Positions 1 to 64,000 of a DNA stretch of 64,000 bases are shown piece by piece. Location of the stretch: the NCBI RefSeq assembly GCF_036227605.1, contig NZ_CP109487.1, forward strand, positions 2,914,001 to 2,978,000. Direction: 5' to 3'. Source of the stretch: Streptomyces sp. NBC_01439 (GTDB lineage: Bacteria > Actinomycetota > Actinomycetes > Streptomycetales > Streptomycetaceae). A model generated the notes under the pieces. It did no database searches, had not been told where the DNA came from, and saw only the letters and a list, made by a program, of their open reading frames with translations. How positions within the stretch are numbered: the first letter of the stretch is position 1; every line of letters starts with the position of its first letter. Made by a program: the position numbers and the translations under genes.

Positions 1-138
1 CGCGCCGGCGAAACGGCCCTGGTCCTCGGTTCGTTCCGGCACCGCTCCAACGGCGACTGGGACTTCGTGATCGGCGGCAAGGGCTACCGGGGAGGCCTGG
101 AGGCCCTGTTGGGCGAGTTCGGGGTCGAGGTCGCCTAG
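1..138 (+). CDS. TerD-family stress protein, C-terminal fragment (cut by window edge)
   Basis: The first 45 codons are open and end at TAG. The peptide contains the stretch GDWDFVIGGKGYRGGLEALL and ends FGVEVA. This resembles the last strand and helix of TerD/CABP domains, where a 'W-x-(V/F)-x-x-(V/G)-G-x-G-(Y/W)-x-x-G-L' pattern is followed by a short 'FG(V/I)' tail. TerD proteins are cytosolic calcium-binding proteins linked to tellurite and other stresses. Only the C-terminus is visible, so the domain content of the full protein is unknown; it could be a longer TerD/TerF or vWA fusion. The following 242 bases before the next convergent gene hold no gene that I can support. Confidence 0.55.
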   Translation, partial: RAGETALVLGSFRHRSNGDWDFVIGGKGYRGGLEALLGEFGVEVA

Positions 139-380
139 CCGGCCCAGTGCTCTGACCGGGAACGCTTGCCGGGTTGGCGGCTCGACCGGGAACATCGGCG
201 CAACCACCGGGCCCGCCAACGACCCGCTGCTCGATCTGCGAGGTCGGTCTCAGCGATCTGCACCCGCCGCGCGATGTCCCCGATCGAGCGCGAGCCGCCC
301 GCAGGTGCGCCGTTCGCCCTTGGGACAGCAGGCCCGCGGGAGCGCACCCACAACCGACGGGTGCGTCACCGGTGCACGTT

Positions 381-1154
381 CTACGCGTTCGGGTCCCAGT
401 CCGCGAGCTGCTCCATCGGCTCGGTGTCGCCGGTGGTCTCCAGGCCGTCGAGCGGGATGCGCGCGTAGAAGTAGAGGACCAGTTCGCTCGCTGCGCCTCG
501 CATCGCCATGTCACCCGGCTCCGCGTCGGCGGCGAGGTCGTCGCAGCGGACGCCGTCGGCGTTGAGGGTCAGGCGCCAGGAGGGGCCCTCGGTCGTGTGC
601 AGGTCGATGGTCGCCGGCTTGAACGGCCAGGGGACGGTCGTCGCCGCGACGGTCGTCAGGAACTCGTCGACGCCCTCGACCGCGACATCCGTCGGCAGCG
701 GCTGTGCTGCCCCCTGGGTGAGCTGGACGTCGTAGGTGTGGACGGCGAACTCCTGGATCTGGTGCCTCGCCAACGCCCCGCTGTTCTCCGGGGCCTGCGA
801 GCGGCCCCACCAGGTCCAGCAGCCGCGGTCCGGGCCGGCCTCGCGCATCGCGTCGAGCATGAGCTCGGTCGACTCGGCGAGCCAGGCGTCCAGGGCTTCG
901 CGGTCGCGGGGCGCGGTCGGGGCGCCCTTCGGGTCCGTCCTCGCCGGGGGCTCGGCGCCCGGGCCCGCCGCGACGATGGCGGCCTGACGGCGGCGGCCGT
1001 CGCCGAGGTGCTGCGCCAGTTCGCGCAGCGTCCAGTCCGGGCAGGTCGGGACCTGGACGTCAAGGTCGGGGGCGGACGCGATCGAGGCGCGGAACGCGGC
1101 CGAGCGGTCTTCGATCAGCCGCAGGACCTCGGGAAACTCTAAAGTGTTGTGCAC
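381..1154 (-). CDS. maleylpyruvate isomerase family mycothiol-dependent enzyme
   Basis: This 257-residue protein belongs by pattern to the DinB-like MDMPI superfamily. An N-terminal helical half carries the hallmark CPDWTLRELAQHL (residues 38-50), and a second segment carries EFAVHTYDV (135-143). The putative metal ligands are H49, E135 and H139. Family members use mycothiol, the actinobacterial thiol, in isomerisation or thiol-transfer reactions; the substrate cannot be predicted. The start is a GTG at 1154 with only a weak purine stretch upstream. The C-terminal half is the usual DUF-type beta domain of this family. It stands alone, convergent with the TerD-like gene and 133 bp downstream of the CobW gene. 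Confidence 0.8.
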   Translation of the reverse strand: MHNTLEFPEVLRLIEDRSAAFRASIASAPDLDVQVPTCPDWTLRELAQHLGDGRRRQAAIVAAGPGAEPPARTDPKGAPTAPRDREALDAWLAESTELMLDAMREAGPDRGCWTWWGRSQAPENSGALARHQIQEFAVHTYDVQLTQGAAQPLPTDVAVEGVDEFLTTVAATTVPWPFKPATIDLHTTEGPSWRLTLNADGVRCDDLAADAEPGDMAMRGAASELVLYFYARIPLDGLETTGDTEPMEQLADWDPNA

Positions 1155-1287
1155 CTCGGTTGTGTATCACGGCGCTCCGGCTGCCGGGTAACGAATTTGT
1201 CGGACGAACGCGTCGGCGGCCGGGCGGAGCCCCGCCGCCGCCAACCCGGTGCACGTTCCCGATCGGAGCACCAGGGTGGTGACGCCC

Positions 1288-2406
1288 TCAGGTCTCGTCC
1301 GAGCCGGTCCCGGGAACCCCGCTCCCGGGCTCCGCGGGCCGGGCGACGTACCGCAGTACGCCCCACATGCTCTCGGGACGCGCCTCGTGCGGGGCCGCTT
1401 CGCGGCAGGCTTCCAGTTCGCGCAACAGACCCGGCCCGTCGGTGCCGGAGCCGATCAGGACGAGCTGGCTCACGCGCGCTTCGCCCCGCCCCCAGGGCCT
1501 CGGCGCGAAGCGGAGGAAGCGGCCGACCGCGTGGACCTCGTAGCGCTCCTCGTGCCCGGGTACGCCGAAGTAGACGAAGCCCTTGATCCGGTAGAGCCCG
1601 GCCGGACGCCGGTCAAGGAAGTCGATGAACCGGCGGGGGGACAGCGCCTGCTCGGAGGTGAACTCCGTGCTCTCGTACGCGGCGTGCGCATGGTCACAGC
1701 GGCCGTGGCCGTGCTCGGGGCCGTGCTCGTGGTCGTGCTCGTGGTCGTCGGCCTCCGCGAGCAGGTCCTCGAAGGAGAGCTGTCCCCGGGTCTCGGTCCA
1801 GGGCCTGCGGTCGAAGAGCAGTTCCGGATCGATCCGCCCGTGATCGGTGGCCATGACCGGGGTGCCCGCGGCGCAAACCACGGCGAGCTGCTGCTCGATC
1901 CGGGCCCGCTCGACCGCGTCCACCCGGTCGATCTTGTTGAGCACCACCAGGTCCGCGACGGCGAGGTGGCGGTCGGTCTCCGGGTGCCTGGTACGGATGG
2001 CGTCGAATTCGGCGGCGTCCACGACCTCCACCATCCCGCCGTAGCGGATGGCGGGATTCTCGCTGGCCATGAGCATCCGGATCATCTCCTGGGGCTCGGC
2101 CAGTCCGCTCGCCTCGATGACGATCACGTCGATCCGGTGGACGGGGGCGGAGAGCTTCTCCAGGTACGCGTCGAGTTCGCTGCCGTCGACGGCGCAGCAC
2201 AGGCAGCCGCCGCCGAGGGAGACCATGGAGTCCCCGACCTGTCCGGCCACCGACATCGCGTCGACCTCGATCGATCCGAAGTCGTTGACGACGACCCCGA
2301 TGCGGGTACCCCCGCGACCGGCGAGGAGGTGGTTCAGCACGGTGGTCTTGCCGGATCCGAGGAAACCGGCGAGGACGACGACGGGGATGGGCTGCCTGCT
2401 GTTCAC
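1288..2406 (-). CDS. CobW/COG0523-family GTPase with histidine-rich metal-binding insert
   Basis: This 372-residue G3E-family GTPase shows Walker A GFLGSGKTT (residues 14-22), the metal-binding GGGCLCC motif (C68, C70, C71), EASGLAEP in the switch region and NKID (157-160) for guanine recognition. A His/Glu/Asp-rich segment (222-241) contains about nine histidines and looks like a metal-chelating linker. A CobW C-terminal domain follows. Such proteins are GTP-dependent metal chaperones, often for zinc. It begins 24 bp after the stop of the citrate synthase-like gene on the same strand, so the two could be cotranscribed. I saw no convincing Zur-type palindrome in front of it, so a role in zinc limitation is only a family-based guess. 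Confidence 0.88.
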   Translation of the reverse strand: MNSRQPIPVVVLAGFLGSGKTTVLNHLLAGRGGTRIGVVVNDFGSIEVDAMSVAGQVGDSMVSLGGGCLCCAVDGSELDAYLEKLSAPVHRIDVIVIEASGLAEPQEMIRMLMASENPAIRYGGMVEVVDAAEFDAIRTRHPETDRHLAVADLVVLNKIDRVDAVERARIEQQLAVVCAAGTPVMATDHGRIDPELLFDRRPWTETRGQLSFEDLLAEADDHEHDHEHGPEHGHGRCDHAHAAYESTEFTSEQALSPRRFIDFLDRRPAGLYRIKGFVYFGVPGHEERYEVHAVGRFLRFAPRPWGRGEARVSQLVLIGSGTDGPGLLRELEACREAAPHEARPESMWGVLRYVARPAEPGSGVPGTGSDET

Positions 2407-2430
2407 CCGGTCGATCGTAGCCAGGCCCCG

Positions 2431-3582
2431 TCAGTGCAGGGGCGGCACCGGGTGGGGCGGGGTGGGACCGGTGTACCGGGCGGCCGGTCGGATGATCTTC
2501 GAATCGGCGGCCTGTTCGAGGACGTTCGCGCTCCAGCCGACCACGCGGGCCGCGCAGAAGGTCGGCGTGAACATCTCGCGCGGGAGCCCACAGAGCTCCA
2601 TGACCACGCCCGCGTAGAACTCCACGTTGGTGTGCAGCTCCCGGCCGGGCTTCAGTTCGGCGAGGATCTCCTCGACCTGGCGCTCGACCTCCACGGCGAA
2701 GTCCACGAGGGGACCGCCGAACTGGAGGGCGATCTCGCGCAGCATGCGGGAACGGGGGTCCTCGGTGCGGTAGACGGGGTGACCGAAGCCCATGATCCGG
2801 TCACCCGCCAGGACCCGTTCGCGGATCCACGGCCCGATCCGCTCCACGGTCCCGATGGCGTCGAGGGTGTCCAGGGCCCGGCTGGGGGCGCCGCCGTGCA
2901 GGGGGCCGGAGAGCGCGCCGATGGCTCCGGTCAGGCAGGCGGCGACATCGGCGCCGGTGGAGGCGATCACCCGGGCCGTGAACGTCGATGCGTTGAAGCC
3001 GTGGTCGACGGTGGATATCAGGTACTGCTCGACCGCGCGGGCCCGGACCGGGTCGGGTTCCCGGCCGGTCAGCATGTAGAGGTAGTTGGCGGCGTACGGG
3101 AGGTCCTCGCGCGGCTCCACCGGCTCCAGGCCCTGCCCCAGGCGGTGCAGGGCGGTCAACAGGGTCGGCACGGCGGCGCAGGCGGCCAGTGCGTCGGCGG
3201 CCCGGCGACCGGGGTCGAGGTCGTAGACCGGTCGGTAGCCGGCGCAGGCGCCGAGCAGCGAGAGCGCGGTGCGCAGCCCGGCCAGGGGGCCGGAGAGCCG
3301 GGTGGCCCGGGCCAGGGCCGGCAGGGCGTCCCGCACCTCCTCGGGCAGTCGGCGCAGGGGCGCGATCTCGGCCGCGAAGGCGGCGCGCTCGACGGCGTCC
3401 ACCGGGAGCGTGCCGCGGAACATCAGCTGCCACACGTCTTCGAAGCTGCGCGTGGCGGCGAGTTCGACGGCCGAGTACTGGCGGTAGTGGTAGAAGCCCT
3501 CCCGGCCCCGGACGTCGCCCAGCGCGGTTTCGGTGACCACGACTCCCGCGAGGCCGCGGGGTACTTCCAAAGTGGTGTCCAT
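2431..3582 (-). CDS. citrate synthase-like protein with Glu at the catalytic Asp position
   Basis: This 383-residue protein is a type II-length citrate/2-methylcitrate synthase homologue. The conserved histidines lie in GPLHGGAPS (H229) and GFGHPVYRTEDPR (H268). The residue corresponding to the catalytic aspartate (Asp375 of the pig enzyme) reads Glu in NVEFYAGVV (E321). The start chosen is ATG at 3582, preceded by GGATGG. In-frame ATGs at 3593 and 3636 lack a better ribosome site. It diverges from a second citrate synthase homologue at 3663. It may make citrate or methylcitrate with altered kinetics, or be a specialised paralogue; the sequence alone does not decide. CobW follows 24 bp downstream. 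Confidence 0.85.
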   Translation of the reverse strand: MDTTLEVPRGLAGVVVTETALGDVRGREGFYHYRQYSAVELAATRSFEDVWQLMFRGTLPVDAVERAAFAAEIAPLRRLPEEVRDALPALARATRLSGPLAGLRTALSLLGACAGYRPVYDLDPGRRAADALAACAAVPTLLTALHRLGQGLEPVEPREDLPYAANYLYMLTGREPDPVRARAVEQYLISTVDHGFNASTFTARVIASTGADVAACLTGAIGALSGPLHGGAPSRALDTLDAIGTVERIGPWIRERVLAGDRIMGFGHPVYRTEDPRSRMLREIALQFGGPLVDFAVEVERQVEEILAELKPGRELHTNVEFYAGVVMELCGLPREMFTPTFCAARVVGWSANVLEQAADSKIIRPAARYTGPTPPHPVPPLH

Positions 3583-3614
3583 GGATTGACCATCCATGAT
3601 GGATTCAATCGCTG

Positions 3615-3633
3615 TCAATATTGATTGAATCAA
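3615..3633. promoter_or_regulatory. AT-rich overlapping palindromes between divergent citrate synthase genes
   Basis: Two perfect inverted repeats overlap here in an otherwise GC-rich chromosome. TCAATATTGA lies at 3615-3624 and TTGATTGAATCAA (one-base centre) at 3621-3633. Related GATTGA/GATTCAATC half-sites recur at 3584-3610. The position, 30-48 bp from both start codons, suits an operator shared by both genes. The DNA-binding domain at the front of the rightward citrate synthase is a possible ligand. This is inference. Confidence 0.5.
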
Positions 3634-3662
3634 CATTACTATCCGTCTGTAGGGTGTTCGTC

Positions 3663-4901
3663 ATGAGCGACCAGACGGACAGCGCGCGCAGACTCAGCAC
3701 GCAGGAGGCCGCCCGCGCACTCGGGGTGAAACCGGCGACGGTGTACGCGTACGTCAGTCGGGGCCAACTCACCAGCCGCCGCGATCCCACCGGGCGGGGC
3801 AGCAGCTTCGACGCCGCCGAGGTGGCGGCGCTGGCCCGGCGGAGCCGGCGCGAGGCGGCGGCCCCCACCGGGGAACCCTCCGTCCGTACGGCGCTCACCC
3901 TCATCGAGCCCGACCGGTACTACTTCCGCGGCGTGGACGCCGTGGAGCTGGCCTCCCGGTACCGCTACGAGGAGGTCGCCGAGTGGCTCTGGACGGGCGC
4001 CCTCACGCCCGGGGCCAGGTTCACCGCGCCCCCGCAGGCCTTGGAAGCGGCCCGACGGGCGGTGGCCGCGCTGCCGGAACACGGCGGCCCCATCGACCGG
4101 TTGCGGGTGGCCGTAGCCGCCGCCGCGGTCGCGGATCCGCTGCGCTTCGACCTGTCCGAGGAGGCGGTACTCGGCTCCGCGCGCGCCCTGATCCCCACGC
4201 TGGTCGGCGCGCTGCCGGCAGTGGGCCGCCCCGCCCGGTGGGCCGGGGACGGCCGGATCGCCCGGCAGTTGTGGTCGCGGCTGACTGCGCGGGAGCCGGA
4301 CCCGGACGCACTGGCCGTGCTTGACCTCGCGCTGGCCCTGCTGGTCGACCACGACCTGGCCGCCTCGACCCTGGCCGTACGGGTGGCCGCCTCCGCGCGG
4401 GCCCATCCGTACGCGGCGGTGTCCGCCGGGCTCGGCGTCCTGGAGGGCCCGCTGCACGGCGCGGCCGGACGGCTCGCGCACCGGATGCTGGTGGAGGTGC
4501 TGGAGCAGGGCGGGGCCGCGCCGGTGGTGGCGGAGTACCTGCGGGCGGGGCGCCGGGTCCCCGGGCTCGGCCACCGGCTGTACCAGGGCGAAGATCCTCG
4601 CGCGCGGGTGCTCTTCGCCTCGCTGGAAGGACTGGAGCAGGCCGGTCCGGCGCTGGGTGCGGCACGCGAGGTGGCCACGGTGATGGCTCGGCAGGGCGGG
4701 CTGCACGCCAACGTGGACCTGGCACTGGCCGTGCTGACGGTGTCGTGCGGGATGCCGGCGGAGGCCGGGGAGACGGTCTTCGCGGTCGCCCGCACGGCGG
4801 GGTGGATCGCGCACGCCCTGGAGGAGTACCAGGAGCGGCCGCTGCGGATGCGGCCGAGCGGGCAGTATCACGGGCCCCGCCCGCCCCAGCCGATGCCGTA
4901 A
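3663..4901 (+). CDS. citrate synthase homologue with N-terminal MerR/excisionase-like DNA-binding domain
   Basis: This 412-residue protein opens with a helix-turn-helix of the MerR/Xis type: LSTQEAARALGVKPATVYAY followed by a 'wing' with GRGSSFDAAEVAAL (residues 11-57). A complete citrate synthase fold starts near residue 70. All three catalytic positions are retained: H265 in GPLHGAA, H304 in GLGHRLYQGEDPR and D352 in ANVDLALAV. The start is ATG at 3663 behind AGGGTG; an upstream in-frame ATG at 3621 lies inside the palindromic operator. The fusion suggests an enzyme that also senses metabolites and binds DNA, perhaps the divergent promoter beside it. Related fusions occur in other actinomycetes, but I know of no assigned target. 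Confidence 0.85.
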   Translation: MSDQTDSARRLSTQEAARALGVKPATVYAYVSRGQLTSRRDPTGRGSSFDAAEVAALARRSRREAAAPTGEPSVRTALTLIEPDRYYFRGVDAVELASRYRYEEVAEWLWTGALTPGARFTAPPQALEAARRAVAALPEHGGPIDRLRVAVAAAAVADPLRFDLSEEAVLGSARALIPTLVGALPAVGRPARWAGDGRIARQLWSRLTAREPDPDALAVLDLALALLVDHDLAASTLAVRVAASARAHPYAAVSAGLGVLEGPLHGAAGRLAHRMLVEVLEQGGAAPVVAEYLRAGRRVPGLGHRLYQGEDPRARVLFASLEGLEQAGPALGAAREVATVMARQGGLHANVDLALAVLTVSCGMPAEAGETVFAVARTAGWIAHALEEYQERPLRMRPSGQYHGPRPPQPMP

Positions 4902-4944
4902 CGGATCCGGCCCGCCCGTGCTCCCCTCCACGCGGGCTCGGGCG

Positions 4945-4977
4945 CCGGACGTCAGGCGGCCCCGGACGTCAGGCGGC
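4945..4977. repeat. 16-bp direct repeat at the 3' end of the SARP gene
   Basis: CCGGACGTCAGGCGGC occurs at 4945-4960 and again at 4962-4977. The second copy includes the stop codon of the leftward SARP gene, so the stop and its surroundings are duplicated 17 bp downstream. It is probably a replication-slippage duplication without effect on the protein. Confidence 0.6.
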
Positions 4978-7900
4978 TCCCCACGGGCTGTGCCACCGCT
5001 CGGCGATGGCCGCCGCGCGCGCGAAGTGGCCCGCGGCCTCGTCCTCGCGGCCCAACAGCACGGCCAGTTCGCCCAGGGTGCGGGCGACCGGGCGGACCGC
5101 CACGGTGAACCCGGAGGAGGGCGGCGGGGCGTCACGGTACGGCAGCAGGGCCGCGTACAACTCCTCGGCGCCCGCCCGCTCCCCGAGCATGACCATGGTC
5201 ATCGCCCGGAAGGTCGCGAAGACCTTGAAGAAGTAGTCCGTCCGGAGCGGTCCCGCCCGGTCGAGTACCTCGCGGGCCTCCCGCTCCTCGCCCGCGGCGG
5301 CCAGCGCGACCGCGAGCAGGTCCCCGGCCTGCGGACCGAAGGCCGCGTACACCTGCCGCAGCCGCGGCAGCGACTGCGCGAGCCGCCCCTGGCTCACCCA
5401 CAGCGTCGCCATCGCGACCGCCAGGATCCCCTCCGCGTGCGGGGATCCCTGCCGGGCCATCCGCGCGGCCGCCTGCCGGTAGAGGTGCTCCGCCTCCTCG
5501 AACCGCCCCTCGACATGGGCCCAGGTCGCCTCGACCGCCTCGCCGACGGCGACCGGTCCGGGCATCCGGTAGGTCCGTGCGAGACGTATCCAGCGCTCCA
5601 CGAGCCGACGTGCACCGGCCACATCGCCCTCGGCGGCCAGCGCCGCGGAGCGGACGAACATCCCGTACCACTGGTGGCCCGGCAGCTCGTGCGCGGCGCC
5701 GAGCCGTTCGAGTTCGCCTCCCAGCGCGGCGCGTTCGGGCCATTCCAGGTCGGCGTCGAGTTCCTTGACCAGCGCCGCGAGCGCCCCCGCACGCAGCACG
5801 GGGTCCCCGGTACCCTCCGCGAGGGCGAGCGCCTCGCGCGCCGCCGCCCGTACGCCCGCCACCTTGGCGTCGGACAGCTCGGCGGCGTACGCGCCCAGTA
5901 GCCGGCAGTGTACGGCGGGGCCGTGACCGGGCCGCGCCAGTAGGCGCTCCAGCAGCTCCACCACCGGTCCGTCGACCACGCCGTAGGGCCGGGTCTGCCA
6001 CGGGGTCGGTTCGGTCCACGCCGTGAACGCCGCGACCAGCAGGTCGTCCCGGCCGGCGCCGACCGCACGGTCGATCGCGGTACGCCGGGTCGTGCGGGCC
6101 GCCATGATCGCCCCGGCCCGTACCTGGGCCCGTACCAGCTGGCCGAGCAGCTCGGCGCGCTCGGCGTCCCGGTCGCCTCCGGACCCCACGGGGACCCGCT
6201 CGAAGCACTCCACCGCCTCGGCGAGCAGCACGGCGGCCACGTCATGGGCGAACCGGCTCTCTGCGAGCCAGGCGGCCCGCAGGCCGTACTCGACCGCCTT
6301 CGCCGCCGTCGCCGAGGAGGCCGCGCGCACGAAGTGGTGGGCCAGCGCGGAGACGTCGTCCGGGGCGAGCCGCTCCAGGCAGGTCGCGATCCTGCCGTGC
6401 ATCCGCGAGGAGCGCAGCCGACTGAGGTCCGCCAGGAGGGTGTCGCGTACCAGCGCGTGGGCGAACCGGACCCGCCCCGGCTCGGGTTCGGCCAGCAGTC
6501 CGGCGAGCAGACCGGCCTCCAACGCGGCCAGCACGCCGTCCTCGCCGGTGTCCGCCGCCCCGACCAGGACCTCGACGTCGGACTCCCGTCCGGCCACCGC
6601 GGCCAGGCGCAGTACGGCCACCACCGCCTCGGGGAGGCGTCCGAGCCGCCGGCGCAGCACGTCCCGTACGCCCTCGGGCACCTCGGACAGCGCCACGAGC
6701 GAGCCCTCGCCGGCCAGCAGCCTGGCGCTCTCCTGGACGTAGAAGGGGTTCCCTCCCGTGCGTTCGGCCAGCGCGGTCATGACCTCCGCGTCGACCTGCG
6801 GGCCGCCCACGCCCCGGACCACCTCGGCCACGGCCTCCTCGGTGAGGCCGCGCAGCGCGATCCGGGCCGGTGAACGCCGTGCCAGTACGGCCAGGGTGTC
6901 GTCGAGCCGGCCCTCCGTGTCCTCCGGCCGGTACGCGCCCACGACGAGCAGCGCGGTACCCGGGGGGAGGTCGGCGGCACCGGACAGCAGCGCCAGCGTC
7001 TCGGTGTCGGCCCAGTGCAGGTCGTCCAGGACGACGGCGACGGGCCGCCCGCGCGCGGCCTCCACCAGCCACTGGCCGACGGCGCGGTGCAGCCGGAACC
7101 GCCCGGCGGCGACGTCCTCGCCGACGGGCGCGCGGCCAGTGCCGGGAGCGCCCTCGGCCAGGAGGGGCGAGAGCGCGGCGGCCACCGCGGGCTCGGGCGG
7201 GACGGCCGCCGCGACGGTGCGCAGTGCTTCGACCCAGGCCCAGGCGGGTGGTGCGCCCTCGGCGTCGGTGGTGCGCCCGAAGGCGACGAGCCAGCCCTCG
7301 GTGCGGAGCCTGTCGCCGAAGGCGTGCAGCAGCGCAGACTTGCCCATCCCGGCCTCGCCGGTGACCAGCGCGGCGCCGGGGCCGGCCGCGCGGGCCCGGT
7401 GCGCCGCCGCCGTCAGCCGCTCCAGTTCCTCTTCGCGCCCGACGAACGGCTCGCCCCCGGTGGCGGCCGGGCCCGACGCCACAGATGGCTCAGACAACGC
7501 CGTTGGCTCAGACGGCACGGGCACCACAGGCACCGCGGGCACCACGGGCTCCGGTGGCCGCGTGGCCTCGCGCAGCACCCGGCCGTCCTGGGCCAGGACC
7601 GCCCTCTCCAGCTCGATCAGGGCGGCACCGGGATCCACTCCCACCTCATCGGCGAGTACCGTCCTGGCCCGGCGCAGCGCCGAGAGCGCGTCGGCCTGCC
7701 GGCCCGCCGCCCACAGTGCGAGCGCGTGCAGCCGCCAAGCCTCCTCCCGCAGCGGCTCGTCCCGGGTCAGCAACACGGCCTCGGCGACCGCCCCTGCGAG
7801 ATCGCCGCCGCCCCGCAACCCGGCGGCGATGGAGAGTTCGCGCGCGGCCAGCCGCAACTCGCCGAGCCGCAGGATCTCGGCGTGGGTCCACGGTTCGTCG

Positions 7901-8337
7901 GCCGTCTCGGCGTACGCCGGCCCCTGCCACAGCGCCAGCGCCTCGCGGAGCAGGGCTCCGGCGGTCTCCGGCTCGGCGTGCAGGGCCGCGCGTGCACGGC
8001 CGAGCAGCCGTTCGAAGCGCCGGGCGTCGACGGCGTCCTCGGGAAGCCGCAGCGCGTACCCGGGCGGCGCGCTCACCAGCAGCCGGGCGGGGGTGCGCGG
8101 GGCCCGGCCCGGTTCGAGGAGGCGGCGCAGGTTGGAGACGTAGGCCTGGAGCGAGGCAACGGCCCGGGCGGGCGGCGCCCCCTGCCAGAGCTCCTCGATC
8201 ATCCGGTCGACGGACACGACCCGGCCGCGGGCCGCTACGAGCAGGGCCAGGACGGAGCGCTGGCGGTGGCCGCCGAGCGGGATCGCCTCGCCGTCCCGCT
8301 CGGCCGTGAAGGAGCCGAGTACGCGTATGTGGACCAT
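4969..8337 (-). CDS. large SARP-type transcriptional regulator (winged helix, BTAD, AAA ATPase, TPR-like)
   Basis: The protein has 1122 residues. Residues 1-95 form an OmpR-like winged helix (VHIRVLGSF at the start, GHRQRSVLALLV, SLQAYVSNLRRLLEP). Residues about 97-245 match the bacterial transcriptional activator domain (DARRFERLL, EPLREEAWRLHALALW). A Pro/Val/Ser linker (260-295) leads to an AAA/NB-ARC-like ATPase with FVGREEEL, Walker A GEAGMGKS (327-334) and Walker B VAVVLDDLHW (about 433-442). The last roughly 500 residues are helical and TPR-like. This is the AfsR-like large-SARP architecture, in which ATP and partner signals gate activation. It diverges from a hemerythrin gene, and three repeats at 11-bp spacing in the spacer look like its own target. 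I see no phosphorylation site or nearby Ser/Thr kinase. Confidence 0.9.
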   Translation of the reverse strand: MVHIRVLGSFTAERDGEAIPLGGHRQRSVLALLVAARGRVVSVDRMIEELWQGAPPARAVASLQAYVSNLRRLLEPGRAPRTPARLLVSAPPGYALRLPEDAVDARRFERLLGRARAALHAEPETAGALLREALALWQGPAYAETADEPWTHAEILRLGELRLAARELSIAAGLRGGGDLAGAVAEAVLLTRDEPLREEAWRLHALALWAAGRQADALSALRRARTVLADEVGVDPGAALIELERAVLAQDGRVLREATRPPEPVVPAVPVVPVPSEPTALSEPSVASGPAATGGEPFVGREEELERLTAAAHRARAAGPGAALVTGEAGMGKSALLHAFGDRLRTEGWLVAFGRTTDAEGAPPAWAWVEALRTVAAAVPPEPAVAAALSPLLAEGAPGTGRAPVGEDVAAGRFRLHRAVGQWLVEAARGRPVAVVLDDLHWADTETLALLSGAADLPPGTALLVVGAYRPEDTEGRLDDTLAVLARRSPARIALRGLTEEAVAEVVRGVGGPQVDAEVMTALAERTGGNPFYVQESARLLAGEGSLVALSEVPEGVRDVLRRRLGRLPEAVVAVLRLAAVAGRESDVEVLVGAADTGEDGVLAALEAGLLAGLLAEPEPGRVRFAHALVRDTLLADLSRLRSSRMHGRIATCLERLAPDDVSALAHHFVRAASSATAAKAVEYGLRAAWLAESRFAHDVAAVLLAEAVECFERVPVGSGGDRDAERAELLGQLVRAQVRAGAIMAARTTRRTAIDRAVGAGRDDLLVAAFTAWTEPTPWQTRPYGVVDGPVVELLERLLARPGHGPAVHCRLLGAYAAELSDAKVAGVRAAAREALALAEGTGDPVLRAGALAALVKELDADLEWPERAALGGELERLGAAHELPGHQWYGMFVRSAALAAEGDVAGARRLVERWIRLARTYRMPGPVAVGEAVEATWAHVEGRFEEAEHLYRQAAARMARQGSPHAEGILAVAMATLWVSQGRLAQSLPRLRQVYAAFGPQAGDLLAVALAAAGEEREAREVLDRAGPLRTDYFFKVFATFRAMTMVMLGERAGAEELYAALLPYRDAPPPSSGFTVAVRPVARTLGELAVLLGREDEAAGHFARAAAIAERWHSPWGAA

Positions 8338-8403
8338 GACTCGACCAACGTACGCCGTATCGCTCAGCTCCGGCCCGCCCCGGGCCTCATGACGTCACGC
8401 AAC

Positions 8404-8433
8404 CCTCCAAGTGCCTTCCAAGAACCCTCCATG
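8404..8433 (+). promoter_or_regulatory. three direct repeats at 11-bp spacing, candidate SARP activator site
   Basis: CCTCCAAG (8404-8411), CTTCCAAG (8415-8422) and CCTCCATG (8426-8433) are exactly 11 bp apart and in the same orientation as the hemerythrin gene. SARP regulators are known to bind direct heptamer repeats with this 11-bp period just upstream of the -10 element. Here the third repeat ends 23 bp before the ATG at 8456. The sequence gagtct (8446-8451) could act as a poor -10. No ribosome-binding sequence separates the repeats from the ATG, so a leaderless message is possible. Confidence 0.6.
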
Positions 8434-8455
8434 TACCGCCGCCGAGTCTCTTCCC

Positions 8456-9163
8456 ATGAAGACGACGCAGCCACGAACGACACGAGCACCGCGATCGCAC
8501 CGGAGCACGGCACGGCCGAACACCCACGAGATGGTGGTCATCCACCGCGGCCTGCGTCGCGAGGCGAGCCTGCTGGTCGAGCTGATCGCCGCGGTGGCTC
8601 CCGGCGACACTGCGCGGGCGCGGGTCCTCGGGGACCACTTCCGCGACTACCGGCTCGGTCTGACGGGCCACCACCACGGCGAGGACGCCTACCTGTGGCC
8701 GCTGCTGATGGCCCGGGTCGACCTCGAAGCGGATCTCGTCCTGCGCATGGAGGCCCAGCACGAGCGGGTGGCCGCGAGCCTCGCGACCGCCGAGGAGGCC
8801 CTGCCGGCCTGGGAGGGCCGGGCGGGGGAGGCGGAACGCGACGCGCTCGTGTCGGTCCTCTCCGAGCACCGGACCGTGCTGCTGGAGCACCTGGCGGACG
8901 AGGAGGAATCGCTCCTGCCGCTCGCCGCCCGCCACCTGTCCGGCTACGAGTGGGACCGGCTGGGCGAGCACTTCCTGACCAGCACTCCCAAGCCCGAGCT
9001 GCTGTTCTTCCTCGGGATGGTCCTGGAGGACGCCGACCGGGCCGAGCGTGCAGCGATGCTCGCCGCGCTGCCCCTCGCCGGGCGCCTGCTGTGGCACACC
9101 GTCGGGCGTCCCGCCTACGTCCGTCGGATGCGCGCCGTCCGCCGCACCGCCGCTCCGCGCTGA
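8456..9163 (+). CDS. hemerythrin-domain protein
   Basis: The 235-residue protein has a four-helix hemerythrin pattern. It shows HEMVVIHRGLRRE (H24, H30), GHHHGEDAYLWPLL (H72-H74, E76), EAQHERVA (H102) and HRTVLLEHLADEEESLLPL (H138, H145, E149-E151). These residues can form a diiron site binding oxygen, NO or peroxide; no membrane segment is visible. The start at 8456 is preferred because the first metal histidine is at residue 24, but no Shine-Dalgarno sequence precedes it, so translation may be leaderless. It heads a three-gene rightward cassette with a DUF4267 membrane protein and a cupin. The direct repeats in front suggest activation by the divergent SARP protein. Confidence 0.88.
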   Translation: MKTTQPRTTRAPRSHRSTARPNTHEMVVIHRGLRREASLLVELIAAVAPGDTARARVLGDHFRDYRLGLTGHHHGEDAYLWPLLMARVDLEADLVLRMEAQHERVAASLATAEEALPAWEGRAGEAERDALVSVLSEHRTVLLEHLADEEESLLPLAARHLSGYEWDRLGEHFLTSTPKPELLFFLGMVLEDADRAERAAMLAALPLAGRLLWHTVGRPAYVRRMRAVRRTAAPR

Positions 9164-9216
9164 CCCCCCTCCCCTGCGCCGCCCCTCCCGCCACTTCCAA
9201 GAGACGGAGACGAACC

Positions 9217-9639
9217 ATGTCCCTCAAGCACTTCACCACCGCCCTGGCCGCCATCGGCGGCGCGTTCATCCTGTACGTCGGGCTCAGCTACCTGCTCGCA
9301 CCGCAGGCGACCGCCGCCGACTTCGGGCTACCGACCTGGCCGCAGCACGACGGCGCCGCCTTCCTCTCCGTCAAGGGCGTGCGCGACGTCGCGACCGGCC
9401 TGGTCATCCTCGCGCTCCTCCTCACGGGGCAGCGCCGGGCGCTCGGCTGGGCCATGGCCGCGATCGTCTTCGTCCCCGCCGGCGACATGGTGATCGTCCT
9501 CGCGGGCGGTGGACCCGCGGCTCAGGCCTACGGGGTCCACGGCGCCACCGCCCTCGCCGTCGCCCTGACCGCGGGCCTCCTACTGCGCGAGCGTCCGGCC
9601 CCTGCCGTCCCGGCCGCCGCCGAGCCGGCCCGGACCTGA
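9217..9639 (+). CDS. DUF4267-type small membrane protein
   Basis: This 140-residue hydrophobic protein has about four membrane segments (roughly residues 10-29, 50-72, 78-97 and 103-122) and a Pro/Ala-rich cytoplasmic tail. The arrangement, with AADFGLP and FLSVKGVRDVATGL in the first loop, fits the DUF4267 family, whose function is unknown to me. It starts at ATG 9217 behind GAGACGGAGA, 53 bp after the hemerythrin gene. It is probably cotranscribed with its neighbours. A single CTTCCAAG element, matching the upstream repeats, occurs at 9194-9201. No enzymatic motif is visible. Confidence 0.75.
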   Translation: MSLKHFTTALAAIGGAFILYVGLSYLLAPQATAADFGLPTWPQHDGAAFLSVKGVRDVATGLVILALLLTGQRRALGWAMAAIVFVPAGDMVIVLAGGGPAAQAYGVHGATALAVALTAGLLLRERPAPAVPAAAEPART

Positions 9640-9698
9640 CCACCCGCCCTCCCTCCTCCCCCTCCCTCACCAGCTCCCCTCTCCCAGGAGAAGACGAC

Positions 9699-10193
9699 AT
9701 GTCCCTGATCGTGCCTTCCTTCGACGAAACGGTGATCGTGCGCTCGGCCAAGGCCGAGACGATCGGCGCTGCCCCGACGACCATCCAGCTCCTCGCCGAC
9801 AGCAGTTCCACGGGCGGCGCCCTGTCGACCCAGCGGGTGAGCCTGCTGGACGGCGCCAACGGGGCTGCGCCCCACCACCACTCCCGGTCCGCCGAGCTCT
9901 TCTACCTGCTCGACGGCACCGCGCAGCTCCTGTCGGGCGACCAGGTGGTGACCGCGGAACGCGGTGACCTCGTCATCGTGCCGCCCGGCCTCGATCACGC
10001 GTTCGCCGCCGCGCCCGGTGAGAACGCCGACATCCTCATCGTGATCACGCCGGGCATCGAGCGGTTCGAGTACTTCCGCCACCTGGAACGGATCGCCTAC
10101 GGGAAAGTGCCTCCGGAGTCCCTGCTGGACGTCCAAGAGCTCTACGACACCTACTTCACCCGCAGTGAGGCGTGGGACACGGTCCGGGCATGA
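9699..10193 (+). CDS. cupin-domain protein
   Basis: The 164-residue protein is a single cupin. Cupin motif 1 is visible as HHHSRSAELFYLLDG (H59-H61, E66), and motif 2 ends in GDLVIVPPGLDHAF (H100). These residues form a likely mononuclear metal site in a small beta-barrel. The C-terminal 60 residues, with GIERFEYFRHLERI, resemble quercetinase-like single cupins. Its substrate is unknown. A strong ribosome site AGGAGAAG precedes ATG 9699, 59 bp after the DUF4267 gene. Its association with a hemerythrin and a membrane protein suggests a redox or small-molecule defence role, but this is inference. Confidence 0.82.
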   Translation: MSLIVPSFDETVIVRSAKAETIGAAPTTIQLLADSSSTGGALSTQRVSLLDGANGAAPHHHSRSAELFYLLDGTAQLLSGDQVVTAERGDLVIVPPGLDHAFAAAPGENADILIVITPGIERFEYFRHLERIAYGKVPPESLLDVQELYDTYFTRSEAWDTVRA

Positions 10194-10265
10194 CGGGAGT
10201 GGGGTACCCGACAAGCCGGGCGCAAGCATTCCGCTCGTGCCCGTGCCGACCTACCGTTGCTGCCC

Positions 10266-11882
10266 ATGCGGTTCCCCCTCATGAGCGCTCGGCGCGTCGG
10301 GCTGCCCAGACGGGCGGTCTCCCAGATCTTGCTGACCCAGCTGGCCATCGCCGCCGGGGTCGCCGTTCTGGCGACCGGACTGTTCCTGGCGCCGCTGAGT
10401 GCCCAGCTCGACGACCAGGCCATGCGGCGCGCCCTGGCCATCGCGCAGAGCGCCGCGGCCGACCCGGCCCTGGCCGCCGGGGTCCTGGACTCCGGGGCCT
10501 CGGCCGACAGCCCCGTACAGTCCTCGGCCGAGCGGATCCGCCGGGCCACCGGAGCCGAGTACGTGGTCGTGCTCGACCTGGACGGCATCCGCCGCTCGCA
10601 CCCGAGCGCCGACCGGATCGGGCTCCCCGTCTCCACTGACCCGAGCGATGCCCTGGCGGGGCGCGAGGTCATGGAGATCGACGACGGCACCCTGGGCCGC
10701 TCCGCCCGGGGCAAGGTCCCGCTCCTCGCGGCCGACGGCGAGATCATCGGCGCCGTCTCGGTCGGCATCGCCTACGACAGCGTCCGCGACCGGTTGCTCG
10801 GCGCGATCCCCGGACTGCTCGCCTACGCCGGCGGGGCCCTGGCAGCGGGCGCCCTCGCCGCCTACCTGCTCTCCCGCAGGATCCAGCGGCAGACCCGCGA
10901 TCTGGCCTTCTCCGACATCGCCGGCCTGCTCGCCGAGCGCGAGGCCATGCTGCACTCCATCCGCGAGGGTGTGATCGCCCTGGCCCCCGACGGCAGGGTC
11001 CGGCTGGTCAACGACGAGGCCGCCCGCCTGCTGGGCCTCGCCCCGGACGCCGCCGTCGGCTGCGCGGGGCGCCCGCTGGAGGACGTACTGGGTGCGGGCC
11101 GCACCGCGGACGTCCTGTCGGGCCGTGTCACCGGCCGGGACCTGCTCACCGTCCAGGGCCCCCGGGTGCTGGTGGCCAACCGCATGCCGACCGAGGACGG
11201 CGGCGCCGTCGCCACCCTGCGCGACCGCACCGAACTGGAGCGCCTCGGCCGCGAGCTCGACTCCACCCGGGGCCTGATCGATGCCCTGCGCGCCCAGGAC
11301 CACGAGCACGCCAACCGCCTCCACACCCTCCTCGGCCTCCTGGAGCTGGGCCTGCACGAGGAGGCGGTGGAGTTCGTGACCGAGGTCGCCGGCGTGCACC
11401 GCACGACGGCCGAACAGGTCGCCGAGAAGGTCCACGACCCGCTGCTGGCCGCCCTCCTGGTGGGCAAGGCGGCCGTCGCCGCCGAGCGCGGCGTCCCCCT
11501 GCGCCTGGCCGGCTCCACCCTCCTCCCCGACCGCCTGGTGGACCCGGGCGGCCTCGTCACGATCCTCGGCAACCTCGTGGACAACGCCCTGGATGCCGCA
11601 ACGGGTTCAGCGGCGCCCCTGGTCGAGGTGGAGTTGCGCGCGGAGGGGCGTACCGCCGTGCTGCGGGTGTGCGACAGCGGCCCCGGGGTGCCCGCCGCGC
11701 GCCGTGAGGAGATCTTCACGGAGGGCTGGTCGACCAAGCAGCCCAAGGCCCACCGCGAGCGTGGGCTGGGCCTCGCCCTCGTACGCCGCCTCGCGGAGCG
11801 GCAGGGCGGCAGCGCGCGGGTCGGTGAAGCAGCGGACGGAGGGGCGGAATTCTCCGTCGTACTCCCGGAGGCCCTGCGGTGA
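10266..11882 (+). CDS. CitA/DcuS-type sensor histidine kinase
   Basis: The protein has 538 residues from ATG 10266; a TTG at 10257 and ATG at 10281 are alternatives, and no clear ribosome site helps. Two membrane segments (about 21-43 and 180-201) enclose an extracytoplasmic PDC/Cache-like sensor containing EYVVVLDLDGIRRSHP and DGEIIGAVSVGIAYD. A PAS domain follows (about 220-318). The histidine box is the SpoOB/DcuS type, RAQDHEHANRLHTLLGL, with H346 the likely phosphorylation site. The ATPase shows NLVDNALDA, DSGPGVP and GLGLALV. It overlaps the response regulator by 4 bp. Such pairs sense di- or tricarboxylates, and the convergent neighbour is a carboxylate-type symporter operon. Confidence 0.9.
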   Translation: MRFPLMSARRVGLPRRAVSQILLTQLAIAAGVAVLATGLFLAPLSAQLDDQAMRRALAIAQSAAADPALAAGVLDSGASADSPVQSSAERIRRATGAEYVVVLDLDGIRRSHPSADRIGLPVSTDPSDALAGREVMEIDDGTLGRSARGKVPLLAADGEIIGAVSVGIAYDSVRDRLLGAIPGLLAYAGGALAAGALAAYLLSRRIQRQTRDLAFSDIAGLLAEREAMLHSIREGVIALAPDGRVRLVNDEAARLLGLAPDAAVGCAGRPLEDVLGAGRTADVLSGRVTGRDLLTVQGPRVLVANRMPTEDGGAVATLRDRTELERLGRELDSTRGLIDALRAQDHEHANRLHTLLGLLELGLHEEAVEFVTEVAGVHRTTAEQVAEKVHDPLLAALLVGKAAVAAERGVPLRLAGSTLLPDRLVDPGGLVTILGNLVDNALDAATGSAAPLVEVELRAEGRTAVLRVCDSGPGVPAARREEIFTEGWSTKQPKAHRERGLGLALVRRLAERQGGSARVGEAADGGAEFSVVLPEALR

Positions 11883-12580
11883 ACGAGACCCCGATCCACG
11901 TATTGGTCGTCGACGACGACATGCGTGTTGCCCGGATCAACGCGGCGTACGTGGCAAAGGTTCCCGGATTCCTGGTGACGGCTCAGGCTCATTCAGCCGC
12001 CGAGGCCCTGGAGTTCCTCGCCTCGCATCCGGTGGACCTGGTCCTGCTGGACCACTACCTCCCCGACGAGAACGGCCTGGACCTCGTTCGGCGGCTGCGC
12101 CAGCTCGGCCACCGCACCGATGTGATCATGGTCACCGCTGCCCGCGACCTCGCCACCATGCAGGCCGCCATGCGCCTCGGCGCCCTGCAATACCTGGTCA
12201 AGCCCTTCACCTTCGCCGGACTGCGAAGCCGGCTGGAGGCGTACGGGGCGCTGCGCCGCACCCTGGAGACGGGCGGTGAGGCCGAACAGGCCGAGGTGGA
12301 CCGGATCTTCGGTGCCCTCGCCGCCGCGGGATCCCCGAACGAGCTCCCCAAGGGCCATTCCGCCACCACCGCGGAGCTCGTCCGCCAGGTGCTGCGGTCC
12401 GCCGAAGGTCCCCTGTCCACCCAGCAGATCGCCGACCGCGCGGGCATCAGCCGGCAGACCGCCCAGCGCTACCTCAAGCTCCTCGAACGCACCGCGCGGG
12501 TCAGCCTCGCCCTGCGCTACGGCGAGACCGGCCGTCCGGAACACCGCTACGCCTGGCTCCCGTCGGAGGGGCCGGCCTGA
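11879..12580 (+). CDS. CitB/DcuR-type response regulator
   Basis: The 233-residue protein has a receiver domain with acidic pocket VVDDD (11-14), phospho-acceptor D58 in LVLLDHYLPDENG, and K108 in LVKPFTF. A C-terminal helix-turn-helix follows: STQQIADRAGISRQTAQRYL, about 165-190. This two-part layout is typical of CitB/DcuR regulators. Translation starts at a GTG whose last two bases form part of the kinase stop (GTGA overlap), with GGAGG upstream, so the two proteins are translationally coupled. A plausible target is the symporter operon that ends 68 bp away on the other strand. I saw no operator that proves it. Confidence 0.9.
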   Translation: MNETPIHVLVVDDDMRVARINAAYVAKVPGFLVTAQAHSAAEALEFLASHPVDLVLLDHYLPDENGLDLVRRLRQLGHRTDVIMVTAARDLATMQAAMRLGALQYLVKPFTFAGLRSRLEAYGALRRTLETGGEAEQAEVDRIFGALAAAGSPNELPKGHSATTAELVRQVLRSAEGPLSTQQIADRAGISRQTAQRYLKLLERTARVSLALRYGETGRPEHRYAWLPSEGPA

Positions 12581-12647
12581 CGGCGACCGGCCTTCCGACC
12601 GACCGCCCAGCCGACCGGCCGCTCCGCCCCTCGGCCCCCTCGGCCCC

Positions 12648-14240
12648 TCAGACCGCTCCGGCTCCGGTCAGGGAGCGGACCTCCGTCTCCGCGTGCTTCG
12701 CCTCGTCCGCTTCCTCTCCCGAGGTGACGGTGCCCAGCCAGCCCGCCAGGAAGCCCAGCGGGATCGAGACGATCCCCGGGTTCTGGAGCGGGAAATACTG
12801 GAAGTCCACTCCGGGGAAGAGGGAGTCGGCGCTGCCCGACACCACCGGCGAGACCAGTACCAGGAGCACCGCCGGAATCAGACCGCCGTACACCGACCAA
12901 ACGGCTCCGCGCGTGGTGAAGCCGCGCCAGAAGAGCGAGTACAGCAGCACCGGCAGATTCGCCGAAGCCGCCACCGCGAAGGCCAGCCCCACCAGGAACG
13001 CCACGTTGAGGTCTTGGGCGAGCAGCCCGAGGGCGATCGCGACCGCCCCGATGCCGACGGCCGCGCCCCGGGCCACCGCGACCTCGCTGCGCTGCCGGGC
13101 GTGCCGGCGCTTGAGGGAGGCGTACAGGTCGTGTGCCACGGAGGCCGAGGAGGCCAGGGTGATGCCGGCGACCACGGCCAGGATAGTGGCGAAGGCGATG
13201 GCGGCGACGAAGGCGAACAGCACCGCGCCCCCGGTGGAGTCGGCGCCCCCGCCGAGGAAGGCCGCCAGCAGCGGAACGGCCGTGTTCCCCGAGGCGTTGG
13301 AGGCCCGTACCTCGTCCGGTCCCACCAGCGCGGCCGCCCCGAAGCCGAGCACGATGGTCATCAGGTAGAACCCGCCGATCAGCGCGATCGCCCACACCAC
13401 CGAGCGGCGGGCCGACCGCGCGGTGGGCACGGTGTAGAACCGCGACAGGATGTGCGGCAGCCCGGCGGTCCCGAGGACCAGCGCGAGGCCGAGGCTCATG
13501 AAGTCGATGCGGGCGGTCCAGTCCCCGCCGTACTTGAGGCCGGGGCCCAGGAAGGCCCGTCCGTGCCCGCTGCGGTCGGCTGCGCTGGTGAGCAACTGGT
13601 CGAAGTTCCCGTGGAAGCGCAGCAGCACGAGCACGGTCAGGGTGATCGCGCCGCCCATCAGCAGCACGGCCTTGACGATCTGGATCCAGGTGGTGGCCCG
13701 CATCCCGCCGAAGGACACGTAGACCACCATCAGGGCGCCCACGCCCACCACGGTGAGGGTGCGGGCTACGGCGCTCGAGTTCCCCAGCAGCAGGCCGACC
13801 AGACTGCCCGCGCCGACCATCTGCGCGATGAGGTAGAGGACGGAGACGACGACCGAGGAGATGCCGGCCGCGATCCGGACCGGACGTTCGCTCATCCGGG
13901 CGGCGACCACGTCGGCAAGGGTGAAGCGCCCGCAGTTGCGAACGAGTTCGGCGACGAGGAACAGCACCACGAGCCAGGCCACGAGGAAGCCCACCGAATA
14001 CAGCAGCCCGTCGTAGCCGAAGAGGGCGATCAGGCCGGAAATGCCGAGGAACGAGGCCGCGGACATGTAGTCGCCCGCGATGGCGAATCCGTTCTCCATC
14101 GGGGAGAACAATCGCCCGCCCGCGTAGAACTCCTCGGCCGAACCGTGCCGGTTCCGGCTGACCCAGGTGGTGATGCCGAGCGTCACCGCGATGAAGAGGC
14201 TGAACAGGATCAGCGCGAGGGTCTGGTGCTCGGTGGTCAC
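12648..14240 (-). CDS. solute:sodium symporter of the acetate/pyruvate (ActP/MctC) type
   Basis: This 530-residue, roughly 13-helix membrane protein carries SSS-family signatures: SAEEFYAGGRLFSPMENGFA, YMSAASFLGISGLIALFGYDG, and GTAGLPHILSRFYTVPTAR in the mid region. ActP and MctC relatives import acetate, pyruvate or propionate with a cation. It starts at GTG 14240, overlapping the DUF485 stop by GTGA, with GAGGAGG located inside the DUF485 coding end. This two-gene pairing is standard for this transporter class. Its end faces the sensor kinase/response regulator pair. Together with two citrate synthases 8 kb away, the region looks tuned to organic-acid use, though they are separate units. 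Confidence 0.9.
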   Translation of the reverse strand: MTTEHQTLALILFSLFIAVTLGITTWVSRNRHGSAEEFYAGGRLFSPMENGFAIAGDYMSAASFLGISGLIALFGYDGLLYSVGFLVAWLVVLFLVAELVRNCGRFTLADVVAARMSERPVRIAAGISSVVVSVLYLIAQMVGAGSLVGLLLGNSSAVARTLTVVGVGALMVVYVSFGGMRATTWIQIVKAVLLMGGAITLTVLVLLRFHGNFDQLLTSAADRSGHGRAFLGPGLKYGGDWTARIDFMSLGLALVLGTAGLPHILSRFYTVPTARSARRSVVWAIALIGGFYLMTIVLGFGAAALVGPDEVRASNASGNTAVPLLAAFLGGGADSTGGAVLFAFVAAIAFATILAVVAGITLASSASVAHDLYASLKRRHARQRSEVAVARGAAVGIGAVAIALGLLAQDLNVAFLVGLAFAVAASANLPVLLYSLFWRGFTTRGAVWSVYGGLIPAVLLVLVSPVVSGSADSLFPGVDFQYFPLQNPGIVSIPLGFLAGWLGTVTSGEEADEAKHAETEVRSLTGAGAV

Positions 14241-14725
14241 CGGCCGGCCCTCCTCGCCCGGGTCCGCTCGGCGCCGTGCTCCTGCTCGAAGACGGTCCAG
14301 CGCAGATCGAGCGCGGCCCGGTCCCTGCGCAGTCGCGCGTGCCGGGCATAGGCCCAGGTCAGCAGGAAGGTGCTGAGGAACTGGCCGAGCCCCGCCAGCA
14401 TGGCCACGTTGACCGCGCCCACCACGGGCCGGGCCATCAGGCCGGGCGCGGCAGTGGCGGCGACCACGTAGGCGACGTACCAGAGGAAGAATCCGGCGGT
14501 GGCGGGGACGACGAACCTGCGGTAGCGGGTGCGCACCTCCTGGAAGGCGGCGCTGCGCTGCACTTCGAGGTAGATGTCGGATGCTCCGGGCGCGGGGCGT
14601 CCACCCACGGGAACCGGGGCCGGCTGGGACGTTTCCTCACCCTCGCCCCACCCGACGGCCAGCGCGTCGTACCAGGGGTCGTCCAGCCGGATCGTTCCGG
14701 TATCACGACCTTCGTGCTTGTCCAC
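14237..14725 (-). CDS. DUF485 membrane protein, partner of the symporter
   Basis: The 162-residue protein has a polar N-terminus of about 60 residues, then VQRSAAFQEVRTRYRRFVVPATAGFFLWYVAYV and LGQFLSTFLLTWAYARHAR in sequence. Those two segments are the two DUF485 membrane helices (about residues 72-95 and 108-130). A basic tail ends the protein. DUF485 proteins are encoded immediately before acetate-type symporters and are thought to support them. Start GTG 14725 is preceded by AAGGAGAG. It is translationally coupled to the symporter through a 4-bp overlap. The N-terminal extension is longer than the roughly 100 residues usual for the family. Confidence 0.88.
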   Translation of the reverse strand: MDKHEGRDTGTIRLDDPWYDALAVGWGEGEETSQPAPVPVGGRPAPGASDIYLEVQRSAAFQEVRTRYRRFVVPATAGFFLWYVAYVVAATAAPGLMARPVVGAVNVAMLAGLGQFLSTFLLTWAYARHARLRRDRAALDLRWTVFEQEHGAERTRARRAGR

Positions 14726-14801
14726 CGAACTCTCCTTGTCCGCTGCCGCATTGGCCGCGTGCCCACAAGGATGTACGGAATGGGTCTTTCCGGACGGGTG
14801 T

Positions 14802-14847
14802 ACCGGCGCTCTTCACTCCAACAGGTGATGGAACGAAGAGCGCCGGT
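14802..14847 (-). terminator. rho-independent-like hairpin after parE
   Basis: ACCGGCGCTCTTC (14802-14814) pairs perfectly with GAAGAGCGCCGGT (14835-14847) around a 20-base loop. It lies 53 bp beyond the parE stop and upstream of the DUF485 start on the same strand, so it should separate the two leftward units. There is no strong U tract, as is common in Streptomyces. Confidence 0.65.
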
Positions 14848-14899
14848 GTGCCGTGGTGTGTTCGGTGTCAGTCTCTGCCGGGGGCCGGCGGCACCCGGG

Positions 14900-17020
14900 T
14901 CAGGCGTCGATGCGCGAGCGGTCCAGGGTGGCCGCGGAGCTCGTGATGAACTCCTTGCGCGGGGCCACCTCGTTGCCCATGAGCAGGTCGAAGACCTGCT
15001 CGGCCGAGTCCAGGTCGCCGATGTTGATCCGGCGCAGGGTGCGGTGGCGGGGGTCCATGGTGGTCTCCGCCAGCTGGTCCGCGTCCATCTCGCCGAGGCC
15101 CTTGTACCGCTGGATCGAGTCCTTGTACCGGATGTTCTTGCGCTGGTACTCCAGCAGCGTCTGGCGCAGCTCGTTGTCCGAGTACGTGTAGACGTACTTG
15201 TCCTGGCCCTTCTTCGGCTGGACCAGCTCGATCCGGTGCAGCGGCGGCACGGCCGCGAAGACCCGGCCGGCCTCGACCATCGGCCGCATGTACCGCTGGA
15301 AGAGCGTGAGCAGCAGGCAACGGATGTGCGCGCCGTCGACATCGGCGTCCACGAGCAGCACGATCTTGCCGTACCGGGCGGCGTCGATATCGAAGGTCCG
15401 GCCCGAGCCGGCTCCTATGACCTGGATGATCGCCCCGCACTCGGCGTTCTTGAGCATGTCCGAGACCGAGGACTTCTGAACGTTGAGGATCTTGCCGCGG
15501 ATGGGCAGGAGCGCCTGGAACTCCGAGTTCCGGGCGAGCTTCGCGGTACCGAGGGCGGAGTCGCCCTCGACGATGAAGAGCTCGCTGCGGTCCACGTCGT
15601 CGCTGCGGCAGTCGGCCAGCTTGGCGGGGAGCGAGGAGGTCTCCAGTGCCGTCTTGCGACGCTGCGCCTCCTTGTGCTGACGAGCCGCGATCCTGGTCCG
15701 GGCCGCCGCGACGATCTTCTCCATCACGGCGCGGGCCTGCTGCTTGTCGTCGCGCTTGGTGGACGTCAGGAAGGCCTTGAGCTCCTTGGCGACCACGGCG
15801 GCGACGATCCGGGTGGCCGCCGAGGTGCCGAGCACCTCCTTGGTCTGGCCCTCGAACTGCGGCTCGGCGAGCCGGACGGTGACGACGGCCGTCATGCCCT
15901 CCATCGCGTCGTCCTTGACCACGTCGTCCTCGGCGACGCGCAGCAGCTTGGCCGAGCGCAGCACCTCGTTGACGGTCTTGGTCACGGAGCGTTCGAAGCC
16001 GCTGACGTGGGTGCCGCCCTTGGGGGTGGCGATGATGTTCACGAAGGACTTGACGCCGGTCTCGTACCCCGTGCCCCAGCGCAGGGCGATGTCCACGCCG
16101 AGCTCGCGGGTGACCTCGGTCGGGGTCATGTGGCCGCGGTCGTCGAGGACCGGGACGGTCTCCTTGAAGGTGCCCGATCCGGTCAGCCGCAGTACGTCGC
16201 AGACGGCCTTGTCCTGGGCGAGGTACTCGCAGAACTCGCTGATGCCGCCGTCGAAGCGGAAGGTCTCCTCGGTCTTGCCGGCCCCGTCGATGCCGCGCTC
16301 GTCGCGGACGACCAGGGTCAGGCCGGGGACGAGGAAGGCGGTCTGGCGGGCGCGCTGGTAGAGCGTCTCCAGATTGAGCCGGGCGTCCTTGAGGAAGATC
16401 TGGCGGTCGGCCCAGTAACGGACCCGGGTGCCGGTCTTGCCCTTGGCGACCCGCTTGACCTTGCGGAGGCCGTTGGCGGGGTCGAAGGGGCTGTCGGGGC
16501 CCTGCTCGGTGAACATTCCCGGGACGCCGCGCCGGAAGCTGATGGCGTGGGTCGAGCTGTTGCGGTCGACCTCGACGTCGAGGCGGGCGGAGAGGGCGTT
16601 GACCACGGAGGCACCGACGCCGTGCAGACCGCCGGAGGCCGCGTACGAGCCACCGCCGAACTTGCCGCCGGCGTGCAGCTTGGTCATGACGACCTCGATG
16701 CCGGACAGGCCGGTCTTGGGCTCGACGTCCACGGGGATGCCGCGGCCGTTGTCCCGGACCTCGACGGAGGTGTCCTCGTGGAGGATCACCTCGATGTGGT
16801 CGCAGTAGCCGCCCAGGGCCTCGTCGACGGAATTGTCGATGATCTCCCACAGGCAGTGCATGAGGCCCCGGCTGTCGGTGGAGCCGATATACATGCCGGG
16901 GCGCTTGCGGACGGCCTCCAGCCCTTCGAGGACGAGCAGGTGCCGCGCGGTGTAGTTGGAACCGTCCCGGTCTGCTCCGGACAGCAGCGCGCTGGAAGGC
17001 ACGGACGTGTCGGCGGTCAC
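14900..17020 (-). CDS. parE: DNA topoisomerase IV subunit B (second GyrB-type ATPase)
   Basis: The 706-residue type IIA topoisomerase ATPase subunit shows VRKRPGMYIGSTD, IIDNSVDEALGGY and VRDNGRGIPVD in the GHKL domain, GGLHGVGASVVNALS in the ATP lid, and TOPRIM motifs FIVEGDSALG and LLVDADVDGAHI. ParE pairs with ParC to decatenate chromosomes in the cytoplasm. I favour ParE over GyrB because of the neighbourhood with hrdB and the shorter GyrB-specific regions, but names in this family are not secure from motifs alone. The GTG start at 17020 has GCGAGGAGCG nine bases upstream. The frame stays open further upstream, but the extra residues (Arg/Pro-rich) do not resemble the family. Confidence 0.9.
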   Translation of the reverse strand: MTADTSVPSSALLSGADRDGSNYTARHLLVLEGLEAVRKRPGMYIGSTDSRGLMHCLWEIIDNSVDEALGGYCDHIEVILHEDTSVEVRDNGRGIPVDVEPKTGLSGIEVVMTKLHAGGKFGGGSYAASGGLHGVGASVVNALSARLDVEVDRNSSTHAISFRRGVPGMFTEQGPDSPFDPANGLRKVKRVAKGKTGTRVRYWADRQIFLKDARLNLETLYQRARQTAFLVPGLTLVVRDERGIDGAGKTEETFRFDGGISEFCEYLAQDKAVCDVLRLTGSGTFKETVPVLDDRGHMTPTEVTRELGVDIALRWGTGYETGVKSFVNIIATPKGGTHVSGFERSVTKTVNEVLRSAKLLRVAEDDVVKDDAMEGMTAVVTVRLAEPQFEGQTKEVLGTSAATRIVAAVVAKELKAFLTSTKRDDKQQARAVMEKIVAAARTRIAARQHKEAQRRKTALETSSLPAKLADCRSDDVDRSELFIVEGDSALGTAKLARNSEFQALLPIRGKILNVQKSSVSDMLKNAECGAIIQVIGAGSGRTFDIDAARYGKIVLLVDADVDGAHIRCLLLTLFQRYMRPMVEAGRVFAAVPPLHRIELVQPKKGQDKYVYTYSDNELRQTLLEYQRKNIRYKDSIQRYKGLGEMDADQLAETTMDPRHRTLRRINIGDLDSAEQVFDLLMGNEVAPRKEFITSSAATLDRSRIDA

Positions 17021-17468
17021 GCAGTTCGCTCCTCGCTGAATTTCTTTTCTGGCCCGGTCGGGCGCAGGGGTGGCTCGGGTGCCGCTCGAAGGGTACCGAG
17101 GCCAGGTAGAGCCGATGCAACGCCACCCTCGCCCATTCCGCAGCCTAGTCCAGATCCGTACGGATGTTCGATCCCCCGCGCGGGTGAAGGAAACATCACG
17201 TTCCCTTCCGCGCATGAACCATTTAGGGTTCGGGCACGTCCTCATGAACAACCTGGCACTCACGCCGGGGGAGGATGGAACTGCAACAAGCGCACGACTG
17301 ACAACGCGAAACCGTAAAGCAACGCAATACGGCTCCTTCGCCGCCAACCGGCAACAGCCGGCCAGCTTCGGAAGGAAGTTTCGAGGAAAAGCCGCGAGCG
17401 GGAACGTTTTCGGCCTGGTTGGATGTTGACCCTGGTACGACAGCTCGTCGAGCTAGAGAAGAGGCGAC
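17021..17468. other. 448-bp intergenic region between divergent parE and the DUF7455-like gene
   Basis: This spacer holds the 5' regions of parE (leftward) and the small zinc-motif gene (rightward). An AT-richer purine stretch precedes the parE ribosome site (17036-17056). TTGACC at 17426-17431 could be a -35 for the rightward gene, but I see no good -10 at the right spacing. No conserved open frame, tRNA or strong hairpin is evident. Confidence 0.4.
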
Positions 17469-17702
17469 GTGACTACTGTTCTGACACCCGCGACCCCGCT
17501 GACGGCCGCTGACCGATGCGACCGTTGCGGCGCCCAGGCATATCTGCGCGTCGTCCTGCTGAGCGGCGGTGAACTGCTCTTCTGCGCCCACCACGGGCGC
17601 AAGTTCGAGCCGGAACTCAAGAAGATCGCCGCGGAAATACAGGATGAGACCGAGCGGCTCACGTCCGCTCCGGCTGCCCATGCCGAACCCGAGGACCGCT
17701 GA
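17469..17702 (+). CDS. small CxxC/HH zinc-motif protein (DUF7455-like)
   Basis: The 77-residue protein has DRCDRCGAQAYLRVVL (C17, C20) followed by GGELLFCAHHGRKFEPEL (C39, H41, H42). The spacing suggests a single zinc knuckle. A charged helical tail, KKIAAEIQDETERL, completes the domain. It matches the small actinobacterial family I know as DUF7455; the function is unknown to me. GTG start 17469 is preceded by AGAGAAGAGG. It is a monocistronic unit ending at a perfect hairpin, placed between parE and hrdB, a position I recall as conserved in streptomycetes. Confidence 0.75.
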   Translation: MTTVLTPATPLTAADRCDRCGAQAYLRVVLLSGGELLFCAHHGRKFEPELKKIAAEIQDETERLTSAPAAHAEPEDR

Positions 17703-17751
17703 CACAGGCCTGCACCTCGCATCCGACGAGCCAGGACCGGCTAGGCCGGTC

Positions 17752-17790
17752 GACGGGCGGCACTCCTGAGACCCAGGAGTGCCGCCCGTC
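17752..17790. terminator. bidirectional terminator between DUF7455-like and trypsin genes
   Basis: GACGGGCGGCACTCCTG (17752-17768) and CAGGAGTGCCGCCCGTC (17774-17790) form a perfect 17-bp stem with a 5-base loop. It sits between two convergent genes, so it can serve both. Confidence 0.8.
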
Positions 17791-17811
17791 CTCACGTCCG
17801 CGACCCCGCGG

Positions 17812-18738
17812 CTAGGGCGTACGGTGCCCCTGTACGGCCCCTGTGCGGGGTCCGTAGGCCCCGCGGGCGCCCCACCCGATGCCTTGGACCTTCCCGGGCT
17901 GCGCGCCCGTCTCCGGGGCCAGTACGAAGTCGACCAACGGGGCGACGCGCGTGTAGACACCGGGGCTGTCGGCACGCCCGCAGCCCCGGCCCCACGAGAC
18001 CAGCCCGATGAGCCGGCCCTGAGCCACCAGCGGCCCGCCGCTGTCCCCCTGGCAGGCGTCCCTGCCGCCGCCGTCGTCCCCCGCGCACACCATGGACTCC
18101 GCGCGGTACTGCCCGTCCGCGTCCCCGGGGTAGGCGCGCTCGCAGACCGCGTCCGCCAACACCGTCACCCCCGCGGCACGCAGCCCGTACGCATAGTCAC
18201 CAAAGCCGCTCGTGTCGCCCCAGCCGTACACCGCCGCCCCGGTCCCCGCCGCGTAGGCGGAGTGCCCCGTACCCGCCATGGGCAGCACGTAGTGGGCCGG
18301 TACCGACTCGGCCAGCTCCAGAACGGCGAGGTCCCCGGCATTGCTCGCCGGGTCATAGGCCGGGTTCACCCTCGCCCCGCGCACCGCGATCTCCCGGCCG
18401 TCGGCCGCCCGGAGCTCCGTACGCCCCGCGATCACCCGAAAGTCGGCCACGGATTCGACCGGGCCTCCGAGCACCTGGCTGCCCAGGCAGTGCGCAGCCG
18501 TCAGCACCCGGGTCGGGGACACGACCACGCCTCCGCAGAACTGCCCGCCCCGCGTACCCCCGAACCGGTCACGGCTGGCGAGGGCGACGACCCAGGGGCT
18601 GTCGGCGACCTTCACCGGCTTCCCGCCGATCACCACGCTGTCCGCGGCCGCCTGTGGCACCTGGGCGAACGGCGCCGCGGCCGCTCCCGCCGCCAGGGTC
18701 AGCGCTCCCGCCAGAGCACGGGCAAAGGGACGACGCAT
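17812..18738 (-). CDS. secreted trypsin-like serine protease (S1)
   Basis: The 308-residue preprotein begins [20 protein letters not shown], a signal peptide with probable cleavage near AAA-DS (residue 33). The mature chymotrypsin-fold domain starts at [19 protein letters not shown], shows VLTAAHCLG (His), [10 protein letters not shown] (Asp) and [12 protein letters not shown] (Ser), and has cysteines suited to the usual disulphides. An aspartate six residues before the catalytic Ser (DACQGDS) predicts trypsin-like Arg/Lys specificity. AGGAGG precedes the ATG at 18738. It is exported by Sec and probably extracellular. It is convergent with the small zinc-motif gene. The 136-bp gap to hrdB contains the hrdB terminator. 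Confidence 0.9.
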
Positions 18739-18833
18739 GAGGCCTCCTGACTCCGAGTGTGCATGACTCCACCCAGAGTGGGTCGCCCGGTGGCCGAGCG
18801 CACCCGCGCGGCCACGTCGCGCTGTCGTCCCCC

Positions 18834-18870
18834 GCGGCTTTCGACGGCGCCCGGCGCCGTCGAAAGCCGC
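18834..18870 (-). terminator. hrdB terminator
   Basis: GCGGCTTTCGACGGCGCC (18834-18851) and GGCGCCGTCGAAAGCCGC (18853-18870) are perfectly complementary around a single central base; the real loop must open a few pairs. It lies four bases beyond the hrdB stop on the leftward transcript. Confidence 0.8.
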
Positions 18871-18874
18871 CCGC

Positions 18875-20458
18875 TCAGTCCAGGTAGTCGCGCAGCACCT
18901 GGGAGCGGGACGGGTGCCGGAGCTTCGACATCGTCTTCGACTCGATCTGGCGGATGCGCTCACGCGTGACCCCGTAGACCTTGCCGATCTCGTCGAGGGT
19001 CTTGGGCTGGCCGTCCGTGAGGCCGAAGCGCATCGAGACGACGCCGGCCTCGCGCTCGCTCAGGGTGTCGAGCACCGAGTGCAGCTGCTCCTGCAGCAGC
19101 GTGAAGCTCACCGCATCGGCCGGGACGACCGCCTCGGAGTCCTCGATGAGGTCACCGAACTCGCTGTCGCCGTCCTCGCCGAGCGGCGTGTGCAGGGAGA
19201 TCGGCTCGCGGCCGTACTTCTGGACCTCGATGACCTTCTCGGGAGTCATGTCGAGTTCCTTGGCCAGCTCCTCCGGGGTGGGCTCGCGGCCCAGGTCCTG
19301 GAGCATCTGGCGCTGCACGCGCGCCAGCTTGTTGATGACCTCGACCATGTGCACCGGGATGCGGATGGTGCGCGCCTGGTCGGCCATGGCGCGCGTGATC
19401 GCCTGCCGGATCCACCACGTGGCATAGGTCGAGAACTTGTAGCCCTTGGTGTAGTCGAACTTCTCGACCGCGCGGATCAGACCCAGGTTGCCCTCCTGGA
19501 TCAGGTCCAGGAAGAGCATGCCGCGGCCCGTGTAGCGCTTGGCGAGGGAGACCACGAGGCGGAGATTGGCCTCCAGCAGGTGGTTCTTCGCACGACGGCC
19601 GTCCTCGGCAATGATCTCCAGCTCGCGCTTGAGCTTGGGCGCCAGCTTGTCGGAGTTCGCCAGCTTGTCCTCGGCGAACAGACCCGCCTCGATGCGCTTG
19701 GCGAGCTCCACCTCCTGCTCGGCGTTGAGGAGGGGGACCTTGCCGATCTGCTTGAGGTAGTCCTTGACCGGGTCGGCGGTGGCACCGGCGACCACCACCT
19801 GCTGGGCGGGGGCGTCGTCCTCGTCGTCGGAGATGACGAAGCCCTTGTTCTCCCCGCCCTCCTCCTCTTCCTCGGCCTCGGCCTTGACGGCGTCGGGACC
19901 CTCGTCCGCGGTCTCGTCCTCGCCCGCCTCGTCCGCGTCCTTCTTGGAGGCGGTCTTCTTCGCCGCCGTCTTCTTGGCAGCGGTCTTCTTGGCGGGCGCG
20001 GCCTTCTTGGCCGCCGTCTTCTTCGCCGCCGTCTTCTTGGCGGCGGGCTCCGTCCCGGGCTCTCCCGCGAGCGCGTCCACGATCTCCGGGTCCGCCGCCC
20101 CGGCTGCCGGAACCGCAGTGGCCGCGGGCTGCGCTGCCGTCGTCCTGGCCACCGTCTTCTTGACGGTCTCGGTGGCCGTCCGCTTGGCGGGGCTCTTGGC
20201 CGCGACGCTCTTGCGGGTGGTGCGCTTGGGCGACTCCGCGGCACTGACCATCAGCGTCACACCCTCTTCCTCGAGGATCTGGTTGAGGCTGCGCAGAACA
20301 TTCTTCCACTGGGTCGCAGGAATCTGGTCAGCCTCGAAGGCCCGACGCACGTCATCGCCGGCGATCTGCCCCTCGGCCTTGCCCCGCTCGATGAGCGCCA
20401 TCACAGACTCGGAATCGGCGATCTCCGGCGGGAGCGTACGGGATGTGCTGGCCGACAC
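18875..20458 (-). CDS. hrdB: principal RNA polymerase sigma factor HrdB (sigma-70 group 1)
   Basis: The 527-residue protein starts at GTG 20458 ([21 protein letters not shown]) behind GAGAGG. The N-terminal region 1.1 is followed by a Lys/Ala-rich insert (about residues 138-173) and an acidic stretch. Region 1.2 is [16 protein letters not shown]. Region 2 has [29 protein letters not shown]. Region 3 is present, and region 4 ends [21 protein letters not shown]. This is the essential housekeeping sigma factor of Streptomyces, binding core polymerase and -10/-35 promoters. It is monocistronic with a strong terminator; I could not identify its promoters with confidence. Confidence 0.97.
19941..20045. 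repeat. Lys/Ala codon repeats inside hrdB
   Basis: Near-identical units encoding KKTAAKK, repeated about five times, lie in the linker of HrdB before region 1.2. The unit is roughly 15 bp of Lys-Lys-Thr-Ala-Ala codons, so length variation by slippage would stay in frame. Such basic repeats are seen in actinobacterial principal sigma factors and in HU-like tails. Confidence 0.7.
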
Positions 20459-20831
20459 GAACAACCTCTCGGAACGATGGGAACGGCTTCCGACCCCGGG
20501 CCTGGTGGTGCTGGACCGGAGCCGACGACCACCGACCGGGGATGGGCCGGCGGCGCGGGCAGGGGCCGGGGAGCTGCACAGCACCCCCAAGGGCTGCTGT
20601 CTTCCCTCCGTCGGCCATCACCTCTTACGTCATCGCGTGACCTCGCAGAGCGTTACGCCCAATTATTCGTGGCCCGAGTCACACCCCGTACGCACGAGTG
20701 CCGCTCCTGTGGTCGTACCCGGTGCTCGACGCTTACCGAACCGCCACGAATGGGGCCTCACACCGGTGTCGCCGGACCCGACCGGGCCCGGCGACACGTT
20801 CTGCACCCCCTCGCCCCCGCGCGTCCGCCCG
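20459..20831. other. 373-bp region upstream of hrdB and downstream of the GntR gene
   Basis: This gap must hold the hrdB promoter(s), read leftward, and the GntR terminator. An AT-rich island, CCCAATTATTCG (20658-20669), stands out and could be part of a promoter. I did not find a GGAAT/GTT sigma-R-type element or a convincing consensus pair, so no promoter is called. No open frame here looks like a gene. Confidence 0.4.
20766..20797 (-). terminator. hairpin after the GntR gene
   Basis: GTGTCGCCGGACCCG (20766-20780) and CGGGCCCGGCGACAC (20783-20797) pair with one mismatch, which becomes a G-U wobble in the leftward transcript. The turn is tight, so the inner pairs likely open. It begins 35 bp beyond the GntR stop. 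Confidence 0.65.
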
Positions 20832-21719
20832 TCAGTGCTCGCGCGGGGCGGGGACCACGCGCTCGACCTCCGGATGAACCGTCAGGAGCTGGCGCATGGC
20901 GTTCTCGGCGCCCGTCGCGTCACCCGCGGCGAGGGCCTCGACCATCCGCGCGTGGTGCGCGACGCAGGTCTCGCTCGGACGGTCGCAGGCGGTGATCGGG
21001 CTGCCGGAGACCTGGAGGGCGGCGGTGACGATGCCGGAGAGGTGCTCCAGCATGCGGTTCCCGGCGACCTGGATGAGGAGCGCATGGAATTCGTTGTCGG
21101 CGCGCGCGAAGGTGATCGCGTCGCCCTGGCCGAGGGCGTGCCCCATGATCTCGACCATGTCCGAGAGGCGCTGCTGGATGTCCGGACGGCCGTGGCCCGC
21201 GGCGAGGCGGGCGGCGAGCGGCTCGATGGTCCAGCGGAGCTCACCGAGCTCGCGGCGCTGGTCGTCACGCTGGGGACCGAAGGCGCGCCATTCGATGATG
21301 TCGGGGTCGAGCAGGTTCCAGTCGGCGACGGGGCGGACCCGGGTGCCGACGTTGGGGCGGGCGCTGACGAGGCCCTTGGCCTCCAGGACCCGCAACGATT
21401 CGCGGACGACCGTGCGGGAGACCTCGAAGCGCTGGCCAATCTCTTCGGGGACCAGCGGGCGGTCCGCACCGAGGTCGCCGGAAACGATCATCTGGCCGAG
21501 CTGCTGGACGAGTTGGCCGTGCAGTCCGCGTCCACGGCTGCCTGCCGCTCGGCGGCCCACGCGGCTCAACTCGACGTCGGCACCGTCCCAGTGGGGCACT
21601 CCGGCGCGGTCGGACCCGGGGGTCTCCGCGTAGGGGTAGCGGTCGAGTTCGCCCGGGCCGGCGAGGCCGGAGTCGGCGTGGCGGGCGGCGGTCATCATGG
21701 TGTGCGCAAGGGTACTCAC
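20832..21719 (-). CDS. FadR-subfamily GntR transcriptional regulator
   Basis: The 295-residue protein has an N-terminal polar extension of about 55 residues. A GntR winged helix follows: LHGQLVQQLGQMIVSGDLGADRPL, then EEIGQRFEVSRTVVRESLRVLEAKGLVSARPNVGTRV, about residues 65-125. The C-terminal all-helical FCD domain has metal-type positions in ADNEFHALLIQVAGN and VAHHARMVEALAAGD. FCD regulators sense small carboxylates or sugar acids. The GTG start at 21719 follows AAAGGA. It is monocistronic; its target is not evident. The 191-bp gap to the ABC gene shows no clear operator. Confidence 0.88.
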   Translation of the reverse strand: MSTLAHTMMTAARHADSGLAGPGELDRYPYAETPGSDRAGVPHWDGADVELSRVGRRAAGSRGRGLHGQLVQQLGQMIVSGDLGADRPLVPEEIGQRFEVSRTVVRESLRVLEAKGLVSARPNVGTRVRPVADWNLLDPDIIEWRAFGPQRDDQRRELGELRWTIEPLAARLAAGHGRPDIQQRLSDMVEIMGHALGQGDAITFARADNEFHALLIQVAGNRMLEHLSGIVTAALQVSGSPITACDRPSETCVAHHARMVEALAAGDATGAENAMRQLLTVHPEVERVVPAPREH

Positions 21720-21910
21720 GAATCCTTTGTCGGCCGTGCCTCCATGACCCTTGAGGTCTTTGGTGAAAAGCACACGAAAGGGTGATCGGTGCCACCTACG
21801 CAATTGACGACTTATCGTAAAGAACCGGACGTTTTGCGGGGAGTTGCGGTCCGCTTGACGTGACACGGACCGCAACGGTCCCGTCCTCGACTCCTCCCGA
21901 ACCGGAACGA

Positions 21911-23704
21911 TCACCAACGGACCCGGCTGCGCAGTCCGGTGAACCCATAGGCGCACAACAGGACCATCAGCGACAACACCAGTGCGGTCCCGACGGGTTG
22001 GGCCATCACTCGGAGGGCCCCCGCCAGCAGGCGGTCGACCTCCGGCGGCCACTGCCCCCAGGTCAGGCCGCGCAGGCGGGACCCGAGCCCGGTCGACGGG
22101 TACGCGGACGAGCCCTCCAGCGCCTTGCGCACCAGCGGAACCACCATGACCGGCACGGCGAGCACCGCGGCCACTCCCGCGGTCGCGGACCGGAAGACAC
22201 CTGAGGCCAGTACCCCGGCCCAGGAGCAGCCGACGAGCAGTCCGGCCCAACTCACGGCCGGGGAGAGCCACTCCACCGGGGTGCGCAGCGGACCGCTGTC
22301 GAAGACCAGGGCGAGGGCGGCGGCGTCGGCGGCCACCGCCAGGGCGCCCAGCAGCAGCGCGAGGGCAGCGCTGGTGCCCAGCTTGGCGGTGAGCAGTCCC
22401 ATCCGGCGGGGCACGGTGCCCCGGTCGGCGGCGAGTGCGGGGTAGCGGTACTCCTCGCCGAAGGCCAGGGCGCCGAGCAGCCCCGCGCCCAGGGCGGCGG
22501 GCGGTAGCGGCAGTAGCTCGGGCCAGGCGGCGAGCAGCCGGTTCTGCGGGGTCTGCCCGGTGCGGGCCAGTACGAGGGCGGTGAGGACGGAGACGGCGAC
22601 GACGAGGGCGGCGGTGAGGACGGGGGTGGCGGTCCCGAAGACCCGGAGCAACTCGTAGCGCAGGGGCCGCAGCGGGCCGCCCACCCGGCGCACGGCCGAG
22701 GCCGGACGCCCGGAACGGATCTGCCGGGGGTGTTCGGCGGATGCCTCGGCGACGGCCCGGGTGCGGTCCGCGTCAGGCTCCGGTGACGTTCCGGCCTCGG
22801 TGCGCGCGGCCGGAACGGGCGCCGTCGGCGCACCGGCGTCACCCGTCTCGTCGGCGAGCTGGTGGACCAGCACGCCGTGCCGGAACGCCGCCTCGCCGAC
22901 CTCGGCGCAGTTGCTGCCGTACACCGACAGGCGGCTGCCGCTCTCGGCGACGATCTCCACCGTGCGTCGGGCGGCCCTGGCCTCCCGGCCCAGTACGTCG
23001 GCCAGCCGGGCCGCGTGCGGGGTGCGCACGGCGACCCTCGGTCGCAACCTGGTCCGGGCGAAATCGGCCGCGTCCTGGTCGGCGACGAGCCGGCCCGCCT
23101 CGATGCTGACGACGCGGTCGGCGCTACGGGCAGCCTCCTTGGCGTCGTCGGTGGTGAAGAGCACCGCGCCACCGAGGGAGGCGTGGCCGCGCAGCAGACC
23201 GTGCAGCCAGCCGCGTTCGCGGGGGGAGAGTCCGGCACCCGGCTCGTCGAGCAGCAGGGTGCACGGATCGGCGAGCAGCGCCGAGGCCAGTGCGACCCGG
23301 CGCTCCATGCCGAGCGACAGCGAGCCGAGCCGTTGGTCCCGCAGTCCCGCGATGCCGACGACCTCCAACATGGTGTCGGCCCGGGAAGCCGGCACCCCGG
23401 CCGCGGCACAGAGCATCCGCAGCTGATTGCGGACGGTCCGGGCCGGGTTGCCGGGAACGTCTCCGAGGAGCACTCCGACCTCGCGGCCGGGGTGCGGGAT
23501 CCGGTGCAGCGCACGGCCGCGGAAGTAGGTGACGCCGCGGCCCGGTTCGAGTTCGAGCATGAGCCGCAGTGCGGTGGTCTTGCCCGATCCCGGCTCGCCG
23601 AGCAGGGCGGTCACGTGCCCCGGGCGGGCCTCGAAGGTGAGGTCGTCCACGAGGGGCGGGGCGTCGGGGCGGGGCTTGCTGGTGAGTCCGATGGCCTGGA
23701 GCAT
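21911..23704 (-). CDS. ABC transporter with ATPase and permease fused in one chain
   Basis: The 597-residue protein starts with an ABC ATPase. Walker A is GEPGSGKTT (36-44), the signature is LSLGMERRVALASALL, and Walker B is TLLLDEPGAGLSP. After an RHGVLVHQL segment and a disordered Pro/Thr/Asp linker (about 290-345), six hydrophobic helices fill residues about 365-595. The permease half resembles ABC-2 type exporters. The ATPase is unusual in reading GMERR where GQ(R/Q)RR is usual, so Glu replaces the Gln of the signature loop. It is probably a homodimeric exporter; the substrate is unknown. ATG 23704 follows GAGAGAAG. Confidence 0.85.
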   Translation of the reverse strand: MLQAIGLTSKPRPDAPPLVDDLTFEARPGHVTALLGEPGSGKTTALRLMLELEPGRGVTYFRGRALHRIPHPGREVGVLLGDVPGNPARTVRNQLRMLCAAAGVPASRADTMLEVVGIAGLRDQRLGSLSLGMERRVALASALLADPCTLLLDEPGAGLSPRERGWLHGLLRGHASLGGAVLFTTDDAKEAARSADRVVSIEAGRLVADQDAADFARTRLRPRVAVRTPHAARLADVLGREARAARRTVEIVAESGSRLSVYGSNCAEVGEAAFRHGVLVHQLADETGDAGAPTAPVPAARTEAGTSPEPDADRTRAVAEASAEHPRQIRSGRPASAVRRVGGPLRPLRYELLRVFGTATPVLTAALVVAVSVLTALVLARTGQTPQNRLLAAWPELLPLPPAALGAGLLGALAFGEEYRYPALAADRGTVPRRMGLLTAKLGTSAALALLLGALAVAADAAALALVFDSGPLRTPVEWLSPAVSWAGLLVGCSWAGVLASGVFRSATAGVAAVLAVPVMVVPLVRKALEGSSAYPSTGLGSRLRGLTWGQWPPEVDRLLAGALRVMAQPVGTALVLSLMVLLCAYGFTGLRSRVRW

Positions 23705-23847
23705 CGCTTCTCTCGCGGGGGGTGAGACCGCTCAGCGGCAGGGTGGGTACCGCAAGCAAGATAACGCGATATGTCCGATATTCAGCGCAACCGGTCCGAT
23801 GGAATGCCGATACTGCCGCCGGGCCCCGCACGGACGGCGGGTCCGGA

Positions 23848-23889
23848 CCCGGTACCGGCCCGGATCTTGGGATCAGATCCGGTACCGGG
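23848..23889 (-). terminator. hairpin after the Nudix regulator
   Basis: CCCGGTACCGG (23848-23858) pairs with CCGGTACCGGG (23879-23889), and inside it CCGGATCT (23860-23867) pairs with AGATCCGG (23875-23882) as an alternative register. The structure lies about 50 bp beyond the stop at 23941 on the leftward transcript. Confidence 0.55.
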
Positions 23890-23940
23890 ATCGCGCACGA
23901 CGTTCCCACCTCTGCCGGCGATACCTCGTGCGCCGCGGTG

Positions 23941-24687
23941 TCAGACTTCCGGACGCAGCATCGGCGGGTTGAGGAGGGTGGCCCCGCCCGCCCGGAACAA
24001 CTGCGCCGGACGCCCGCCCTGACGGGTCGTCGTACCTCCGGCCGGGACCAGGAATCCGGGAGTGCCGGTGACCTTGCGGTGGAAGTTGCGCGGGTCGAGG
24101 GACACGCCCCAGACCGCCTCGTAGACCCGGCGCAGCTCGCCGACGGTGAACTCCGGCGGGCAGAAGGCAGTGGCCAACGAGGAGTACTCAATCTTCGAGC
24201 GGGCCCGCTCGACACCGTCGGCGAGGATCCGGGCGTGGTCGAAGGCGAGCCCCGTGGAGGCCTCGTCGGTGTCGGCCAGCACCTCGTCGACCGGGGCCCA
24301 GCGCGCGCTGTTGGCGTCGCCCCCGGCTCGGGGCGCAGGCAGGTCCGGAGCCAGCACCAGGTGCGCCACACTGACGACACGCATCCGCGGATCCCGTTTC
24401 GGATCGCCGTAGGTGGCCAGCTGTTCGAGGTGCGCCCCGTTGCCCGCGCCGGGCAGGGCGGGGTCGTGCGCGCACAGGCCGGTCTCTTCGGAGAGCTCCC
24501 TGGCGGCGGCCCCCGCCAGGTCCTCGTCCCCGCGGACGAAGCCTCCGGGCAGCGCCCAGCTCCCCTGGAACGGCTGCTCACCTCTCCGGACGACCAGCGC
24601 GCAGAGCGCGTGGCGCCGCACGGTGAGCACGACCAGGTCGACGGTGACGGCGAAGGGCGGATAGGCCGACGGGTCGTAGGGCGACAT
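23941..24687 (-). CDS. Nudix hydrolase / NrtR-like transcriptional regulator
   Basis: The 248-residue protein has an N-terminal Nudix domain. The complete Nudix box GFVRGDEDLAGAAARELSEE continues TGL and fits G-x5-E-x7-REUxEExGU. The C-terminal half is a winged helix (about 165-245) with EFTVGELRRVYEAVWG and DPRNFHRKVTGTPGFLVP, characteristic of NrtR, which represses NAD synthesis genes and senses ADP-ribose. An inverted repeat just upstream of the ATG is a likely autoregulatory operator. The intact box suggests it could still hydrolyse a nucleoside diphosphate derivative, unlike NrtR members with degenerate boxes. No NAD biosynthesis gene is adjacent. Confidence 0.85.
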   Translation of the reverse strand: MSPYDPSAYPPFAVTVDLVVLTVRRHALCALVVRRGEQPFQGSWALPGGFVRGDEDLAGAAARELSEETGLCAHDPALPGAGNGAHLEQLATYGDPKRDPRMRVVSVAHLVLAPDLPAPRAGGDANSARWAPVDEVLADTDEASTGLAFDHARILADGVERARSKIEYSSLATAFCPPEFTVGELRRVYEAVWGVSLDPRNFHRKVTGTPGFLVPAGGTTTRQGGRPAQLFRAGGATLLNPPMLRPEV

Positions 24688-24697
24688 GCCGCGATCA

Positions 24698-24718
24698 TAG
24701 TCGTCTGCCTGACGATAA
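24698..24718. promoter_or_regulatory. inverted repeat, candidate NrtR operator
   Basis: TAGTCGTC (24698-24705) and GACGATAA (24711-24718) form an imperfect palindrome with a 5-base centre, 11 bp upstream of the regulator's ATG. Half-sites with GTCGTC/GACGA around an AT-rich flank suit a dimeric winged-helix protein. Autoregulation is the simplest reading. Confidence 0.5.
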
Positions 24719-24807
24719 ACAGCGCTTTGGTGACCTTGAAGGCAGTACCCCGACGGCGGGGGGCTTCCGATCGATCGGAGGATCCGGCCTGAACGGGGTG
24801 AGCGTGC

Positions 24808-26796
24808 TCAACCGCCCAACTGGAGCACATCGGCCGCCTCCTCCACCATGCCGAGGCCGAGCCGGCTGATCCGGACGGCGAAGGGCTCCCCCGCCACCCG
24901 TAGGCCCGAGAGTCTGAGCCCGCCCAGGGGGGCTCCGGGGAGCGGCGCGAGGGCGACCGTGCCGGCGGGGGCGTCGGGGCGGATCCCGGCGAGGGCGGTC
25001 AGCGCGTGGATCCCGGCCGCCGCGGCCACTGCGGCTGGGCGGCAGGCCGCCGGGTGCGGCACCGGGGCGCTGCCCGCGGTCCGCTGCTCGGCCGCGAACA
25101 TCTCCGGCAGCCGGTACCCGAAGGCCTCGGCCGCGTCCAGCAGGCCGCCGAGCAGGCCGGTGGCCTCCTTCTCGAAGCCGGCCTGGGCCAGGCCCGCCAC
25201 GGCCACCGCGCTCTCGTACGCCCGCACGGCGCCCGAGCGGTGGCCGAACGGGTTGTGTCCCGGCTCCTTGACGGCCATGCTCCGCAGCCCCCATCCGGAA
25301 TCCATGGCGGGGGCTCCGAGTAGCCGGGCCAGCTGCTCGGCGCGGGTGCGGTCCAGGAGTCCCGGGGCAAGCCGGCCGCCGCTGAGCAGTCCGGTGTCGA
25401 GCAGGTGGGCGGCGGCTCCCGTCAGCCGTGGGAGCGGCCTCCCGTCGGGGTGGAGGGCCGAAGCGGGCCGGCCGCCGTCCGGACCGTCGATCCAGAACCC
25501 GGCCCGGAACCGCTCCTGCAGCGCGACCGCCCGCTCCTGCCACTCCTCGGCTCCGGGCCGTCCATAGGCGGCGAGCAGATCGGCGCCGAGCACGGCGGCC
25601 CGATGGGCGTGGGCCTGGGTCTCGCAGCGACGCGGACCCGGGTCGGGATCGGCCAGGAAACCGTCCTCCCCCAGCGCGCTGCGCAGCCAGTGCAGGCACC
25701 GCTCGGCGGCCGGAAGCAGCCGGGCCACTTCCTCTTCGGGCATGCCCCACAGCCGGGCCTCGGCCAGCACCGCGGGGAAGGCCAGGGTCGCCTCGGTGCC
25801 GGTGCACCCCGGTGGAAGCTGCGCTCCCGCTCCGCGTAGCGGGCCCGGGATCTTCCCGAGGTCGGGTCCGCCCCCTTCGGTCTGGGTCCGGGCAAGAATG
25901 CGCAGGGTGGCCGCGGCGAGACCGGTTCCGAGCGGCAGCGCCATCCGGGCGGCCCAGAGCGATTCCGCCGGGGCCAGACCCAGCCGCCAGGGCGCTCCCG
26001 CCGCGGCGAAGGCGTCGCCCGGCTCCTCTGAGTCGCGCAGGAGCAGCGCGCCCAGGTCCTGGACGCTGGTCCGAAACCATGCCTCGGCCCTCGGATCGTC
26101 CCCTTCGGCCCGGGCGGCAGCCAGCGGGTTGGCCACCTGCCCGGCGGGGGCCCGCCCCACCCGGTGCGGGGTGGTCCGCAGTTCGATGGTGCGGGATTCG
26201 CCGGGAGCCAGTTCGAGCTGCCAGCGCAACAGCCCCGCCGAAGCCAGCGCATCGTCCGGCGGCGGGTCGGCTGCGGTCACGGCCTGCGCCTCGCCGGTGC
26301 TCCAGCGCAGCCCGGCGGCGTGCACCCCGGCGGGCAGCTCGGGCCCGGCCCGCCCGGCGGCCACGGCGGCCAGCTCGGCGAGGTCGGTGCCGAGCAGCAC
26401 CTCCACGGGCAGGCGTACCGGCCTGGCCGCGAAGCTGCGCAGGGTGATCCGCTCGGTGCCGTCCGCGTGCCGGACCCTTTCGACACCGATGTCGGGGTCG
26501 GGGCCGGGCTCTGCGCCGGTGCGCACGGTAGCGGTGAAGACGGCCCGGTCGGCGGCGAGGCTTCGCCCCTGCACGGCGACCGGATCCCGGCCGCCGAGAC
26601 GCAGTACGCAGCGGGAGAGCAGGCGGCGCCCGGACCGGTAGATCCCGTCGATCCCGTGCCCGGTCAGCTGTCCGTGCTCCGGAGAGATGACCAGACAGGG
26701 CGCGGCAACGCAGATGACGGCGCCGTGCACGGGCGGCAGTTCGGACCTACGGGCGGCGGGCGCGCCGGGTGGACGGGGAGGTGCGGGGAGGGACAT
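24808..26796 (-). CDS. glycogen-debranching-type (amylo-alpha-1,6-glucosidase-like) glycosidase
   Basis: This 662-residue protein has an N-terminal beta-rich 'GDE N-terminal' domain (VHGAVICVAAPCLVISPEHG, DGIYRSGRRLLSRCVLRLGG). A C-terminal (alpha/alpha)6 barrel follows, with GCTGTEATLAFPAVLAEARLWG, DSGWGLRSMAVKEPGHNPFGHRSGAVRAYE and a final beta segment. Such enzymes hydrolyse alpha-1,6 or other glycosidic branches. The barrel's candidate acids are E and D in this region, but I cannot assign the catalytic pair. No signal peptide is seen, so it is cytosolic. ATG 26796 has only a weak AAGGCGAC upstream. The 212-bp gap to the DUF4192 gene shows GC-rich hairpins but no gene. Confidence 0.75.
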   Translation of the reverse strand: MSLPAPPRPPGAPAARRSELPPVHGAVICVAAPCLVISPEHGQLTGHGIDGIYRSGRRLLSRCVLRLGGRDPVAVQGRSLAADRAVFTATVRTGAEPGPDPDIGVERVRHADGTERITLRSFAARPVRLPVEVLLGTDLAELAAVAAGRAGPELPAGVHAAGLRWSTGEAQAVTAADPPPDDALASAGLLRWQLELAPGESRTIELRTTPHRVGRAPAGQVANPLAAARAEGDDPRAEAWFRTSVQDLGALLLRDSEEPGDAFAAAGAPWRLGLAPAESLWAARMALPLGTGLAAATLRILARTQTEGGGPDLGKIPGPLRGAGAQLPPGCTGTEATLAFPAVLAEARLWGMPEEEVARLLPAAERCLHWLRSALGEDGFLADPDPGPRRCETQAHAHRAAVLGADLLAAYGRPGAEEWQERAVALQERFRAGFWIDGPDGGRPASALHPDGRPLPRLTGAAAHLLDTGLLSGGRLAPGLLDRTRAEQLARLLGAPAMDSGWGLRSMAVKEPGHNPFGHRSGAVRAYESAVAVAGLAQAGFEKEATGLLGGLLDAAEAFGYRLPEMFAAEQRTAGSAPVPHPAACRPAAVAAAAGIHALTALAGIRPDAPAGTVALAPLPGAPLGGLRLSGLRVAGEPFAVRISRLGLGMVEEAADVLQLGG

Positions 26797-27008
26797 GTGT
26801 CGCCTTGTCTGCGCTCCGGTCGGTTCAGCTGGGCGGCGGCGCGGCCGGGGCCGCACCACCCCCCAACTGAACGCCCCCACCCCCGCCCGGGTCACGGGCC
26901 CGGGCCCCGTCCGGGCGTACCCGAAGCGAAGCCCCCGCCGCCGGGGCGGGCCCAGCGCGTACCGAAGCGATTGCACCGGACCGCCGGACGACGTGAACCG
27001 GTGCGCGC

Positions 27009-28271
27009 TCACTGTCCGCTCCCCGCGGTGCGGCGGGACCCCCGGCGGGGGGTCGTGCGGCCCCGTCGGCCGGGAGGACGGGTACCGGCCGAGGAGCGCC
27101 GCCGAGGCTCCCGGCGGCGCCGCTCCTCCCGCAGGCACTGCCGCAGCCCCTCGGGGTCGATCCCTTCGTTGCACGCATGGTGGAGCAGCTGGGCGAAGCG
27201 GTACTCCGCATCCGCCCGCAGGGCCAGGCCGAAGGCGATCCGGGCGGTCGGCTCGTCCCCCGTCGACCACGAGACCCAGCCGGCGAGGGTGAGCGGGGCC
27301 GCGGCGTGCTCCCCGTAGGCCCCGATGCAGCGCCGGGCCAGGGCCCGCCACAGCCGCAGGGCCGGGGCCGCGTCCTCGTCCTCCATCCATTCGGCCGCGA
27401 TGTCCCGGATCTCGCGGTCCTGGAGGCCGAGGATCAGTGAGGCGGCCTCGTCGTGGCCGAGCAGCGCATCGTCCCAGTCGTCCGCATGGGCCCCGCCCTC
27501 TACGGGCGGTGCCAGCGTCAGGCGCCGCATCAGGGTCCGTGCCAGGGCGATGGTCTCGGCGCCGACCTCCTCGCGGGTGGCCCCGTCGAGGATCCTGGGC
27601 ATCAGGGCCGCCGCGGCCCGGTCGAGGGCCCGTTCCGCCTCCTCGGCCACGGCCCCGCGCAGCGGTGCCATCCTGCCCTCGATCTCCTTGAGGGAGCCCC
27701 GGACCTGGAGTCCGGCGAAGGTGGCCGTCGCCGCCAGCACCGAGGTACCGACCGCGGCCAGCCGGCTGCCCCCGGCCGGACAGCACCGCTCGTCGGGGCA
27801 TACGTAGGACCAGAACCGTCCTGCGGACAGGCACAGGGCCTCCAGCACGGGCACGTCCAGTGCGCCGCAGGCCAACCGGATCCGCTGGGCGAGCGGCCGC
27901 AGCCTGGTCATCACCCGCCGACCGTCTTCCTCCTCGCCCGGCTCCTGGCACAGGTACACGACGATGCCGTCGGGCTTGCCGCCGCGCCGTTCGCTTCCCG
28001 TGATGAGGCATTCGGCGACCTGCCGGGCGGTGTCCTCCCATTCTGCGGACGAGCTGGGGATACCGACGCGGAGCCGGCCGCCGAAGCGCCCGCCCTCGCC
28101 GTGCACGGCGACCATGACGAGGGAGTCGGTCGGGTGGAAGCCGAGCATGTAGGGCAGCGCGTCGGCCAGTTCGGCCGGGCCGCGCAGGGTGATCTGGGGT
28201 CCGGTGGTGGCTCCGGCCGGGCTGGTGGAGGGCCGGTCGGACGGGGTGCGCGATTCGTGGTTGTTCGTCAT
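27009..28271 (-). CDS. DUF4192 protein
   Basis: The 420-residue actinobacterial protein has the family landmarks LRGPAELADALPYMLGFHPTDSLVMVAVHG near the start (in pieces at about residues 29-58), RFWSYVCPDERCCPAGG in the middle and a helical domain with VSWSTGDEPTARIAFGLALRADAEYRFAQLL. The C-terminal tail (about 385-420) is very Arg-rich and probably nucleic-acid binding or disordered. The two cysteine clusters in CPDERCC may bind metal. No function is established to my knowledge. It diverges from the RecQ gene, sharing a 112-bp spacer with DnaA-box-like sequence, which hints at a link to DNA transactions. Confidence 0.8.
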   Translation of the reverse strand: MTNNHESRTPSDRPSTSPAGATTGPQITLRGPAELADALPYMLGFHPTDSLVMVAVHGEGGRFGGRLRVGIPSSSAEWEDTARQVAECLITGSERRGGKPDGIVVYLCQEPGEEEDGRRVMTRLRPLAQRIRLACGALDVPVLEALCLSAGRFWSYVCPDERCCPAGGSRLAAVGTSVLAATATFAGLQVRGSLKEIEGRMAPLRGAVAEEAERALDRAAAALMPRILDGATREEVGAETIALARTLMRRLTLAPPVEGGAHADDWDDALLGHDEAASLILGLQDREIRDIAAEWMEDEDAAPALRLWRALARRCIGAYGEHAAAPLTLAGWVSWSTGDEPTARIAFGLALRADAEYRFAQLLHHACNEGIDPEGLRQCLREERRRREPRRRSSAGTRPPGRRGRTTPRRGSRRTAGSGQ

Positions 28272-28308
28272 GCCACGAAGGTCCCGCGCCCGATCCGATC
28301 CCGAAAGC

Positions 28309-28342
28309 CCTGTGGATAACTCCCACCGCCGCCGTCCACAGG
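28309..28342. promoter_or_regulatory. perfect DnaA box (TTATCCACA) and mirrored half-site in the recQ spacer
   Basis: TGTGGATAA (28311-28319) is the exact complement of the DnaA box TTATCCACA. A second, opposite copy, CCGTCCACA (28332-28340), matches the Streptomyces-type TTGTCCACA at 7 of 9 positions. The two arms also form an 8-bp inverted repeat, CCTGTGGA/TCCACAGG. The pair sits between divergent DUF4192 and recQ genes and could be a DnaA-responsive control site. Confidence 0.4.
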
Positions 28343-28383
28343 CCCGGAGCAGCATTGGCGCGATGTCGGAGGCATCGGGTTGC

Positions 28384-30552
28384 ATGGGGGGTATGAACGC
28401 AGACCTGAGGTCCTCGGCCGACTCCGTACTAGCCCGTCTCGTGGGCGACCCCACGGGCGCCGCCAGGCTGCGCGAGGACCAGTGGCGGGCGATCGAGGCC
28501 CTCGTCGCGCACAAGCGGCGGGCGCTGGTGGTACAGCGCACCGGCTGGGGGAAGTCCGCGGTCTACTTCGTCGCCACCTCACTGCTGCGGGCGAACGGCG
28601 CCGGCCCCACCGTGATCGTCTCCCCGCTCCTCGCGTTGATGCGCAATCAGGTCGAGGCCGCGGCCCGGGCCGGGATCCGCGCCCGCACCATCAACTCCGC
28701 CAACCCCGAGGAGTGGGAGGGCATCCAAGCCGAAGTGGCGGCGGGTGAGGTCGACGTCCTGCTGGTGAGTCCCGAGCGGCTCAACAACCCCGATTTCCGC
28801 GACCAGGTCCTCCCCAAGCTCTCCGCCGCCACCGGGCTGCTCGTGGTCGACGAGGCGCACTGCATCTCCGACTGGGGCCACGACTTCCGCCCCGATTACC
28901 GCCGGCTGCGCACCATGCTGGCCGACCTGCCGCCGGGTGTCCCGGTGCTCGCCACGACCGCCACGGCCAATGCCCGCGTGACCGCCGACGTCGCAGAACA
29001 GCTCGGCACCGGGGCCGGTACGGACGCTCTGGTGCTGCGCGGCCCTCTGGACCGCGAGAGCCTGAGCCTGGCCGTACTGACCCTGCCCGACGCGGCACAC
29101 CGGCTGGCCTGGCTCGCCGACCACCTCGGGGACCTGCCCGGCTCCGGGATCATCTACACGCTGACCGTGGCGGCCGCCGAGGAGGTCACCGCCTACCTGC
29201 GCCACCGGGGGCACACCGTGGCCTCGTACACCGGCAAAACGGAGAACGCCGATCGTCAGCAGGCCGAGGACGACCTCCAGACGAACCGGGTCAAGGCACT
29301 CGTGGCCACCTCCGCCCTCGGGATGGGCTTCGACAAGCCCGACCTGGGCTTCGTGGTGCACCTCGGCTCGCCCTCCTCCCCCATCGCCTACTACCAGCAG
29401 GTGGGCCGCGCGGGCCGTGGCGTGGAGCACGCGGAGGTCCTGCTGCTCCCCGGCCGGGAGGACGAGGCGATCTGGCAGTACTTCGCCTCGGTGGCCTTCC
29501 CGCCCGAGGAGCAGGTGCGCCGCACGCTCGACGTCCTGGCCCAGGCCGGCCGGCCGCTGTCGCTGCCCGCCATGGAGCCGCTGGTCGATCTGCGCCGCAC
29601 CCGGCTGGAGACCATGCTCAAGGTGCTCGACGTCGACGGCGCCGTGCACCGCGTCAAGGGCGGCTGGACCTCGACGGGCGAGCCCTGGGCCTACGACGCC
29701 GAGCGCTACGCGTGGGTCGCCCGCCAGCGAGCCACGGAACAGCAGGCCATGCGCGACTACGCCGCGGCCACCGAATGTCGGATGGAGTTCCTGCGCCGCC
29801 AGCTCGACGACGAGGAGGCAGCGCCCTGCGGCCGCTGTGACAACTGCGCCGGAGCCCGGTTCACCGCGGAGGTGTCCACCACCGCGCTGGACACCGCGCG
29901 CGGTGAACTCGGCCGCCCGGGCGTGGAACTGGAGCCGCGCAAGATGTGGCCGACCGGGCTCGCGGCGGTCGGCGTCGACCTCAAGGGGCGCATCCCCGTC
30001 GGGGAGCAGGCCTCGACGGGCCGGGCGCTGGGCCGGCTGTCCGACATCGGATGGGGCAACCGCCTGCGCCCGATGCTGGCCCCGCAGGCTCCCGACCAGC
30101 CGGTTCCGGACGATGTGGCGCAGGCCGTGGTCGCAGTGCTCGCCGACTGGGCCCGGGGCCCCGGCGGCTGGGCCTCGGGAGCGCCGGACGCACCGGCCCG
30201 GCCGGTGGGCGTGGTCGCGCTGCCTTCGCGCAGCCACCCCCAGCTGATCGGTTCGCTGGCCGCGCGGATCGCGGAGATCGGGCGGATGCCGCTGCTCGGC
30301 GCGCTCGCCCACACGGAACAGGCTCCGGAGTTCGGGTCGGTGTCCTCGAACAGCGCGCAGCGGGTGCGGGGGCTCCACCAAGCCCTCACCGTGCCTCCGG
30401 CGCTGGCCGATGCGCTGGCGCAGTCCGCGGGCCCGGTGCTGCTCGTCGACGACCGCACGGAGAGCGGGTGGACCATCGCGGTGGCTGCCCGGCTGTTGCG
30501 GCGGGCAGGCGCGAAGGAGGTGTTCCCGCTGGTGCTGGCGCTTCAGGGCTAG
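28384..30552 (+). CDS. recQ: RecQ-family DNA helicase with C-terminal phosphoribosyltransferase-like domain
   Basis: The protein has about 722 residues. SF2 motifs are motif I QRTGWGKSAVYF (Walker A, 51-62), VSPLLALMRNQV, DEAH (156-159) in VVDEAHCISDWGHDFRPDYR, TTATAN, and motif VI YYQQVGRAGRG. A zinc segment CGRCDNC follows the core. There is no HRDC domain. Instead the C-terminus carries RPVGVVALPSRSHPQLIGSLA and VLLVDDRTESGWTIAVAARLL, the ribose-5-phosphate loop of PRTases (about 685-697). The Walker A loop GWGKS deviates from the common GxGKS in having Trp. Start 28384 is chosen for GGAGG 11 bp upstream; 28363 and 28393 are alternatives. Confidence 0.88.
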   Translation: MGGMNADLRSSADSVLARLVGDPTGAARLREDQWRAIEALVAHKRRALVVQRTGWGKSAVYFVATSLLRANGAGPTVIVSPLLALMRNQVEAAARAGIRARTINSANPEEWEGIQAEVAAGEVDVLLVSPERLNNPDFRDQVLPKLSAATGLLVVDEAHCISDWGHDFRPDYRRLRTMLADLPPGVPVLATTATANARVTADVAEQLGTGAGTDALVLRGPLDRESLSLAVLTLPDAAHRLAWLADHLGDLPGSGIIYTLTVAAAEEVTAYLRHRGHTVASYTGKTENADRQQAEDDLQTNRVKALVATSALGMGFDKPDLGFVVHLGSPSSPIAYYQQVGRAGRGVEHAEVLLLPGREDEAIWQYFASVAFPPEEQVRRTLDVLAQAGRPLSLPAMEPLVDLRRTRLETMLKVLDVDGAVHRVKGGWTSTGEPWAYDAERYAWVARQRATEQQAMRDYAAATECRMEFLRRQLDDEEAAPCGRCDNCAGARFTAEVSTTALDTARGELGRPGVELEPRKMWPTGLAAVGVDLKGRIPVGEQASTGRALGRLSDIGWGNRLRPMLAPQAPDQPVPDDVAQAVVAVLADWARGPGGWASGAPDAPARPVGVVALPSRSHPQLIGSLAARIAEIGRMPLLGALAHTEQAPEFGSVSSNSAQRVRGLHQALTVPPALADALAQSAGPVLLVDDRTESGWTIAVAARLLRRAGAKEVFPLVLALQG

Positions 30553-30766
30553 TCGAATGCGTCATCTTCGGCGTGGCGGGGCAAGGATATGAACGGCATA
30601 CCGGCGAATTCCGGTCGGCGGCGTCAATTGCTCGTTGCCGCATGCTCAGAAGCCACGCGAGAATTGGGGTGCTCCCGCTCGGCTCCTCGGCACCCTCCTG
30701 GGCCGCGCTGCGGCGCGCCCTGACTCCACCGTGCCCGTTCGCGGGCGTGTACCCGAAGGGAGGACC

Positions 30767-31396
30767 GTGACCTTCGGATTCGCGCCGCCCCCGACCACGT
30801 CCCTGGCAACAGCCACCGGTGGCACAAGCCGGCACGGCAGACTGCTGGAACCCGCGGAATGGACAGCGGCGGGCATTCCGCTGCTCAGCAATCCGCGCGA
30901 GATCGTGAGCGGGCTGCACTCCCGGCACAGCCCCGTGCCCTCGACTGCGGTCATCGCCGTCCTCGGCCCGGAGGAGCAGCTCGTGGCGAGCGCCTCCTTC
31001 GTGCAGAGGTCGACCTCGGCCGACGGCTGGGAGTACCGCAACGCCCTGCTGTCCCGGCTGCGCCGGGTCCTGCCGCACGACCTGCGCAGACGGACCCCGG
31101 TGCGGACGGCGGTGCTGCTCTACTGCCGCGAGGGCGATGAGCAGTGGACCGAGGAGGACGGGGCGTGGATGTGGGGGCTGCGGGACGCCTGCACCCTGCA
31201 CGGCCTGCGCTGCGGCGCGTACATCACGCTGACCCGCGGGGGCTGGCAGGTGGTGGGCGAGGGCCGTGGCGGGCGGCGCCCGAGCTCCGACTCGCGGCCG
31301 CAGCGCCTGGGCGACACCGTGGCCGAATTCTCTCCGCTGGCCATGCACACCGGGGGCGGCGCGGTCGAAGCCCTGCGGCGGACCGCCGCGCGCTGA
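30767..31396 (+). CDS. conserved hypothetical protein
   Basis: I do not recognise this 209-residue protein. It contains VTFGFAPPPTTSLATATGG at the start, then SGLHSRHSPVPSTAVIAVLGPEEQLVASASF, LSRLRRVLPHDLRRRTPVRTAVLLYCREGD and WMWGLRDACTLHGLRCGAYITLTRGGW. The mix of beta strands and helices suggests a compact alpha/beta domain. A disordered Arg/Ser-rich stretch separates it from the C-terminal 30 residues. GTG 30767 follows GGGAGG. It begins 214 bp after recQ on the same strand; I see no hairpin or operator between them, so cotranscription is possible. The following 238 bp before the convergent gene contain no clear gene. Confidence 0.7.
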   Translation: MTFGFAPPPTTSLATATGGTSRHGRLLEPAEWTAAGIPLLSNPREIVSGLHSRHSPVPSTAVIAVLGPEEQLVASASFVQRSTSADGWEYRNALLSRLRRVLPHDLRRRTPVRTAVLLYCREGDEQWTEEDGAWMWGLRDACTLHGLRCGAYITLTRGGWQVVGEGRGGRRPSSDSRPQRLGDTVAEFSPLAMHTGGGAVEALRRTAAR

Positions 31397-31634
31397 CCCC
31401 GGAGGACCCCCACGGCCAAGGCACGCGCCCGTGTGTCCGGCCGCGCCCGGGCGGCTGCCACCCGCGTACCACCGCACGGTCGCCGCCTTGCATGCGGGCA
31501 TGCCTCACGGCCGTACACCCAGGAACGGGCGTACGGCGGATCAGGCCTCGGGCTCCGACTCGGACCCCGGCGCGGGCTTCAGCGGGGCCGGCCCGTGGCC
31601 CGCCCCGCCCCTCGCCCGTGCTGGGTGCAGGGCG

Positions 31635-32279
31635 TCAGACGCCCGCACCCAGAACGGAGTTGATCTGCTGCGGGTCACCGCACACGATCAGCAGCGCACC
31701 CGCCCGGGTGAGCGCGACCGGCAGGGCGGCCGCGACGGTGTCGACCGCTCCGCCATTGGCCGCGAAGACCACGACGGGACGGCCGGCGGCACGCTGGGCC
31801 TGCGCCGCGTCCGCATAGAAGACGTCGTCCCCGGCGTCGTGCAGGGCCCAGTACGCGGCCTCGCCGAAGGACAGCTCGTGCGCGGCCCACGGGTGCGGGT
31901 CGCCACTGGTGAGCACCAGGATGTCACCGGGCGCGCGCCCGGTGTCGAGCAGCAGGTCGACGGCCTCTTCGGCCGCGTCCAGCGCGCCCTCGGCGGAGGC
32001 CGGGATCAGCTGGATCTGCGGCACCGCCGCGGAGACGGACGGTGCGGTGGGGGCAGCGGCAGGAGCCGCGGGAACGGGTCCGGGGGTGGCCTGCGGCGCA
32101 CGCTGTGCGGGCGGTGCGGGCCGGGCGGGACCGGGGCGACCGGGCCGCGGTACGGCGGCGGGACGCGGACCAGGTACAGGGCGGGGGGTCTGCGCGGTGC
32201 GGCTCGCGGCCGGCGTGACGCGGGGACCCTGGGCACTCTCGTGAATCTGAGGCTCCTCGATGGCGGGGGTGAGAGGCAT
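31635..32279 (-). CDS. Pro/Ala-rich protein with a small conserved alpha/beta domain
   Basis: In this 214-residue protein the first half (about residues 20-95) is Pro/Ala/Arg-rich and probably disordered. The C-terminal ~115 residues contain GDILVLTSGDPHPWAAHELS, GEAAYWALHDAGDDVFYADA, RPVVVFAANGG and GALLIVCGDPQQINSVL. The repeated pattern of a hydrophobic strand followed by TSG or GDP looks like part of a RecA-like or UvrD C-terminal-like fold, but no nucleotide loop is complete. Function is unknown. The chosen ATG at 32279 lacks a clear ribosome site; frames extend 56 residues upstream, so the start is uncertain. Its 5' end lies 60 bp from rnhB on the same strand. Confidence 0.65.
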   Translation of the reverse strand: MPLTPAIEEPQIHESAQGPRVTPAASRTAQTPRPVPGPRPAAVPRPGRPGPARPAPPAQRAPQATPGPVPAAPAAAPTAPSVSAAVPQIQLIPASAEGALDAAEEAVDLLLDTGRAPGDILVLTSGDPHPWAAHELSFGEAAYWALHDAGDDVFYADAAQAQRAAGRPVVVFAANGGAVDTVAAALPVALTRAGALLIVCGDPQQINSVLGAGV

Positions 32280-32338
32280 GAGTTGACATCTATCAAACAC
32301 CGGTACGAAACGTACCGGTTGGTGGCACACGCGTGCGA

Positions 32339-33049
32339 TCAGAAATCGAAGCCGAGTTGGCCTCCGTTTTCCAGCTCCATCGACTCCTCGCTCCGGCGCA
32401 CCTTCTTGAGATGGCGCCACCGCGGCAGCGCGTCGAGGTACGACCACGAGAGCCGGTGGTAGGGGGTGGGTCCCAGCTCTTCCAGCGCCGCCCGGTGCAC
32501 GGGCGAGGGGTACCCGGCGTTGGCGGCGAAGGCGAAGTCCTCGATCCCACCGCCCCGTTCCCCGAGCTCGGCCATCATGCGGTCGCGGCGGACCTTGGCG
32601 ATGACCGAGGCCGCGGCGACGGCGATGCAGGACTGGTCGCCCTTGATCACCGTACGGACCCGCCAGGGCGGGCCGAGATAGTCGTGCTTGCCGTCGAGTA
32701 TCACCGCGTCGGGCCGCACCGGCAGCGCCTCCAACGCGCGCTCCGCCGCCAGTCGGAGGGCGGCCGTCATCCCCAGTTCATCGATCTCCTCGGGCGAGGA
32801 GTGCCCGAGTGCGTACGCGGTGACCCAGTCCTCCAGGACATCGAGCAGGGCGTCGCGCCGCTTGGGGGTGAGCAATTTGGAGTCGGTGAGCCCGGCGGGC
32901 GGCCGGCGCAGGCCGGTGATCGCCGCACACACGGTGACGGGTCCGGCCCAGGCCCCTCGTCCGACTTCGTCGACCCCGGCGATGACCTTGGCGCCGGTGG
33001 TTGCACGGAGGGAGCGTTCGACGGTGTGGGTGGGTGCTTCGTACGGCAT
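32339..33049 (-). CDS. rnhB: ribonuclease HII
   Basis: This 236-residue enzyme cleaves RNA in RNA-DNA hybrids and excises single ribonucleotides. Signature [17 protein letters not shown] contains the first catalytic acids (D and E). [21 protein letters not shown] (Asp) and [15 protein letters not shown] (with nearby Asp) complete the active site. The start ATG 33049 is preferred to an in-frame ATG eleven codons upstream. No strong ribosome site is visible at either. The next gene leftward encodes the Pro-rich unknown protein 60 bp away and may be cotranscribed. Confidence 0.95.
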
Positions 33050-33164
33050 GGCGCCAGCAAGGTTACGCCGCCCCGGGCCCACTGCACACCCCCGCCCCGG
33101 TCCGACCCGCCCGAGATCGGACGCGAACCCCGCTCCGCGCGCCCCGGACCGCCCCCGCCACGTC

Positions 33165-33767
33165 TCACACCCTGAGCAGCGGCACCATGACCTCGTCGAT
33201 CAGCGCAGCGATGTCCGCATCTCCCCATTCGCTTCCGCACACCTTGGCGCGATACATCAGCATGGCCGGAATGACATCCACGACAAACGGACCAGTAGCG
33301 TCCGGCCGTACGTCACCCCGCGCGATTCCACGCTCCACAAGCTCCCTGATCAGACGCTGGGCCGGCTCGTGCAGACCGGACCAGATGACTCCGCGAAACC
33401 GATCGACATGCATGTGATCGCATTCGTGAAGCACCGACCTCAGGGCCTGCCCGGCGCGCGAGTGCATGACGTCCCGCGCGCTCACACACAGCAGATAGAG
33501 GTCCTCGCGGATCGAACCAGAGTCGGGAATGTCACCGATACGCGGCAGACCGCTCCGCAGCGCATCAGCCACCAGGTCCACCTTCGACGGCCAGCGACGG
33601 TAGAGCGCGGCCTTGCCGGTGTGCGCGCCGGACGCGACACCTTCCATGGTGAGCGCGTTCCAGCCGACCGTGCTCAGCTGCTCCAACGCGGCGTCGAGAA
33701 TCGCCCGTTCGAGCTCCGGCCCCCGCCTGCGCCCAGGCGACGCCGCTGACCAGCGCGAACCCACCAT
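33165..33767 (-). CDS. TetR-family repressor
   Basis: The 200-residue regulator has a typical N-terminal HTH (residues about 20-62) with [41 protein letters not shown] in order. A ligand domain with helices rich in hydrophobic residues follows. GGAGG eight bases upstream supports ATG 33767; an upstream GTG frame adds three residues. It diverges from a 14-helix efflux transporter. Two copies of a TetR-like 20-bp palindrome lie in the spacer, one overlapping the promoter zone of each gene, so it likely represses both itself and the pump. The inducer is unknown. Confidence 0.92.
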
Positions 33768-33814
33768 CTTCCCCACCTCCGACCGGCTTGCGCGTTCGAC
33801 GCACGCATTTTCAG

Positions 33815-33842
33815 CCTTAGTGAACGCTTGCGTTCACTAAGG
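33815..33842. promoter_or_regulatory. TetR operator, proximal copy
   Basis: CCTTAGTGAACGC (33815-33827) and GCGTTCACTAAGG (33830-33842) form a perfect palindrome with a 2-base centre. Its core AGTGAACG...CGTTCACT is repeated at 33866-33885. It lies 48 bp from the repressor ATG. Confidence 0.85.
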
Positions 33843-33865
33843 CGCGGCTCCTACCGTGGTCCCGC

Positions 33866-33885
33866 AGTGAACGAATGCGTTCACT
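33866..33885. promoter_or_regulatory. TetR operator, distal copy
   Basis: AGTGAACG (33866-33873) and CGTTCACT (33878-33885) repeat the core of the other operator with the same four-base spacer, 47 bp away. It lies 24 bp before the pump's GTG, close to its transcription start. Confidence 0.85.
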
Positions 33886-33908
33886 ATTTCACTTTGGGGG
33901 GATCCTCA

Positions 33909-35462
33909 GTGACAAGCTCTCAACTCGCCACACCCCGGATACCGGGCGCGGCGCGCCGGGCGGGGCGCCCCGGAGTGGCGCTCGCCGTCATCGCCGCGTG
34001 CCAGCTCATGGTCGTCCTCGACGCTACGATCGTGAACATCGCGCTCCCGCACATCCAGAGCGCCCTCGACTTCACCACCACCGACCTCTCGTGGGTGCTC
34101 AGCGCCTACACCCTCACCTTCGGCGGCCTACTGCTGCTCGGTGGCCGGGCGGGCGACATCCTGGGCCGGCGCCGCGTGTTCCTGGCCGGAATCCTGATCT
34201 TCACCCTGGCCTCCCTCCTCGGCGGCTTCGCCCAGGAGCCCTGGCAGCTGCTCGCGGCCCGCGCCCTGCAGGGGGTGGGCGGCGCGATCGCCTCGCCGAC
34301 CTCGCTCGCCCTGATCACCACGACCTTCGCCGAAGGCCCCGAGCGGAACCGGGCGTTCGGGGTGTTCGCCGCCGTCTCCGCGGGAGGCGGCGCGATCGGC
34401 CTGCTGGCCGGCGGCATGCTGACCGAGTGGCTCGACTGGCGCTGGGTCCTCTTCGTCAACGTGCCGATCGGCGTGCTGATCGCGGTCCTCACCCCGCTCT
34501 ACATCACCGAGTCCGAGCGTCACCCCGGCCGCTTCGACATCGCCGGAGCCCTCACCTCCACCGGCGGCATGGCCTCCCTCGTGTACGGGTTCATCAGCGC
34601 CGCGGAGAAGGGTTGGCGCGACGCGATCACCCTCGGCTCGTTCGCCGCGGCCCTCGTCCTGCTCGCGCTCTTCGTCGTCATCGAGTCGCGGGCCCGCGAG
34701 CCGATCATCCCGCTGCGCATGTTCGCCGACCGCAACCGCACGGGCACCTACGTGATCATGCTCGGTCTCGCCGCTGCGATGTTCGGCATGTTCTTCTTCA
34801 TCGTCCAGTTCGTGCAGAACGTGCTGGGGTTCTCCCCGATCCAGTCCGGGCTCGGCTTCCTGCCCGTGACGGTCGCCATCATCACCGCCGCCGGCCTCTC
34901 GCAGCGCTTCCTGCCGCGTTTCGGCCCCAAGCCCTTCATGGTCATCGGGTCCGCGCTCACCGGGACCGGGCTGGCCTGGCTGACCTTCATCCGGACCGAC
35001 AGCTCCTACGTCTCCGGAGTGCTCGGGCCGATGCTGCTGTTCGGCTTCGGCATGGGCCTCAACTTCGTGACCCTCACCCTCACCGCCGTCTCCGGCGTGG
35101 CGCCGAAGGAGGCGGGTGCGGCCTCGGGGCTGCTCAACGCCAGCCAGCAGGTCGGCGGCTCGCTCGGCCTGTCCATCCAGGTCACCGTCTTCGGCACGGC
35201 CAGTCGTGACGAGGCCACGCAGCAGGTCCCCTCCTTCATGGCGCAGGCGGATCCCGAACAGATCGCCGCCTTCAAGGAGACCGGCTTCCTGCCCGACCCC
35301 TGGGGCGACCTGGTCCTGGCCCACGGCATCTCCACCGCCTTCTACGCCGCCGTCGCCATGGCGGGCCTCGCCCTGGCCACCGCCCTGCTGGTGATCCGGG
35401 TGCGCAAGAGCGACCTGGAGGCCCTGGCCGGCGCCGCCGCGAAGGCCGGCCCGGCCGCCTGA
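33909..35462 (+). CDS. DHA2-type MFS drug/metabolite efflux transporter
   Basis: The 517-residue membrane protein has about 14 helices. The first loop has QLMVVLDATIVNIALP, motif A is GGRAGDILGRRRVFLAG, and motif C-like GVFAAVSAGGGAIGLLAGG is also present, all hallmarks of the EmrB/QacA family. It pumps small toxic molecules out of the cell using the proton gradient. The GTG start at 33909 follows TTGGGGGGA. The divergent TetR repressor and two operators indicate ligand-induced expression. A hairpin at 35485-35534 separates it from the next convergent gene. Confidence 0.92.
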   Translation: MTSSQLATPRIPGAARRAGRPGVALAVIAACQLMVVLDATIVNIALPHIQSALDFTTTDLSWVLSAYTLTFGGLLLLGGRAGDILGRRRVFLAGILIFTLASLLGGFAQEPWQLLAARALQGVGGAIASPTSLALITTTFAEGPERNRAFGVFAAVSAGGGAIGLLAGGMLTEWLDWRWVLFVNVPIGVLIAVLTPLYITESERHPGRFDIAGALTSTGGMASLVYGFISAAEKGWRDAITLGSFAAALVLLALFVVIESRAREPIIPLRMFADRNRTGTYVIMLGLAAAMFGMFFFIVQFVQNVLGFSPIQSGLGFLPVTVAIITAAGLSQRFLPRFGPKPFMVIGSALTGTGLAWLTFIRTDSSYVSGVLGPMLLFGFGMGLNFVTLTLTAVSGVAPKEAGAASGLLNASQQVGGSLGLSIQVTVFGTASRDEATQQVPSFMAQADPEQIAAFKETGFLPDPWGDLVLAHGISTAFYAAVAMAGLALATALLVIRVRKSDLEALAGAAAKAGPAA

Positions 35463-35484
35463 ACGAGGCCTTCCGCACGGTGTC

Positions 35485-35534
35485 GGGGCCGGGTGCGGGT
35501 GCGGGTGCGGGGAACGATCCCCGCAGCCGGCCCC
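35485..35534. terminator. bidirectional hairpin with GGTGCG repeats in one arm
   Basis: Outer arms GGGGCCGG (35485-35492) and CCGGCCCC (35527-35534) and inner arms GCGGGG (35507-35512) and CCCCGC (35519-35524) form a two-part stem. The unpaired left side holds tandem GGTGCG units. It sits between convergent MFS and DUF4173 genes. Confidence 0.6.
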
Positions 35535-35566
35535 GTACGCGTCCCCCGGAACCCCCGTGGGGTCGA

Positions 35567-37270
35567 CTAGTACTCGACGCGGCTACCGAACGAACCCAGG
35601 CGCGAGCAGACCTCGTACGAGGCGGTCACGGGACGCTCGCGCAGGATCTGCCGGGCCTGGTACTCGCCCAGGCTCATCGCGTACCAGGGGACGTCCCCGG
35701 CTTTGGCCATCTCGTCGTTGATCCCGCGCAGGGCGCAGGACCGCTGCGGCTCGGGCAGCCGGTCCAGGGCGGGGACGGCGTCCGCCGACAGGGACTGGAA
35801 GTAGGAGAGGTCGATCTTCGCGTCCGCCTCGAAGCGTGCCACGTTCCGCTCGGCGACCATCCCGTCCGGGGAGAGCAGGCCGAAGGCCAGGACGGCCGCG
35901 GCCACACTGCCCGCGAACGCGCGCGCCAGCCAGCGCCCACCGAACAGCCCGGCCGCCATGATCAGTACGATGACGAGCCCGAGCCACAGCTCCATCGCGG
36001 CCACCGAAACACGCAGCCGGGTCAGCCCGTACGCCTCCACGTACAGGTCCATCCGGCGCAGCGCGGCTGCGACGACGACTAGCGTCAGCGCGCACAGCGC
36101 CCCGAGGACGGCACGGACGAAGCGACGGTCGCCCGCTCCGGAACGCGGGGCCCAGCGCAGGGCGAGCGCGATCACGGCGAGGGTGAGCAGGGTGGCCCAG
36201 AGCAGCTGCCAGAAGCCCTGGCGGGCGTACTCGGCGTAGGTGAGCCCGGTGCTCCGCAGGACCTTGTCGTAGCCGCCGAACAGGACCGCCAACTGGACGG
36301 CGTTGAAGCCGGCGAAGAGCAGGTTGAGCACGATGAGCGGAAGGGCCCATTCGACGCGGGAGCGCGGCTTGCCCGGGGCCACCTTGATCCGGTCCCAGCG
36401 CAGCGGGGCCGCGGCAGTGCGGGCCGCGGCGAGCGCGAGGACGGCGCCGAGGAGGAAGAGCACGAACCGGACCGGCCCGTCCTCGACCGACACGTCGGGC
36501 AGCAAGTCGCCCAGCAGATCGGCGAAGGCCGCGTCCGCGGAGGCGAACAGCGCGCCGAAGAGCAGCAGGAGGACGCCGGCCACAACGGTCGCCTTGGCCA
36601 CGGGCAGCCAGCGGTCCTTGCTGACCCCGCCACGCGAGCGCAGCCCGGTCAGCAGCCAGCCGATCCCGGACACGGCGGCGTCAAGGAACCCGAGCGGGCT
36701 GAGCAGGACGCCCGGCCAGGTGCGGCTGCCGTGGAGGGCGAGCGCGCCCAGCAGGACCGCGGACAGGATCGCCAGCGTGGCCGGCCAGGCGGAGTCGCGC
36801 AGGGCCGGTACGGCGAGCAGGGCGAGGCAGCCGATCACCCAGGCGACGGTCCAGGGACGGGCGCTGCGGCGGGCCGCGCGGGCGGCGACGTATGCCGCGA
36901 CGACGGCGGGCACCACCGCGAGCAGCAGGCCGGGGCCCATGCCGTCGCCGAGCAGCAGCGCGGTGGCGAGACCGGAGGCGAGGACGGCGACGAGGGTAGC
37001 GGTCCGGATGGGGGCGGCCTCGGCGGGGCGCACCAGAGTGGCCCAAGAGGGCTTGGCCGAGCGTTGCTGCACCTGCCAGGGGTTCCCGGGCACTGCGCCG
37101 GCCTGCGCCCACGGCGGTGCGCCGGCCTGCGCCCCCGACGGTGGGCCGGCCACGCCGGTGTGTCTACCACCGGCCGGATGGGGCTTGGCGGGCGAATCCC
37201 CGTCCGTGGCTTCTGCGTTGACCGCGTCGTCGGTCCGGGCTTCGTTCGCCCCGCCGGTGTTCTCTGACAT
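35567..37270 (-). CDS. DUF4173/DUF4153-type multi-pass membrane protein
   Basis: The 567-residue protein has a disordered N-terminal ~95 residues (Gly/Pro/Ala-rich, with repeated PPSGAQAGAPPWAQAGA). At least ten hydrophobic helices follow. The segments SADAAFADLLGDLLPDV, FNAVQLAVLFGGYDKVL and GLTYAEYARQGFWQLLW are characteristic of DUF4173. A conserved C-terminal soluble tail, with DLSYFQSLSADAVPALD, is probably extracytoplasmic. Function is unknown. ATG 37270 has GGAGGGAA seven bases upstream. It is a single-gene unit. The 267 bp upstream, before the ADP-ribosylglycohydrolase 3' end, hold no gene I can support. Confidence 0.82.
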   Translation of the reverse strand: MSENTGGANEARTDDAVNAEATDGDSPAKPHPAGGRHTGVAGPPSGAQAGAPPWAQAGAVPGNPWQVQQRSAKPSWATLVRPAEAAPIRTATLVAVLASGLATALLLGDGMGPGLLLAVVPAVVAAYVAARAARRSARPWTVAWVIGCLALLAVPALRDSAWPATLAILSAVLLGALALHGSRTWPGVLLSPLGFLDAAVSGIGWLLTGLRSRGGVSKDRWLPVAKATVVAGVLLLLFGALFASADAAFADLLGDLLPDVSVEDGPVRFVLFLLGAVLALAAARTAAAPLRWDRIKVAPGKPRSRVEWALPLIVLNLLFAGFNAVQLAVLFGGYDKVLRSTGLTYAEYARQGFWQLLWATLLTLAVIALALRWAPRSGAGDRRFVRAVLGALCALTLVVVAAALRRMDLYVEAYGLTRLRVSVAAMELWLGLVIVLIMAAGLFGGRWLARAFAGSVAAAVLAFGLLSPDGMVAERNVARFEADAKIDLSYFQSLSADAVPALDRLPEPQRSCALRGINDEMAKAGDVPWYAMSLGEYQARQILRERPVTASYEVCSRLGSFGSRVEY

Positions 37271-37537
37271 CGGGTTCCCTCCCCTATCGGCCGCCCCGGA
37301 GTTCACATTGGGGCGGCGCTGCGGACAGAGTAGGCCGGCACGATGCAGTTTTGAACAGGATCAAAAGAGTGCTGTGGCAGGACCGTGACAATCGGAGGGG
37401 GATGTTCACCGCACGTCGGACGAACCGGCGGCGCGGGACGCGGCCAAGGCACTGGACTGATCGAACGCTCCGAACGCACCCGAGGTGCCACACCGTGCGA
37501 ACTCCCCGGTGCCGCCGTCGGATCCCTCCCACGGGCA

Positions 37538-38455
37538 TCAGCCCGCAGCGACCTCCGGCAGCCAGGCCGGCAGCGCCTCGGTACGCGCCAGCCACGCGGC
37601 CGGCAGCACGGCGTCACCGCGCGCGCCCAGCACCCCGCCGACGATCGCGCAGGTCGTGTCGACGTCCCCGCCCACCTGCGCGGTGGTCCAGAACGCCCGC
37701 TCGTAGTCGTCCAGCGCCCGCGCCGCCGACCACAGGGCGAACGGCACGGTGTCGTGCGCGCTCGTGCGCCGCCCGCAGCCCAGGACCGCCGCGACCGTGG
37801 TGGCGTCGCCGTAGTCAAGCATGTCCCGCGCGCGCCGCAGCCCCGCGCCCACCGCGCTGCGCGGCACGAGTGCGATCACCCCGTCCAGCAGGTCGGAGGC
37901 TTTCGGCGGACCGTCGGCGCTCGCGGCCAGGGCCGCTGCCGCTGCGACGGCCATCGCCCCGCACACGGCCTCGCGGTGCTGGTGGGTGGTGTAGGCGGAG
38001 ATCTCCGCCTGGTGGGTGGCCTGCTCCGGGTCGTCGGCGTACCAGGCGCCGAGCGGCGCGATGCGCATCGCGGCGCCGTTGCCCCACGAGCCCTGCCCGT
38101 TGAACAGTTCGGCGGCCAGCGTGCGCCAGTCCTGCCCCTCGCGCACCAGACGCAGCATCCGGTTGACCGCGGGCCCGTAGCCACGGTCGAAATCGTGGTG
38201 GTGGGCGAAGGAACTCGCGAGCGCGTCTTGGTCGATGCGCCCGTGCTCGGCCAGCACGGCCACCACCGAGCAGGCCATTTCGGTGTCGTCGGTCCACTGC
38301 CACGCCTCGGCGCCGGTGGGCAGCTCGCGCCGCTTGAGCAGCGGGTAGTTCACGGGGACGAAGTACTGGGAGCCGAGGGCGTCACCCAGCGCCAGCCCTC
38401 GGAGGCTGGCCATGGCGCGCGCGTAGCGCCGTTCGGGAGTGGAATCAGGCGTCAT
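37538..38455 (-). CDS. ADP-ribosylglycohydrolase family protein
   Basis: This 305-residue enzyme removes ADP-ribose from proteins or nucleic acids, or releases it from related substrates, using two magnesium ions. Motifs visible are GLALGDALGSQY (about 20-31), WTDDTEMA (54-61, first metal site) and QVGGDVDTTCAIVGG (about 258-272, second site). The family normally has GGDTDT; here the residue between the two Asp is Val, while both acids are kept. It is about the usual length of the DraG/ARH family. No nitrogenase genes are present, so nitrogen fixation control is not implied. It lies 12 bp after the histidine phosphatase gene on the same strand, so an operon is likely. Confidence 0.88.
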   Translation of the reverse strand: MTPDSTPERRYARAMASLRGLALGDALGSQYFVPVNYPLLKRRELPTGAEAWQWTDDTEMACSVVAVLAEHGRIDQDALASSFAHHHDFDRGYGPAVNRMLRLVREGQDWRTLAAELFNGQGSWGNGAAMRIAPLGAWYADDPEQATHQAEISAYTTHQHREAVCGAMAVAAAAALAASADGPPKASDLLDGVIALVPRSAVGAGLRRARDMLDYGDATTVAAVLGCGRRTSAHDTVPFALWSAARALDDYERAFWTTAQVGGDVDTTCAIVGGVLGARGDAVLPAAWLARTEALPAWLPEVAAG

Positions 38456-38466
38456 TGCGGGCCACT

Positions 38467-39126
38467 CTAGCCGTCCAGGTCATAGGGCTCGGGTGTGGTC
38501 CACCGCTCAAACGGGCGGTCCAACCGGTACCGGCCGTCCGGGCCGAGCAGGAGCACCCGGAATTCGCCGTTGCCCGGATTGGACAGGGCCTCGAATTCGG
38601 CCACGGACCAGTGGAACCAGCGCATGCAGAACAGCCTCATCGTCAGCCCGTGCGTCACCAACAGCACGTTCTCGGGATGGTCGGGGGCCTCGAAGCTGCG
38701 GTAGAGGCTTTCCAGGAAGGACCCGACCCTGTCGTACACATCGGCCCCCGACTCGCCCTGCGCGAAACGGTAGAAGAAGTGTCCGTACGCGTCGCGGTAC
38801 GCCTTCTGCAGTCGTACGTCGTTCTGGTCCTGCCAGTTCCCCCAGTCCTGCTCGCGCAGGCGCGGCTCCTCGCGCATCCGCACCCGCGTCGGGTCCAACC
38901 GGAGCTCCCGGAAGGTCTGCAGCGTGCGGCGGTACGGGGAGACGTACGCGCTGATCGTCCCGGTGCCGAAGAGCTCGCGCAGTCGGACGCCCGCCGCCGC
39001 CGCCTGCTCCCGCCCGGTGGGGGTCAGCCGCAGGGCGTGGTCGGGTTCCCTCTCGTACACCGAGTCGTCGGCGTTCCCCTCCGATTCCCCGTGTCGGACA
39101 AGGACGATGCGCCGTGGTCGAACCAT
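38467..39126 (-). CDS. histidine phosphatase (phosphoglycerate mutase-like) protein
   Basis: The 219-residue enzyme has the RHGESEGN motif near the start (residues 11-18), a second arginine in SPYRRTLQT and a second histidine in LLVTHGLTMRL. These residues form the phosphohistidine pocket. Acidic partner residues such as E in REQDWGNWQ match branch 1 phosphatases. The substrate is unknown. It starts at ATG 39126 behind AGGGTCG. The ADP-ribosylglycohydrolase follows 12 bp after its stop, so the two may be translated together. It is not long enough for a cofactor-dependent mutase with full flap. Confidence 0.9.
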   Translation of the reverse strand: MVRPRRIVLVRHGESEGNADDSVYEREPDHALRLTPTGREQAAAAGVRLRELFGTGTISAYVSPYRRTLQTFRELRLDPTRVRMREEPRLREQDWGNWQDQNDVRLQKAYRDAYGHFFYRFAQGESGADVYDRVGSFLESLYRSFEAPDHPENVLLVTHGLTMRLFCMRWFHWSVAEFEALSNPGNGEFRVLLLGPDGRYRLDRPFERWTTPEPYDLDG

Positions 39127-39200
39127 CCCACGACCCTATTCGGCAGCCGGGCAGCCCGCCGACCGGGCACGCCGATCGCCCCCCGCCGGTCGTCGTACGG

Positions 39201-39806
39201 TCATACCGTCCAGGAGGGTTCGAGGTCGACGACATCGCCGGTGAGGGCCTCGACATCGGCCTGGATCTGGGCACGGAGGGAGAGCCGCTCGACCCGCTCC
39301 TGCCGGTACTTGCCGTGCTCGGCGGCGGCGTGCCACATGGAGAGGACCAGGAACTCCCGACCCGGAGCCTCCCCGAAGAGGCCCCGGACCATGCCGGGCG
39401 ATCCCGCCATCGCCGGATTCCACACCTTCTCCTGCATGAGGGCGAAGTGGTCGACCCGGCCCTCCCGGACCCGCGTGTGCGCGACCCGTACGACGTCGGC
39501 ATCGGTGAAGCGCGGCTCGAAGCCGGTCTTCACGTCGAAGCGGTGGTCGAAGAGGGTGACCCGCAGATCGGTGTAGGTGCCGTTCTGGGAGGCGGCCAGC
39601 CGATCGTGGGAGCGGGCCATGAAGGAGTCGTAGAAGGAACGGCTCTCCCAGAACGCGAAGACATGCGCGACCCCCTGCCGGCCCCGGCTCCAGCCGCCGC
39701 CCTGCCCCCGGAATCCCGGCTCGCCCGGCAGCCCCGCCCATTTTCGCTGCCCGCGCTCGAACCCGCGTCGGTCCGTCACCGTGCAGCGAATCCACTTGAC
39801 CAGCAC
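39201..39806 (-). CDS. YdbC-family (DUF4937-like) protein
   Basis: The 201-residue protein begins MLVKWIRCTVTDRRGFERGQ and has GQGGGWSRGRQGVAHVFAFW and SRSFYDSFMARSHDRLAAS. The last third has FLVLSMWHAAAEHGKYRQERVERL. These match a family of duplicated antibiotic-monooxygenase-like alpha+beta domains of unknown role. The GTG start at 39806 is chosen because family members begin with LVKW. It lies 32 bp downstream of the arylamine N-acetyltransferase gene on the same strand. A cofactor motif is not visible. It might act on small organic molecules, but this is a guess. Confidence 0.7.
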   Translation of the reverse strand: MLVKWIRCTVTDRRGFERGQRKWAGLPGEPGFRGQGGGWSRGRQGVAHVFAFWESRSFYDSFMARSHDRLAASQNGTYTDLRVTLFDHRFDVKTGFEPRFTDADVVRVAHTRVREGRVDHFALMQEKVWNPAMAGSPGMVRGLFGEAPGREFLVLSMWHAAAEHGKYRQERVERLSLRAQIQADVEALTGDVVDLEPSWTV

Positions 39807-39838
39807 TGCGCCATCGTACGGGCCAAGCGCGGCCCCGG

Positions 39839-40678
39839 TCAGTCCTCAGCGCGGTGGATCCGCACCAGTTCTGCCGCGTCCCGATCGGACAACCGAAGCC
39901 CGAACTCCTGGTCGAGCACGGCGAGCAGGTCGTCCGGGCCGACGATCTCCTGCTCGGCGCGGCCGTCGGGGTACAGCCGGGTGAGTTCCCGCCCGACGAG
40001 CGCCTGGCGGACGCCGTCTCCCGGGCGCTGGACGATCAGCCGCCCGGCAAAGGAAGAGGAAGGGTGGCTGGAGCTGTAGTGGTTGAGTACGACGTAGTCG
40101 ACGGGGCGGTAGTGCTGCGGGGAGAAGGCGTACAGGTCTCGCCAGGTGTCTCCGCGCAGCAGGCACAGCACCAGAACGCCGTCCTCCTCCTCACGGACGC
40201 GGTACGTCCACTCCCCCTGCTGCACATCGGCACCCGGTCGTCCCAGCGGCACCGGCTCCCGAGGCCCTTGGAACCCGAACCCGACGTCACACAGCCACCG
40301 TTCACCCTCGACGGTGACGACGAGGACGGCGTGTGTCACCGCGAGGACGGAGTCCCCGCGGGTGCGGGTGCGGGCACCGCGCCCGGAGACCTCGAAGCCG
40401 ATCCGCTCCAGGGCGGCGGCCAGCAGCGAGTTCTGCTCGTAGCAGTAGCCGCCGCGACGACCGTGCACGAGCTTGCCCTCGATCGACTTGAGGTCCAGCG
40501 CGACGGGGCGGCCGAGCAGGACGTCCAGGCTCTCGAAGGTGATGGCGGCGGTGTGGGCGCGGTGCACTGCGTACAACGTGCGGAGGTCCGGACGGAGTTC
40601 CCCGGACGCCTCCCGGTCCCCCTGATGTCCGATCCGGTCCAGATACGCGTCCAGGTCCAGCTCGTCACCGCTCCACAT
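39839..40678 (-). CDS. arylamine N-acetyltransferase
   Basis: This 279-residue enzyme transfers acetyl groups from acetyl-CoA to arylamines, hydrazines or related amines. The Cys-His-Asp triad is complete: C79 in RGGYCYEQN, H116 in AVTHAVLVV and D131 in WLCDVGFG. The length fits bacterial NATs. ATG 40678 starts just 86 bp from a divergent gene, with no clear ribosome site. In actinomycetes these enzymes can acylate antibiotics or aminophenol moieties. The adjacent YdbC-like gene runs in the same direction and may form an operon. Confidence 0.93.
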   Translation of the reverse strand: MWSGDELDLDAYLDRIGHQGDREASGELRPDLRTLYAVHRAHTAAITFESLDVLLGRPVALDLKSIEGKLVHGRRGGYCYEQNSLLAAALERIGFEVSGRGARTRTRGDSVLAVTHAVLVVTVEGERWLCDVGFGFQGPREPVPLGRPGADVQQGEWTYRVREEEDGVLVLCLLRGDTWRDLYAFSPQHYRPVDYVVLNHYSSSHPSSSFAGRLIVQRPGDGVRQALVGRELTRLYPDGRAEQEIVGPDDLLAVLDQEFGLRLSDRDAAELVRIHRAED

Positions 40679-40764
40679 GACTGACCATCTCCCCGTTCCC
40701 CCGCCTCGCCGGCCATCGCACTACCGTGAAATCCGCAGGCGCGTCGTCGTGCGCGCCCCGCACA

Positions 40765-41733
40765 ATGATCACCATGACGGCCTTGCACTCCAACCCGCTT
40801 TTCGACCGCCTCGCCGACGCCGAAAACATCCTGGTCGCCGGTGCGGGCGGCGGCTTCGACATCTACGCCGGCCTCCCCGTGGCCCTGTCCCTCATGCACC
40901 AGGGCAAGCGGGTCCACCTCGCGAACCTCTCCTTCAGCACGCTCGCCGGACTGCCCTCCGAGGCGTGGCAGGCCCCCGACCTGGCCACCGTCACCCCCGA
41001 CTCCGCGCCCCACCTGTCCTACTTCCCCGAGCGGACGCTGGCCCAGTGGCTGGAGGCGCACGACTACCCGGCCCTCGTGTACGCCTTCCCCCAGACCGGG
41101 GTCCAGCCGCTGCGCGCCGCCTACCGCGAACTGATCGACCTCCACCACATCGATGCGATCGTCCTGGTCGACGGCGGCACGGACATCCTGATGCGGGGCG
41201 ACGAAGCGGGCCTCGGCACGCCCGAGGAGGACCTCACCAGCGTCGCGGCACTGGCCGCGCTGGACGACGTGCCCCAGCGCCTCGTCGTATCGGTGGGCTT
41301 CGGCGTGGACGCGTACCACGGGGTCAGTCACGGCTTGGTGCTGGAGAATATCGCGGCGCTGGAGCGCGCGGGCGCCTACCTCGGCGCGTTTTCCATACCG
41401 CGCGCCACCAGGGAGGGCGCCCTCTTCCTGGACGCGGTGGCCCATGCCCAGGAGCAGACCCCGGACCGGCCCAGCATCGTGAACGGCTCGATCGCCGCGG
41501 CCGTCCGGGGTTCCTTCGGCGACGTGCAGTTCACCAGCCGCACGCGGGGAAGCGAGCTCTTCGTGAACCCTCTGATGTCCCTGTACTTCGCCTTCGACCT
41601 GCCGGGGCTCGCCGCGCGCTGCCTCTACCTGGATCGCATTGAGGACACCCACCTGATGCGCCAGGTCCATTCCCGGATCGCCGAGTTCCGCGAGGACCTG
41701 GTCACCCGTCCGTCCCGCCGCATCCCCCACTGA
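40765..41733 (+). CDS. DUF1152 protein
   Basis: The 322-residue protein has a Gly-rich entry motif, ENILVAGAGGGFDIYAGLP. DAIVLVDGGTDILMRGDEAG and VSVGFGVDAYHGVSHGLVLENIAAL follow, the markers of the DUF1152 family. The fold is likely alpha/beta with a nucleotide-like loop, and the function is unknown. ATG 40765 (MITM) and ATG 40774 are both possible and neither has a good ribosome site. It diverges from the N-acetyltransferase gene across an 86-bp spacer. A weak hairpin near 41814-41841 may terminate it. Confidence 0.82.
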   Translation: MITMTALHSNPLFDRLADAENILVAGAGGGFDIYAGLPVALSLMHQGKRVHLANLSFSTLAGLPSEAWQAPDLATVTPDSAPHLSYFPERTLAQWLEAHDYPALVYAFPQTGVQPLRAAYRELIDLHHIDAIVLVDGGTDILMRGDEAGLGTPEEDLTSVAALAALDDVPQRLVVSVGFGVDAYHGVSHGLVLENIAALERAGAYLGAFSIPRATREGALFLDAVAHAQEQTPDRPSIVNGSIAAAVRGSFGDVQFTSRTRGSELFVNPLMSLYFAFDLPGLAARCLYLDRIEDTHLMRQVHSRIAEFREDLVTRPSRRIPH

Positions 41734-41813
41734 CCCGGTGACGTGCTCGACGGTGGCCCGCGCGGCGGCGGAGAAGCCGCGGTGGTGAAATGCGGGCCGG
41801 CGACATGCGTGGT

Positions 41814-41841
41814 GGGGTGTCCGCGTCACCGTGAACACCCC
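41814..41841. terminator. short hairpin between DUF1152 and nitroreductase genes
   Basis: GGGGTGT (41814-41820) pairs with ACACCCC (41835-41841) around a 14-base loop between two convergent genes. The stem is short, so this is tentative. Confidence 0.35.
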
Positions 41842-41896
41842 GCCTGAACGGCTCACACACGCACAACAGTGGCGTCATGACATGGGTGTGGTGCAC

Positions 41897-42574
41897 CTAC
41901 TCCTGGCGTGCGGCGTTCCCCGCTCCGCCGGCACCGTACGATTCGCGGAAGACGGTGCGCTCCCGGGCACGCCGACCCGGATGGCGCTGGTCCTGCGCCG
42001 GATGGCCGACCGACACCAACAGGGCGATGGCCAGGTCGTCACGGCCGTCGATCCCGATCACCTTCTTCACCTTCGCCTCGTCCCAGCCGTTCATGGGCGA
42101 AGTCGCCAGGCCCATCTCCGTCGCGGCGAGCATCACGAAGGATGCCGCGATCATGGCGTCCTTGACCGCGTACTCCCGCAGCAAACCCCGCTGGTCGAGA
42201 TCCTCCTGGAACACCCGTGACGCAGCGGAGAACATCGCGACGAACTCGTTGTTCCACGCTCCGCTGCGCCGGGCCTGCTCGTAGACGTCGCTGTGGTCAT
42301 CCCGCCAGGACTGGGGCTCGGCGACGAAGACCAGTACGACCGGGGCCTCTTGCGGCTGGGGCTGGCCCCCCGTGGCCCACGCCAGTCCCGCACGGCCCTC
42401 GTCTCCGGATACCACGACGATGGACCGGTCCTGCAGGTTCCAGCTGGTGGGGGCCTCGACGGCGAGATCGAGAAGCGCGTCAAGCGTGGCCTCGGGGATC
42501 GGGGCTGGCAGGTAGTGGCGGACGGTGCGGCGGGTACGGATCGCTTCTGCGACGGACATCGTTGGACTCGTCAT
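41897..42574 (-). CDS. nitroreductase-family flavoprotein
   Basis: The 225-residue protein has the FMN phosphate site pattern EAIRTRRTVRHYLP at the N-terminus, APTSWNLQDRSIVVVSG (where the Asn and Gln contact flavin), and the family's second half AAASFVMLAATEMGLATSPMNGWDEAKV. It would reduce nitro groups, quinones or enones with NAD(P)H. The ATG at 42574 is favoured. An upstream ATG at 42604 would make the message start inside the inverted repeat. It diverges from an HxlR regulator with two palindromes between, so expression probably depends on an electrophile or reactive compound. Confidence 0.87.
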   Translation of the reverse strand: MTSPTMSVAEAIRTRRTVRHYLPAPIPEATLDALLDLAVEAPTSWNLQDRSIVVVSGDEGRAGLAWATGGQPQPQEAPVVLVFVAEPQSWRDDHSDVYEQARRSGAWNNEFVAMFSAASRVFQEDLDQRGLLREYAVKDAMIAASFVMLAATEMGLATSPMNGWDEAKVKKVIGIDGRDDLAIALLVSVGHPAQDQRHPGRRARERTVFRESYGAGGAGNAARQE

Positions 42575-42586
42575 GTCACTCACTAT

Positions 42587-42628
42587 TGGAGAGTCACTCT
42601 CCATCGGGAAGAGGGCACTAATTAGTGC
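42587..42628. promoter_or_regulatory. two palindromes between nitroreductase and HxlR genes
   Basis: TGGAGAGT (42587-42594) and ACTCTCCA (42596-42603) form a perfect palindrome with one central base. GCACTAATTAGTGC (42615-42628) is a second perfect palindrome. Both lie in the 68-bp spacer, and the HxlR regulator is the natural ligand for at least one. Confidence 0.7.
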
Positions 42629-42642
42629 GTTACTCTCCCCGC

Positions 42643-43032
42643 ATGAAGACCACTGTGGAATCGTCCGGGCTGCCGGCCGACGTCTACTCCGCGAAGTGCC
42701 CTACCCGCCAGGTCCTCGATCACATCTCCGGCAAGTGGACCATCCTGGTCGTGGACGCCCTCCTCGAAGGCATCCTGAGGTACACCGAATTGAGTCGGCG
42801 CATCGAGGGCGTGTCACAGAAGATGCTCACCCAGACCCTGCGCGGCCTCGAAGCCGACGGGTTCGTCACCCGCACCGTGTTTCCCACCATCCCGCCCCGG
42901 GTCGAATACGAACTGACGGAGCTCGGCCGGAGCCTCGCGGGGCCGATCACTGCGCTCCGCCAGTGGACGGAGACCCACATCAACGAGATCGAGCGGGCCC
43001 GGGCCGCGGCGGAGGCCGGGAAGGTCCTTTGA
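42643..43032 (+). CDS. HxlR-family transcriptional regulator
   Basis: The 129-residue winged-helix protein has CPTRQVLDHISGKWTILVVDALLEG near the start and RYTELSRRIEGVSQKMLTQTLRGLEADGFVTRTVFP thereafter, the core of the MarR-like HxlR fold. The wing is PPRVEYELTELG. A conserved Cys (C19, in KCPTRQ) is often a thiol sensor of quinones, aldehydes or nitro compounds in this family. ATG 43643 minus 1000 is 42643; a GTG at 42625 lies inside the palindrome and is disfavoured. No ribosome site is evident, suggesting a short or absent leader. Confidence 0.9.
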   Translation: MKTTVESSGLPADVYSAKCPTRQVLDHISGKWTILVVDALLEGILRYTELSRRIEGVSQKMLTQTLRGLEADGFVTRTVFPTIPPRVEYELTELGRSLAGPITALRQWTETHINEIERARAAAEAGKVL

Positions 43033-43064
43033 GCAGGTGCATCAAGCAGTAGATCCACAACGCC

Positions 43065-43097
43065 GAGAGGGTGCCGACCATTGGTCGGCACCCTCTC
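43065..43097. terminator. bidirectional terminator between HxlR and nrdJ
   Basis: GAGAGGGTGCCGACCA (43065-43080) and TGGTCGGCACCCTCTC (43082-43097) form a perfect 16-bp palindrome with one central base. It lies between convergent genes. Confidence 0.8.
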
Positions 43098-43164
43098 TCA
43101 CGTGCAGGTCAGCGCCCTGAGCCGCACATCCTCAAGGATGCATCGGGCGCGGTTCCGCCTGGTT

Positions 43165-46053
43165 TCAGCTGCAACCGCTCGTCGAGCCGCAGCCCTCGCA
43201 GATGTAGCAGGAGCCGGCGCGCTGCATCTTCGTACCGCAGGAGAAGCAGAGCGGGGCGTCGGCGGAGACGCCGAGCTGCATCTCGACCAGTTCGGCGTTG
43301 CTGTGCGCCGTCTTCGGGGCCGGGACGGAGGCCGCCACGACCGGCTTCGGGACCGACGGGACCGCGGCCAGCGGGGCCGCCTGCATCAGGGCCTCGGTGT
43401 CCAACTCGTCTTCGAGCGGCTCGTAGGAGCCGGTGTCCAGGTGGCGCTGGCGCTCGTCGGCGGTGTGGATGCCGAGGGCGGAGCGGGTCTCGAAGGGCAG
43501 GAAGTCCAGCGCCAGACGACGGAAGATGTAGTCGACGATCGACTGCGCCATCCGCACGTCCGGGTCGTCCGTCATGCCGGCCGGCTCGAAACGCATGTTC
43601 GTGAACTTCGAGACGTAGGTCTCCAGCGGAACGCCGTACTGCAGACCGACCGAGACGGCGATCGAGAAGGCGTCCATCATGCCCGCGAGGGTCGAGCCCT
43701 GCTTGGACATCTTCAGGAAGACCTCGCCCAGACCGTCGTCCGGGTAGGAGTTCGCCGTCATGTAGCCCTCGGCGCCACCGACCGTGAAGGAGGTGGTGAT
43801 GCCCGGGCGGCCCTTGGGGAGGCGCTTGCGGACGGGGCGGTACTCGATGACCTTCTCGACCGTGGCGCGGATGGTCTCCTCCGCCTTGGCGGTGACCTCC
43901 TCCTTCTCCACCTCCTTCTTCTTGGCGGAGAGGGGCTGGCCGACCTTGCAGTTGTCGCGGTAGATCGCGAGCGCCTTGACGCCCATCTTCCACGCCTCGA
44001 AGTAGATCTCCTCGATCTCCTCGACGGTCGCCGTCTCCGGCATGTTGACCGTCTTCGAGATCGCGCCGGAGATCCAGGGCTGGATCGCGGCCATCATACG
44101 GACGTGACCCATCGCGGAGATGGAGCGCTCGCCCATGGCGCAGTCGAAGACCTCGTAGTGCTCGGTCTTCAGGCCCGGGGCGTCGACGACCACGCCGTGC
44201 TCGGCGATGTGGGAGACGATCGCCTCGACCTGCTCCTCCTGGTAACCCAGGCGGCGCAGGGCCTGCGGGACGGTGCCGTTGACGATCTGCATCGAGCCGC
44301 CGCCGACGAGCTTCTTGAACTTGACCAGGGCCAGGTCCGGCTCGACACCGGTGGTGTCGCAGGACATCGCGAGACCGATGGTGCCGGTCGGCGCGAGGAC
44401 GGAGGCCTGGGAGTTGCGGAAGCCGTTCTTCTCGCCGAGGCGCAGGACGTCCTGCCAGGCCTCGGTGGCCGCGGCCCAAATGCTGTTGTCCAGGTCCTCG
44501 GTGCGCGGCGCGAGGGCGTTGGCGTCGGCGTGCTGCTTCATGACGCGCTTGTGGGACTCGGCGTTGCGGGCGTAGCCGTCGTAGGGGCCGACGATGGCGG
44601 CCAGTTCGGCGGAGCGCTTGTACGCGGTACCGGTCATGAGCGAGGTGATCGACGCGGCGAGGGTGCGGCCGCCGTCGGAGTCGTACGCGTGGCCGGTGGC
44701 CATCAGCAGGGCGCCGAGGTTGGCGTAGCCGATGCCCAGCTGACGGAAGGCGCGGGTGTTCTCGCCGATCTTCTGCGTCGGGAAGTCCGCGAAGCAGATG
44801 GAGATGTCCATCGCGGTGATGACGAGCTCGACGACCTTGGCGAAGCGCTCGGCGTCGAAGGACTGGTTGCCCTTGCCGTCGTCGTTCAGGAACTTCATCA
44901 GGTTGAGCGAGGCGAGGTTGCAGGACGTGTTGTCCAGGTGCATGTACTCGCTGCACGGGTTGGACGCGGTGATGCGGCCGGACTCGGGGCAGGTGTGCCA
45001 GTTGTTGATCACACCGTCGTACTGGATGCCCGGGTCGGCACAGGCCCACGCGGCCTCGGCGAGCTTGCGGAAGAGCGCCTTGGCGTCGACCTTCTCGATG
45101 ACCTCACCGGTCATGCGGGCACGCAGGCCGAACTCGGTGCCGTTCTCGACGGCCGTCATGAACTCGTCGTTCACGCGGACGGAGTTGTTGGCGTTCTGGT
45201 ACTGGACGGACGTGATGTCGTCGCCGCCCAGGTCCATGTCGAAGCCCGCGTCGCGCAGGGCGCGGATCTTCTCCTCCTCCTTCACCTTGGTCTCGATGAA
45301 GGCCTCGACGTCCGGGTGGTCCACGTCCAGGACGACCATCTTGGCCGCGCGGCGGGTGGCGCCGCCCGACTTGATCGTTCCGGCGGACGCGTCGGCGCCG
45401 CGCATGAAGGAGACCGGGCCGGAGGCGTTGCCGCCGGAGGAGAGGAGCTCCTTGGAGGAGCGGATGCGGGAGAGGTTCAGGCCGGCGCCGGAGCCGCCCT
45501 TGAAGATCATGCCCTCTTCCTTGTACCAGTCGAGGATCGACTCCATGGAGTCGTCGACGGCCAGGATGAAGCAGGCGGAGACCTGCTGCGGCTGGGGCGT
45601 GCCGACGTTGAACCACACCGGGGAGTTGAAGCTGAAGATCTGGTGCAGGAGGGCGTAGGTCAGCTCGTGCTCGAAGATCTCCGCGTCAGCGGGCGACGAG
45701 AAGTAGTCGAAGTCCTCGCCGGCCTTCGTGTACGTCTTCACGATCCGGTCGATCAGCTGCTTCAGACCGGTCTCTCGCTGCGGGGTGCCGACCGCGCCGC
45801 GGAAGTACTTGCTGGTGACGATGTTGACCGCGTTCACCGACCAGAAGTCGGGGAACTCGACACCGCGCTGCTCGAAGTTGACCGAGCCGTCGCGCCAGTT
45901 GGTCATGACGACGTCACGGCGCTCCCAGCTCACCTCGTCGTAAGGGTGCACGCCCGGGGTGGTGTGGATGCGCTCGATACGCAGGCCGCCCTTGGCAGCC
46001 TTGGTCCCCTTGGCGCGGGAACCACGTGCCGAGCCGCTCGCCGTCTCTGTCAT
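43165..46053 (-). CDS. nrdJ: vitamin B12-dependent ribonucleotide reductase (class II)
   Basis: This 962-residue enzyme reduces ribonucleotides to deoxyribonucleotides using adenosylcobalamin and needs no oxygen. Motifs include FSFNSPVWFNVG, CSEYMHLDNTSCNLASLNLM with the redox cysteine and catalytic region, SVLAPTGTIGLAMSCDTTG, and a C-terminal zinc-type cluster CFSCGTKMQRAGSCYICEGC. The length is typical of the large actinobacterial NrdJ. ATG 46053 follows GGGAGGAAGC. It is the second gene of an operon with nrdR, 144 bp upstream. I found no cobalamin riboswitch in front of the operon, so B12 control acts elsewhere if at all. Confidence 0.97.
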   Translation of the reverse strand: MTETASGSARGSRAKGTKAAKGGLRIERIHTTPGVHPYDEVSWERRDVVMTNWRDGSVNFEQRGVEFPDFWSVNAVNIVTSKYFRGAVGTPQRETGLKQLIDRIVKTYTKAGEDFDYFSSPADAEIFEHELTYALLHQIFSFNSPVWFNVGTPQPQQVSACFILAVDDSMESILDWYKEEGMIFKGGSGAGLNLSRIRSSKELLSSGGNASGPVSFMRGADASAGTIKSGGATRRAAKMVVLDVDHPDVEAFIETKVKEEEKIRALRDAGFDMDLGGDDITSVQYQNANNSVRVNDEFMTAVENGTEFGLRARMTGEVIEKVDAKALFRKLAEAAWACADPGIQYDGVINNWHTCPESGRITASNPCSEYMHLDNTSCNLASLNLMKFLNDDGKGNQSFDAERFAKVVELVITAMDISICFADFPTQKIGENTRAFRQLGIGYANLGALLMATGHAYDSDGGRTLAASITSLMTGTAYKRSAELAAIVGPYDGYARNAESHKRVMKQHADANALAPRTEDLDNSIWAAATEAWQDVLRLGEKNGFRNSQASVLAPTGTIGLAMSCDTTGVEPDLALVKFKKLVGGGSMQIVNGTVPQALRRLGYQEEQVEAIVSHIAEHGVVVDAPGLKTEHYEVFDCAMGERSISAMGHVRMMAAIQPWISGAISKTVNMPETATVEEIEEIYFEAWKMGVKALAIYRDNCKVGQPLSAKKKEVEKEEVTAKAEETIRATVEKVIEYRPVRKRLPKGRPGITTSFTVGGAEGYMTANSYPDDGLGEVFLKMSKQGSTLAGMMDAFSIAVSVGLQYGVPLETYVSKFTNMRFEPAGMTDDPDVRMAQSIVDYIFRRLALDFLPFETRSALGIHTADERQRHLDTGSYEPLEDELDTEALMQAAPLAAVPSVPKPVVAASVPAPKTAHSNAELVEMQLGVSADAPLCFSCGTKMQRAGSCYICEGCGSTSGCS

Positions 46054-46197
46054 GCCGCTTCCTCCCATATGCGGGCAAAAACGCCCTAAAGTGCCATCGA
46101 TATTCCGCGGCACAGTGCTGTGTCTTGTGTCTACGTCTCTTCGCCTGGCCGACCGGCCGCATCACGACGCGTGAGCGCCGCGGCACGGATGGTCCGA

Positions 46198-46710
46198 TCA
46201 GTCGGCGGCGGAGGCGGGCACGGGGACCTGGGCGGTCCCACCGAGCTCGCACTCTTCGGTATGAGACCGCGATACGCGGAGTTCCGCGATGGCGGTCTCG
46301 AAGTCTTCAAGGGTGTCGAAAGCTTTGTAAACGGAAGCGAAGCGCAGGTACGCGACCAGGTCGAGCTCCTGCAACGGGCCGAGTATGGCCAGACCCACAT
46401 CGTGGGTGGTCAGCTCGGCACTCCCGGTGGCGCGCAGCGCCTCCTCGACCCGCTGGCCGAGCTTGGCGAGGGCGTCCTCGGTGACCGGCCGCCCCTGGCA
46501 CGCCTTGCGCACGCCGGAGATGACCTTGGTGCGACTGAAGGGTTCGGTCACCCCGCTGCGCTTGATCACCATCAGCGAGGCCGTCTCCACCGTCGTGAAT
46601 CGACGGGAGCAGTCGGGGCACTGACGGCGCCTGCGGATCGACGTACCGTCGTCCGTGGTGCGGCTGTCGACGACACGGCTGTCGGGGTGCCTGCAGAAGG
46701 GGCAGTGCAT
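46198..46710 (-). CDS. nrdR: transcriptional regulator NrdR
   Basis: This 170-residue repressor of ribonucleotide reductase genes has a zinc ribbon [13 protein letters not shown] (C3, C6) with CPDC (C31, C34) and an ATP-cone domain with [24 protein letters not shown] (about 48-71). The ATP cone senses dATP/ATP balance, and dATP-bound protein binds tandem NrdR boxes. Two such boxes lie upstream at 46845-46892, so the operon is probably autoregulated. It is the first gene of the nrdR-nrdJ operon. It diverges from lexA; the shared spacer also carries SOS boxes. Confidence 0.97.
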
Positions 46711-46844
46711 GGTTCCCTCACCCTCCCTTTTGGCACGATCGAATCACCCCACGGAGCCCCTGAACGACGGAGACTGACTCCGTCGGGGGCTCGTGAAGCA
46801 GCCACAAGCATATGCGATGCCGAGGCCCCCGGAAGACCCGAGGA

Positions 46845-46892
46845 CCACAACCTCTGGGTGGCAGCGCTCATCCAACCACTAGATCTTGGGTT
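46845..46892. promoter_or_regulatory. tandem NrdR boxes
   Basis: CCACAACCTCTGGGTGG (46845-46861) and CCACTAGATCTTGGGTT (46876-46892) are 31 bp apart, about three helical turns. Both fit the CCACwAgATcTwGTGG-type actinobacterial NrdR motif with mismatches in the 3' half. Position upstream of nrdR and spacing match the known tandem NrdR box arrangement. Confidence 0.75.
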
Positions 46893-47025
46893 GTGGCGGA
46901 TTTACATGGCTTCGCGTGTCGCGGCGTCCGATGGGCGGACGCACGGCCTCCTGGTGCCACACTGGGCACAGGCCCAAAAGCGGCGATCCGACCGGGAACG
47001 GTACCGTAGGCGGCGAATGCCGGGC

Positions 47026-47039
47026 CGAACCCACGTTCG
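47026..47039. promoter_or_regulatory. SOS (LexA) box, upstream copy
   Basis: CGAACCCACGTTCG has perfect CGAAC/GTTCG half-sites with a 4-base spacer, as expected for a LexA-binding site. It lies between nrdR and lexA, 153 bp before lexA's start and on the nrdR side. Confidence 0.7.
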
Positions 47040-47100
47040 ACGAACCGATCGTCCATACACCCCTTGATATGCCCACGCAGGACGATCTGCGATTTTTCAC

Positions 47101-47116
47101 TCGAACGTGTGTTTGG
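47101..47116. promoter_or_regulatory. SOS (LexA) box, lexA-proximal copy
   Basis: TCGAACGTGTGTTTGG matches the Gram-positive/actinobacterial SOS consensus CGAACRNRYGTTYG exactly in its core. It lies 63 bp before the lexA GTG start, fitting autorepression. Confidence 0.8.
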
Positions 47117-47178
47117 CGCAACCTTTCGAAAGCTACTACCGTTGTCCAGCTAGGGAGAACATTTCGAGAGGGGCCGAC

Positions 47179-47973
47179 GTGACCACCACCGCAGACAGTG
47201 CCGCCATTACCGCCCAGAACCGCTCCCAGAGCCGACTCGAGCCGGTGCATGCCATGAACGACGCAAACCTGAACCCGGATGCGGAGCCCGCAGTACGCCC
47301 CGCACGCTCGCTGCCAGGTCGACCTCCAGGCATTCGCGCCGACAGCTCCGGGCTCACGGACCGGCAGCGGAGGGTCATCGAGGTCATTCGCGACTCCGTG
47401 CAGCGTCGGGGTTACCCGCCGTCGATGCGGGAGATCGGCCAGGCGGTCGGCCTGTCCAGCACCTCGTCGGTCGCACACCAGCTGATGGCCCTGGAGCGCA
47501 AGGGCTTCCTGCGCCGTGACCCGCACCGCCCCCGGGCCTACGAGGTGCGAGGCTCCGACCAGCCGAGCTCGCAGCCCACGGACACCACAGGCAAGCCCGC
47601 CGCGTCGTACGTTCCCCTGGTCGGCCGGATCGCGGCCGGCGGCCCGATCCTCGCCGAGGAGTCGGTCGAGGACGTCTTCCCGCTCCCCCGCCAGCTGGTC
47701 GGCGACGGCGAGCTCTTCGTCCTCAAGGTCGTCGGCGACTCGATGATCGAGGCCGCCATCTGTGACGGCGACTGGGTCACGGTCCGTCGCCAGCCGGTCG
47801 CGGAGAACGGCGACATCGTCGCCGCGATGCTCGACGGCGAGGCCACGGTCAAGCGCTTCAAGCGCGAAGACGGCCACGTCTGGCTCCTCCCGCACAACGC
47901 CGCCTACCAGCCGATTCCCGGCGACGAAGCGACGATCCTTGGCAAGGTCGTCGCGGTACTGCGTCGGGTCTGA
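47179..47973 (+). CDS. lexA: SOS repressor LexA
   Basis: The 264-residue repressor has an N-terminal extension of about 58 residues, then a winged HTH with [20 protein letters not shown] and [20 protein letters not shown]. The autoprotease domain shows cleavage site IAAGGP (A153-G154), catalytic S188 in [10 protein letters not shown] and K225 in EATVKRFK. RecA-ssDNA filament stimulates self-cleavage and turns on repair genes. GTG start 47179 follows GAGAGGGG. Its own SOS box lies 63 bp upstream. It diverges from nrdR, so the two are controlled from one 468-bp region. A hairpin ends it at 47993. Confidence 0.97.
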
Positions 47974-47992
47974 CCCCGCCGCCCCCATTCAG

Positions 47993-48023
47993 CCCCCGGA
48001 ACCCACTGCGCCGGTTCCGGGGG
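47993..48023. terminator. lexA/dinG-like convergent terminator
   Basis: CCCCCGGAACC (47993-48003) pairs with GGTTCCGGGGG (48013-48023) around a 9-base loop, between lexA and the convergent helicase gene. Confidence 0.75.
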
Positions 48024-48077
48024 TTGCCCTGTTCTCTGCGGCCAAACCACCACCGCTCGCGAAGATGTGGTCGCCCG

Positions 48078-50048
48078 CTACTTGCCGTCAGTCTGAGCGG
48101 CGGCGTCGATCGCAGCGAGCGAGCGGCGGACCTGGTTGCGGTCCGTGGTGTACCAGAAGTCCGGCAGCGTGGCCCGCAGGAAGCTCCCGTACCGGGCCGT
48201 CGCCAGCCGGGGGTCGAGGACCGCGACGACGCCCCGGTCACCCGAAGCCCGTACGAGGCGGCCGGCACCCTGCGCCATCAGCAGCGCGGCGTGCGTGGCC
48301 GCAACGGCCATGAAACCGTTGCCACCGTGCTCCTCGACCGACTTCTGCCGGGCGCTCATCAGCGGGTCGTCGGGGCGCGGGAAGGGGATCCGGTCCATGA
48401 CCACGAGCTGACAGCTGGGCCCGGGCACGTCCACGCCCTGCCAGAGCGAGAGCGTCCCGAACAGGCAGGTCTTCGGATCGGCGGCGAAGGACTTGATCAG
48501 CTCGCCGAGGGTCTCCTCGCCCTGGAGCAGGATCGGATGGTCGAGCCGGCCGCGCAGCTCTTCGGCGGCCGCCTTGGCGCCGCGCATGGAGGAGAAGAGA
48601 CCGAGGGTGCGTCCACCGGCCGCTTCGATCAGCTCGGCGAGCTCGTCCATCATGTCGCCGCGGGTCCCCTCGCGGCCCGGCGTGGCCAGGTGCTTGGCGA
48701 CGTAGAGGATCCCCTGCTTCGGGTAGTCGAAGGGCGAGCCGACGTCGAGGCCGCGCCACACGGGTACGTCGTCGCCCTCGACCCCCTCGGGGGACAGGCC
48801 CAGCGAGGCCGCAACCCCGTTGAAGTCGCCGCCCAGCTTGAGGGTGGCGGAGGTCAGGACCACGGAGCGGTCCTCGAACAGCTTCTCGCGCAGCAGGCCG
48901 GACACCGACAGGGGGGCGACGCGGAGGGTGGCGCCGAAGCGGTCGTGGCGCTCGTACCAGACCACGTCGTACTCGGAGCCGTTGGTGATCCGCTCCGCCA
49001 CGCCGTGGATGCTCTCCACCGCGGCCAGCGCCTGCTTGCGCACCGCGTCCTCGTCGTGGACGGACTTGTCCCGGGTCGCGCCGATCGCCGAGATCACGTT
49101 GCGCGAGGCGTCCCGCAGGGACATCAGCGCGTAGCCGAGGTCCTCCGGGATCTGCTCCAGCCGACCCGGGAGCGCCAGCTCCATGACCCGCTCGAAGGTC
49201 TCGGAGGCGGTCTGCAGGGAGTCCGCGGTCTTCTCGTCGACCAGCTTGGCGGCACGCTTCACGGCCCGGTTGACCTGGCCCGGGGTGAGTTCGCCGGTGG
49301 CGACCCCGGTCACCCGGGAGACCAGCTCGTGGGCCTCGTCCACGATCAGCACCTCGTGCTGCGGCAGCACGGGAGCGCCTTCGATGGCGTCGATGGCGAG
49401 GAGGGCGTGGTTGGTGACGACCACGTCCGCGAGCTTGGCCCGCTCACGGGCAGCCTCCGCGAAGCACTCGGCGCCGTACGCGCACTTCGTGGCGCCCAGG
49501 CACTCGCGGGAGGAGACGGAGATCTGAGACCAGGCCTTGTCCGAAACACCAGGGGTCAGGTCGTCGCGGTCGCCGGTCTCGGTCTCGTCCGCCCAGTCGC
49601 GCATGCGCAGCAGGTCCTGGCCGAGCTTGCTGGTGGGCGCGGCCGCCTCGAACTGGTCGAAGAGTCCGTCCTCTTCGTCCTGCGGAGCGCCCTCGTGCAG
49701 GCGGTGCAGGCACAGGTAGTTGGACCGGCCCTTGAGCATGGCGAACTGAGGGCGGCGGCGCAGCTGCGGATGCAGTGCCTCCACGGTCCGGGGCAGATCG
49801 CGCTCGACGAGCTGCCGCTGGAGGGCGAGGGTTGCCGTGGCGACCACCACGCGCTCGCCGTGCGCGAGGGCCGGCACCAGATAGCCGAGCGACTTTCCGG
49901 TGCCGGTACCGGCCTGGATCAGCCGGTGGGAGTTGTCGTCGATCGCTTCGGCGACGGCTTCGGCCATGGCCACCTGGCCGGGGCGCTCCGTGCCGCCGAC
50001 GGCGGAGACGGCGGCGTGCAGCAGGTCGGGGAGGGAGGGCTTCGTCAT
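48078..50048 (-). CDS. DinG/XPD-type ATP-dependent DNA helicase with iron-sulphur cluster
   Basis: This 656-residue superfamily 2 helicase shows Walker A QAGTGTGKSLGYL (45-57) and DEAH (237-240) in VLIVDEAHELV. The iron-sulphur cysteines C113, C183, C189 and C195 surround the NYLCLHRL and SSRECLGATKCAYGAECF segments. Motif VI-like QGAGRLVRAS is near the end. This is the DinG/XPD/Rad3 layout, used to unwind damaged or structured DNA and R-loops. ATG 50048 follows GGGAGTG. It faces lexA across the terminator. I found no SOS box in its 52-bp upstream spacer, so SOS induction of this gene is not supported. Confidence 0.92.
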   Translation of the reverse strand: MTKPSLPDLLHAAVSAVGGTERPGQVAMAEAVAEAIDDNSHRLIQAGTGTGKSLGYLVPALAHGERVVVATATLALQRQLVERDLPRTVEALHPQLRRRPQFAMLKGRSNYLCLHRLHEGAPQDEEDGLFDQFEAAAPTSKLGQDLLRMRDWADETETGDRDDLTPGVSDKAWSQISVSSRECLGATKCAYGAECFAEAARERAKLADVVVTNHALLAIDAIEGAPVLPQHEVLIVDEAHELVSRVTGVATGELTPGQVNRAVKRAAKLVDEKTADSLQTASETFERVMELALPGRLEQIPEDLGYALMSLRDASRNVISAIGATRDKSVHDEDAVRKQALAAVESIHGVAERITNGSEYDVVWYERHDRFGATLRVAPLSVSGLLREKLFEDRSVVLTSATLKLGGDFNGVAASLGLSPEGVEGDDVPVWRGLDVGSPFDYPKQGILYVAKHLATPGREGTRGDMMDELAELIEAAGGRTLGLFSSMRGAKAAAEELRGRLDHPILLQGEETLGELIKSFAADPKTCLFGTLSLWQGVDVPGPSCQLVVMDRIPFPRPDDPLMSARQKSVEEHGGNGFMAVAATHAALLMAQGAGRLVRASGDRGVVAVLDPRLATARYGSFLRATLPDFWYTTDRNQVRRSLAAIDAAAQTDGK

Positions 50049-50100
50049 AGCACTCCCAACCCTACGGGGCCGCACTGACAGCGAGCGCACCGGCGAGCAA

Positions 50101-51993
50101 TCATGGCCGGTACAAGGGGTTGGGCACGGTGCCGTGCTGCACGGCGTGCGGACGGTCGGGCCGGTCGCGGTAGCCGTCCTCGTAGAGCCGGTTCCGGTTC
50201 AGGCAGAGCCGTCCGATGCGTTCGCCCAGCAGGTCGAAGAGCTCGTAGCGGTCTTTGAGCTCCGGGAAGCGGGCCTGGTGGCGGAGGATCTCCGCCCGTA
50301 CGAGGGACCAGAACGCGCGCTCCGGGACGCCCAGGCCGTCCTCGCACAGGGCCGAGAGGTAGCGGAAGACGCCGACGAACAGACCGGAGTGGATGAACTG
50401 GGGCAGGAAGTCGGCGGGCTCGGTGAGCAGGACCGCTCGGACCTCGTCGGGCAGGGACTCGAGCTCGGGCAGCGGTTCGTCGGTGATGTTGACGTCGTCC
50501 ACGAAGTCCTTGACCGCGAGCCGGACCGGGACGTCGCACTCGTCGAAGATCACGATGGCGTTCTCGCCGTGCGGGGAGAAAACGGTGCCGTAGCGGTAGA
50601 GGAAGTGGAGCAGTGGGGGCAGGAGGGCGGCGAAGAGGCGCTGGAGCCAGACGGTGGGGGTCAGTCCGGACCGGGCCACGAGTTCGGTGGTGAAGGACCG
50701 GCCGCGCGGGTCGGTGTGGAGGAGGGAGGCGAGCGTACGGGCGCGCTCGCCGGGTGCCAGCAGGCCGGTAAGGGGCTCGCGCCAGATCGCGCCGAGGAGC
50801 TCCTTGTACTGGTACGGGACCTCGGGGAGCGCGTCGTAGACCGGGTGGCGGACGGTGACGGAGGCGACCTCGCCGAGCAGGACGACCCGGCACTCGTCGC
50901 GGAGGAAGGGGTCGCCGTCGCGGAGGGAGTGGATCCAGGCGGTGACGGCCGGGGCTGCGAGCGCGAGGTCGTTGGGCAGTCCGCGCCAGACCATGGTGTT
51001 GAAGACGGAGAGCGGGAGTTTGACGCTGTGCCGGTCGGGCCTACTGAGGTTGAGGAACGTACGGACGGACTGCTGCGGGAGACGCACGTCGGGATCGGCG
51101 GGGAGCGGGACCAGGGCGCCGGAGGCGAGCGCCGGGGCGAAGAGGGGGAGCACGACCTCGTCCCACTGCCAGGGGTGGATCGGGAGGTAGAGGTAGTGGA
51201 GCGGGTCGAGGCCGCGGTCGCGCAGGGACTGGTCGAAGGCGGCCCGGGTGACGGGGTCGAGCTCGGCGGAGTAGAGGTGGGCGGGGTCCTCCAGGCCGGC
51301 GGTCCCGCGGTAGGCGGCGAGCGAGGTGTGGGCGGCGAGCCAGGGCAACCGCTGGCGGGTGCGCGCCTCGGGGGCCCATGCGGCGGTGTCGGAGGCGGAG
51401 AGTCCGATCCGGCCCTTGTTGGGGACGAGCCAGGGGTGGCCGGTCTGGTGGCCTTCGAGGGCGGCGTAGTCGAGGTCGGCGAGGACGTCGGCGGTGAGTG
51501 CGGTGTGGTCGAGTCGGGCGTCGGCGGTGAGGGTGGCGCTGAGCTCGCGGACGAGGTGACCGAGGGTGGGTCCGTCGAGCCCCAGGAGGTTCCGGGCCCG
51601 GATGAGGAAGGCGTACGGATCCTCGAGTGCGGTCGGGCTCCCGAGGGCGCCCGGCACGATCGGTGCTGTCGGTGCGGTCGGCGAGGGTGGCGGTGGGGTC
51701 AGGATGATCGTGTCCGGGGTGACGTGCCAACTGCCGTACGAGCGGCGCCGGGCGCGGAAGCCGAGGCTGCTGCCGTCGTCGAGGGTCAGGGTCCAGGCGT
51801 CCCCTGCGGTGGCCGGTGCGGGGACGGGGCGGATGATCTCCTCGTAGGCGAACTCGCCGAGCATCTTGGCAAGCAGCCGGCGGGCGGCGAGGCCCCAGGT
51901 CCCGCGGTTGAGTTCGGGCGGCGTGCAGAGGTCCCGGGGCAACGGCGGCCCGGCGGGGTCGGCAGCGTGGGGGGCTGCGGGGAAGTTCGGCAC
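50101..51993 (-). CDS. IucA/IucC-family NRPS-independent siderophore synthetase (second enzyme)
   Basis: The 630-residue NIS synthetase condenses a carboxylate, usually citrate or its derivative, with an amine using ATP. Motifs are HPWLVPNKGRIGLS, LPIHPWQWDEVVLPLF, QSVRTFLNLSRPDRHSVKLP, TMVWRGLP and YGTVFSPHGENAIVIFDE. The C-terminal half is the helical FhuF-like region. No membrane segment is seen. The GTG start at 51993 follows GAGGAG. It is the last gene of a leftward operon with an acyltransferase, another IucA/IucC enzyme and a diaminobutyrate-type transaminase. In aerobactin-like pathways the second synthetase adds the second amine arm, so this is a likely role here. It resembles type C enzymes more than type A, but this is by eye. 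Confidence 0.88.
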   Translation of the reverse strand: MPNFPAAPHAADPAGPPLPRDLCTPPELNRGTWGLAARRLLAKMLGEFAYEEIIRPVPAPATAGDAWTLTLDDGSSLGFRARRRSYGSWHVTPDTIILTPPPPSPTAPTAPIVPGALGSPTALEDPYAFLIRARNLLGLDGPTLGHLVRELSATLTADARLDHTALTADVLADLDYAALEGHQTGHPWLVPNKGRIGLSASDTAAWAPEARTRQRLPWLAAHTSLAAYRGTAGLEDPAHLYSAELDPVTRAAFDQSLRDRGLDPLHYLYLPIHPWQWDEVVLPLFAPALASGALVPLPADPDVRLPQQSVRTFLNLSRPDRHSVKLPLSVFNTMVWRGLPNDLALAAPAVTAWIHSLRDGDPFLRDECRVVLLGEVASVTVRHPVYDALPEVPYQYKELLGAIWREPLTGLLAPGERARTLASLLHTDPRGRSFTTELVARSGLTPTVWLQRLFAALLPPLLHFLYRYGTVFSPHGENAIVIFDECDVPVRLAVKDFVDDVNITDEPLPELESLPDEVRAVLLTEPADFLPQFIHSGLFVGVFRYLSALCEDGLGVPERAFWSLVRAEILRHQARFPELKDRYELFDLLGERIGRLCLNRNRLYEDGYRDRPDRPHAVQHGTVPNPLYRP

Positions 51994-52092
51994 GTGACTC
52001 CTCGGAGGTCGGGAACTTTGCTTCGTTACGCAGAGTTATCGAGGGGAGAGGTGCGAAGCTGCCGACGACGGTCGGGGTTTGCGGGGCGGCAC

Positions 52093-52806
52093 TCAGAGGA
52101 GATTGCGCAGCACCCGCTCCCGGATCATCAGGGCGGCCCGCTTCTCGGGAAGGTCGATTTCCGCGGAGCAGCGGAAACCGGAGTTCAGGAAGGCTGATAC
52201 GGAGGGGGTGTTGCGGATGTCCGGTTCCGCGACGACGCGTGTGCAGCGGGGGCGGTTGCCGAGGACCAGGTCGGCGACGGCACGCAGCAGAGCCGTTCCC
52301 AGTCCGCGGCCGCGGTTCGTGCCGTCTCCGATGAGCAGGTGGATACCCGTGTCGTGGGGGCGCGCCGGGTAGTGCCCGGAGAGCGGGTCAAGGTCGGCTC
52401 GGTAGATCTCCCAGTAGCTCATCGGCGTGCCGTCGAGGAGTCCGAGGCAGGGGATGCTGCCGCCGTCCCCGTCGAGCTGGGCCCGCAGGTGGGCATCAGT
52501 GACCGCGGCGGGGCCCGCGAGCTCCCAGTAGGCGGACACTTCGGGATCGTTCATCCAGCCGGTGAGTAGCTCCAGGTCACGGCCGGGCCGCACGGGTTCG
52601 AGGCGGAAGGCTCCGGCCGGTGTGGTGACGCTGCCCCAGATGGCGGGGGAATCGAGCAGGTCGGCCTCGGCGAGCAGGGGCAACAGCTCCGCATTGAGGC
52701 GTTGTGCGCGCCTTCCGCGGGCGACTTCGACGACGCCGGTGGTGGTGCGTGTGTCGTGGCCGGGTCGCGCGGCTGGAGCTTGGGCTGAAGTGTCGGTGGA
52801 GGGCAT
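52093..52806 (-). CDS. IucB/RhbD-like siderophore N-acyltransferase (GNAT)
   Basis: This 237-residue protein carries GAFRLEPVRPGRDLELLTGWMNDPEVSAYWEL, SYWEIYRADLDPL, THE-like HDTGIHLLIGDGTNRGRGLG and VVAEPDIRNTPSVSAFLNSGF, in pieces of the siderophore acetyltransferase fold (Acetyltransf_8). In aerobactin and rhizobactin routes this enzyme acylates an N-hydroxylated amine. No hydroxylase gene lies in this cluster, so its substrate may be a free amine or be supplied in trans. ATG 52806 follows GGAGAAGAG; the frame runs 12 codons further upstream and overlaps the neighbour, but that start (TTG) is less likely. It starts 33 bp after the first IucA/IucC stop. Confidence 0.85.
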   Translation of the reverse strand: MPSTDTSAQAPAARPGHDTRTTTGVVEVARGRRAQRLNAELLPLLAEADLLDSPAIWGSVTTPAGAFRLEPVRPGRDLELLTGWMNDPEVSAYWELAGPAAVTDAHLRAQLDGDGGSIPCLGLLDGTPMSYWEIYRADLDPLSGHYPARPHDTGIHLLIGDGTNRGRGLGTALLRAVADLVLGNRPRCTRVVAEPDIRNTPSVSAFLNSGFRCSAEIDLPEKRAALMIRERVLRNLL

Positions 52807-52838
52807 CGGGGGCTCTTCTCCGCGTCGGCGCCGACGCG

Positions 52839-55118
52839 TCAATCGTGAAGGGGGTTGGTGATGGTGACGTAGACGGACTGCGTGTCGACGGGGCCGACCA
52901 GCTCGTCGAGGCCGCCCAGGCGGGTGAGCAGATTGGCCTTGCAGCGCAGGGTGGGCGAGTCGAGCAGCCGTGCCGGGAGCGGGCCGAGGCCGGCGGCCTT
53001 GGCGAGGAAGCGGCGGAAGGCGGCGAGGAGGACCCGTTCGTCTGCGAGCCGCTGGGATCCGAAGGCGCCGATGAGGCCCAGCACGTTGTTGATGCCGAGG
53101 TAGTAGGCGAAGCGTTCGTCGGCGACGGCGTCGGAGACGAAGGTGTCACTGGCGCTGCCGATGCCGGGGAGCCGGTGCTCCAGTTCCGCGCGGCGGGATT
53201 CGCGGAAGTAGTAGCCCTGGTTGTCGCGGTAGCGGCCGCCGATCGGCCAGCCGGCTGGGTCGAGGAGCACCAGGGTGTTCTGTTGGTGCGCTTCGAGGGC
53301 GATACCGGCGAGCGCATCGAAGGCGAGGACCGGCAGCACCACGTGGTCGAGGTAGCGCAGGAACCACTCGGCGGCGACGGCGGACGTGGTGTGGCCGGTG
53401 GCGATGGCGAGTCCGGTGATGAGTTCGGCGAGGCGGGAGCTCATGGTGGTCCGGCCGGGCCACGGGCGGGGGGCGGTGAGTGCGGCGATGCAGACCGGGT
53501 CGTCGCCCGAACGGAAGGGGTTGTGGCGCAGCAGGGCGTCAAGTCCGGGCACGGGGGTTCCGTCCGGCGCGTCCACGGCGACCCAGGCGGGGTCGCGGAC
53601 GATGTCGAAGGCGGGGTGGGACGCCTGCCACTGCTCGGCGAGGCCGGTGCGGAGCAGCCGGTGTACCTCGACACCGCGGTGGAGTTCCTTGCGGAGGTTC
53701 TCGCGGCGGGAGTTGGTGATGCGCAGGCCCAGGGAGAGCTTGAGCATCGCGGGGGCGCCCGGTCGGTGGACGGTGCGCACGGAGGATGTGGGGTACCAGG
53801 GCTCGCCGTGTGGGCCGAGGTCGTACAGAAGTCCCGCGTCACGGAGGGCGGAGACGGCGGGGCGCTCGAGCAGGTCACGGGCCTGCCAGGGGTGTAGGGG
53901 AAGGGGGGTGGTGCCGCCCGGCAGCGGGAGACCGGGGGCGAGTCGGCCGAGGAGCTGTGGCGCGGAGACGGGGCGGCCGCTCTCGGTCCAGGCCGATTCG
54001 CTCGCGAGGGCCGCGGGGTCGATCGCGAACCAGTGCAGGGGGAAGGAGCCGTGGAGTTCGGGTGAGTAGCGGCGTACCTCGGCCTCGGAAAGCCCTTCAC
54101 GGCTCTTCGGGTCCGGCTGGAGGGGGTGACCGAGGAGGAGCGCCTGCTCGGCGGTGAGGAAACGGTCCCCGCCCAGGGGGGCCGGGGCGGTGGGGCGTTC
54201 CCGCCGGTCGGCGATGAATTCGGCGGTGCGGCGCACGGAGTCGGCGACCCGGCCGACGAGGTCGGCGGCGCCTCGGCCACCGCTCGTGCCTTCTCGGGCG
54301 ATGAGCGCGGCGATGGTGACGGCGTCGAGGGAGGGTGCGGCGGCGGTCGTGCCTTCGAGTCGGACCGCACCGAACCGGTGCCAGCCGGCGTGGGACCAGT
54401 GGCGGACGGGAACGAGCAGGGCGGTACCGGAAGCGGGAAGGGGGATGCGCAGGGGGGTTCCGGCGGGGCCGTCGGGGCGGCCGAGACCGGATTCGCGGAC
54501 CCAGCAGCGGAGCAGGTTCTCCACCGCCGCGGCCTCGGCGGCGACGGCCGGGTCGGGGTGGTTGAGCAGGTCGGGCAGTGTGGTCGGCTCCAGCCGTAGG
54601 GGGCTCGTCCATCCGGAACGGGGCCGGGGTGTGCCGTCCTTCTGCCGCGGCACCGTGGCCGTTGCCCCGGCGTCGGTCCCGCTGGCGGCCGCCACCGGGG
54701 GAAGCTGCTCGGCCGGTGCTCCGGGGGCTCCGGCTCCGGGGGTTCCGGGTGCGCCCGTCGGGCGTGGCTTCGGGTGCTCGGCCGTGGCTCCGTCGGCGTG
54801 GGAAGGCGTGCCGGCCGGGGGCGGGGTCGGTGCGTCCTCGGCGGGCACGGGCCGGGCCGGCGGGGTGACAGCGGACCCCGAGCCCTGTACCTCGTGGACG
54901 TCGGGCCGCGGCGGCGTCGGGGACGGCGGCTCCGCGACCTCCCTCAGCGGCGCAGAGGTGCCGGGCGACGCTGACGTCTGTCCCGGGGCGACGGCCTCCT
55001 CGTGGTCCGGGAGCGGATTCGGCAGCGCCGGGGCCGGCCCCGGCGGCAGCGGGGCGGGCCGGTCGGGAGACAGTGGCTGGTTCTCCGTGATGGGGGTGGA
55101 ATGGTGCGGATCGGGCAT
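52839..55118 (-). CDS. IucA/IucC-family siderophore synthetase (first enzyme), with long disordered N-terminus
   Basis: The 759-residue protein has about 165 residues of Pro/Ala/Gly-rich, probably disordered sequence at the N-terminus. The NIS synthetase domain follows with GHPLQPDPKSREGLSEAEV, PLHPWQARDLLE, YPTSSVRTVHRPGAPAMLKL, SLGLRITNSRRENLRK, ALEAHQQNTLVLLD and RDNQGYYFRES. These are the ATP and carboxylate sites of the IucA-like enzymes. The expected first step is amide formation between citrate and a diamine. ATG 55118 follows GAGGA and lies 21 bp after the transaminase stop. The low-complexity extension is not typical of the family and may be locally acquired, an assembly surface or an artefact of GC-rich drift. 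Confidence 0.88.
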   Translation of the reverse strand: MPDPHHSTPITENQPLSPDRPAPLPPGPAPALPNPLPDHEEAVAPGQTSASPGTSAPLREVAEPPSPTPPRPDVHEVQGSGSAVTPPARPVPAEDAPTPPPAGTPSHADGATAEHPKPRPTGAPGTPGAGAPGAPAEQLPPVAAASGTDAGATATVPRQKDGTPRPRSGWTSPLRLEPTTLPDLLNHPDPAVAAEAAAVENLLRCWVRESGLGRPDGPAGTPLRIPLPASGTALLVPVRHWSHAGWHRFGAVRLEGTTAAAPSLDAVTIAALIAREGTSGGRGAADLVGRVADSVRRTAEFIADRRERPTAPAPLGGDRFLTAEQALLLGHPLQPDPKSREGLSEAEVRRYSPELHGSFPLHWFAIDPAALASESAWTESGRPVSAPQLLGRLAPGLPLPGGTTPLPLHPWQARDLLERPAVSALRDAGLLYDLGPHGEPWYPTSSVRTVHRPGAPAMLKLSLGLRITNSRRENLRKELHRGVEVHRLLRTGLAEQWQASHPAFDIVRDPAWVAVDAPDGTPVPGLDALLRHNPFRSGDDPVCIAALTAPRPWPGRTTMSSRLAELITGLAIATGHTTSAVAAEWFLRYLDHVVLPVLAFDALAGIALEAHQQNTLVLLDPAGWPIGGRYRDNQGYYFRESRRAELEHRLPGIGSASDTFVSDAVADERFAYYLGINNVLGLIGAFGSQRLADERVLLAAFRRFLAKAAGLGPLPARLLDSPTLRCKANLLTRLGGLDELVGPVDTQSVYVTITNPLHD

Positions 55119-55139
55119 CGCGGGTCCTCGGGGTGCGGG

Positions 55140-56642
55140 TCAGTGGGTCCGACGGGCGGCGGCCGGGATGGCGTCGGCCAGACGGTCGAGGACCGCCGCG
55201 GCCTGCTCGTCGGTCAGGGTCAGCGGGGGAAGGAGGCGCACCACGGCGCCGTGGCGGCCGCCGAGTTCGACGATCAGGCCGCGGTCCAGGCACTCCTGGC
55301 GGACGGCAGCGGCGAGGGACGGCGCGGCGGCCCCGGTGTCGGGGTCGACGAGTTCGATGCCGATCATCAGGCCCCGGCCCCGTACCTCTCCGATGCACGG
55401 ATGGCCGCAGGCCAGGCCGTGCAGGGCGGCCAGCATCCGTTCCCCCAGGGCGGCGGCGCGCTCGGCGAGCCGGTTCTCGCGGACGAAGGTGAGCGTGGCG
55501 GTACCGGCGGCCATGGCGAGCTGGTTGCCGCGGAAGGTGCCCGCGTGCGCGCCGGGGGCCCAGACGTCCAGGGCGGCCCGATACACGATCACCGCGAGCG
55601 GCAGGCTGCCACCGATCGCCTTGGAGAGGACCATGACGTCGGGCACCACCCCGGCGTGGTCGACTCCCCAGAAGGCACCGGTCCGGCCGACGCCCGTCTG
55701 CACCTCGTCGGCGATCAGCGGGATCCCCCGCGCCGCGGTGATCTCGCGCATCCGGCGCAGCCAACCGTCCGGGGCGGGGATCACCCCGCCCTCGCCCTGC
55801 ACGGGCTCGACGATCATGCCTGCGGGGGCGGACACTCCGCCCTTCGGGTCGTCCAGCAGGTTCTCCGTCCAGCGCGCGGAGAGTTCGGCGCCTTCTGGGC
55901 CACCGACTCCGAACGGGCAGCGCAGGTCCTGCGGGTACGGCAGCCGGGTCACCCGCACGCCGGGGGCGCCGCCCGAAGCGTCCAGGGCCCCGGCGGTCAT
56001 GCCGTGGTAGGCCCCGGTGAAGGCGAGCAGCCCGGGGCGTCCGGTCGCGGTGCGCACCAGTGTGAGTGCGGCCTCCACGGCGTCCGTTCCGGCCGGACCG
56101 CAGAACTGGATGCGCGCGTCGGCTGCGAGCGCGGGCGGCAGGTTGGCGAACAGCTCGGTGGTGAAGGCGTCCTTGACCGGGGTCGCGAGGTCCAGCACGT
56201 GCAGCGGGGCCCCCGAGTCGAGGACGCCCCGGATGGCTTCGAGCACCACCGGATGGTTGTGCCCGAGGGCGAGCGTGCCGGCGCCGGAGAGGCAGTCGAG
56301 GTAGCGCCGCCCGTCGGCGCCCTCGATGGTGAGCCCGCGGGCCCGCACGGGGACGATGGGCAGCGAGCGCGCGTACGTCCGGGCGGCGGACTCCCGCTGT
56401 GCCTGTCTGCGCAGGATGTTCTCAGGAGCGACGGAACCCCCCGGCCCCTCGCTCACGCCCGAGCGGCCCGAGCGACCCGAACCGCCCGGGCTGCCGGCTC
56501 CGTCCGGAACCGGTCCCCGGCTTCCCTGCGGCGGCACTTGAGGTGGGATCTCTGTCGCGGCCGCCGCCGCGGCCGGCTCGGTGGCAGCCACGAGTGTCGG
56601 TCCTCCCGCACTGATTGCTCTTCCGGATTGCGTCTCGAACAT
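55140..56642 (-). CDS. diaminobutyrate-2-oxoglutarate-type class III aminotransferase
   Basis: The 500-residue PLP enzyme has a disordered N-terminus of about 75 residues, then the DABA-transaminase pattern RQAQRESAARTYARSLPIVP and CLSGAGTLALGHNHPVVLEA, with LHVLDLATPVKDAF. The PLP Lys is in VMVLSKAIGGSLPLAV. DEVQTGVGRTGAFWG supplies the cofactor aspartate. Such enzymes convert aspartate semialdehyde to L-2,4-diaminobutyrate with glutamate as donor, as in rhizobactin-like siderophore and ectoine pathways. No ectoine synthase genes are adjacent, so the siderophore role is preferred. ATG 56642 follows GGGGGAGC. It is the first gene of the NIS operon, divergent from a lipoprotein protease. Confidence 0.88.
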   Translation of the reverse strand: MFETQSGRAISAGGPTLVAATEPAAAAAATEIPPQVPPQGSRGPVPDGAGSPGGSGRSGRSGVSEGPGGSVAPENILRRQAQRESAARTYARSLPIVPVRARGLTIEGADGRRYLDCLSGAGTLALGHNHPVVLEAIRGVLDSGAPLHVLDLATPVKDAFTTELFANLPPALAADARIQFCGPAGTDAVEAALTLVRTATGRPGLLAFTGAYHGMTAGALDASGGAPGVRVTRLPYPQDLRCPFGVGGPEGAELSARWTENLLDDPKGGVSAPAGMIVEPVQGEGGVIPAPDGWLRRMREITAARGIPLIADEVQTGVGRTGAFWGVDHAGVVPDVMVLSKAIGGSLPLAVIVYRAALDVWAPGAHAGTFRGNQLAMAAGTATLTFVRENRLAERAAALGERMLAALHGLACGHPCIGEVRGRGLMIGIELVDPDTGAAAPSLAAAVRQECLDRGLIVELGGRHGAVVRLLPPLTLTDEQAAAVLDRLADAIPAAARRTH

Positions 56643-56707
56643 GAACGCTGCTCCCCCATCCCCCGTACGTACCAACGACGGTGACGGCGAGGGATCACGG
56701 GTTGACT

Positions 56708-56728
56708 CAAGATCCTTGTTCTGCAAGG
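56708..56728. promoter_or_regulatory. overlapping inverted repeats upstream of the NIS operon
   Basis: CAAG (56708-56711)/CTTG (56715-56718) and CCTTG (56714-56718)/CAAGG (56724-56728) overlap in the 189-bp divergent spacer between the aminotransferase and a lipoprotein protease. The motif does not match the DmdR/IdeR iron box (TTAGGTTAG...). It may be an operator for an unknown regulator. Confidence 0.3.
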
Positions 56729-56831
56729 GGAGAGCGCCAGGAACCACGGCCCCGGCCTGTGTCGTCCTGGGCGACAGCGGCATAGTGGGGGGCTGCACTC
56801 CACTCCTCGAACTCCCAGGGGGACGAACGAC

Positions 56832-58001
56832 ATGCGATCGAACCGACCGGTCACCGCGATTCTGTGCGCGGCCACGCTCGCGCTGACCGCGGCTGCCTGC
56901 GGCCCCGGCGACGAGGAGGCCGGCGGCGACGCCAAGCCGACCGTGGCGGCGAGCCTGCCGGGCCAGGACGGGATCAAGATCCCGGACCAGCTCAAGGACA
57001 AGCTCAAGGAACACGGTATAGACCTGGAGAAGTGGAAGGGGGGTGAGTGGAAGAACTGGAAGAAGGAGGACTGGCTCCGCGAGGCGGGCGACTACATCAA
57101 CCCGGTCATCGAGGGCCTGTGGGACCCGGACCGCATGCGTGACGCCGAGCAGCCGCAGCGTCCGTCCGTCGACCCCGACGCGGGCAAGGACCAGGGCGTC
57201 ACCGACCCGACCCCGGCACCGGTGGCGGCCAAGCAGGCCAACCCGCCCTACCACACGAGCGTTCCGTCGTCCGGCAAGGTGTTCTTCGACGGCCCCGAGG
57301 GCTCGATGGTCTGCTCGGCGACCGTGATCAAGGACCCGGCCCACCCCGGCAAGTCGAACATGGTCTGGACCGCGGGCCACTGCGTCCACGCGGGCAAGGC
57401 CGGCGGCTGGTACCGCAACATCGCCTTCGTCCCGTCCTACAACAACACGGGCAAGCCGTCGGCACAGCTCAAGGGCGCGCCCCGCGAGACGGTGGCCCCG
57501 TTCGGCGTGTGGTGGAGCGACTGGGCGCAGACCTCCGACCAGTGGATCGCGAGCGGCGGTCCGACCGGCGGCGCGGGTGCCCCCTACGACTTCGCGGTGC
57601 TCCACGTGGCGCCCGAGAAGGGCAAGACCAAGTCCCTGGAAGAGACCGTCGGTTCGGCGCTCCCGGTGGACTTCAACGCGCAGGCCGTGCCGAAGGTCGC
57701 GAGCATCACGGCGACGGGCTACCCGGCGGCGGCTCCGTTCGACGGCCAGCGCGCCTTCCAGTGCACGGACCGGCCGGGCCGGCTGTCCCTGAACGCGAAC
57801 GACCCGGTGATGTACCGCATCGGCTGCACCATGACCGGCGGTTCCTCCGGTGGCGGCTGGGTCACGGCGGGCGCCGACGGCAAGCCGGCGCTGGTGTCGA
57901 ACACCTCGATAGGCCCGGCCAAGGCGGGCTGGCTGGCCGGGCCCCGGCTGGGGCCGGAGGCGAAGGGCATTTTCGACGCCGTCAGCGCCAAGTTCAAGTA
58001 G
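56832..58001 (+). CDS. lipoprotein serine protease (trypsin-like peptidase)
   Basis: The 389-residue preprotein has a signal sequence and lipobox LTAAAC with the acylated Cys at about residue 23. A polar, Lys/Glu/Trp-rich spacer of about 110 residues (DKLKEHGIDLEKWKGGEWKN) precedes the protease. The catalytic residues are MVWTAGHCVHA (His), PYDFAVLHVA (Asp) and IGCTMTGGSSGGGWV (Ser). It would be anchored at the outer face of the membrane. ATG 56832 follows CAGGGGGA. It diverges from the siderophore operon; the 189-bp spacer shows small inverted repeats but no recognised element. The long terminator at 58025 ends it. Confidence 0.85.
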   Translation: MRSNRPVTAILCAATLALTAAACGPGDEEAGGDAKPTVAASLPGQDGIKIPDQLKDKLKEHGIDLEKWKGGEWKNWKKEDWLREAGDYINPVIEGLWDPDRMRDAEQPQRPSVDPDAGKDQGVTDPTPAPVAAKQANPPYHTSVPSSGKVFFDGPEGSMVCSATVIKDPAHPGKSNMVWTAGHCVHAGKAGGWYRNIAFVPSYNNTGKPSAQLKGAPRETVAPFGVWWSDWAQTSDQWIASGGPTGGAGAPYDFAVLHVAPEKGKTKSLEETVGSALPVDFNAQAVPKVASITATGYPAAAPFDGQRAFQCTDRPGRLSLNANDPVMYRIGCTMTGGSSGGGWVTAGADGKPALVSNTSIGPAKAGWLAGPRLGPEAKGIFDAVSAKFK

Positions 58002-58024
58002 CCCCGAACCCCGAGCGTGACCGA

Positions 58025-58065
58025 ACGGCTGAGGCCCCCCTGCGGTGCAGGGGGGCCTCAGCCGT
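58025..58065. terminator. bidirectional terminator between lipoprotein protease and hflX
   Basis: ACGGCTGAGGCCCCCCTGC (58025-58043) and GCAGGGGGGCCTCAGCCGT (58047-58065) form a perfect 19-bp stem with a 3-base loop, 23 bp after one stop and 17 bp after the other. It is the strongest hairpin in the window. Confidence 0.85.
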
Positions 58066-58082
58066 CAAGCCGTCAAGCCCGC

Positions 58083-59588
58083 TCAGCGCTTCGCGAGCGC
58101 GTACGGCGCCAGGTCCGCCGCCAGTTCCTGGTGGACCCGCGCCTTGAGCAGGGTGCCGTCCGGGGTGTGCTCCTCGGAGATCACCTCGCCCTCGGCGTGC
58201 GCCTTGGCGACCAGCGAGCCGCGCGTGTACGGCACCAGGGCCTCCACCTCGACCTCGGGCCGCGGCAGCTCGGAGTCGATGAGCGCGAGGAGTTCCTCGA
58301 TGCCCATGCCCGTGCGCGCCGAGACGGCGATGGAGTGCCGTTCGATCCGCAGCAGCCGCTGCAGGACCAGCGGGTCCGCGGCGTCCGCCTTGTTGATCAC
58401 GACGATCTCGGGCACGTTCACCGCGCCGACCTCACGGATCACCTCGCGCACCGCCGCCAGCTGTTCCTCCGGCGCCGGGTGCGAGCCGTCCACGATGTGC
58501 AGGATGAGGTCGGAGTCGCCGACCTCCTCCATCGTGGAGCGGAAGGCCTCGACGAGGTGGTGGGGCAGGTGCCGGACGAAGCCGACGGTGTCGGCCAGGG
58601 TGTAGACCCGGCCGCTCGGCGTCTCGGCCCGGCGCACGGTCGGGTCGAGGGTGGCGAACAGTGCGTTCTCCACCAGCACGCCCGCGCCCGTGAGGCGGTT
58701 GAGCAGCGAGGACTTGCCCGCGTTGGTGTAACCGGCGATGGCGACCGAGGGCACCTTGTTGCGGCGCCGTTCCTGCCGCTTGATGTCACGGCCGGTCTTC
58801 ATCTCCGCGATCTCCCGGCGCATCTTCGCCATCTTCTCGCGGATCCGACGTCGGTCGGTCTCGATCTTGGTCTCACCGGGGCCGCGCGTGGCCATGCCGC
58901 CACCGCCGCCGCCACCCATCTGCCGGGACAGCGAGGCACCCCAGCCGCGCAGTCGCGGCAGCATGTACTGCATCTGCGCGAGGGCGACCTGCGCCTTGCC
59001 CTCTCGGGACTTGGCGTGCTGGGCGAAGATGTCGAGGATCAGCGCGGTCCGGTCGACCACCTTCACCTTGACGACGTCCTCAAGGGCGATGAGCTGGCCG
59101 GGGCTGAGCTCACCGTCGCACACGACGGTGTCCGCGCCGCTCTCCATGACGATGTCACGCAGCTCGCGCGCCTTGCCCGAGCCGATGAAGGTGGCCGGGT
59201 CCGGCTTGTCACGGCGCTGGATCACACCGTCGAGTACGAGAGCACCCGCCGTCTCGGCGAGGGCGGCGAGCTCCGCGAGGGAGTTCTCCGCGTCGTTCAC
59301 CGTGCCGGAGGTCCAGACGCCGACCAGGACGACGCGCTCCAGGCGCAGCTGCCGGTACTCGACCTCGGTGACGTCTTCGAGCTCGGTGGAGAGGCCGACC
59401 ACGCGGCGCAGGGCCGCGCGCTCCGAGCGTTCGAACTGCTCGCCGTCCCGGTCTCCGTCGATCTCGTGGCTCCAGGCGACGTCCTCTTCCATCAGGGCAT
59501 CGGCCCGAAGGCTCTCGGTGAAGCTCTGCGAGTCCCGCACGTCCTGGGCGTCCCGCGCGTCCTGGGAAGGGGAAGAAGAGGAGGTCAT
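58083..59588 (-). CDS. hflX: GTPase HflX
   Basis: This 501-residue ribosome-associated GTPase splits stalled or heat-damaged ribosomes. It shows the Gly-rich segment MGGGGGGGMATRGPGETK and ETDRRRIREKMAKM at the HflX-specific N-domain, G1 GYTNAGKSSLLN, G3 DTVGFVRHLPHHLVEAFRST and G4 NKAD. An acidic N-terminal extension of about 60 residues is present. ATG 59588 follows AAGGATCC. It is monocistronic; the terminator at 58025 separates it from the protease. The G-domain positions are about residues 285-440. It is close to the usual length for actinobacterial HflX. Confidence 0.96.
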   Translation of the reverse strand: MTSSSSPSQDARDAQDVRDSQSFTESLRADALMEEDVAWSHEIDGDRDGEQFERSERAALRRVVGLSTELEDVTEVEYRQLRLERVVLVGVWTSGTVNDAENSLAELAALAETAGALVLDGVIQRRDKPDPATFIGSGKARELRDIVMESGADTVVCDGELSPGQLIALEDVVKVKVVDRTALILDIFAQHAKSREGKAQVALAQMQYMLPRLRGWGASLSRQMGGGGGGGMATRGPGETKIETDRRRIREKMAKMRREIAEMKTGRDIKRQERRRNKVPSVAIAGYTNAGKSSLLNRLTGAGVLVENALFATLDPTVRRAETPSGRVYTLADTVGFVRHLPHHLVEAFRSTMEEVGDSDLILHIVDGSHPAPEEQLAAVREVIREVGAVNVPEIVVINKADAADPLVLQRLLRIERHSIAVSARTGMGIEELLALIDSELPRPEVEVEALVPYTRGSLVAKAHAEGEVISEEHTPDGTLLKARVHQELAADLAPYALAKR

Positions 59589-59716
59589 TGGATCCTTACG
59601 TCGATTCGAATAGCAGTGCCACGTTAGCTGTCACGTCCAACGTGTCACACCGCCGGGGGATTCCCCGCACGGCCCCGTCGATGGTGACATGCCCGTTCCT
59701 CGCCGGTCACACCCTT

Positions 59717-61231
59717 TTATCGGGTGCTCACGTCCGCCGCCGTGCCGGGGGTCGCCTTGCCGGAGGCCGGCTTGCCAGAGGCAGGCTTGCCAGAGGCCGC
59801 CGTGCCGCTCCACTCCGGGTGCCCCGGCATCGGCGGGGTCGTGGCCCCGTACAGCCAGGGCTCCAGGAAGGCCGCGAGGTCGCGGCCCGCCTCCTGCGAT
59901 GCCAGGCGTACGAAGTCGGCCGTCCCCGCGATCCCGTCCCGGTTCTCCGCGACCCAGCGCCGCTCGATCTTCTCGAAGGCCTCCGTGCCGATCTCCTGCC
60001 GCAGGGCGTAGAGGATCAGCGCGGACCCGTCGTAGACCACCGGCCGGAACAGCCCGATCTTCTGGCCGGGTGCGGCTGCCTTCGGGGCGGCCGGCGGGCC
60101 GCCCGCCGCCCGCCACTGGTCGGAACGCTGGTACGCCTCGCGCATGCGCCGCTCCAGGGAGTACTTGCCGAGCCCGTCCGCGTACAGGGCCTCGTACCAG
60201 GTGGCGTGTCCCTCGTTGAGCCACAGGTCGGACCAGGTCCGCGGGGTGACGCTGTCGCCGAACCACTGGTGGGCGAGCTCGTGGACCATCACGGACTCGA
60301 CGTACCAGTCGGGGTAGCCGTCGCGCGCGAACAGGTTGCTCTCGAAGAGCGAGAGGGTCTGCGTCTCCAGCTCGAAGCCGGTCGTGGCCCGCGCGATCAG
60401 CACACCGTAGTTCTCGAAGGGGTAGCGGCCGACGCGCTCCTCCATCCACTCGATGTGGCCCGCGGTCTTCTTGAGCCAGGGATCGAGCCGCTGCCGGTCG
60501 GCCGCGGGCACCACGTCGCGCAGCGGCAGCCCGTGCGGTCCGGTGCCGTGCACGACCTCGGAGCGGCCCACGGAGACCTGGGCCAGCTCGGTGGCCATCG
60601 GGTGCCGGGTGCGGTACGTCCAGGTCGTCGTGGGGCCGAGCCGCACGGCGGGGGCCACCGACTCCCCGTTGGCGACGGCCGTGAGGCCGGCCGGGGCGGT
60701 GATCCGGAAGGTGAAGAGCGCCTTGTCGGCGGGGTGGTCGTTGCAGGGGAAGACGCGGTGCGCGGCGTCGGCCTGGTTGGCCATGGCCAAGCCGTCCTCC
60801 GTGGGCACCCAGCCGCCGTCGCCGCGGCCGCGCGGATCGCTGGTGTGCCGGATGGTGATGTGCAGCGGCATGTTGTCCGCCACCGGGCGCGCGGGCGTCA
60901 GGACCAGGTCCTCGGCCACGCTCTCGAACCGCGCCGGCTCCCCGTTGACCTCCGCGGACGCCACCTTGCCGTGGGTGAAGTCCAGATTGATGCGCTCCAG
61001 CCGCTCCAGGGCGCGGGCGTCGATGACGGTGACCGCGTCGAGCGGGTTCAGATTGTCCTTGTAGTCGAAGGACAGGTCGTACGAGAGCACGTCGTACCCC
61101 GGGTTCCCTAGCTCCGGAAAGAGCCGGTCGCCGATGCCCAGCGGCTTCGGTGGGGGCAGGACGGCGGCGACGAGGGTGAGGGAGGCCGCGGCGAGCAGGG
61201 TGGCGCGCAGGCGCGGGGAGGAGAGCTGCAT
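59717..61231 (-). CDS. M1-family metallopeptidase, secreted
   Basis: The protein has about 504 residues from ATG 61231; a GTG at 61288 would add 19 basic residues and has GGAAGG in front. The signal peptide is LRATLLAAASLTLVAAVLPP. The zinc site is complete: HELAHQWFGDSVTPRTWSDLWLNEGHA provides HExxH and the downstream Glu. A preceding exopeptidase loop of the GAMEN type reads differently, so substrate preference is unclear. The C-terminus carries ASGKP repeats, possibly cell-wall or flexible linker. Tandem DNA repeats lie upstream at 61408. It is monocistronic, expressed leftward, and probably extracellular. Confidence 0.9.
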   Translation of the reverse strand: MQLSSPRLRATLLAAASLTLVAAVLPPPKPLGIGDRLFPELGNPGYDVLSYDLSFDYKDNLNPLDAVTVIDARALERLERINLDFTHGKVASAEVNGEPARFESVAEDLVLTPARPVADNMPLHITIRHTSDPRGRGDGGWVPTEDGLAMANQADAAHRVFPCNDHPADKALFTFRITAPAGLTAVANGESVAPAVRLGPTTTWTYRTRHPMATELAQVSVGRSEVVHGTGPHGLPLRDVVPAADRQRLDPWLKKTAGHIEWMEERVGRYPFENYGVLIARATTGFELETQTLSLFESNLFARDGYPDWYVESVMVHELAHQWFGDSVTPRTWSDLWLNEGHATWYEALYADGLGKYSLERRMREAYQRSDQWRAAGGPPAAPKAAAPGQKIGLFRPVVYDGSALILYALRQEIGTEAFEKIERRWVAENRDGIAGTADFVRLASQEAGRDLAAFLEPWLYGATTPPMPGHPEWSGTAASGKPASGKPASGKATPGTAADVSTR

Positions 61232-61407
61232 CCACCACCGCTTACCAGCGCCCGCCACACGGCCGCGTACGGCGCGCGACGGGTCCACCCGAACGGGGCC
61301 TTCCGGAGGCGTTCCGGCCTACGTCCGCTCCCGGCCCGCGTCCCCACCGGGCCACGTCTCCGCGCGGCCCGCGTCTGGGCGCGCCCGTAGCCCCGGAGCC
61401 CCGGAGA

Positions 61408-61466
61408 CCCGGAGCCCTGTAGACCCGTAGACCCGGAGCCCTGTAGACCCGTAGACCCGTAGACCT
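61408..61466. repeat. tandem repeats upstream of the M1 peptidase gene
   Basis: A 24-bp unit starting CCCGGAGCCCTG and ending CCGTAGA repeats exactly at 61408-61431 and 61432-61455. The 8-bp sub-unit TAGACCCG continues to about 61466. Related CCGGAG units precede it from 61393. The block lies in the 244-bp gap between rshA's stop and the M1 start. It is probably slippage-prone. Confidence 0.75.
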
Positions 61467-61475
61467 GGACCGCGC

Positions 61476-63566
61476 CTACACCCGGCTCACGTCGTACACG
61501 CCCGGCACGTCCCGCATCGCCCGCATCAGCGCGGGCAGCCCGGCCGCGTCGGGCAGCTGGAGGGTGTAGCTGTGCCGGACCCGCTGTTCGACCGGCGGCT
61601 CCACGGTCGCGGAGACCACCTCGACCCCCTCGCGGGCGATGGCCTCGGTCAGGTCGGCCAGCAGGTGCGGGCGGCCGAACGATTCAGCGCGCAGGGTGAC
61701 CCGGCAGTCCGCCGTCGCCCGCCAGTGCACGGCGACGGAGGTGCGCCCCACGGCGCGCATCTGCGCCACCGCCGCGCAGTGGATGCGGTGCACGGTGACG
61801 GCCCCGCCGCGGACCAGGAACCCGGCGACGGCGTCCGGTGGCACCGGGGTGCAGCACCCGGCCAGCCGCACGGTGGCGTCCGGCAGGTCGGCGACCGCGT
61901 TGGCCCCGCCACCGCGGGCCCCGACCACCGAGAGCGGTGCCCGGGCGGCCGAGGTGGTGGCCATGGCGCGGTCGGGATGGGATTCGAGCCAGCTGCTGAT
62001 GGCGATCCGGGCGGCGGGGGTCCGTGCGTGGTCCAGCCACTCGGCGGCGGGGCCGGAGGTGGCGTCCTGCGCGAGCAGCAGCTGGACGGTGTCCCCGTCG
62101 GACAGGGCGGAGGACAGGGAGGTGAGGCGCCCGTTGACGCGGGCGCCGATACAGCCGTGGGCCGCCTCGCCGTGCTGCGCGTAGGCGGCGTCGATACAGC
62201 TGGCTCCGGCCGGCAGACTGATCGTGCCGGTGGCGCTGCCATCGTCCCGGAACACGGTGATCTCCCGGTCCTGGGCCAGCTCCGCCCGGAGCACGGTCCA
62301 GAAGGTGTCGGGGTCGGGCGCGGACTGTTGCCAGTCGAGGAGTCGGGACAGCCAGCCGGGGCGCGTGGGGTCCACGCGCTCCTCGTCCGGGTCGGCGGCG
62401 GCATCGGCCGTCGCGGTGGCGTACGGATTGCCGAGGGCGACCACGCCGGCCTCGGCGACGCGGTGCATCTGCCGGGTCCGCACGATGACCTCGGCCACGT
62501 AGCCCTCGGGGGTGGCGAAGGCGGTGTGCAGCGACTGGTAGAGGTTGAACTTCGGGGTGGCGATGAAGTCCTTGAACTCTGAGACGACCGGGGTGAAGCA
62601 GGTGTGCAGCTCGCCGAGCACGGCGTAGCAGTCGGCGTTCTCGCCGACGAGGACGAGGATGCGGCCGAAGTCGGAGCCGCGCAGTTCGCCGCGGGTGCGG
62701 GAAATGCGGTGCACGGAGACGAAGTGCCGTGGCCGGACCTGTACTTCGGCGGCGATGCCGGCCTCGCGCAGGACACCCCGTACGGAGTCGGCGATGGCGG
62801 GCAGCGGGTCGCGTTCTCCGGCATGGGCGGCGAGGAGCGCGCGGGTGCTCTCGTACTCCTCGGGGTGCAGGATCGCGAAGACGAGGTCTTCCAACTCGGT
62901 CTTGAGGGCCTGCACGCCGAGCCGTTCGGCCAGCGGGATGAGCACGTCGCGGGTGACCTTGGCGATGCGGGCCTGCTTCTCGGGGCGCATCACGCCCAGG
63001 GTGCGCATGTTGTGCAGCCGGTCGGCGAGTTTGATGGACATGACGCGGACGTCGTTGCCGGTGGCGACGAGCATCTTGCGGAAGGTCTCGGGTTCGGCGG
63101 CGGCGCCGTAGTCGATCTTCTCCACCTTGGTGACGCCGTCGACGATGAAGCACACCTCGTCACCGAACTCCGCCCGGACCTGGTCGAGGGTCACGTCGGT
63201 GTCTTCGACGGTGTCGTGGAGCAGAGAGGCCGTCAAGGTGGTGGTTTCGGCGCCGAGTTCGGCGAGGATCAGGGTGACGGCGAGTGGATGTGTGATGTAC
63301 GGCTCACCACTTTTTCGCATCTGGCCGCGGTGCGAGGTCTCCGCGAGGAGATACGCGCGGCGCAGAATGGACAAATCGGCGTCCGGGTGGTGGGCGCGGT
63401 GCGCCTCGGCAACGTGGCCGATCGCGTCCGGAAGCCGGTCTCGTGACGTCGGCCCGAGCAGGGCCGCGCGCCCGAGCCGGCGCAGATCGAGCCTGGTCCG
63501 ACCGCGTCTGCGGAGCTCAGGGCGCGCTTCGGGGTGTGCTTCGGGGTTCGTGGCCTCTGCACTCAT
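61476..63566 (-). CDS. rshA: RelA/SpoT homologue with intact hydrolase and divergent synthetase domain
   Basis: This 696-residue (p)ppGpp enzyme shows HD-domain residues HPLAVTLIL, HDTVEDTDV (H117, D118, E121, D122) and ADRLHN (D182, N186), so hydrolase activity is expected. The synthetase domain (about 270-385) has PRHFVSVHRI and SDFGRILVLV, CYAVLGELH, EFKDFIATPKFNLYQSLHT and AEVIVRTRQMH. TGS and ACT domains follow, the last with RHSYTLQLPD. ATG 63566 follows GGAGGTG. From memory, this region matches the SpoT-like rshA locus of S. coelicolor rather than relA. The synthetase differences noted under findings may reduce or alter synthesis. It precedes the truncated dapF gene on the same strand. 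Confidence 0.92.
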   Translation of the reverse strand: MSAEATNPEAHPEARPELRRRGRTRLDLRRLGRAALLGPTSRDRLPDAIGHVAEAHRAHHPDADLSILRRAYLLAETSHRGQMRKSGEPYITHPLAVTLILAELGAETTTLTASLLHDTVEDTDVTLDQVRAEFGDEVCFIVDGVTKVEKIDYGAAAEPETFRKMLVATGNDVRVMSIKLADRLHNMRTLGVMRPEKQARIAKVTRDVLIPLAERLGVQALKTELEDLVFAILHPEEYESTRALLAAHAGERDPLPAIADSVRGVLREAGIAAEVQVRPRHFVSVHRISRTRGELRGSDFGRILVLVGENADCYAVLGELHTCFTPVVSEFKDFIATPKFNLYQSLHTAFATPEGYVAEVIVRTRQMHRVAEAGVVALGNPYATATADAAADPDEERVDPTRPGWLSRLLDWQQSAPDPDTFWTVLRAELAQDREITVFRDDGSATGTISLPAGASCIDAAYAQHGEAAHGCIGARVNGRLTSLSSALSDGDTVQLLLAQDATSGPAAEWLDHARTPAARIAISSWLESHPDRAMATTSAARAPLSVVGARGGGANAVADLPDATVRLAGCCTPVPPDAVAGFLVRGGAVTVHRIHCAAVAQMRAVGRTSVAVHWRATADCRVTLRAESFGRPHLLADLTEAIAREGVEVVSATVEPPVEQRVRHSYTLQLPDAAGLPALMRAMRDVPGVYDVSRV

Positions 63567-63706
63567 GGGCACCTCCGGCGGCTTCGACCGGCGGTGGTGG
63601 GCATGGGGTGAGCCCTCAGGGCCGGTGCCTGATGTTACCGACCCCACCACGTGGCGCAGTCCACCTCTCGCTCAGCGTGAAACGGATCACCCGTTAGAGG
63701 GAAGCT

Positions 63707-64000
63707 CTAGCCGAAAGCCGTTTCGGTGAGCCAGGACCCCTCGAACTCCCCCGCAGCCACGATCACGGCTGGTCCGGTCATGTCGATCTGCCCGTCGGGG
63801 TGTTCGGTGATGATCAGGGTTCCGCCGGGGAGGTCGACGGTGTACGCGACCGGTTCGCCGGTGGCGGCCGGGTCGACGCCGTCGCGGCGGATGGCGGCCA
63901 CGGCGACGGCGCAGGCGCCGGTGCCGCAGGAGCGGGTCTCGCCGGAGCCGCGCTCGTGGACGCGCATGGCGACGTGTCGGGGGCCCCGGTCGACGACGAA
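63707..64000 (-). CDS. dapF: diaminopimelate epimerase, C-terminal part (truncated by window edge)
   Basis: The last 97 residues of the enzyme are present, with the second catalytic cysteine in the motif ETRSCGTGACAVAVAA. DapF interconverts LL- and meso-diaminopimelate for lysine and cell-wall synthesis. The reading frame continues past the right edge; the visible ATG at 63967 is internal. The downstream end lies 140 bp from rshA's start. In streptomycetes dapF and rshA neighbours are often found together. Confidence 0.92.
   Translation of the reverse strand, partial: FVVDRGPRHVAMRVHERGSGETRSCGTGACAVAVAAIRRDGVDPAATGEPVAYTVDLPGGTLIITEHPDGQIDMTGPAVIVAAGEFEGSWLTETAFG

What the first reader, a model, noticed from the sequence alone, without database searches (positions are those of the whole stretch)
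50101..56642. Compact NIS siderophore locus lacking decarboxylase, hydroxylase and transporter
Four genes run leftward: a diaminobutyrate-type aminotransferase, an IucA/IucC synthetase, an IucB/RhbD-like acyltransferase and a second IucA/IucC synthetase. The rhizobactin/schizokinen route needs two more enzymes, a DABA decarboxylase and a lysine/ornithine-type N-monooxygenase. Neither is in the window and neither is replaced by a recognisable homologue in these genes. No transporter, receptor or reductase is beside them. So either the missing steps come from elsewhere, or this locus makes a citrate-diaminobutyrate amide or an N-acyl (non-hydroxamate) carboxylate chelator. The IucA-like enzyme and the aminotransferase both carry long disordered N-termini, unlike typical family members. 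I recall a similar arrangement in other Streptomyces chromosomes but no established product.
Basis: partly seen in the sequence, partly recalled or inferred. Interest (0 to 1): 0.8.

Follow-up and report, generated by a model that had tools for sequence, protein, structure and literature searches.

The report
Split siderophore pathway in Streptomyces
Four genes here match four steps of a known six-step route to an iron-scavenging molecule (a likely schizokinen-type product), and the two enzymes that seemed to be missing are encoded by a gene pair about 4 million bases away, an arrangement seen across the Streptomyces genomes sampled while relatives keep all six genes together.

Summary
The four leftward genes are real: A aminotransferase, C IucA-like synthetase, D acyltransferase, F IucC-like synthetase. 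The enzymes reported missing are in the genome: a diaminobutyrate-type decarboxylase (B) and a diamine-type N-monooxygenase (E), overlapping by 4 bases, 3.96 Mb away between pepN and 5'-nucleotidase/pyk genes. Together they match the six-gene rhizobactin-type operon A-B-C-D-E-F.

In Catenulispora all six stand in that order beside dinG-lexA-nrdR-nrdJ, the genes that flank the window locus; in G045 and G047 they stand between hflX and dinG, exactly this site. In 20 Streptomyces genomes read at both loci, the site holds C and D (A in 19, F in 11), and the pepN site holds E (B in 18). Distances were 3.5-5.2 Mb in 32 of 32 genomes measured. Presence of the two loci largely coincides. Both genomes that lost B beside E carry a second, linked cluster.

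Best reading: a schizokinen-type pathway divided over two loci, neither with the usual iron box. Schizokinen has been tentatively reported from Streptomyces by LC-MS. Product, shared control and transport are untested.

The parts
55140..56591 (-).
   Evidence: TIGR00709 475.2 bits, cut-off 401.6; PF00202; start from a GGAGGA site
52839..55118 (-). C: IucA-like NIS synthetase (RhbC-like), 759 aa with a variable N-terminal extension of roughly 170-200 residues
   Evidence: PF04183 and PF06276; solved IucA 1.3e-49 from residue 200; 43% to the S. meliloti homologue
52093..52806 (-). D: GNAT acyltransferase (IucB/RhbD-like)
   Evidence: PF13523 164.1 bits
50101..51993 (-). F: IucC/DesD-like NIS synthetase (RhbF-like)
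   Evidence: PF04183 and PF06276; solved DesD 8.1e-96
56672..56699 (-). Conserved promoter-like element upstream of A: CGTGAT-N16-CGTTGG, 81 bases before GTG 56591
   Evidence: Score of at least 10 of 12 upstream of A in 17 of 22, upstream of B in 3 of 21, in 23 of 300 random stretches. I set the last base to G (published BldN consensus: A) after seeing the sequences, and orthologues are not independent
48078..50090 (-). dinG-type helicase: flank shared with the six-gene operon of relatives, not part of the pathway
   Evidence: PF13307; synteny
58083..59588 (-). hflX: flank on the other side, shared with G044, G045, G047 and G058; not part of the pathway
   Evidence: PF13167 and PF16360; synteny

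Best explanation
These four genes likely make a schizokinen-type dihydroxamate-citrate siderophore together with a decarboxylase-monooxygenase gene pair that lies 3.96 Mb away in the same chromosome. Predicted flow: A makes 2,4-diaminobutyrate; B (elsewhere) decarboxylates it to 1,3-diaminopropane; E (elsewhere) N-hydroxylates it; D acylates the hydroxylamine; C joins one unit to citrate; F joins the second. Shown: families, gene sets and order, synteny with intact operons, co-occurrence, and no canonical iron box at either locus. Inferred: substrates, product, expression and transport. Whether the Streptomyces B-E pair was moved out of the operon or replaced lost copies is not resolved.
For: B and E are a 2-gene pair with a 4-base overlap. 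B's best NCBIfam model is RhbB; E is closest to diamine N-hydroxylases. All six homologues stand in order in S. meliloti and Halobacterium. Intact six-gene operons lie at the same chromosomal site in related genomes. 20 Streptomyces genomes read at both loci: C and D 20, A 19, F 11; E 20, B 18. 37 of 37 chosen strong-E genomes have C; 5 of the 9 without E lack C. The two genomes lacking B beside E both have B in a linked A-B-C-E-F cluster. Seven of 13 weak-E genomes carry a second C, against 4 of 37 strong-E (Fisher p 0.003). Schizokinen tentatively reported from Streptomyces.
Against: No biochemistry. B and E score below the curated cut-offs of their best models. Four drafts have C without E (G103, G120, G216, G255), and so has G008; G014 and G032 have E without C or F; six weak-E genomes without a second C are unresolved. 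F is absent at the site in 9 of 20 genomes. No shared upstream element was established. In the E tree the split E groups with E of A-B-E-C-D clusters, not with in-place operon E, and the backbone is weak. Counts are not corrected for relatedness.
Confidence: 0.83

Rival explanations
1. The four genes form a self-sufficient short pathway that makes a citrate-diaminobutyrate amide or a non-hydroxamate carboxylate chelator.
For: The locus alone lacks B and E. Some drafts have C but no E hit at 1e-100 (G103, G120, G216, G255).
Against: B and E homologues exist in the genome as a dedicated pair, and relatives carry B and E within the operon at this site.
Confidence: 0.05
2. The four genes borrow DesA and DesB of the desferrioxamine locus for decarboxylation and hydroxylation.
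For: DesA and DesB homologues are in the genome (L029).
Against: A closer B-E pair exists: DesA is 36% identical to B and DesB 39% to E. The des locus carries iron boxes, and the window locus does not.
Confidence: 0.05
3. The B-E pair serves a different pathway, and its match to the missing steps is coincidence.
For: E is kept without C or F in two drafts, G014 and G032. In the E tree the pair is not sister to in-place operon genes.
Against: B and E are exactly the two missing steps. Loss of B or E is concentrated in genomes with a second cluster. I recognised no other biosynthetic gene among those called around the pair.
Confidence: 0.07

Closest known systems
Rhizobactin 1021-type operon (rhbA-F) of Sinorhizobium meliloti (L065; gene names recalled, the record has no annotation there)
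   Same: Six homologues in the order A-B-C-D-E-F, 39-54% identity
   Different: One operon on a plasmid; here B and E are a separate pair 3.96 Mb away. The lipid-adding step known for rhizobactin (recalled) was not sought here
Schizokinen-type cluster of Halobacterium salinarum pNRC200 (L066; product assignment for haloarchaea recalled)
   Same: Same six genes in the same order, 39-51% identity
   Different: Contiguous
Six-gene operon of Catenulispora (L121 named; L051, L113-L118) and related genomes G044, G045, G047
   Same: Same genes and same chromosomal neighbourhood as the window locus
   Different: Undivided; in Catenulispora only the dinG-nrdJ side is shared, and hflX was not found in the stretch read beyond A
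SCO5799-5801 of Streptomyces coelicolor (listed as putative siderophore cluster)
   Same: Aminotransferase plus siderophore genes by the published descriptions. S. violaceoruber L192 has prot-A-C-D-dinG at this site
   Different: Three genes listed, no F; S. coelicolor itself was not in my sequence set
Desferrioxamine locus desABCD (own genome, L029)
   Same: Related decarboxylase, hydroxylase, acyltransferase and one synthetase
   Different: Contiguous, with iron boxes; cadaverine-based (recalled); one synthetase, no aminotransferase

Membership tests
Schizokinen/rhizobactin-type NIS pathway | Homologues of all six enzymes A-F in the genome | tested here: met
Schizokinen/rhizobactin-type NIS pathway | The six genes in one cluster | tested here: not met
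   A-C-D-F in the window, B-E 3.96 Mb away
Schizokinen/rhizobactin-type NIS pathway | E acts on a diamine (1,3-diaminopropane) | not testable with these tools
   Sequence only: closest to putrescine and desferrioxamine-pathway hydroxylases at about 1e-86 to 1e-91, against 3e-48 for MbtG
Schizokinen/rhizobactin-type NIS pathway | Product is a dihydroxamate citrate | not testable with these tools
   Tentative LC-MS reports in other strains only
Iron-box (DmdR1-type) siderophore locus | Canonical iron box upstream | tested here: not met
   None with up to 3 mismatches in window or L030; two sites in the des locus as control; best site 7-10 mismatches of 19 in 40 upstream regions
BldN-dependent promoter (A gene) | CGTAAC-N16-CGTTGA upstream | tested here: inconclusive
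   Window site CGTGAT-N16-CGTTGG matches 9 of the 12 published bases (consensus in PMC2375139, passage); conserved upstream of A, not enriched upstream of B
Desferrioxamine (des) pathway | Single DesD synthetase with DesA and DesB, no aminotransferase | tested here: not met
   Two synthetases plus an aminotransferase here; des is a separate locus

The most novel reading that the evidence does not exclude
Streptomyces carries a genus-wide, stably divided siderophore pathway that has left iron-box control. Its synthetase part is read from a BldN-like developmental promoter, so it makes a schizokinen-type chelator for aerial growth and sporulation rather than for general iron starvation, alongside desferrioxamine. 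In the many species without F, another synthetase such as DesD finishes the molecule, or a mono-substituted citrate is the product.
Probability: 0.25. Interest if true: 0.75.

Novelty: new variant of a known kind. Interest (0 to 1): 0.58.

Why it matters
It gives a long-listed orphan 'siderophore synthetase' type of locus in Streptomyces (SCO5799-5801 in S. coelicolor) candidate missing enzymes and a testable product class. It also shows how cluster-based mining can misread such a locus: a paper on S. tricolor describes a similar gene set as a catechol-type pathway (PMC9268400, passages read). Siderophore genes are a standard example of clustering, so a division found throughout a genus sample, with the undivided order still present at the same site in relatives, is a good case for asking how operons come apart and why the parts stay apart.

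Tried and rejected
Iron-box search at both loci: none, with a working control. Search for a shared upstream motif: A and B regions each have a conserved element, not convincingly the same one. First E and B trees with all own-genome paralogues had long branches and a weak backbone. I built them again without the paralogues, which still did not settle relocation against replacement. G012, a close relative with E and F in distant pieces, was set aside because a faulty assembly explains it equally well. Literature searches on SCO5799/5800/5801 and on schizokinen with Streptomyces listed no paper whose title or listing pointed to the two-locus arrangement. I read passages only, of ten papers; the other listed papers were not opened. 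Selection: one search received 60 of the 247 genomes, namely all 9 without E at 1e-100, 14 of the 15 whose best E match was weaker than 1e-180 (13 'weak' plus G008; G012 left out), and 37 single-contig genomes with strong E taken down the list. The distance count covers the 32 genomes whose positions I entered. G012 was left out; G073, not entered then, is 4.8 Mb. In a draft of this report I called the second C copies complete clusters before reading them in all the genomes concerned; searches then checked nine of them.
Full report
OBSERVATION. The window is bases 2,914,001-2,978,000 of a single 9.58 Mb contig. Four same-strand genes at 50101-56642 encode an aminotransferase (A), an IucA-like NIS synthetase (C), a GNAT acyltransferase (D) and an IucC/DesD-like NIS synthetase (F). 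All own-genome decarboxylase and N-hydroxylase matches lie outside the window. The aminotransferase extension is shorter than reported: a GTG start at 56591 behind GGAGGA gives 483 aa. The IucA-like extension is real but varies among relatives.

THE MISSING ENZYMES. The own genome has six PF00282 matches and twelve PF13434 matches, eight of them strong. One decarboxylase (B) and one monooxygenase (E) are neighbours at 6.92 Mb and overlap by four bases (L030). They follow a pepN-type aminopeptidase; beyond an ALF-repeat protein come a 5'-nucleotidase-like gene and pyruvate kinase (pepN, 5'-nucleotidase and pyk named by reading the translations). B's best NCBIfam model is the RhbB diaminobutyrate decarboxylase (290.5 bits, under the cut-off of 900). 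E's is 'putative histamine N-monooxygenase' (381.6 bits, cut-off 700). E's nearest solved relatives are a 'monooxigenase', a putrescine N-hydroxylase and a desferrioxamine-pathway enzyme at 1e-86 to 1e-91; the next is MbtG at 3e-48. B's nearest is an entry named diaminobutyrate transaminase and decarboxylase, 6e-69.

THE SIX-GENE SET. Searching with A, C, D, F of the window and B, E of L030 finds all six in the order A-B-C-D-E-F in the S. meliloti plasmid locus (39-54% identity) and in the annotated Halobacterium pNRC200 locus (39-51%). Short blocks, including the two glycine-rich nucleotide-binding motifs of E and the SKA-GG block of A, are shared by our proteins with S. meliloti, Halobacterium and Catenulispora (motif meanings recalled).

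SAME SITE, WHOLE OPERON, IN RELATIVES. In G045 and G047 the six genes stand between hflX and dinG, the genes that flank the window locus, and in G045 lexA, nrdR and nrdJ follow as in the window. In G044 they stand beside hflX, and the contig ends in F. In G038, G041, G043 and G046 they stand beside dinG-lexA-nrdR-nrdJ; beyond A no hflX was found in the 12-20 kb read. Catenulispora pinisilvae (L121) shows A-B-C-D-E-F-dinG-lexA-nrdR-nrdJ, and its C is 93% identical to the query's first row, that of G038. In G058, a more distant relative, B-C-D-E-F stands between hflX and dinG.

STREPTOMYCES. I read both loci in 20 genomes. The first site has C and D in 20 of 20, A in 19 and F in 11; it lies beside dinG in all 20. 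The second site has E in 20 and B in 18, beside pepN, the 5'-nucleotidase or pyk in all 20. Eight of the nine genomes without F still have both B and E. In 32 of 32 genomes whose positions I entered the loci are 3.53-5.25 Mb apart. Among the 80 best named loci (a capped list), 57 have both hflX and dinG and A-C-D: 34 with F and 23 without. Three (Streptomyces sp. NRRL S-350, S. novaecaesareae, NRRL WC-3742; I recall these as Kitasatospora-like, one search lists S. novaecaesareae under Streptomyces) have C-D-E-F between hflX and dinG. L144, L151 and L190 carry A-B-E-C-D clusters without these flanks in the stretch read.

CO-OCCURRENCE. In the 36 same-genus genomes of the first sample, window-type C (at least 63% identity) is in 32 and E (at least 70%) in 34, two of them in pieces (G010, G012); both are in 31. 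C alone: G008. E alone: G014, G028, G032. Neither: G027. G028 does have F; G014 and G032 have no window-type F. Outside the genus, C and E are neighbours in 15 of the 16 genomes with C (one of them, G051, only a fragment of C); the exception is G040. In the larger sample 238 of 247 genomes have an E-type match at 1e-100 (DesB paralogues score weaker). Of 60 genomes then tested for C, all 37 with strong E have it. Of the 9 without E, G027, G113, G148, G150 and G160 lack C, while G103, G120, G216 and G255, drafts of 690-1350 contigs, have it. All 13 with weak E, and G008, have C. Fisher p for C given strong E or no E is 9e-5 (37 of 37 against 4 of 9), and 1e-5 if only genomes of at most 200 contigs are kept (37 of 37 against 0 of 4).

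TRANS-SUPPLY. Seven of the 13 weak-E genomes carry a second, 52-55% identical C, against 4 of 37 strong-E genomes (p 0.003). I read nine of these eleven second copies and the other two (G067, G110). B and E stand beside C in ten of the eleven; in G153 the contig is 3.7 kb and shows only E, D and C. Both genomes that lack B beside E at the pepN site (G068, G238) have a linked cluster with A, B, C, E and F (L201, L202; no D hit), against 1 of the other 18 with a second C (p 0.016). G068 has also lost A and F at the first site (L076). So the separate B or E appears to be lost mainly where another B and E are present, which is what a working partnership predicts. Six weak-E genomes without a second C (G065, G093, G210, G212, G252, G254) are unexplained. 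None of these counts is corrected for relatedness.

REGULATION. A canonical iron box occurs twice in the des locus but not in the window or L030. The best site in 40 upstream regions has 7-10 mismatches of 19. Upstream of A there is a conserved CGTRAY-N16-(C/G)GTTGG element, and upstream of B a conserved CCCCTTTCGGGT-like element in 19 of 21. The A element resembles the published BldN consensus (PMC2375139, passage); B regions are not enriched for it (3 of 21). A published S. coelicolor array gives log2 values, second against first mycelium at 24, 48 and 72 h, of 0.4, 1.3, 1.8 (SCO5799) and 0.8, 1.8, 1.3 (SCO5801), against 1.1, -3.7, -3.2 for SCO2782 (desA) (PMC3610822 Table 4, passages). That fits expression unlike the iron-box siderophores; it does not prove the promoter type.

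HISTORY. The E tree places the split Streptomyces E with E of the A-B-E-C-D clusters (100/100), apart from the in-place E of the three C-D-E-F loci and of Catenulispora; the backbone is weak. The B tree groups the split B with B of those clusters and of some linked clusters (100/100). The pair may therefore have replaced lost operon copies rather than moved out of the operon. The divided arrangement itself does not depend on that.

PRODUCT. Schizokinen has been reported from Streptomyces by LC-MS: tentatively in Streptomyces sp. SL03 and putatively in S. mutomycini SL02 (PMC13136089), and in S. anulatus RLA103, where it is assigned to a cluster (PMC11865988); passages read. S. griseus (L173), which I recall as a near relative of S. 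anulatus, has A-C-D-F at this site. I did not see the gene content of the clusters in those papers.

VERDICT. A known kind of pathway in an unusual divided arrangement found throughout the Streptomyces sample. 'Lacking decarboxylase and hydroxylase' is true of the locus and not of the genome.

Noticed in passing
L076, L078, L079, L081, L082, L084-L087; 23 of 57 named loci: A large part of Streptomyces lacks the second synthetase F at this site, although eight of the nine genomes read at both loci keep B and E. What finishes the molecule there is open.
   Followed up: partly
L168, L176, L179 (about 9000-14300): C-D-E-F between hflX and dinG with A and B not at the site: a second way of dividing the same operon.
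   Followed up: partly
L144, L151, L190: Clusters with the order A-B-E-C-D(-F); L190 (S. boluensis) has a further B-E in front, and L144 a second B before F.
   Followed up: partly
L045, L047, L048, L059, L061, L201, L202, L205, L206, L208: Linked clusters with B, C, E and F (A too except in L206) but no hit for the acyltransferase D. L045 and L047 carry an ornithine/DAP-type (PF02784/PF00278) decarboxylase gene, so the product may differ.
   Followed up: partly
L028 10388-13588 (own genome, 0.459 Mb) and L058 (G113): A divergent pair of NIS synthetases, unrelated to des and to this pathway by neighbourhood; product unknown.
   Followed up: no
L053, L054, L055 (G012): In a close relative E lies in two pieces 4.6 Mb apart, most of F is missing from the site with a piece at 6.73 Mb, and A is not beside C: large rearrangement or faulty assembly.
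   Followed up: partly
L030 8200-8227: Conserved element with the inverted repeat ACCC-N5-GGGT 62 bases upstream of B; no regulator assigned.
   Followed up: partly
L016, L017 (own genome, 0.607 and 0.614 Mb): Two nearly identical N-monooxygenase genes about 6.5 kb apart.
   Followed up: no
L057, L060, L070-L073 and others: The protease-like gene next to A (window 56832-58001, no Pfam match) is often present in tandem copies in Streptomyces.
   Followed up: no
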